Shown here: one piece after another, positions 1 to 20,256 of the stretch
Position numbering within the stretch: the first letter of the stretch is position 1
Layout: each line of letters opens with the position of its first letter
IMG/VR virus record: IMGVR_UViG_3300025141_001008
Location: 1-20,256 of that record
Reading direction: 5' to 3' (one strand)
Source of the DNA: a virus
DNA: 20,256 bases
Position numbers and translations under genes: made by a program
The notes under the pieces: generated by a model
Database searches by the model: none
The model's input: the letters and a program-made list of their open reading frames with translations, nothing else
What the model was told of the DNA's origin: nothing

Positions 1-1
1 C

Positions 2-1717
2 GATGTGAAATTGCCCGCCGGCCCAGTCGATCCAAACGATCCAAAATGGAAACAGGCCGCAAGCCCGCTAACACCAGAGGCCATGGCCGCACTTTTAAAA
101 TCGGCTTCTGCAAGATTAACCCCAAGAGAACTTTGTTATTTAATAAATGGCGAATTTTATAATGAAGGGGTTATAAAGATTATACAAAAGTTGATACGAA
201 AGCTGGATAAAAATGGGGGCTGGGGTATTGAAAAAGCGGGCATATATAGCAAGAGTTCCATAGCTCAATATTTTAAGAAGGTGGGTGCAAGCCTCCCAGA
301 GGAGTTCAGCAAAGTCTGTAACGATGCCCTCGGCGCACTTGATGCCGCTGCAGCCGCTATACGAGCCAACCGCGAGCTATGCAAGGATTTGGGCGCAGAA
401 GAGCTTAAAGACCTTAAAGAGAGGCTAGAAAAGCTTGGTTTGAGTGATAAAGATGTAGCAAAGATCATTGAAAATAGCAAAGTAAAAGATCTGAATGCTC
501 TTGAAAAAGCTTTGGACTTCTTGGCAGAAGAGAACTTTCTTGATAGCATCTTAGACGAAATTGTCATTGAGCAACCCGAAATAGTAAACTCTGCAGTAGA
601 AAAATCTATTAATGGCGCATTTGGCGCAATTGAAAAATCTATTAATGCATATTTGTTTGATCTTTTTCTTAAGTCATATTTGCCAACCTCAGATTTTAAT
701 TTGGCTGTAAATTATCTTGTTAACGAAAAGCACGCCGATCCCATGATAAAGGGCATGCCGCTCACGGCCGAAGCGCCGGTAGGGCAAAAAGCATTGGAGA
801 AAGCCGCAAGAGAAAAACTCATTTCCGACATTGAAGGCAATTATTTTGCGCCGAATCCACTTTTATCTCTTTTTGCTGATGATAATTTTTATGAAAAGCA
901 CCTAGACCCGGGCTTTTTCGGTGAAGAAACTGATATGCCTTTGGTAAAATATCGCAAAATGTTTGAGTCAGCAGCTAATTTCAATTTTAATTTTCGAAAA
1001 ATTGACTTAAAGCAAGCTTTTTCTAAGGCACAGATTCTTGGGCTAAAACTTAATTCTATATCACTGGGAAAGGACGTTGCAATGGGGCTTGATGATTCGG
1101 GAAAATATTATCAAATGTATATTTGGAATATTCCAATGTTTTTAGATTTTTCAGAGCCAGAGGCCGACAAACCTCTTCCCGAAGATCGATCGCCCTATAT
1201 TCATAAAGGCGTCACCATACCCAATGTACTACACGCTCTTAAACCAATTATAGATCCTGATGATAAAAAACTAAATAAGTATATTGATGATCAAATGAAC
1301 AAAAGCGCTATCACTGCGACGAAGACTTCTGGGGCTCAACAGCCTGAAGTTTTTGATAACATCTTTTACAAGGCATTAGAAGTTGCTGTTAATAAAAATA
1401 TTGGGACTAAAAATAGTTTTAAGGAAGATTTGGGTTCGATTAGAAAAGAAATAAGCGAACAACTGCTTGAAATGATGCCGGCGACTACCCCCGATATAAT
1501 GATTGTGGGGGCAATGAGAAATTTTTATGTAGAGGAATACGCAGACAAAGTAAATAAAACTGACAAAATTAAAGTTGTAGATCTGAAAGGTAACGAGCAC
1601 ACGAAGAAGAAACCAAAAAAACTTTTACGAAAATATAGAGCTTTTCAAAAAGAAAATTCCTTGGTGCCAATTGAAAAAATTAAAAAGCAGGTTAAAAAGA
1701 TTTATGAGAAAAAATAG
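2..1717 (+). CDS. Phage structural protein, 5'-truncated, unknown function
   Basis: I do not recognise the family. The frame is open to the left edge. A GTG at 5 could be a start, but nothing upstream is visible to judge it, and the Pro/Asp-rich opening looks like an internal linker, so this is probably the C-terminal 570 or more residues of a longer protein. Residues (counting from the GTG) 38-64 contain LTPRELCYLINGE, then an Ala-rich helical region (100-125) and a charged helical region (130-180). An 11-residue repeat with EKSIN twice follows near 199-214. The tail is very Lys-rich. There is no signal peptide or clear membrane span. Its place just upstream of the baseplate wedge genes suggests a large virion component (inference). 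It ends at a TAG that is in frame with the next gene; this is the only TAG stop among the seven complete stops after it. Confidence 0.85.
   Translation, partial: DVKLPAGPVDPNDPKWKQAASPLTPEAMAALLKSASARLTPRELCYLINGEFYNEGVIKIIQKLIRKLDKNGGWGIEKAGIYSKSSIAQYFKKVGASLPEEFSKVCNDALGALDAAAAAIRANRELCKDLGAEELKDLKERLEKLGLSDKDVAKIIENSKVKDLNALEKALDFLAEENFLDSILDEIVIEQPEIVNSAVEKSINGAFGAIEKSINAYLFDLFLKSYLPTSDFNLAVNYLVNEKHADPMIKGMPLTAEAPVGQKALEKAAREKLISDIEGNYFAPNPLLSLFADDNFYEKHLDPGFFGEETDMPLVKYRKMFESAANFNFNFRKIDLKQAFSKAQILGLKLNSISLGKDVAMGLDDSGKYYQMYIWNIPMFLDFSEPEADKPLPEDRSPYIHKGVTIPNVLHALKPIIDPDDKKLNKYIDDQMNKSAITATKTSGAQQPEVFDNIFYKALEVAVNKNIGTKNSFKEDLGSIRKEISEQLLEMMPATTPDIMIVGAMRNFYVEEYADKVNKTDKIKVVDLKGNEHTKKKPKKLLRKYRAFQKENSLVPIEKIKKQVKKIYEKK
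599..647 (+). repeat. In-frame 16-nt direct repeat, 33-nt period
   Basis: The 16-nt string at 599-614 recurs exactly at 632-647. The period is 33 nt, or 11 codons, so the protein reads EKSIN...EKSIN in a helical context. It looks like a hendecad-type helix duplication rather than a mobile or regulatory element. Confidence 0.75.
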
Positions 1718-1720
1718 AAA

Positions 1721-3292
1721 ATGAAGGTAATAGATAAAACACAACAGTATAACGATGCGATTTTGTATGGCGCAATACTTGGCAAGATTATGTTTATAAT
1801 CGCCGACAAGGTATATGCTAGTATTTCGCTTCTCATTGACAAAGATTATGGCGAAAAGCAGGATTTATTAACAGCTTATTTTATGGAAGTTATAGAAAGA
1901 AAATTTACCCAAGAAGCAACACTCAGCGAATACTACGATGATGCAAAAAGATTGTATGGAAAATATCAAGATGTTATAGATCCCAAGAGTAAGAAAAACC
2001 CATCACTTATAACTGGCAAAGAAGCTCTTGGGGCGATGTGCATGAACTCGATTAAAATAATTCTAGAGCAGCTTAAAAAAGTAAGCGTTAATAGCATAGA
2101 AAATACACCATGGCACGAAAAATGGCTTATTGAAAGTGAATTGGGAATAACGACTTGGGTCTCCCTTAATGATATCGAGAAGAAACAAAACGCCGGCCGC
2201 CACAGCAAGGCCTTTAGGAAAAATAACTTGACGCATCAACCATATTTCAATCCTAGCTCGCCTGAAGATTTAACAGATCTTGAAAAATGGATCAATAATA
2301 AGTGGGGTAAATTTGCGCCGCCGCACTCGTTGGTCTTCGGAAAAAAATTCGGAGCAGATATTAGTTATGCTACTAAGAAGAATAAACTTTTGTGGCAAAG
2401 ATTTATAAAAATAACTCCCGCTTCATTTGACAAATCTGCAGGGTCGATATATTCTAAAATAGAAGATATCGAAAAAGAAACATTCGGCCAGTATACTGAG
2501 TCTGGCCCATCTGTATTTAATTTGTGGCCAGCGTTTTATTCATATAATCTCAGAGGGCATGTTAATATAGATTATTGGGAAGAGGCTTGGATAGACTTTA
2601 TACAAAACCTTCCCACTTCCCAAGTTAAAGGATCAAAAGCGGCTCTTAACGCGGCTAGATATGTTTATCGTTTTCCTTATGATATGTATAAAAAGATTGA
2701 ATATGGCGTGAGAGCGGTGTATCTTTGTGATGAAAGCTTTTTTAACAATCACAATAAAGCATTTTTGGCTCAATATGATGATAAAGTTTTGAGCAGCGCC
2801 ACTACATCTGCTTTTCGAAAGACTTATGGCGATTCTGCTTATCTTATAAATAACAAAACGAAATACGGCATCTGGCCTAGATTTCTAATACCAATAGCGG
2901 AAGTCAAGAAAGAATATAACATAGAAGATCTTGCTATTTTCAACAATAAAAACCCCCCGTGGCCAGCTAATCAATCAGAGTACAACGATCATCAAAAAAT
3001 TAGTTGGGAGGCCGAAGCACGCGTTAAAATGGTTAGAAAAAAATTAGATGCTGAGCTTGCAAGCCTTCAAAAAGAACTGCTTGAGACAAACGAAATGAGG
3101 GCGCTTACAGAATATATTTTCCCTTATCATCTATTACCGCAAATGTCAGCTATTTACTGTATAGAGGCATTGTCAAATGCTTTGATGTCTTTATCGGCCG
3201 GCGGGGGAATACCATCAGTACTTGTTAACGCGGGCCTCGATGTGTTGATTAATAAAATAAGATATTCTGGAGTATATATGAAAAATGAATGA
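1721..3292 (+). CDS. Phage structural protein, unknown function, upstream of baseplate wedge genes
   Basis: The 523-aa product is not a family I can name. Residues 12-38 are hydrophobic but broken by Lys and Asp, so they look like a buried helix rather than a membrane span. The middle is rich in Trp, Tyr and Lys (for example PWHEKWLIESELG and NLWPAFYSYNLRG). Residues 435-462 form a charged coiled-coil-like helix. The C-terminus runs EYIFPYHLLPQMSAIYCIEA (464 on) into a Gly-rich turn at 494-496 and a hydrophobic end. The ATG at 1721 is only 3 nt after the previous stop and in the same frame. I see no good Shine-Dalgarno, so it may depend on reinitiation or readthrough. Its 3' end overlaps the gp25-like gene by 8 nt, which points to coupling with the wedge operon. 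A structural role is inferred from position only. Confidence 0.85.
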   Translation: MKVIDKTQQYNDAILYGAILGKIMFIIADKVYASISLLIDKDYGEKQDLLTAYFMEVIERKFTQEATLSEYYDDAKRLYGKYQDVIDPKSKKNPSLITGKEALGAMCMNSIKIILEQLKKVSVNSIENTPWHEKWLIESELGITTWVSLNDIEKKQNAGRHSKAFRKNNLTHQPYFNPSSPEDLTDLEKWINNKWGKFAPPHSLVFGKKFGADISYATKKNKLLWQRFIKITPASFDKSAGSIYSKIEDIEKETFGQYTESGPSVFNLWPAFYSYNLRGHVNIDYWEEAWIDFIQNLPTSQVKGSKAALNAARYVYRFPYDMYKKIEYGVRAVYLCDESFFNNHNKAFLAQYDDKVLSSATTSAFRKTYGDSAYLINNKTKYGIWPRFLIPIAEVKKEYNIEDLAIFNNKNPPWPANQSEYNDHQKISWEAEARVKMVRKKLDAELASLQKELLETNEMRALTEYIFPYHLLPQMSAIYCIEALSNALMSLSAGGGIPSVLVNAGLDVLINKIRYSGVYMKNE

Positions 3293-3662
3293 GGGCTTAT
3301 CAGTAAAACTTCCTTTGCAGAAAGACAAAAAATTTGGCTTTTTGCTAAACACGACTTATGAAGACATGATTCTTCAGAACTTAAAGAATTTAATTTTGAC
3401 TTCACCCGGGGAACGAGTCTGGGATCCGGAGTTTGGTGTTGGTTTAAGAAGACATCTTTTTGAACTACAAAGCGACACAATCAATAATGAACTTGCTGTA
3501 AAGATAAATGAACAGATAGAAACATACATGCCCTTTATAGAAATACTTGATGTTGAAGTACTTAGAAATGCAAAAATTGAAAATATGTTGAATGTGACAC
3601 TTTCTTTTCTTATTAAACCGTTGCAAAAGTCTGAGACTTTGGACATCTCATTTCTTATTTAA
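3285..3662 (+). CDS. Baseplate wedge protein, T4 gp25 / P2 W-like
   Basis: The 125-aa length fits the gp25/GPW family (T4 gp25 is about 132 aa). The family signature is present: an N-terminal strand segment, then ILTSPGERVWDPEFGVGL (residues about 36-54), where a Gly-Glu-Arg turn precedes the (N/D)P-x-FG-x-G-L motif, then a helical segment and a closing beta region. In T4 and P2 this protein sits in the inner baseplate wedge and contacts the first sheath ring; homologues occur in R-type pyocins and type VI secretion systems. The ATG at 3285 overlaps the upstream gene by 8 nt. TGGAG at 3268-3272 is a rather distant Shine-Dalgarno. The ATG at 3278 is in the upstream gene's frame and is not the start. 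A gp6/J-like gene follows directly, as expected for this module. Confidence 0.92.
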   Translation: MNEGLSVKLPLQKDKKFGFLLNTTYEDMILQNLKNLILTSPGERVWDPEFGVGLRRHLFELQSDTINNELAVKINEQIETYMPFIEILDVEVLRNAKIENMLNVTLSFLIKPLQKSETLDISFLI

Positions 3663-3677
3663 AAACTATTTAATGTC

Positions 3678-5471
3678 ATGGCCAGTAAAAAAATAATCCC
3701 AATAAACTATACTAATCGCGAGTTTGAGACAATCAAGGGCGATTTAATCGAATACGCAAAGCGTTATTATCCAAATACGTATAAAGATTTTAATGAGGCG
3801 TCTTTCGGCGCTTTGATGCTTGATACAGTCGCATATGTTGGCGATATGCTTTCTTTCTATTTGGATTATCAAGCAAATGAATCTTTTTTGTCAACTGCGA
3901 TAGATCCAGATAATGTGATCAAGCTGAGTAAAACTTTGGGATTTAAATATAAGGGTGTCCCAAGTTCAAGTGGAATTGCAACTTTTTATATTTTGATACC
4001 AGCTAAATCAACGGGGCTTGGAACAGATTCAAATTATTTGCCGATATTAAAGAAGGGGGCACAAATTGCCAACGAAGCAGGCGCTAGTTATATTCTTAAT
4101 GAAAACATTAATTTTGCAGATCCAGATAATTTGGTTGTCGTCGCACAAAATGATGCAACGACCGGCTTGCCCACTTCATATGCAGTTAAAGCGTCTGGCC
4201 AAGTAATTTCTGGTATTTTAGAGCAAGAATCATTTGTACTTGGCGATTACAAAAAATTTAAAAGTTTGCAATTAGCAGCCTCCAACGTGGTAGAGGTGTT
4301 ATCCGTCACTGATACCGCTGGACATGAATATTATGAAGTGGACGCGTTATCACAAAATGTTATTTATAAAACATTTGAAAATAAAAATAATGATAAATTT
4401 GATACGCCATATGTTCTTAAGGCTGTTCCTGTGCCGCGAAGATTTATTGTTGAGCGCCACCGTGATGATATCTTTTTACAATTTGGGTATGGCTCTGAAG
4501 ATAATTTAACCTCAGAGGTTGTAGTGGATCCTGCGAATGTTATATTAAACACATATGGCAAAGATTATATTACAGACACTACATTTGATCCAACCAATTT
4601 AATTAAAACAGACAAATTGGGCGTAGTGCCAACCAATACAACTTTAACAGTTACTTATCGCACAAATACTACTGAAAATGTAAACGCCCCGGTTGGTTCT
4701 GTGACTATTGTAGAAGGATCAAACTTTAGTTGGCCAGATGCCGCCACCAACCCTGCTACAATTCAGGCGGCCATTTCAAGCTTGGAATGTACAAACGAAG
4801 AGCCTATTTTGGGAGATTTAGCGCTGCCAACAGTTGATGAATTAAAAATTAAAGCTATTGATACGTTTATGACACAAAATCGTGCAGTAACAAAGCAAGA
4901 CTATATGAATCTGTGTTATTCTATGCCGACAAAATTAGGTTCTTTAAAAAGAGTAAACATTGTTCAAGACAAAGATTCATTTAAAAGAAATCTTAATTTA
5001 TATGTAATGGCTGAAAATTCACTTGGATTTTTTATTACGGCAAACAATACACTCAAAGACAATTTAAAAACTTGGCTTTTGAATTACAAGATGTTGAATG
5101 ACACTATTGATATTCTTGATGCTAAGATTGTTAATGTTGGAATAGATATTGAAATAATCACGCTTTTGGGAAAAAATAAATACGATGTTCTAGAAGACGC
5201 GCTCTCTGCCCTAAAAGATAGGTTTGATAAAAAATTTGAAATTGGCGAAAGCATATATTTAAGCGACGTTTATACAACTGTTAACAGAATTGATGGCGTA
5301 TTAGACACCACCTCTGTAAGAATTACAGCGAAAACGGGCGCAAATTATTCACAGGCTCCATTTGATATAGTTCAAAATACATCTGCAGATGGCAGATATG
5401 TATCTGTGCCTGAAGATTATGTATTAGAGATAAAATTCCCAGAAGATGATATTAGAGGGGCTGTGAAATAA
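3678..5471 (+). CDS. Baseplate wedge protein, T4 gp6 / P2 J-like
   Basis: The 597-aa product is close in size to T4 gp6 (about 660 aa). The N-terminus reads NYTNREFETIKGDLIEYAKR, followed by FGALMLDTVAYVGDMLSFYL and a stretch on multiple substrate-free helices, the typical gp6-type opening. The C-terminal half has Baseplate_J features: RAVTKQDY at 402-409, the LNDTIDILDAKIVNVGIDIE strand pair, and IGESIYLSDVY at 522-532. gp6 homologues dimerise and link neighbouring wedges into the ring around the central hub, which fits the gp25-like neighbour 15 nt upstream. The middle (about 180-390) is beta-rich and less conserved. The ATG at 3678 lacks an obvious Shine-Dalgarno; an ATG at 3673 is in another frame. 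The stop overlaps the next start as TAATG. Confidence 0.92.
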   Translation: MASKKIIPINYTNREFETIKGDLIEYAKRYYPNTYKDFNEASFGALMLDTVAYVGDMLSFYLDYQANESFLSTAIDPDNVIKLSKTLGFKYKGVPSSSGIATFYILIPAKSTGLGTDSNYLPILKKGAQIANEAGASYILNENINFADPDNLVVVAQNDATTGLPTSYAVKASGQVISGILEQESFVLGDYKKFKSLQLAASNVVEVLSVTDTAGHEYYEVDALSQNVIYKTFENKNNDKFDTPYVLKAVPVPRRFIVERHRDDIFLQFGYGSEDNLTSEVVVDPANVILNTYGKDYITDTTFDPTNLIKTDKLGVVPTNTTLTVTYRTNTTENVNAPVGSVTIVEGSNFSWPDAATNPATIQAAISSLECTNEEPILGDLALPTVDELKIKAIDTFMTQNRAVTKQDYMNLCYSMPTKLGSLKRVNIVQDKDSFKRNLNLYVMAENSLGFFITANNTLKDNLKTWLLNYKMLNDTIDILDAKIVNVGIDIEIITLLGKNKYDVLEDALSALKDRFDKKFEIGESIYLSDVYTTVNRIDGVLDTTSVRITAKTGANYSQAPFDIVQNTSADGRYVSVPEDYVLEIKFPEDDIRGAVK

Positions 5472-6991
5472 TGGGTATTAAACGTTACATAGCTACAAAA
5501 GATAATACAATAACAAACGCATTTAAGTCAGATCTTTCTACAAGAGGGTCTGGTTCCAACATGGGTGCCTCTGATATTTTGGAGGTTTTTTCTATTTATG
5601 CTCAAGCCACCACAAGCAGCATAGAAAAATCACGCATACTGCTTCAGTTTCCGACAACTGATCTTATAGCCGATAAACAAACTGATGTAATTTTGTCCGC
5701 TTCCTACCAAACTAACTCGGGTAAGTCGCAAGCTAATCCAAAGTATTTTTTAAGATTATTTAATGCAGAACATGCCCAAACTTTGCCAAAACAATTTGAG
5801 GTGACAGTAAAAGCTGTGTCTAGGTCTTGGGATGAAGGCATTGGCTTAGACATGGATGAATATAAAGATCTGGGATCTTCAAACTGGGTCAACGCCGCCA
5901 GCGCATCTGGGGGCGTGACAACGTGGACTTCTGCGGGCGCCGACTTTCATGCTAGCCCTTCGCACACCTACTCTTTTGTTAAAGGAACTGAGGATCTTGA
6001 ACTTGATATTACAACATTGGTTAATCAATGGCTGGATGGTACCAAGGCTAATTATGGCCTTGGCGTTTTCCTATCTACGGCATATGAGGACTCAACTGAG
6101 CGTTCGTATTATACAAAAAAGTTTTTTGGCAGAGGAAGTGAATTTTTCTTTAAACGACCTTGTATTGAAGCTCGCTGGAAAGACGCAAAGCTAGATGATC
6201 GCGGCGCCTTTTATGCAAGTAGTTCGTTGGCCCCGAAGGTTGACAATTTAAATACTTTATATTTTTATAATTATATTCGCGGCCAACTGAAGAATATTGA
6301 ACAAGTTGGAAAAGGAAATATATATGTTCACTTATATTCCGGCTCGGACACTAATAATAGACCTGTCGCCGGCGGGACACCACTTCGTTTAGATCTTCCA
6401 GATGATCATGGTTCTGGCGAAACTGGCAGGATTCTTGATACGCCTGCAACTGGCGGTTGGTTTACAACAGGAATATATACCGCATCTCTTGGTTTGAGAA
6501 CTTCTCTCGTGAAGGCTTTTGATGTGTGGCACGTTGGGGCAACTCACTACAAGAGTGGAACAATTGAGATTAAAACATTTAATACCAACTGGGAAGTCAA
6601 TCCCACCGATCGCTATATAACTTCGATAACAAATTTGAAAGATTCGTATAATACTAAAGAAACGGCCAAGTTAAGATTATATATTCGCTCGCAAGATTGG
6701 AATCCCAATATTTATACAAAGGCAATAACTAGGGTTCAAGCAGAGCTTTTAGAACAAACCTATTATAGCGTTTATAGAGAGTCCGATGATTATACAATAA
6801 TTTCATATGGCACTTCAAGCGCCACAGAACACACAAGATTATCTTATGATATATCTGGAAATTATTTTGATTTGGACATGTCTTTATTTGAACCGGGTTA
6901 CGCTTATGGAATTAAATTTTTAATGAAAGTCAACGGCAACTGGAAAGAAACTCCAGAAACATTCAGGTTTAGAGTAGATAATGAGTCTTAA
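5471..6991 (+). CDS. Virion protein with DNRLRE/CBM96-like beta domain
   Basis: The 506-aa product opens with a Ser/Gly-rich segment containing GSGSNMGASDILEVF. It then has a DNRLRE-type (CBM96-like) beta-sandwich at about residues 50-236: SRILLQF at 54-60, SRSWDEG at 117-123, the 'D-I-T-T-L-V-N-Q-W' strand at 179-187, and a closing RPCIEARW at 229-236. In other proteins this fold is found on cell-surface and carbohydrate-associated proteins. Residues 240-506 are beta-rich, with Ig-like spacing and a conserved-looking end near SYDISGNYFDLDMSLFEPGY. AGAGGGG at 5454-5460 is a good Shine-Dalgarno for the ATG at 5471. The gene overlaps the giant gene by 11 nt. A role as a baseplate-periphery or attachment protein is inferred from the domain and position. 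No catalytic residues were recognised. Confidence 0.85.
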   Translation: MGIKRYIATKDNTITNAFKSDLSTRGSGSNMGASDILEVFSIYAQATTSSIEKSRILLQFPTTDLIADKQTDVILSASYQTNSGKSQANPKYFLRLFNAEHAQTLPKQFEVTVKAVSRSWDEGIGLDMDEYKDLGSSNWVNAASASGGVTTWTSAGADFHASPSHTYSFVKGTEDLELDITTLVNQWLDGTKANYGLGVFLSTAYEDSTERSYYTKKFFGRGSEFFFKRPCIEARWKDAKLDDRGAFYASSSLAPKVDNLNTLYFYNYIRGQLKNIEQVGKGNIYVHLYSGSDTNNRPVAGGTPLRLDLPDDHGSGETGRILDTPATGGWFTTGIYTASLGLRTSLVKAFDVWHVGATHYKSGTIEIKTFNTNWEVNPTDRYITSITNLKDSYNTKETAKLRLYIRSQDWNPNIYTKAITRVQAELLEQTYYSVYRESDDYTIISYGTSSATEHTRLSYDISGNYFDLDMSLFEPGYAYGIKFLMKVNGNWKETPETFRFRVDNES

Positions 6992-9900
6992 GAAACTATT
7001 TGATGCAGAAAAAAGTAAAAAAACCACCAACTTAACTTCGGTGGTTCACCAAAGCTTATCTGCGCTTAATTCAAGTTCTTTGGATGTTGAATCCGGAGAG
7101 CTAGTTAGACAATCTAATAAAGAAACTCGCAGGTTTGTTCCAGAGGTGGATTATTCTGATCCGGCGAACTTTGTTCGTTTTGGTTTAAGCGCTCAATATT
7201 ATAATGAATCAATAACAAGAATTAAAGATTATTATCCATATGATGGCTCATTAGCAGAAAAACAAAAATGGCGTAACGAGTCAACGTATTTGGATCTTTA
7301 TCTTTTTGATAATGAGTATCCTAGGGCAAACGGATATGTTTCCTTTGGAGATACTTGGACCGGCACTAGTACGATAACTGGGGGCTGGGGCAAGCCAACT
7401 ACACTTGAATATATCCAGTTCAAAAGCGGCCCCCACAAAGATCCCAACGAAAGAGATACAATAGCAAAAACGTTTCCAGACCCCGGCAATGTTGTTGGCG
7501 GCAAGGCAAGTATATATGATGAAAACATAGACGATCTTGGCAAAAGTAGAGAAGGAAACTTACAATTTAAGTGGCATGACGGCGCCTGTGTTGAGTTCTG
7601 GATGAAAAAAAGCGCATGGCTAAATACCTCAACAGATACCATAAATGAGTGTATATTTCAATTGTCTGGAACGGATGACACTAAAAGCGTTGGCCACGAG
7701 TTGGCTATATTTTTAAGCGGTTCGGGCAATAGCACAAAGATATTTACTCACTACGGAACATATAGTGGTAAAACGTTTACTAAATCTGCGCTTAGTGCGT
7801 CATTAGATACTGGTTTGACTTCAATTGCCGATAACAGTTGGCACCATTACGCTATTAATATTAAGCCAGTATCAACTACTACAACTCTTGAGTTATATGT
7901 CGATGGTGTCCGTACTAGCGCGCTAGCATCGCTAACCACACCAAGTGTTACGAATGTTGTTAGCGGCGCTCTGGTGGGCACCATCGGCGCCTGTGGCGCG
8001 CAGATTGATACAAGCTTTAGAACGTTGGGTTACGGCAAGTTGAAAGCTAGTCTAGACGAGTTCAGATTCTGGAGAAAAGCCAGAACAGCAAGAGAGATCG
8101 GCCGATTTTGGAATAGCCAAGTTGGCGGTGGAACAAATACCGATATAGCAAATGTTGATTTGGGCGTTTATTATAAGTTCAATGAAGGCGTAGTGGGCTC
8201 CTCTTCTATAGATAAAAAAGTAATAGATTATTCAGGCAGAATATCTAATGGTACGTGGACCGGATATGCATCAGGCGCAAGATCTACCGATTCAGCGATT
8301 GTTGAATCTGGCGCATCGAGTTTTGAGTTCAAAGATCCTATTTTGTATAGCGCACATCCGGACTTTATAACATTTGAAAACAGATTAGCCGAAAGCGCCA
8401 GCTATCATGACAGGAACAACCCATCTGCCATTTATAATACTTTGCCGGCGTGGATAACAGAAGAAGATTACGAAAACGGCAGTGTTTTACGCAACTTGAC
8501 ACAAATAATGGCAAGTTATTTGGACGATCTTTATCTTCAGATACAAGAGCTTCCAAAGCTTAGACATAAAACTTATGCAGAAGATTTTAGGAAACCTCAT
8601 GTTTTTTATGCACAGCTATTAGAAAATACTGGTTTTCCTGCACCAAAGATTTTTGCGAACATATCAAGCTTTACAAAATATTTAAACCGATCAGAAAAGA
8701 AACTATTTGAAAAAGACGTAGATGAAATAAAAAATACGATTTATCAAAACATATATAATAACTTAGTTTATATTTTAAAAAGCAAGGGCACCGAAGCCGC
8801 TTTTAGAAACTTGATTAGGTGTTTTGGCGTCGGCGATGAACATTTTAAGCTTAATATTTATTCAAACAATACGGAATATAACCTTAAAGACGGCTATAGG
8901 CCAGCAGTAGTAAGAAAAAATTATATTAATTTTAATGATCCCGATGAATTTGAGGCGAGCGTTTATCAATATTCAGATCCGATTAATTCTGATTCAACAG
9001 GCTTTATTTATGGAACGCTAGATCAAAAAGTTGCTAACGATCAGTCTGCTGAAGGCTCAACTGCAAATACTTATGAGTGCGAAGTTATATTTCCTAAGCG
9101 CCCAGCCCCGGGCAGCTTCAACTTTGTAGATTATCCGTATTTAACATCCTCGTTGTTTGGCGTGCATCAACATAACACGGCCAGCAATGATGACGATACT
9201 GGCTTTCCAACACCAGATTATGCAAACTTTCAAGTGCATGCTGTACGCAATAAAATATATTCAAAGGATGTATATTTTGTTTTAACTTCTTCTGGTGATT
9301 TTAGTTTTAAAGAAATTGCTTCGCCTGTTTTTAGAGACGTTTATAATAATCAGAAGTGGAATTTTGCAGTTCGTATTAAGCCGAGAAAATTTGATCTTGC
9401 AGATTTTACGAGTGGAAGTTTTGAAGTTGGAGTAACCGGCTCAAATATTGAATTCTATGGCATAAGTACGGTGGGAAGTTATGTTAATGGTGAGTTTTTG
9501 CTTTCAGCATCTATACCAACTTACCTTCAGGGCGTTTCTTTGGTTGCACATCCACGCAGAGTTTACGTCGGCACGCATCGTCAACACATGACAGCTTCGA
9601 CAGTATATCAAAGAACAGATACAAAAATTTCATCGATGAGAGTTTGGGCAGATTATTTGGACGACAACACTATTAAAGCTCATGCTCTTGACCCGGAAAA
9701 TTATGGCACTGCACAGCCCTATAAGAGTGCTTATTTAGGCCAATCACAGATAAGTGATGTTTTTGTGCCAAAATCTGAAACTTTGATATTGAACTGGGAT
9801 TTTGCTCAGGTCAGTGGCTCAGATGCTAATGGCAGGTTCCCCGTTATTGACGCGTCTTCTGGTTCTGTGACCGATCTAAATACTCGTGTTCGCTACGGAA

Positions 9901-12900
9901 AAATGGGAGATGTAATCAAAAAGTTCCATACTGGCCGTGGGGACTTTTTTAAAGAAAGCGAAACCCGTGTATTCGAAAAAGAATATGTTCAATCTGCTAA
10001 AAAGCAATTGCCAGAAAACTTATACACAGAAGATACAGTTCAAATTTTACGAGAAGACGATTTACAATTTACAAAAGAGTCTAAGCCCATTTCCACATTT
10101 ATAAATGTAGAAAGAAGCATGTATCAAAATATTTCACAAGAGATGGTGAATATCATGTCTTCGATTGTTGATTATGCTAATCTTGTCGGAGAGCCGGCTG
10201 ATAAGTATAGGCAGGAATATAAAAACTTAGGAAAGCTAAGAGGCCTCTTCTTTGAGAGGATCGGTAATACGCCAGATCTAGATAAATATTTGGAATACTT
10301 TCAGTGGTTAGATCTTTCCCTTAATAGAATTATTGAACAATTATTCCCAGCATCTGCAAATGTTTCAGAGGGCGTAAGAAATATGGTCGAAAGCCATATT
10401 TTTGAAAGAAGCAAATATCGACATCAGTTTCCGACGCTTGAACTCAAGGGCAACGATCCTTCCGGTTCTTTAGAAAGCATCAATAGGCATCTTTATAATT
10501 GGAAATATGGTCATGCTCCGCTGGTAGAAGACGGCGAAAGAGAATTTTTAGAACAGCCAGAAAAACAAGCAGAAAATTGTTTGTGGTGGGATAAGCGTTC
10601 TTTGGAGGACGGCCTTCCACATTCTGGTGATGCTGATATTGATGTAAATAATAGACAAGTAATTTTTAAAGCCGAAATCGACGCATTGCGGCGATCGTGG
10701 ACTACTCCGTATAGATACACAGTAGATTTTCAAGATGAAGTCCGCACCGGTATTCAAACCAAAAATAGTAAATACAACTTACACAAGGCAACAAGGGGTG
10801 TCATTAGGGTGGACACCGCCCCGGCTCCGGAAGACGGGAGTGAATCTCAGATTGGAACTAATTGCGATGATGACGCCGCACTTAAACTTAAATATGACGG
10901 TCAAGAAAAGATTAAAGTAGTTATAGATGGCAATATATACAAACCAGCCGGCTTGCCAGTACGCTATTATTCAACTTCAGATACGTCAGAAGGCATATTT
11001 ACAACTCACCAACATTTAGATGTATACGAACCCGATTATGAAGTTCCAATACAAGGTCCGTTCACAGAAAAATATGTCGGCGGTAGTGCGCATAGAAAAG
11101 TGCCTCCGACAACAGCAAAAGCTGGTCCTGCCGGCAACACCACAAGGCCGGAAGCTTGGTTATTCGATGGACCAGAGGAAAAAATTGACAATCCTTTCAA
11201 CGTTAATGTGGATCACGCAAGAGCCGATTTTTATGGTGGTGGCGAGTTCGGTAGTAGCGAATTGGCCAAACGTCCGGTTAACATACGAAACGTTTTGTAT
11301 ACCACCAGTACAGTTGGGCTGCCAACTGTAATAGGCAATTATCAGAAAAATTATGAAGCGGTTCAGACTAGCGACCGCATGACGAATAATTTATATTTCC
11401 GATCCAGTAATGGCGTAGAGCCCAACTCGGTTCCATCACCATATGTTGCGGATACGTATGATTTTGAAGTTCCCGATAGAGGAAGAAACGAGACAGTTAT
11501 CGTTGAAAGGTTCAGCGCACCCGGCGGCATTGATACTATGAACGAAGGATATTTGGATGTTGTTTCTGCGCAGTATTCAGTTTATAATGCTTTGCCATAT
11601 AGAAACTTGATTGTAAGAGAGCCCCTTAGAGAGCTTTTGTCAAAACCAATGGCTTTTGGCGGTTATCAGTCTGGATCGTCGGTTACAGCTTCGTTCCACA
11701 AGGTGAACCACAACCCATTAACAGTTCTTAAGTTCCGCGGGTCGGATGCGAGCGCAGGGTATGTAACGGATAGTCTTGAAGACAACTGGTTCGTTCAGCA
11801 TATGATCCCCCAGAGCGATATTCAGTATTCTTGGATTGCAAAATCATATGATTCTACGGCAGTATATGGTTATGCGACGGGCAGTAAGGATATTGTGTTT
11901 GAACCAAACGCTTATCGTGACGTTTCGGACCTCTGGGTCGCGCTGCTCTACGACAACCCCCGCCCAGTGGGGAATTATCCTTTTAACCATGCTAACTTAA
12001 CACATTGGTCAACCAACCCGAATGACCCGGCTTTGCACTGGGGTCCTCCCGGCCCTGTCGCCATCGCCGTGTCGGCATATATGAACTATCAAATTGTTGA
12101 AAATGAAAATTTGCTCGACATGGAGAAATACGCGCAAGCCTTACAGCGCGGCCACGACGAACTCACCGACGCCAACGCGGTGATCTACAACCTGCTCTGG
12201 CCGATGTGGAAAAATCTTCTTCGCATCAACGGCCCGTATGGTTATCCTTCTTGGAAACAGACAAGAGCGGCTCAGCACCCAGTTGCTAGATACCACAGAC
12301 GCAATAATACAATATCGATTGTAGAGCCGATTACAATTGATGGTACAGCCGCTGGAACTGGTTTTCCGAAGTATAAGGGAGGCGGATTTTCACATTATAT
12401 TGAGCCAGCGGTTGTTTCAAAGTATAGTCCTTTGGTCCATAAATTAACTGTAAAAACTGATCCAGTCACTACAATCGGCCCTCCTAACTCTGAAATTATT
12501 ATTCAGCACACTTATGCCAACAATAAATCAGATTTCAGTCATGACGAATTGAATAAAAAATTGGGAATAGATTTTGATTCTAGACTTCAAGTGTACGATC
12601 ATATTTTAGACTTGTATGATACGGACGTAATTAAAAAAGTCAATCACTTGAAATATAAAGAAACGCTGTGGCCAAGAGAAAAGAATTCATTTTTAGCTAG
12701 AAGTAGAAAAAGATTAGATTATGCCGAACTGCAAACTGAAATTGATGCTGTAGAGCACAGATCGTTCTGGAGAGACAATATTGTAGATCGAGAAAGGCGT
12801 ACACTTGGCACAGCACTTAATTCGCAAAATAGAGTGGTCGCGGGCACAGAGAATAAAACCGGCTTGTCTATTTGGCCTCTTGATACTTTTGGCGAGTTAA

Positions 12901-15524
12901 GACTTCACCATTCTGGCACGGCAAGCGACCCCCATATGGCGTGGCTTACGGCTTCAGCGTGTTATACGCGCATTTCGTCATCACATCAAGCGCATTGGCA
13001 GGAGGGAAGGTCTGGCCCGGGCTTGGCAAACCCAACATACGGCCACAACGCGATTAGTTTTTATTGGACAAACCAACTTCTTCCAACGGCCGACGAAAGA
13101 TATTGGACTGATAATGTCACAACCGGCCGAGCGCCTCGCAACCCTTGGTTTGATTCATATGAAGATTTTTCAGAAGACATTAAAAGATTTGGCAAAGACC
13201 ACTCTATTATTCCAGAGTTTAGGATAAGTGAGCATATGGATTATTTTGTTAATCAAAAAGGCGGAAACTTCTCCGCCCCTCTGCCCGGATTTTTAAGCAT
13301 TGATGGTGCGAGCAGTGATGAGGCCCCAAGAACAAATGGTATTTTGGATGTTGAAGATGCGTTTGGAAATAGTTTAGCCGCATCAGGACGACCAGATGAA
13401 AACAGCTCCTCTGATAATTTTTACAAGTATTATGCAGAGGGCGAGTTTAATAAATATTTCAAGATTTTACGACAAGACCACAAGGACAAAAAGACAAAAA
13501 TAAAATTAGAATGCCGCGGCATTATGAAATTGTTGCCATATAATGGTTTTTATCCTGTGTTAAGAAGCGTGCAAATGGCAACACTGTTTTCTTCTTCGTA
13601 TGGTAGTGCTGTGTCTGGTGGTGAAAATATGTTAACGGGACCAGATAATACTTTAGTCCAAAGAAAACAGGCCGCATACGCTGGTTTCTTAACTCCCTTT
13701 TATACCCCGGGAATTTTTTATAACACGGTTAAATCTGGCATTGCGGTTGATTACTCAGTACACACTACAATCGCCAACGTTGGCTATGAAAGCCCAGTAA
13801 AGGGCTATACAGTGCAAACCGGCCCAGAATTTAGAGTGCCGTTTGAAGCAGTCATAAGCCCTAGAAAATATTTTTTATCTGGTACAAATATATATCTTCC
13901 AACTCCGGAAGCGCGATTTAATCTTACTTGTAGTTTCAGCGGCCGGACTAGTAATGTTTTATATGATTTGGCTGCAAATAATTATTTTGCTGAAGTTTCG
14001 AATTTCTTTTTGCAGAATAAAAGAAACGTCGTGTTAGCTTCAAGGCCAGAACCTTTTACTATGTATTCGGGCGTTGAATATAAGATGGACGTTGTGCTGC
14101 GTAAAAAACAAGAGAAGACGCAACGCTTTACTGAAGACAACTTCGAGCGCTTTATTATGTTTGAGGGCCCGTCTTATCCGGAAGATGGATTCGGTTGGAA
14201 TTATCTCGGCGCGCCATTTGGGCCGCCCTATAAATATAGAGCTAATAACCAATGGGCTGATGAAGATCCCGGGTTTGCAGTTCATGCTCCACCATATTTT
14301 TATGGTGATTCAATAGCAACAATTAGTTTCACGCCATCGCGAAATGATAAGTTTTCTTTAAACGAAATACTTGCGGGAGCTACAATTACATATTCTAATC
14401 TAGGTAATTTTACAACAGGCTTCATGAAGGCGATCGAGCCCGGGACTGCTGTCGATGATCATCGAATGCATATTAGTTCGTCTGTAAATCTGACTGGAAA
14501 GACAAAGGTTAAACAAGTCACGTATTCAGCGGTTGATGTGTTTGAGACCGATCGCGGCCAGAAGTTTAAGCCAGTAAGCATTTCAGACGATCCAGACGCC
14601 CCTAATGCATGGGTTATTTCACCAAAGTTTGAATGCCCAGTGATGAACTTTTCGGAAACAGTGTTAGAGGAAGAAACAGGCGGAATGTGGACTCACTATG
14701 GTAAAATTCCAACTCAAAAGGAAGGGGTTACTTTACAAATACGTGAACAAGATCCGGTATTAGGTAGTCGCGACCCAAGAGCAACAAAAGTCGGATCATT
14801 GGCAAAGGTGTGTGGGTTTGATACAAAGGAGAAGTATGTTGGCCAGTTAGCCAGCCAGAAGGAGATTTCAGAAGCAATCGTAGTCATACCTCTGAGGCCG
14901 GCCGTAACCGTTGGCACAACATCCTTTCGGGAAAGGCCATATTATTTTGATAAACGAACTTTGGCGGTTGCTCTTGAAGAAAAGCAAATGTTTATGGTAT
15001 TCGAAGATATTCATTTAAACCCGAAAGATTCGATTAAACAGATGGTGACAAAGATGCAGAAATATGTATTCCCGCCTCATTTAGATTTCTTGACTAACAG
15101 AGAAATGACGCCGTTTGGAATGTACATTTTTGAGTTCGAAGACACGCTGTCCAAACAGGATTTGGCTAATATTTGGCAGGGTGTTATGCCGGATCGTGCC
15201 GTCACCGCTAAACGAGAAACTGTCGCCGTCGAGCATGAGATCGGGCCCGGCGAAATATTCCAAGAAGACTTTCAAGAAGATACACGTTGGATAATTTTCA
15301 AAGTTAAAAGAAAAGCAAGAACAAATTATTTTGCAACAACTGCAGATCAGTCTGATGACGACAGATTTAAGTTTGATTTTAAGATCGGCGCGCAAGGCTC
15401 AACAGCGGAGCAAAATGAACTGCCGTATAGTTATAATTGGCCATATGATTATTTTTCTTTGGTCGAGTTGGCCAAGATTGACGCAGAAGTGACTTTTGAA
15501 GAGAAAGAGGAAGTTAAAGAATGA
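6981..15524 (+). CDS. Giant baseplate/tail protein with LamG and tail-protein-I-like domains
   Basis: This 2847-aa protein is one uninterrupted frame. The N-terminus is Lys/Ser-rich. A LamG (ConA-like) jelly roll spans about residues 200-377: a VEFWMKK strand, NSWHHYAINI around W287, LELYVDGV, and LDEFRFWRKARTAREI. Residues about 490-620 are helical and end in KSKGTEAAFRNLIRCFGVG (600-618), resembling the K-G-T motif of phage tail protein I (P2 I). A second lectin-like region covers about 700-900 (W793; SSMRVWADYL from 884). Later conserved-looking blocks are KRPVNIRN (1430), ERFSAPGG (1509), INGPYGYPSWKQTR (1749-1762), FYTPGIFYNTVKSGIAVDY (about 2240-2258) and MYIFEF...IWQGVMP (2714-2736). 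I recall similar blocks in giant structural proteins of environmental phages, unchecked. Inferred role: wedge-attached adhesin scaffold replacing I/gp7. The start overlaps upstream by 11 nt; the stop overlaps the next start as ATGA. It contains a GC-rich patch. Confidence 0.9.
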   Translation: MSLKKLFDAEKSKKTTNLTSVVHQSLSALNSSSLDVESGELVRQSNKETRRFVPEVDYSDPANFVRFGLSAQYYNESITRIKDYYPYDGSLAEKQKWRNESTYLDLYLFDNEYPRANGYVSFGDTWTGTSTITGGWGKPTTLEYIQFKSGPHKDPNERDTIAKTFPDPGNVVGGKASIYDENIDDLGKSREGNLQFKWHDGACVEFWMKKSAWLNTSTDTINECIFQLSGTDDTKSVGHELAIFLSGSGNSTKIFTHYGTYSGKTFTKSALSASLDTGLTSIADNSWHHYAINIKPVSTTTTLELYVDGVRTSALASLTTPSVTNVVSGALVGTIGACGAQIDTSFRTLGYGKLKASLDEFRFWRKARTAREIGRFWNSQVGGGTNTDIANVDLGVYYKFNEGVVGSSSIDKKVIDYSGRISNGTWTGYASGARSTDSAIVESGASSFEFKDPILYSAHPDFITFENRLAESASYHDRNNPSAIYNTLPAWITEEDYENGSVLRNLTQIMASYLDDLYLQIQELPKLRHKTYAEDFRKPHVFYAQLLENTGFPAPKIFANISSFTKYLNRSEKKLFEKDVDEIKNTIYQNIYNNLVYILKSKGTEAAFRNLIRCFGVGDEHFKLNIYSNNTEYNLKDGYRPAVVRKNYINFNDPDEFEASVYQYSDPINSDSTGFIYGTLDQKVANDQSAEGSTANTYECEVIFPKRPAPGSFNFVDYPYLTSSLFGVHQHNTASNDDDTGFPTPDYANFQVHAVRNKIYSKDVYFVLTSSGDFSFKEIASPVFRDVYNNQKWNFAVRIKPRKFDLADFTSGSFEVGVTGSNIEFYGISTVGSYVNGEFLLSASIPTYLQGVSLVAHPRRVYVGTHRQHMTASTVYQRTDTKISSMRVWADYLDDNTIKAHALDPENYGTAQPYKSAYLGQSQISDVFVPKSETLILNWDFAQVSGSDANGRFPVIDASSGSVTDLNTRVRYGKMGDVIKKFHTGRGDFFKESETRVFEKEYVQSAKKQLPENLYTEDTVQILREDDLQFTKESKPISTFINVERSMYQNISQEMVNIMSSIVDYANLVGEPADKYRQEYKNLGKLRGLFFERIGNTPDLDKYLEYFQWLDLSLNRIIEQLFPASANVSEGVRNMVESHIFERSKYRHQFPTLELKGNDPSGSLESINRHLYNWKYGHAPLVEDGEREFLEQPEKQAENCLWWDKRSLEDGLPHSGDADIDVNNRQVIFKAEIDALRRSWTTPYRYTVDFQDEVRTGIQTKNSKYNLHKATRGVIRVDTAPAPEDGSESQIGTNCDDDAALKLKYDGQEKIKVVIDGNIYKPAGLPVRYYSTSDTSEGIFTTHQHLDVYEPDYEVPIQGPFTEKYVGGSAHRKVPPTTAKAGPAGNTTRPEAWLFDGPEEKIDNPFNVNVDHARADFYGGGEFGSSELAKRPVNIRNVLYTTSTVGLPTVIGNYQKNYEAVQTSDRMTNNLYFRSSNGVEPNSVPSPYVADTYDFEVPDRGRNETVIVERFSAPGGIDTMNEGYLDVVSAQYSVYNALPYRNLIVREPLRELLSKPMAFGGYQSGSSVTASFHKVNHNPLTVLKFRGSDASAGYVTDSLEDNWFVQHMIPQSDIQYSWIAKSYDSTAVYGYATGSKDIVFEPNAYRDVSDLWVALLYDNPRPVGNYPFNHANLTHWSTNPNDPALHWGPPGPVAIAVSAYMNYQIVENENLLDMEKYAQALQRGHDELTDANAVIYNLLWPMWKNLLRINGPYGYPSWKQTRAAQHPVARYHRRNNTISIVEPITIDGTAAGTGFPKYKGGGFSHYIEPAVVSKYSPLVHKLTVKTDPVTTIGPPNSEIIIQHTYANNKSDFSHDELNKKLGIDFDSRLQVYDHILDLYDTDVIKKVNHLKYKETLWPREKNSFLARSRKRLDYAELQTEIDAVEHRSFWRDNIVDRERRTLGTALNSQNRVVAGTENKTGLSIWPLDTFGELRLHHSGTASDPHMAWLTASACYTRISSSHQAHWQEGRSGPGLANPTYGHNAISFYWTNQLLPTADERYWTDNVTTGRAPRNPWFDSYEDFSEDIKRFGKDHSIIPEFRISEHMDYFVNQKGGNFSAPLPGFLSIDGASSDEAPRTNGILDVEDAFGNSLAASGRPDENSSSDNFYKYYAEGEFNKYFKILRQDHKDKKTKIKLECRGIMKLLPYNGFYPVLRSVQMATLFSSSYGSAVSGGENMLTGPDNTLVQRKQAAYAGFLTPFYTPGIFYNTVKSGIAVDYSVHTTIANVGYESPVKGYTVQTGPEFRVPFEAVISPRKYFLSGTNIYLPTPEARFNLTCSFSGRTSNVLYDLAANNYFAEVSNFFLQNKRNVVLASRPEPFTMYSGVEYKMDVVLRKKQEKTQRFTEDNFERFIMFEGPSYPEDGFGWNYLGAPFGPPYKYRANNQWADEDPGFAVHAPPYFYGDSIATISFTPSRNDKFSLNEILAGATITYSNLGNFTTGFMKAIEPGTAVDDHRMHISSSVNLTGKTKVKQVTYSAVDVFETDRGQKFKPVSISDDPDAPNAWVISPKFECPVMNFSETVLEEETGGMWTHYGKIPTQKEGVTLQIREQDPVLGSRDPRATKVGSLAKVCGFDTKEKYVGQLASQKEISEAIVVIPLRPAVTVGTTSFRERPYYFDKRTLAVALEEKQMFMVFEDIHLNPKDSIKQMVTKMQKYVFPPHLDFLTNREMTPFGMYIFEFEDTLSKQDLANIWQGVMPDRAVTAKRETVAVEHEIGPGEIFQEDFQEDTRWIIFKVKRKARTNYFATTADQSDDDRFKFDFKIGAQGSTAEQNELPYSYNWPYDYFSLVELAKIDAEVTFEEKEEVKE
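11927..12240 (+). other. GC-rich patch with shifted codon use inside the giant gene
   Basis: Within an AT-leaning gene this segment switches to C/G-ending codons such as CTG, CTC, GCC, GAC and ATC, most clearly at 11927-11971, 12023-12081 and 12113-12210. By hand count 12121-12240 is 68/120 GC (57%), against 33/120 (28%) for 12541-12660 in the same gene. The frame is intact and the encoded segment runs into the INGPYGYPSWKQTR block. Recombination with a GC-richer relative is one explanation. Confidence 0.6.
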
Positions 15525-16480
15525 AGTTCTTCAATAGAAAAGAAGAGGTAATGGACTTTCAACTTACTCAAGAGGGTAAGCGCCAGTTGGCTGGGGGCAC
15601 CTTAAAGCCAACATATTATGAATTTTATGACGACGATATCACGTATGATGTAGACGGCTCTAGTCCTTGGGAAGCACAAAATAGTTCCGAGGATAGAATT
15701 AAAACAACGCCGCGCTTTAAAACTCAATATCTTTTTCACGGGGTTAATACAGAATTTCAAAAACACTTAAACCAAGATAAAGACAACTTTATGGCTAGAG
15801 ATGAAAATTGGAATCCCTTAAAGTCCCCATTGGGAATGGCCGACTTTTCATCTAATTACGCCCCAGCTTGGGAAATAAATTTTTTAGCTGGCAGAAATTA
15901 TAATATTGCAACAGCTTATACATCTTCGGCTGATATGTATGAAAAAATACCACAAATCAACTGTGAGCTAGAATATTTTATAAAAACAGGCGATAAAAAA
16001 GCGCTTGAAGAAGAATTTGGCATACTGCCCACTGGGGAAAACTTTGAAAGTGACGATTTACATATTTTTGATGATGGTACTTTTTTTACCGTACAGCCAG
16101 AGAATAATTTTATTTTAGAAATTTTAGAAGAAAATACAATTTTTGATAAAGAAAATTTTGATATAGAAGTTTTTCTGGTCGAGCATACCGGCAGCACAAA
16201 CAAACAAGAAATGCTTATACCTCTTAATTTTTCTTTGCAGGAAAATATGGAATTATTTCCTCAACAAGAAGACGAAGATCTTAATTCTGAAAAGGTTGAA
16301 TATTTTATTGATGTTAAGGGTGAGAGCGAAATGGACCCTGAGCTTATAGAAGAATTAGAATCGCTGGCCAAGTTTAAGTCTAGATTTGATACTTTTGAAA
16401 AAGCCGATTATACAAAAGTTGGTGTGGATGATAATTATACTGATCAACCACCACCAAAAGATATTAAGGAGCCTTGCTAA
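15521..16480 (+). CDS. Acidic phage structural protein, unknown function
   Basis: The 319-aa product opens MKFFNRKEEVMDFQLTQEGK, then has a DDDITYD acidic turn, a RIKTTPRFKTQY stretch and FHGVNTEF. I recall similar openings in a family next to giant LamG proteins in environmental phages, but cannot name a function. The C-terminal half (151-319) is strongly acidic, about 45 Asp/Glu to 14 Lys/Arg by hand count, and ends in Pro-rich PPPKDIKEPC. There is no signal peptide or membrane span. The start overlaps the giant gene's stop (ATGA), with AGAGGAAG at 15506-15513 as a good Shine-Dalgarno, so translation is probably coupled. An internal ATG at 15551 would place a GAGG too close and would drop the conserved opening. 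An accessory role to the giant protein, for example in assembly or as a small baseplate component, is inferred from adjacency. Confidence 0.85.
   Translation: MKFFNRKEEVMDFQLTQEGKRQLAGGTLKPTYYEFYDDDITYDVDGSSPWEAQNSSEDRIKTTPRFKTQYLFHGVNTEFQKHLNQDKDNFMARDENWNPLKSPLGMADFSSNYAPAWEINFLAGRNYNIATAYTSSADMYEKIPQINCELEYFIKTGDKKALEEEFGILPTGENFESDDLHIFDDGTFFTVQPENNFILEILEENTIFDKENFDIEVFLVEHTGSTNKQEMLIPLNFSLQENMELFPQQEDEDLNSEKVEYFIDVKGESEMDPELIEELESLAKFKSRFDTFEKADYTKVGVDDNYTDQPPPKDIKEPC
16466..16471 (+). promoter_or_regulatory. Shine-Dalgarno deciding the 16483 start
   Basis: AAGGAG lies 11 nt before the ATG at 16483. It is only 2 nt before an in-frame TTG at 16474, which is too close to use. This supports the ATG and a product of 1243 residues. 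The motif lies within the last codons of the upstream gene. Confidence 0.75.
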
Positions 16481-16482
16481 AT

Positions 16483-19400
16483 ATGGCTGAAAATCTCACA
16501 ACCGAACTTGGCCACATTATTCCCGATGTGTATTTTGACAAAGTAAACCTTCACAGCGAGGGTGAAACACTAATTGTCAAAATAAACGCACACTTAAAAG
16601 ACTTTGTTGAAGAGGATGTTGTCTCATCTTGGTTCGCTGATGAAGATTTTGCAAAGTATTTTAAAGTGGACATGTACTATAGTACTGATCGTGAAGTAAC
16701 ACAACATATTATTGAATATAGTCTCCACTCATCTCGCGCCGGCGAGATTGATATGGATTGGAAATCTTCGATAACCAAGAAGGCAGAAAAAGAAAAAACT
16801 TTTGTAAAAAACGGCACAGCGAACTTTGTAAAAAGTGATTATATTTCTGTTAGTGATAGCGGAAATGAGATAATTGATATACCACTTGTTCCTCAAAAAA
16901 TTAAACTAGACCAAGTCCCCGGCCATTTAACAGTATTTTTTGGACCACGCCTTAATCTTGCTTCCCTTGCCACGAACATGGACCTCCCGGCGCCTAAATG
17001 GCCGCAGAAGTCCTTTATTTACAGCCACAAAATATTTGCGTTTACAATATTTGATAATGGACAGACTGTTTCTACTCAGAAGCAGTTTGTTACAAAAGAT
17101 GATGTAGATAAGTCTGGCGACTTGGCGACCGCTTGGAGCGGGCCTGTGCATTCAATTCCGGGCTATGAATTTGCAGATCCTGCAGGCGGCTATAAGTATG
17201 TTCCCCTCGCTTTTATGAAGGGTGCGAAACACCCCGGCTACGATGTGCCTCACGACTTTTTAGAACTCATCGATGTTGAAAACAATATTGTACAGGATTT
17301 CAGAAGCGTAACCAGACTTGAGCAGACGCAACTAGATTTAACACAGCTTGAAAATCAATTGATGCCGGCTTTGCAGATTGTTGAAAAGTATGCCAAAACC
17401 ACAGAAGGCAACAAGATGGTGGATAAAAAGCCAAGATACTTTTCAGAACTACTTGTATCAAGAAATGATGAAAATCAAGCAAGTTTTGTATTTATGTTTG
17501 ATCAAAGACAATATTTAAAAAACAATTCAACATATAAAGCCCTCTTCGCGCTTTCGCAATTTTCTGATGGGGTGGCAGTAGAAGATATTCTTTTAGAAAA
17601 TTCGCGCATATCTTCAATGCAAATTTATAGAACTAGAGTAGACGAGAAGGCACCCGATGATGATAACGGGCCGACTCTTCTTGTGGCTACCGGTCAATCG
17701 CCGGCGAAGATTGGTGTAGATTTTGTCGCATCACCACCAGATGTCGGCGGTTATATGTTTACAGAACTTACTGATAATATGAATTTGTCAAAGGGTATAC
17801 GCGTTTTCACAATCCTTGATCATGAGATGAAAAAACTTAATGCTGGAAAATATTCATATAGAGTGGCCTTAGAGGTTACAGATCCAACAATTCCGCATAT
17901 TAAAAATGAGTTGAAAAAATTATATGCTGCTCAAGCTACGTTTGAAAAATATTATCAAAAGTCATTAGGATATGCCACCGCTCAAGCGTTTGAAACGGCG
18001 CCGCAAGCTGAAACTACTTTTGAAACAAAAACTGGCATGCCATTAAAAAAATCATTTCCATTTTATGATTATATTACTGAAAAGTTCAGACCAGAGTTTC
18101 GAAACTCTGTAACTAATGCTGATTGGCTGACGCCGATTGATACGCTAAAACAAGTTCTTTTTGCCATTTATGGTTCAAATTTTAATTTGGGCACTGTTGG
18201 TAATCCGTATGGTGGATCGGGCCTGACCGGCTGGGGCAAGATGGTCTCTCCAACAACAGGAAGTCCAGATGGAATTAAGGCTATTATGGAGACAATGGAT
18301 AAGTTTGTTGTGGCTTTGGAAAAGCTGGTTAGCGTTACCAAGGCAGCAAGCCCCGCTGATAAAACTTCGTCTAATAAAACAAAAGCAACTAAAGCTCTTC
18401 GTGCGGAATATACTTTTTCAGAATCATTTGATGCTAGCGAATCGAGCGCCGTGGGATATCATTATATGTCTTTGCCAGAACTAAATGCCTCGCGCATGTT
18501 CGGCCTGAAGGAATATAATCCTAGTTGGGTTGATACAAGGGTTAATTTAGAAGTAGATAAGTATTTTGGCCTTGGACAAGCTGCGAAAGAAGAGGTTTGG
18601 GATTGGGGCGATAGATTGCAAAATAGCGATTATAAAGGCATTGTGGATGGAGTAAATATTCAAAAATATTCTTATGTAAGCCCTTCAAAAATTGATACTT
18701 TGGCATTGGGGTCAACAGAGCAACTTGAAAAGGGTGGAATTTATAATAAGGCAAAACATCAAAAACTTCTTTTGGACATTATACAATATAAGAAAACGGG
18801 AACGCCAGCCACGTTTGATTTTAAAGCACATCCCGGGGAAGCCTCCAAAGAAAAAAACAAAGATTGGCACGCGATGAGGTCAGGCTTAATTGATCTTATG
18901 TCTGAAGAAAATTGTGTAATGATAAGTAAAGAAGGGTTTTCTGAAGGCGCCTTTAGTTTTAAGTCGTTTAAATCAATCTTTAAATCATTTGGGCTTCCAA
19001 ACTTTTTTGGGAAAAAAGATAACAAAACGCCCCCTCTTGACTCAACGAAAAAAGAAGAGAGTATACCGTATACAGTTCCATCAGATCAGGAAGATTATAA
19101 CCCCAACTCTTTATTTCTTCACCTTGTGGTTAAAAGCATTTTAGAAAAAGAAGGCATGTCTATTAGCTCAATCAAAAATTTGTATTACGCCGCCGCCAAA
19201 ACAAACGAAGATTTTTTTGCATACGATTATCAGGCCGCTTATTTTAAATATTTTGGAGAAATGCTTAAAAAATATGGATCTAAAATGAAAGCCATGAAGA
19301 TGGCAAAAAAGAAAGTGTTCACAGATTTACCGAATCAACTTAAAGCTTTAATTGTAAATTCAGAAACTATATATCCAAAATACGCACAAAACGTGGATCC

Positions 19401-20214
19401 AAAAGATCCAATGAAAGATCCAAAATCATTTATGGCGATATGGCTGAACTTTAAAAATTTAATGAAGATTGAATACTTTCAAGGATTTGTAACGGACAAA
19501 ACTAATGAAACAAATTTCTTAGGACTTCCGGCATGGACGACGCTTCCCGCTGATTATAAAAATTTAGGATCCAGCGAAAAACCATTTTTGCTTTGTCGCC
19601 TGACAAGACATGCGGATCAACAGTTTGGTATTGTTGAGTCTCCTCTTTTAGATTTACCAGTATTCGATCAGTACTTTCTTATTAATGCGGCCGATACCAG
19701 CACAATTGCTGCTGGCTTATTGCCCGAAGTAAAACTAGGAATAAACCAAATTTCTGCCACCGGTGCAGGCGGTATGGGCCCAGCCGCGCCAGTTGGGGGC
19801 ACTCCCGCTGGCATGACACCCGCTGAACTTGGCTTCGGCGGGGCAGCAGGCGCGGTTAACATGGGTGGCCTTGCTATGAATCAGCTTAATAGTCTTGCTA
19901 AAGCGGCAGATGCTGGTACAAAGAAGAAGACCAAGGAAGCGGCTTTGGGCCTCGGCGGCGCTGCCGGTGCGGCAGCAGCCGGCGGTGGCGGCGGTGGCCC
20001 GGGCGATGTTGTTGGGCCCGCCGGTGGTGGTGGTGGCATGCCCCCCGCGTTGGCACCGAAACCAAAGAAGAAGCCAAAGAAGAAAACACCGAGAAAGAAG
20101 ACACCCAGAAAGAAGGCGCCGAAAAAGAAAAAGAAGATTGTCATCGGCGGCACCGGCTTCGGCGGCGGCGGTAACATGGGCGGCGGCGGCATGGGTGGCG
20201 GAGGTATATACTAA
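16483..20214 (+). CDS. Large virion protein with Lys/Pro-rich and Gly-rich C-terminal tail
   Basis: The 1243-aa product (from the ATG at 16483) is not a family I can name. The N-terminal 240 residues look beta-rich and modular (LIVKINAHLKDFVEEDVV; GHLTVFFGPRLNL). A helical segment follows (about 270-305). Near 440-480 a strand-rich stretch (GIRVFTI...YSYRVALEVTD) precedes a helix. The region around KYSYVSPSKIDTLALGS resembles blocks in other phage structural proteins from memory. From about residue 1100 composition changes: Ala/Gly-rich, then a basic 27-residue tract at 1192-1218 with 18 Lys/Arg and 6 Pro, then a Gly-rich tip with MGGGG twice. The tail DNA is clearly GC-richer than the body. 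It starts 2 nt after the upstream stop and overlaps the next start as TAATG. A fibre or baseplate-periphery role is inferred from position and size only. Confidence 0.85.
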   Translation: MAENLTTELGHIIPDVYFDKVNLHSEGETLIVKINAHLKDFVEEDVVSSWFADEDFAKYFKVDMYYSTDREVTQHIIEYSLHSSRAGEIDMDWKSSITKKAEKEKTFVKNGTANFVKSDYISVSDSGNEIIDIPLVPQKIKLDQVPGHLTVFFGPRLNLASLATNMDLPAPKWPQKSFIYSHKIFAFTIFDNGQTVSTQKQFVTKDDVDKSGDLATAWSGPVHSIPGYEFADPAGGYKYVPLAFMKGAKHPGYDVPHDFLELIDVENNIVQDFRSVTRLEQTQLDLTQLENQLMPALQIVEKYAKTTEGNKMVDKKPRYFSELLVSRNDENQASFVFMFDQRQYLKNNSTYKALFALSQFSDGVAVEDILLENSRISSMQIYRTRVDEKAPDDDNGPTLLVATGQSPAKIGVDFVASPPDVGGYMFTELTDNMNLSKGIRVFTILDHEMKKLNAGKYSYRVALEVTDPTIPHIKNELKKLYAAQATFEKYYQKSLGYATAQAFETAPQAETTFETKTGMPLKKSFPFYDYITEKFRPEFRNSVTNADWLTPIDTLKQVLFAIYGSNFNLGTVGNPYGGSGLTGWGKMVSPTTGSPDGIKAIMETMDKFVVALEKLVSVTKAASPADKTSSNKTKATKALRAEYTFSESFDASESSAVGYHYMSLPELNASRMFGLKEYNPSWVDTRVNLEVDKYFGLGQAAKEEVWDWGDRLQNSDYKGIVDGVNIQKYSYVSPSKIDTLALGSTEQLEKGGIYNKAKHQKLLLDIIQYKKTGTPATFDFKAHPGEASKEKNKDWHAMRSGLIDLMSEENCVMISKEGFSEGAFSFKSFKSIFKSFGLPNFFGKKDNKTPPLDSTKKEESIPYTVPSDQEDYNPNSLFLHLVVKSILEKEGMSISSIKNLYYAAAKTNEDFFAYDYQAAYFKYFGEMLKKYGSKMKAMKMAKKKVFTDLPNQLKALIVNSETIYPKYAQNVDPKDPMKDPKSFMAIWLNFKNLMKIEYFQGFVTDKTNETNFLGLPAWTTLPADYKNLGSSEKPFLLCRLTRHADQQFGIVESPLLDLPVFDQYFLINAADTSTIAAGLLPEVKLGINQISATGAGGMGPAAPVGGTPAGMTPAELGFGGAAGAVNMGGLAMNQLNSLAKAADAGTKKKTKEAALGLGGAAGAAAAGGGGGGPGDVVGPAGGGGGMPPALAPKPKKKPKKKTPRKKTPRKKAPKKKKKIVIGGTGFGGGGNMGGGGMGGGGIY
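20056..20136 (+). repeat. Lys/Pro-rich coding repeats including a 15-nt tandem duplication
   Basis: This encodes PKPKKKPKKKTPRKKTPRKK and the following APKKKKK. The unit at 20086-20100 is repeated at 20101-20115 with one mismatch (codon CCG versus CCC), both reading TPRKK. The composition resembles histone-H1-like basic tails, but no homology is claimed. Confidence 0.8.
20176..20205 (+). repeat. MGGGG-coding 15-nt tandem repeat
   Basis: Two adjacent 15-nt units (20176-20190 and 20191-20205) each encode MGGGG. They differ only at third codon positions (GGC GGC GGC GGC against GGT GGC GGA GGT), so the peptide repeat is exact while the DNA has diverged. Confidence 0.8.
20200..20204 (+). promoter_or_regulatory. 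Shine-Dalgarno embedded in Gly codons, for the next gene
   Basis: GGAGG lies 9 nt before the ATG at 20214, at good spacing. It sits inside the terminal Gly codons of the upstream gene, where a GGA codon creates the motif. Together with the TAATG overlap it indicates coupled translation. Confidence 0.7.
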
Positions 20215-20256
20215 TGGGAGTAAAGAAACGAATTGTATTAAGCGGCGTGTCCTTCC
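20214..20256 (+). CDS. Start of next gene, 3'-truncated, unknown
   Basis: The ATG at 20214 overlaps the preceding stop as TAATG and has GGAGG at 20200-20204. Only 14 codons are visible (MGVKKRIVLSGVSF), too few to assign a family. The same strand and the one-base overlap place it in the same operon. Confidence 0.7.
   Translation, partial: MGVKKRIVLSGVSF

Follow-up and report, generated by a model that had tools for sequence, protein, structure and literature searches.

Uncultured phages of large size are plentiful, and little has been learnt about the means by which they hold on to their hosts. In the stretch of viral DNA analysed here (20,256 bases, an IMG/VR record; hereafter the window), one 8.5-kb gene takes up about 42% of the sequence, and we questioned whether its 2,847-residue product (P0001) belongs to the tail baseplate and what its long unassigned part may be. 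We favour, at a probability of roughly 0.55, the reading that P0001 serves a contractile-tailed phage as a baseplate wedge protein, holds the position of gpI and has grown into a multi-lectin arm. This would tie the largest structural gene of one uncultured clade to the baseplate wedge region.

The giant gene, its operon and its uncultured family

The P0001 frame (6981–15524) begins with ATG, overlaps the end of P0002 (6991) on its 5' side and the start of P0003 (15521) on its 3' side, and lies in this run of genes:

3285–3662, + strand: P0008, gp25-like baseplate gene (Pfam GPW_gp25, 4.5e-12; phrog_261, 4.7e-21)
3678–5471, + strand: P0005, gp6-like baseplate wedge gene (phrog_10646, 3.3e-17; tblastn matches to immuto and Mel-JY01)
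5471–6991, + strand: P0002, homologue of immuto_159 and of a 386-aa Mel-JY01 protein (hhalign)
6981–15524, + strand: P0001, giant baseplate-region protein (2,847 aa plus stop; conserved in its family)
15521–16480, + strand: P0003, conserved neighbour (present in 59 of 82 loci)
16474–20214, + strand: P0004, conserved neighbour (present in 35 of 82 loci)

The window genes run head-to-tail as P0006, P0007, P0008, P0005, P0002, P0001, P0003 and P0004, the frame of P0006 being open at the record end. An earlier sequence-only reading had placed P0001 after gp25-like and gp6/J-like genes; both precede it, as for a gpI-type wedge, but P0002 (5471–6991) intervenes. P0002 matched the equivalent immuto and Mel-JY01 genes at hhalign P 8e-23 and 1e-22. 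The Pfam family Disaggr_repeat was detected in 8 of 37 P0002 members (best E 0.0034) and CBM96 in the Mel-JY01 copy (5.5e-5, under the cut-off), which is weak evidence that P0002 may be CBM96/disaggregatase-like. For nine neighbouring or syntenic proteins, PHROGs returned no match at 0.01.

Searches of environmental phage genomes recovered a large uncultured family. A first scan of IMG/VR gave seven loci with P0001 relatives, and a scan with the alignment of these seven gave at least 599 stretches, at least 540 of them encoding some relative, from which 80 loci were taken. Because the scan patterns fall in the LamG1 region of P0001 (described below), stretches not kept may include LamG-only matches; on genome contigs, 39 of 44 loci matched just around the LamG region. 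The locus set contains near-duplicate rows (L031/L051, L066/L067 and L003/L005). Among the genes identified, order (gp25, gp6, P0002, P0001, P0003, P0004) and strand were constant in all 82 loci examined (L003–L084), with P0001 detected in 82, P0002 in 80, gp6 in 79, gp25 in 76, P0003 in 59 and P0004 in 35, and gaps between operon genes were mostly below 100 bases. One-frame members of at least 2,500 aa range from 2,517 to 4,986 aa, some being truncated by contig ends. Records with relatives include contigs of 167.6, 155.7 and 193.2 kb, and a terminase was present in seven of the eight such records searched.

The P0001 frame is a genuine, conserved gene on which purifying selection acts. Whole-gene dN/dS was 0.11–0.16 in three pairwise comparisons of the window, L003 and L004 (84–88% identity) and was low in every part except a hypervariable patch, with the slowest-evolving part at aa 433–640 (0.012–0.033). 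Four blocks that had looked conserved from the window sequence, namely ERFSAPGG (aa 1509–1516), INGPYGYPSWKQTR (aa 1749–1762), FYTPGIFYNTVKSGIAVDY (aa 2240–2258) and IWQGVMP (aa 2731–2737), all sit within family-conserved stretches. As a separate observation, dS between the window and L004 was 0.35 at aa 1–200, 0.83 at aa 916–1200 and 0.29 at aa 2041–2847, and this module-wise variation suggests mosaic recombination inside the P0001 gene.

The N module and its counterparts in cultured phages

P0001 was divided into the following parts:

6981–10670, + strand: N module, aa 1–1230 (collinear with immuto_161 and a 1,336-aa Mel-JY01 protein)
7611–8099, + strand: LamG1 domain, aa 211–373 (Pfam Laminin_G_3, 6.1e-9, above the curated cut-off)
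8277–8900, + strand: helical core with K-S-K-G-T motif, aa 433–640 (slowest-evolving; matches immuto, Mel-JY01 and LR756508 proteins)
8907–10001, + strand: second ConA/LamG-like domain (ConA2), about aa 643–1007 (model A, fold searches, family HMM)
10125–10424, + strand: second conserved helical stretch, aa 1049–1148 (common to the LR756508 protein)
10671–12812, + strand: M module, about aa 1231–1944 (gene splits at both ends; many insertion sites)
11901–12260, + strand: hypervariable patch, aa 1641–1760 (low identity; insertion hot spot)
12813–15521, + strand: C module, about aa 1945–2847 (model with pTM 0.80; profile of aa 2040–2847 without a match in four phage records)

Annotation of the whole protein was sparse. 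Pfam recognised a single domain, Laminin_G_3 (aa 211–373, 6e-9), and PHROGs gave weak matches only, all to families of unknown function; neither matched P0001 to a named tail-fibre or tape-measure family. With tblastn, P0001 had no match at E 1e-3 among 50,697 phage records, nor did most of the relative from L007 at 1e-2 in phage records, and no paper describing P0001 was recognised in searches of open-licence PMC. Searches of PDB sequences with N-module, core and C-terminal profiles returned no trustworthy match; rows for IcmE (E 4e-5) owed their score to the adding up of very weak matches to repeats, and Rab and WD-repeat rows were noise.

The end of the N module was set by a GC change point at aa 1230 and by gene splits at about aa 1253–1320, and its relatives were found where the operon itself recurs in cultured phages. 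The gp6-like protein of the window is 29–32% identical, over 98–99% of its length, to those of immuto, Mel-JY01 and the 484-kb phage LR756508. In immuto (a Flavobacterium phage) and Mel-JY01 (a Microcystis phage), gp25 and gp6 are followed by a gene for 369 or 386 aa, a further gene, and a 'hypothetical protein' of 1,265 aa (immuto_161, QQO92079.1) or 1,336 aa (WWT39511.1) at the place equivalent to P0001; both phages, like the window, have a homologue of P0002 between gp6 and the large protein. The N module is collinear with these proteins, at hhalign P 3.3e-17 over 937 columns for the Mel-JY01 family and 9.5e-15 over most of its length for the immuto family (controls: 0.002–0.027 for five block-shuffles and 0.53 for the reversed profile against Mel-JY01; 0.018 for the reversed profile against immuto). 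The family HMM matches the immuto, Mel-JY01 and 1,399-aa LR756508 proteins in the helical core (domain E 1e-11 to 1e-15) and finds a second matching stretch in the LR756508 protein. Together with the gene order in 82 of 82 loci, this collinearity over some 1,230 N-terminal residues upholds the baseplate-region assignment, and it makes the conserved part testable now in immuto and Mel-JY01.

P0001 fits the LamG/ConA-like lectin superfamily at two places, by profile for LamG1 and by fold for ConA2. The latter was detected by structure only, in model A (aa 436–1635; 52 sequences), which is weak overall (pLDDT 63) except for its ConA-like domain; fold searches with this model found ConA-type domains and nothing else, with VIA-align Z up to 16.1 for PAPP-A, about 12–14 for pentraxins and 12.6 for CBA120 tailspike 2. 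A family HMM of aa 640–915 matches all 61 aligned members. Recognisable folds had been confined to the first 900 or so residues, a limit correct to within about 100, as ConA2 ends at about residue 1007.

Between the two domains, the most conserved stretch of the family contains K-S-K-G-T-E-x-x-F-R-N-L, a core motif which we take to resemble that of P2 gpI. Pfam Tail_P2_I was matched in 3 of 53 members (best E 0.019), the window protein itself giving no match at E 1. With a gpI profile of 31 sequences as target, hhalign gave P 0.002–0.06; gpI scores exceeded every one of 40 shuffles for three query profiles (core, core-plus-intermediates and Mel-JY01), and 1 of 40 shuffles scored better for the fourth, immuto. 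The helical core appears to resemble P2 gpI in sequence, and membership of the gpI family is suggestive.

The C-terminal 1,600 residues are separable and insertion-prone

In relatives, three places in the gene are sites of splitting: about aa 1253–1320, 1584–1623 and 1944–1960. The N-module tree has 87 rows, 15 of which are unscored; 59 carry the fused gene and 13 the split one, so the split state occupies 13 of 72 scored loci; it requires eight state changes on the tree, at least six of them forced by well-supported branches. A Shine-Dalgarno-like sequence precedes the downstream start in 8 of the 11 split junctions read. Recurrent splitting implies that P0001 consists of units that can be separated.

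Past aa 1180, inserts (the longest about 440 aa) are found at many positions, and those of the N module lie almost exclusively within LamG1. The family HMM found extra LamG domains clearly in just two inserts (L019 and L056), so it is not general that inserts are lectins; the 4,986-aa member L052 has a single Pfam match, below the cut-off. Within the hypervariable patch, aa 1651–1760 are 28–44% identical between members that are 84–88% identical overall (window, L003 and L004). Cassette exchange of the patch was considered and set aside: among 21 pattern-matching stretches, the sole relative was a near-identical contig (L002). Inserts and patch fall almost wholly outside the N module.

Base composition also changes along the gene. 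In the window GC rises from 38.8% to 43.0% at aa 1230, a step explained in part by the amino acids encoded. Of 59 members, 56 have a higher GC past the N module and 39 a higher GC3; change points in other members are scattered.

The sequence-only reading had asked for structure prediction in overlapping segments; model A yielded ConA-type domains only, and model B (aa 1648–2847; 56 sequences) gave no clear PDB match. Model B nevertheless reaches pLDDT 73 and pTM 0.80 and its confident fold starts at about aa 1766, although some loops within it have low confidence; the hypervariable patch lies largely in its low-confidence start. Foldseek against the PDB gave a best E of 0.44, none being below 0.001, and VIA-align a best Z of 5.4, inside the tool's stated noise range. 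The VIA-align rows were generic beta-sandwiches, mostly with 110–160 aligned residues, and nearly all alignments extend from about residue 240 of the model to residue 1195, the pattern that packing of early against last strands would produce. In BFVD, seven unnamed viral predictions match at E 4e-30 to 1.5e-76 and TM 0.39–0.70 by query (A0A516M7I0, an entry of 1,197 residues, A0A1B1IWQ4, A0A516LBS1, A0A1B1IUQ9, A0A0F7LAZ6, A0A1B1IV21 and A0A516MAV8), none with a named function.

Both immuto_161 and WWT39511.1 lack the C-terminal ~1,600 residues. A profile of aa 2040–2847 matched two of nine records, both controls (L007 and L013). Immuto, Mel-JY01, LR756508 and BRock gave no match anywhere in their records, nor did L072 (10.7 kb) or the records of two more relatives, of 137 and 157 kb. 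For this large additional part, whose predicted shape is unusual, the cultured-phage records searched gave no counterpart. In the L013 record (G002, 57310–59859), two TAG codons lie inside the C-module match, and the listed open frame is 2,859 aa; perhaps the match extends beyond the gene end.

The lack of a PDB match does not prove a new fold, and the C module may both mark the clade and have a fold for which no relative has been solved. Tentatively, and with rather more doubt than confidence, we read from model B a new fold over the C-terminal ~1,080 residues, a discontinuous beta-sandwich whose early and last strands would meet across ~900 residues, and which would be clade-specific, host-facing and absent from cultured phages. 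The third split site follows predicted strands of the C-terminal sandwich (model residues 237–250, window about aa 1884–1897). As the predicted sandwich has strands from both sides, the products of a split at aa ~1944–1960 should stay together, and two polypeptides would then complete the sandwich.

A proposed wedge role and its alternatives

Receptor-binding proteins usually have lectin-type domains and a C-terminal half that is hypervariable and prone to insertion, and the likeness of the core to gpI is just suggestive; P0001 might therefore be mainly a receptor-binding fibre or adhesin hung on the baseplate, with the true gpI-position wedge encoded by another gene such as P0002 or P0003. 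We consider this unlikely, though deserving attention, given that the most conserved part is a helical core common to syntenic cultured-phage proteins, that Pfam and PHROGs gave no match to a fibre family, and that P0002 is CBM-like (on weak evidence) rather than gpI-like. A tape measure, which is a long, mostly helical protein, was rejected as an identity because models A and B are mixed or beta-rich.

The sequence-only reading had seen in P0001 several proteins in one, a scaffold doing the work of separate wedge and fibre proteins. Its modules are indeed separable, the gene being split in two at three recurrent places among relatives (13 of 72), but replacement of T4-type wedge and fibre proteins (gp7, gp8, gp10, fibres) is not supported and appears improbable. 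For T4 gp7, hhalign gave P 0.1 and no module tested showed detectable homology; its three Pfam domains (helical, 5th and 6th) were all found in T4 gp7 itself and none in the window protein. T4 gp6, gp8, gp9, gp10, gp11, gp53 and P2 H either fell short of inclusion with the family HMM or did not appear among its matches, and HMM and hhalign comparisons gave homology to T4 fibres no support either. Some relatives do carry separate genes, which would fit an assembly or sequencing error that had fused neighbours into one long frame; with a continuous long frame in 59 of 72 scored tree rows and low dN/dS in all parts but the hypervariable patch, such an artefact is scarcely credible.

Under the preferred wedge reading, the place of the P0001 gene would be that of P2 gpI, after gp25 and gp6/J; wedge proteins of the gpI type join two gp6/J copies in a heterotrimer. 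The anatomy of P0001 would comprise a conserved anchor, lectin-type domains and a variable outer part, and we infer a position in the virion, contact with gp6 and sugar binding: the helical core would bind the gp6/gp25 ring, each particle would present to the cell surface a ring of lectin-type domains (on six wedges, by analogy), the M and C modules would form an outer, host-facing apron, and inserts and hypervariable patch of the apron may tune surface binding. A clade-specific outer module (M plus C) that can be fused or separate is, with the wedge role, the most economical reading.

Parallels exist among described phages. In Vp4, the third wedge protein Gp119, which bears CBMs, decorates host cells, whereas its CBM-less homologue Gp177 does not (PMC11406892). 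As described there, Gp119 and related Herelleviridae wedge proteins resemble P0001 in following a gp6-like gene and carrying carbohydrate-binding-type domains; Gp119 is smaller (831 aa) and has CBMs rather than ConA/LamG domains, the likeness being one of description (PMC11406892). Listeria phage A511 gp105, which is related to Gp119, and its 1,309-aa neighbour showed no homology to P0001. For extracellular contractile systems, Tail_P2_I proteins have been put forward as fibre adaptors (PMC12923769). In Streptomyces phage BRock, gp126 (791 aa) is the second gene after a gp6-like gene; it aligns to the P0001 core with weak similarity (P 0.017) at a stretch that resembles Tail_P2_I and scores just short of the cut-off (0.0014); it carries CBM_5_12, unlike the ConA/LamG domains of P0001, and its genome lacks the C module.

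The N module also surfaced in assembled cellular genomes. Short MAG contigs carrying it (L085; L086, Maricaulis; L088, Poseidoniales; L089, Flavobacteriales) are probably mis-binned viral contigs, giving no safe host. A 1,559-aa copy (L087, CP070664.1, 9947–14623) inside a 2.85-Mb WOR-3 MAG 'chromosome' is nested among phage copies in the tree, indicating a mis-joined contig or a degenerate prophage. Upstream of gp25, the window (2–3292) holds P0006, with its open end, and P0007 (523 aa), and L006, L007 and L008 have one open frame of about 1,890–2,090 aa at that place, with no link to P0006 or P0007 by phmmer at 1e-5. At the other end of the operon, P0004 closes with a low-complexity tail, Gly-rich and Lys/Pro-rich.
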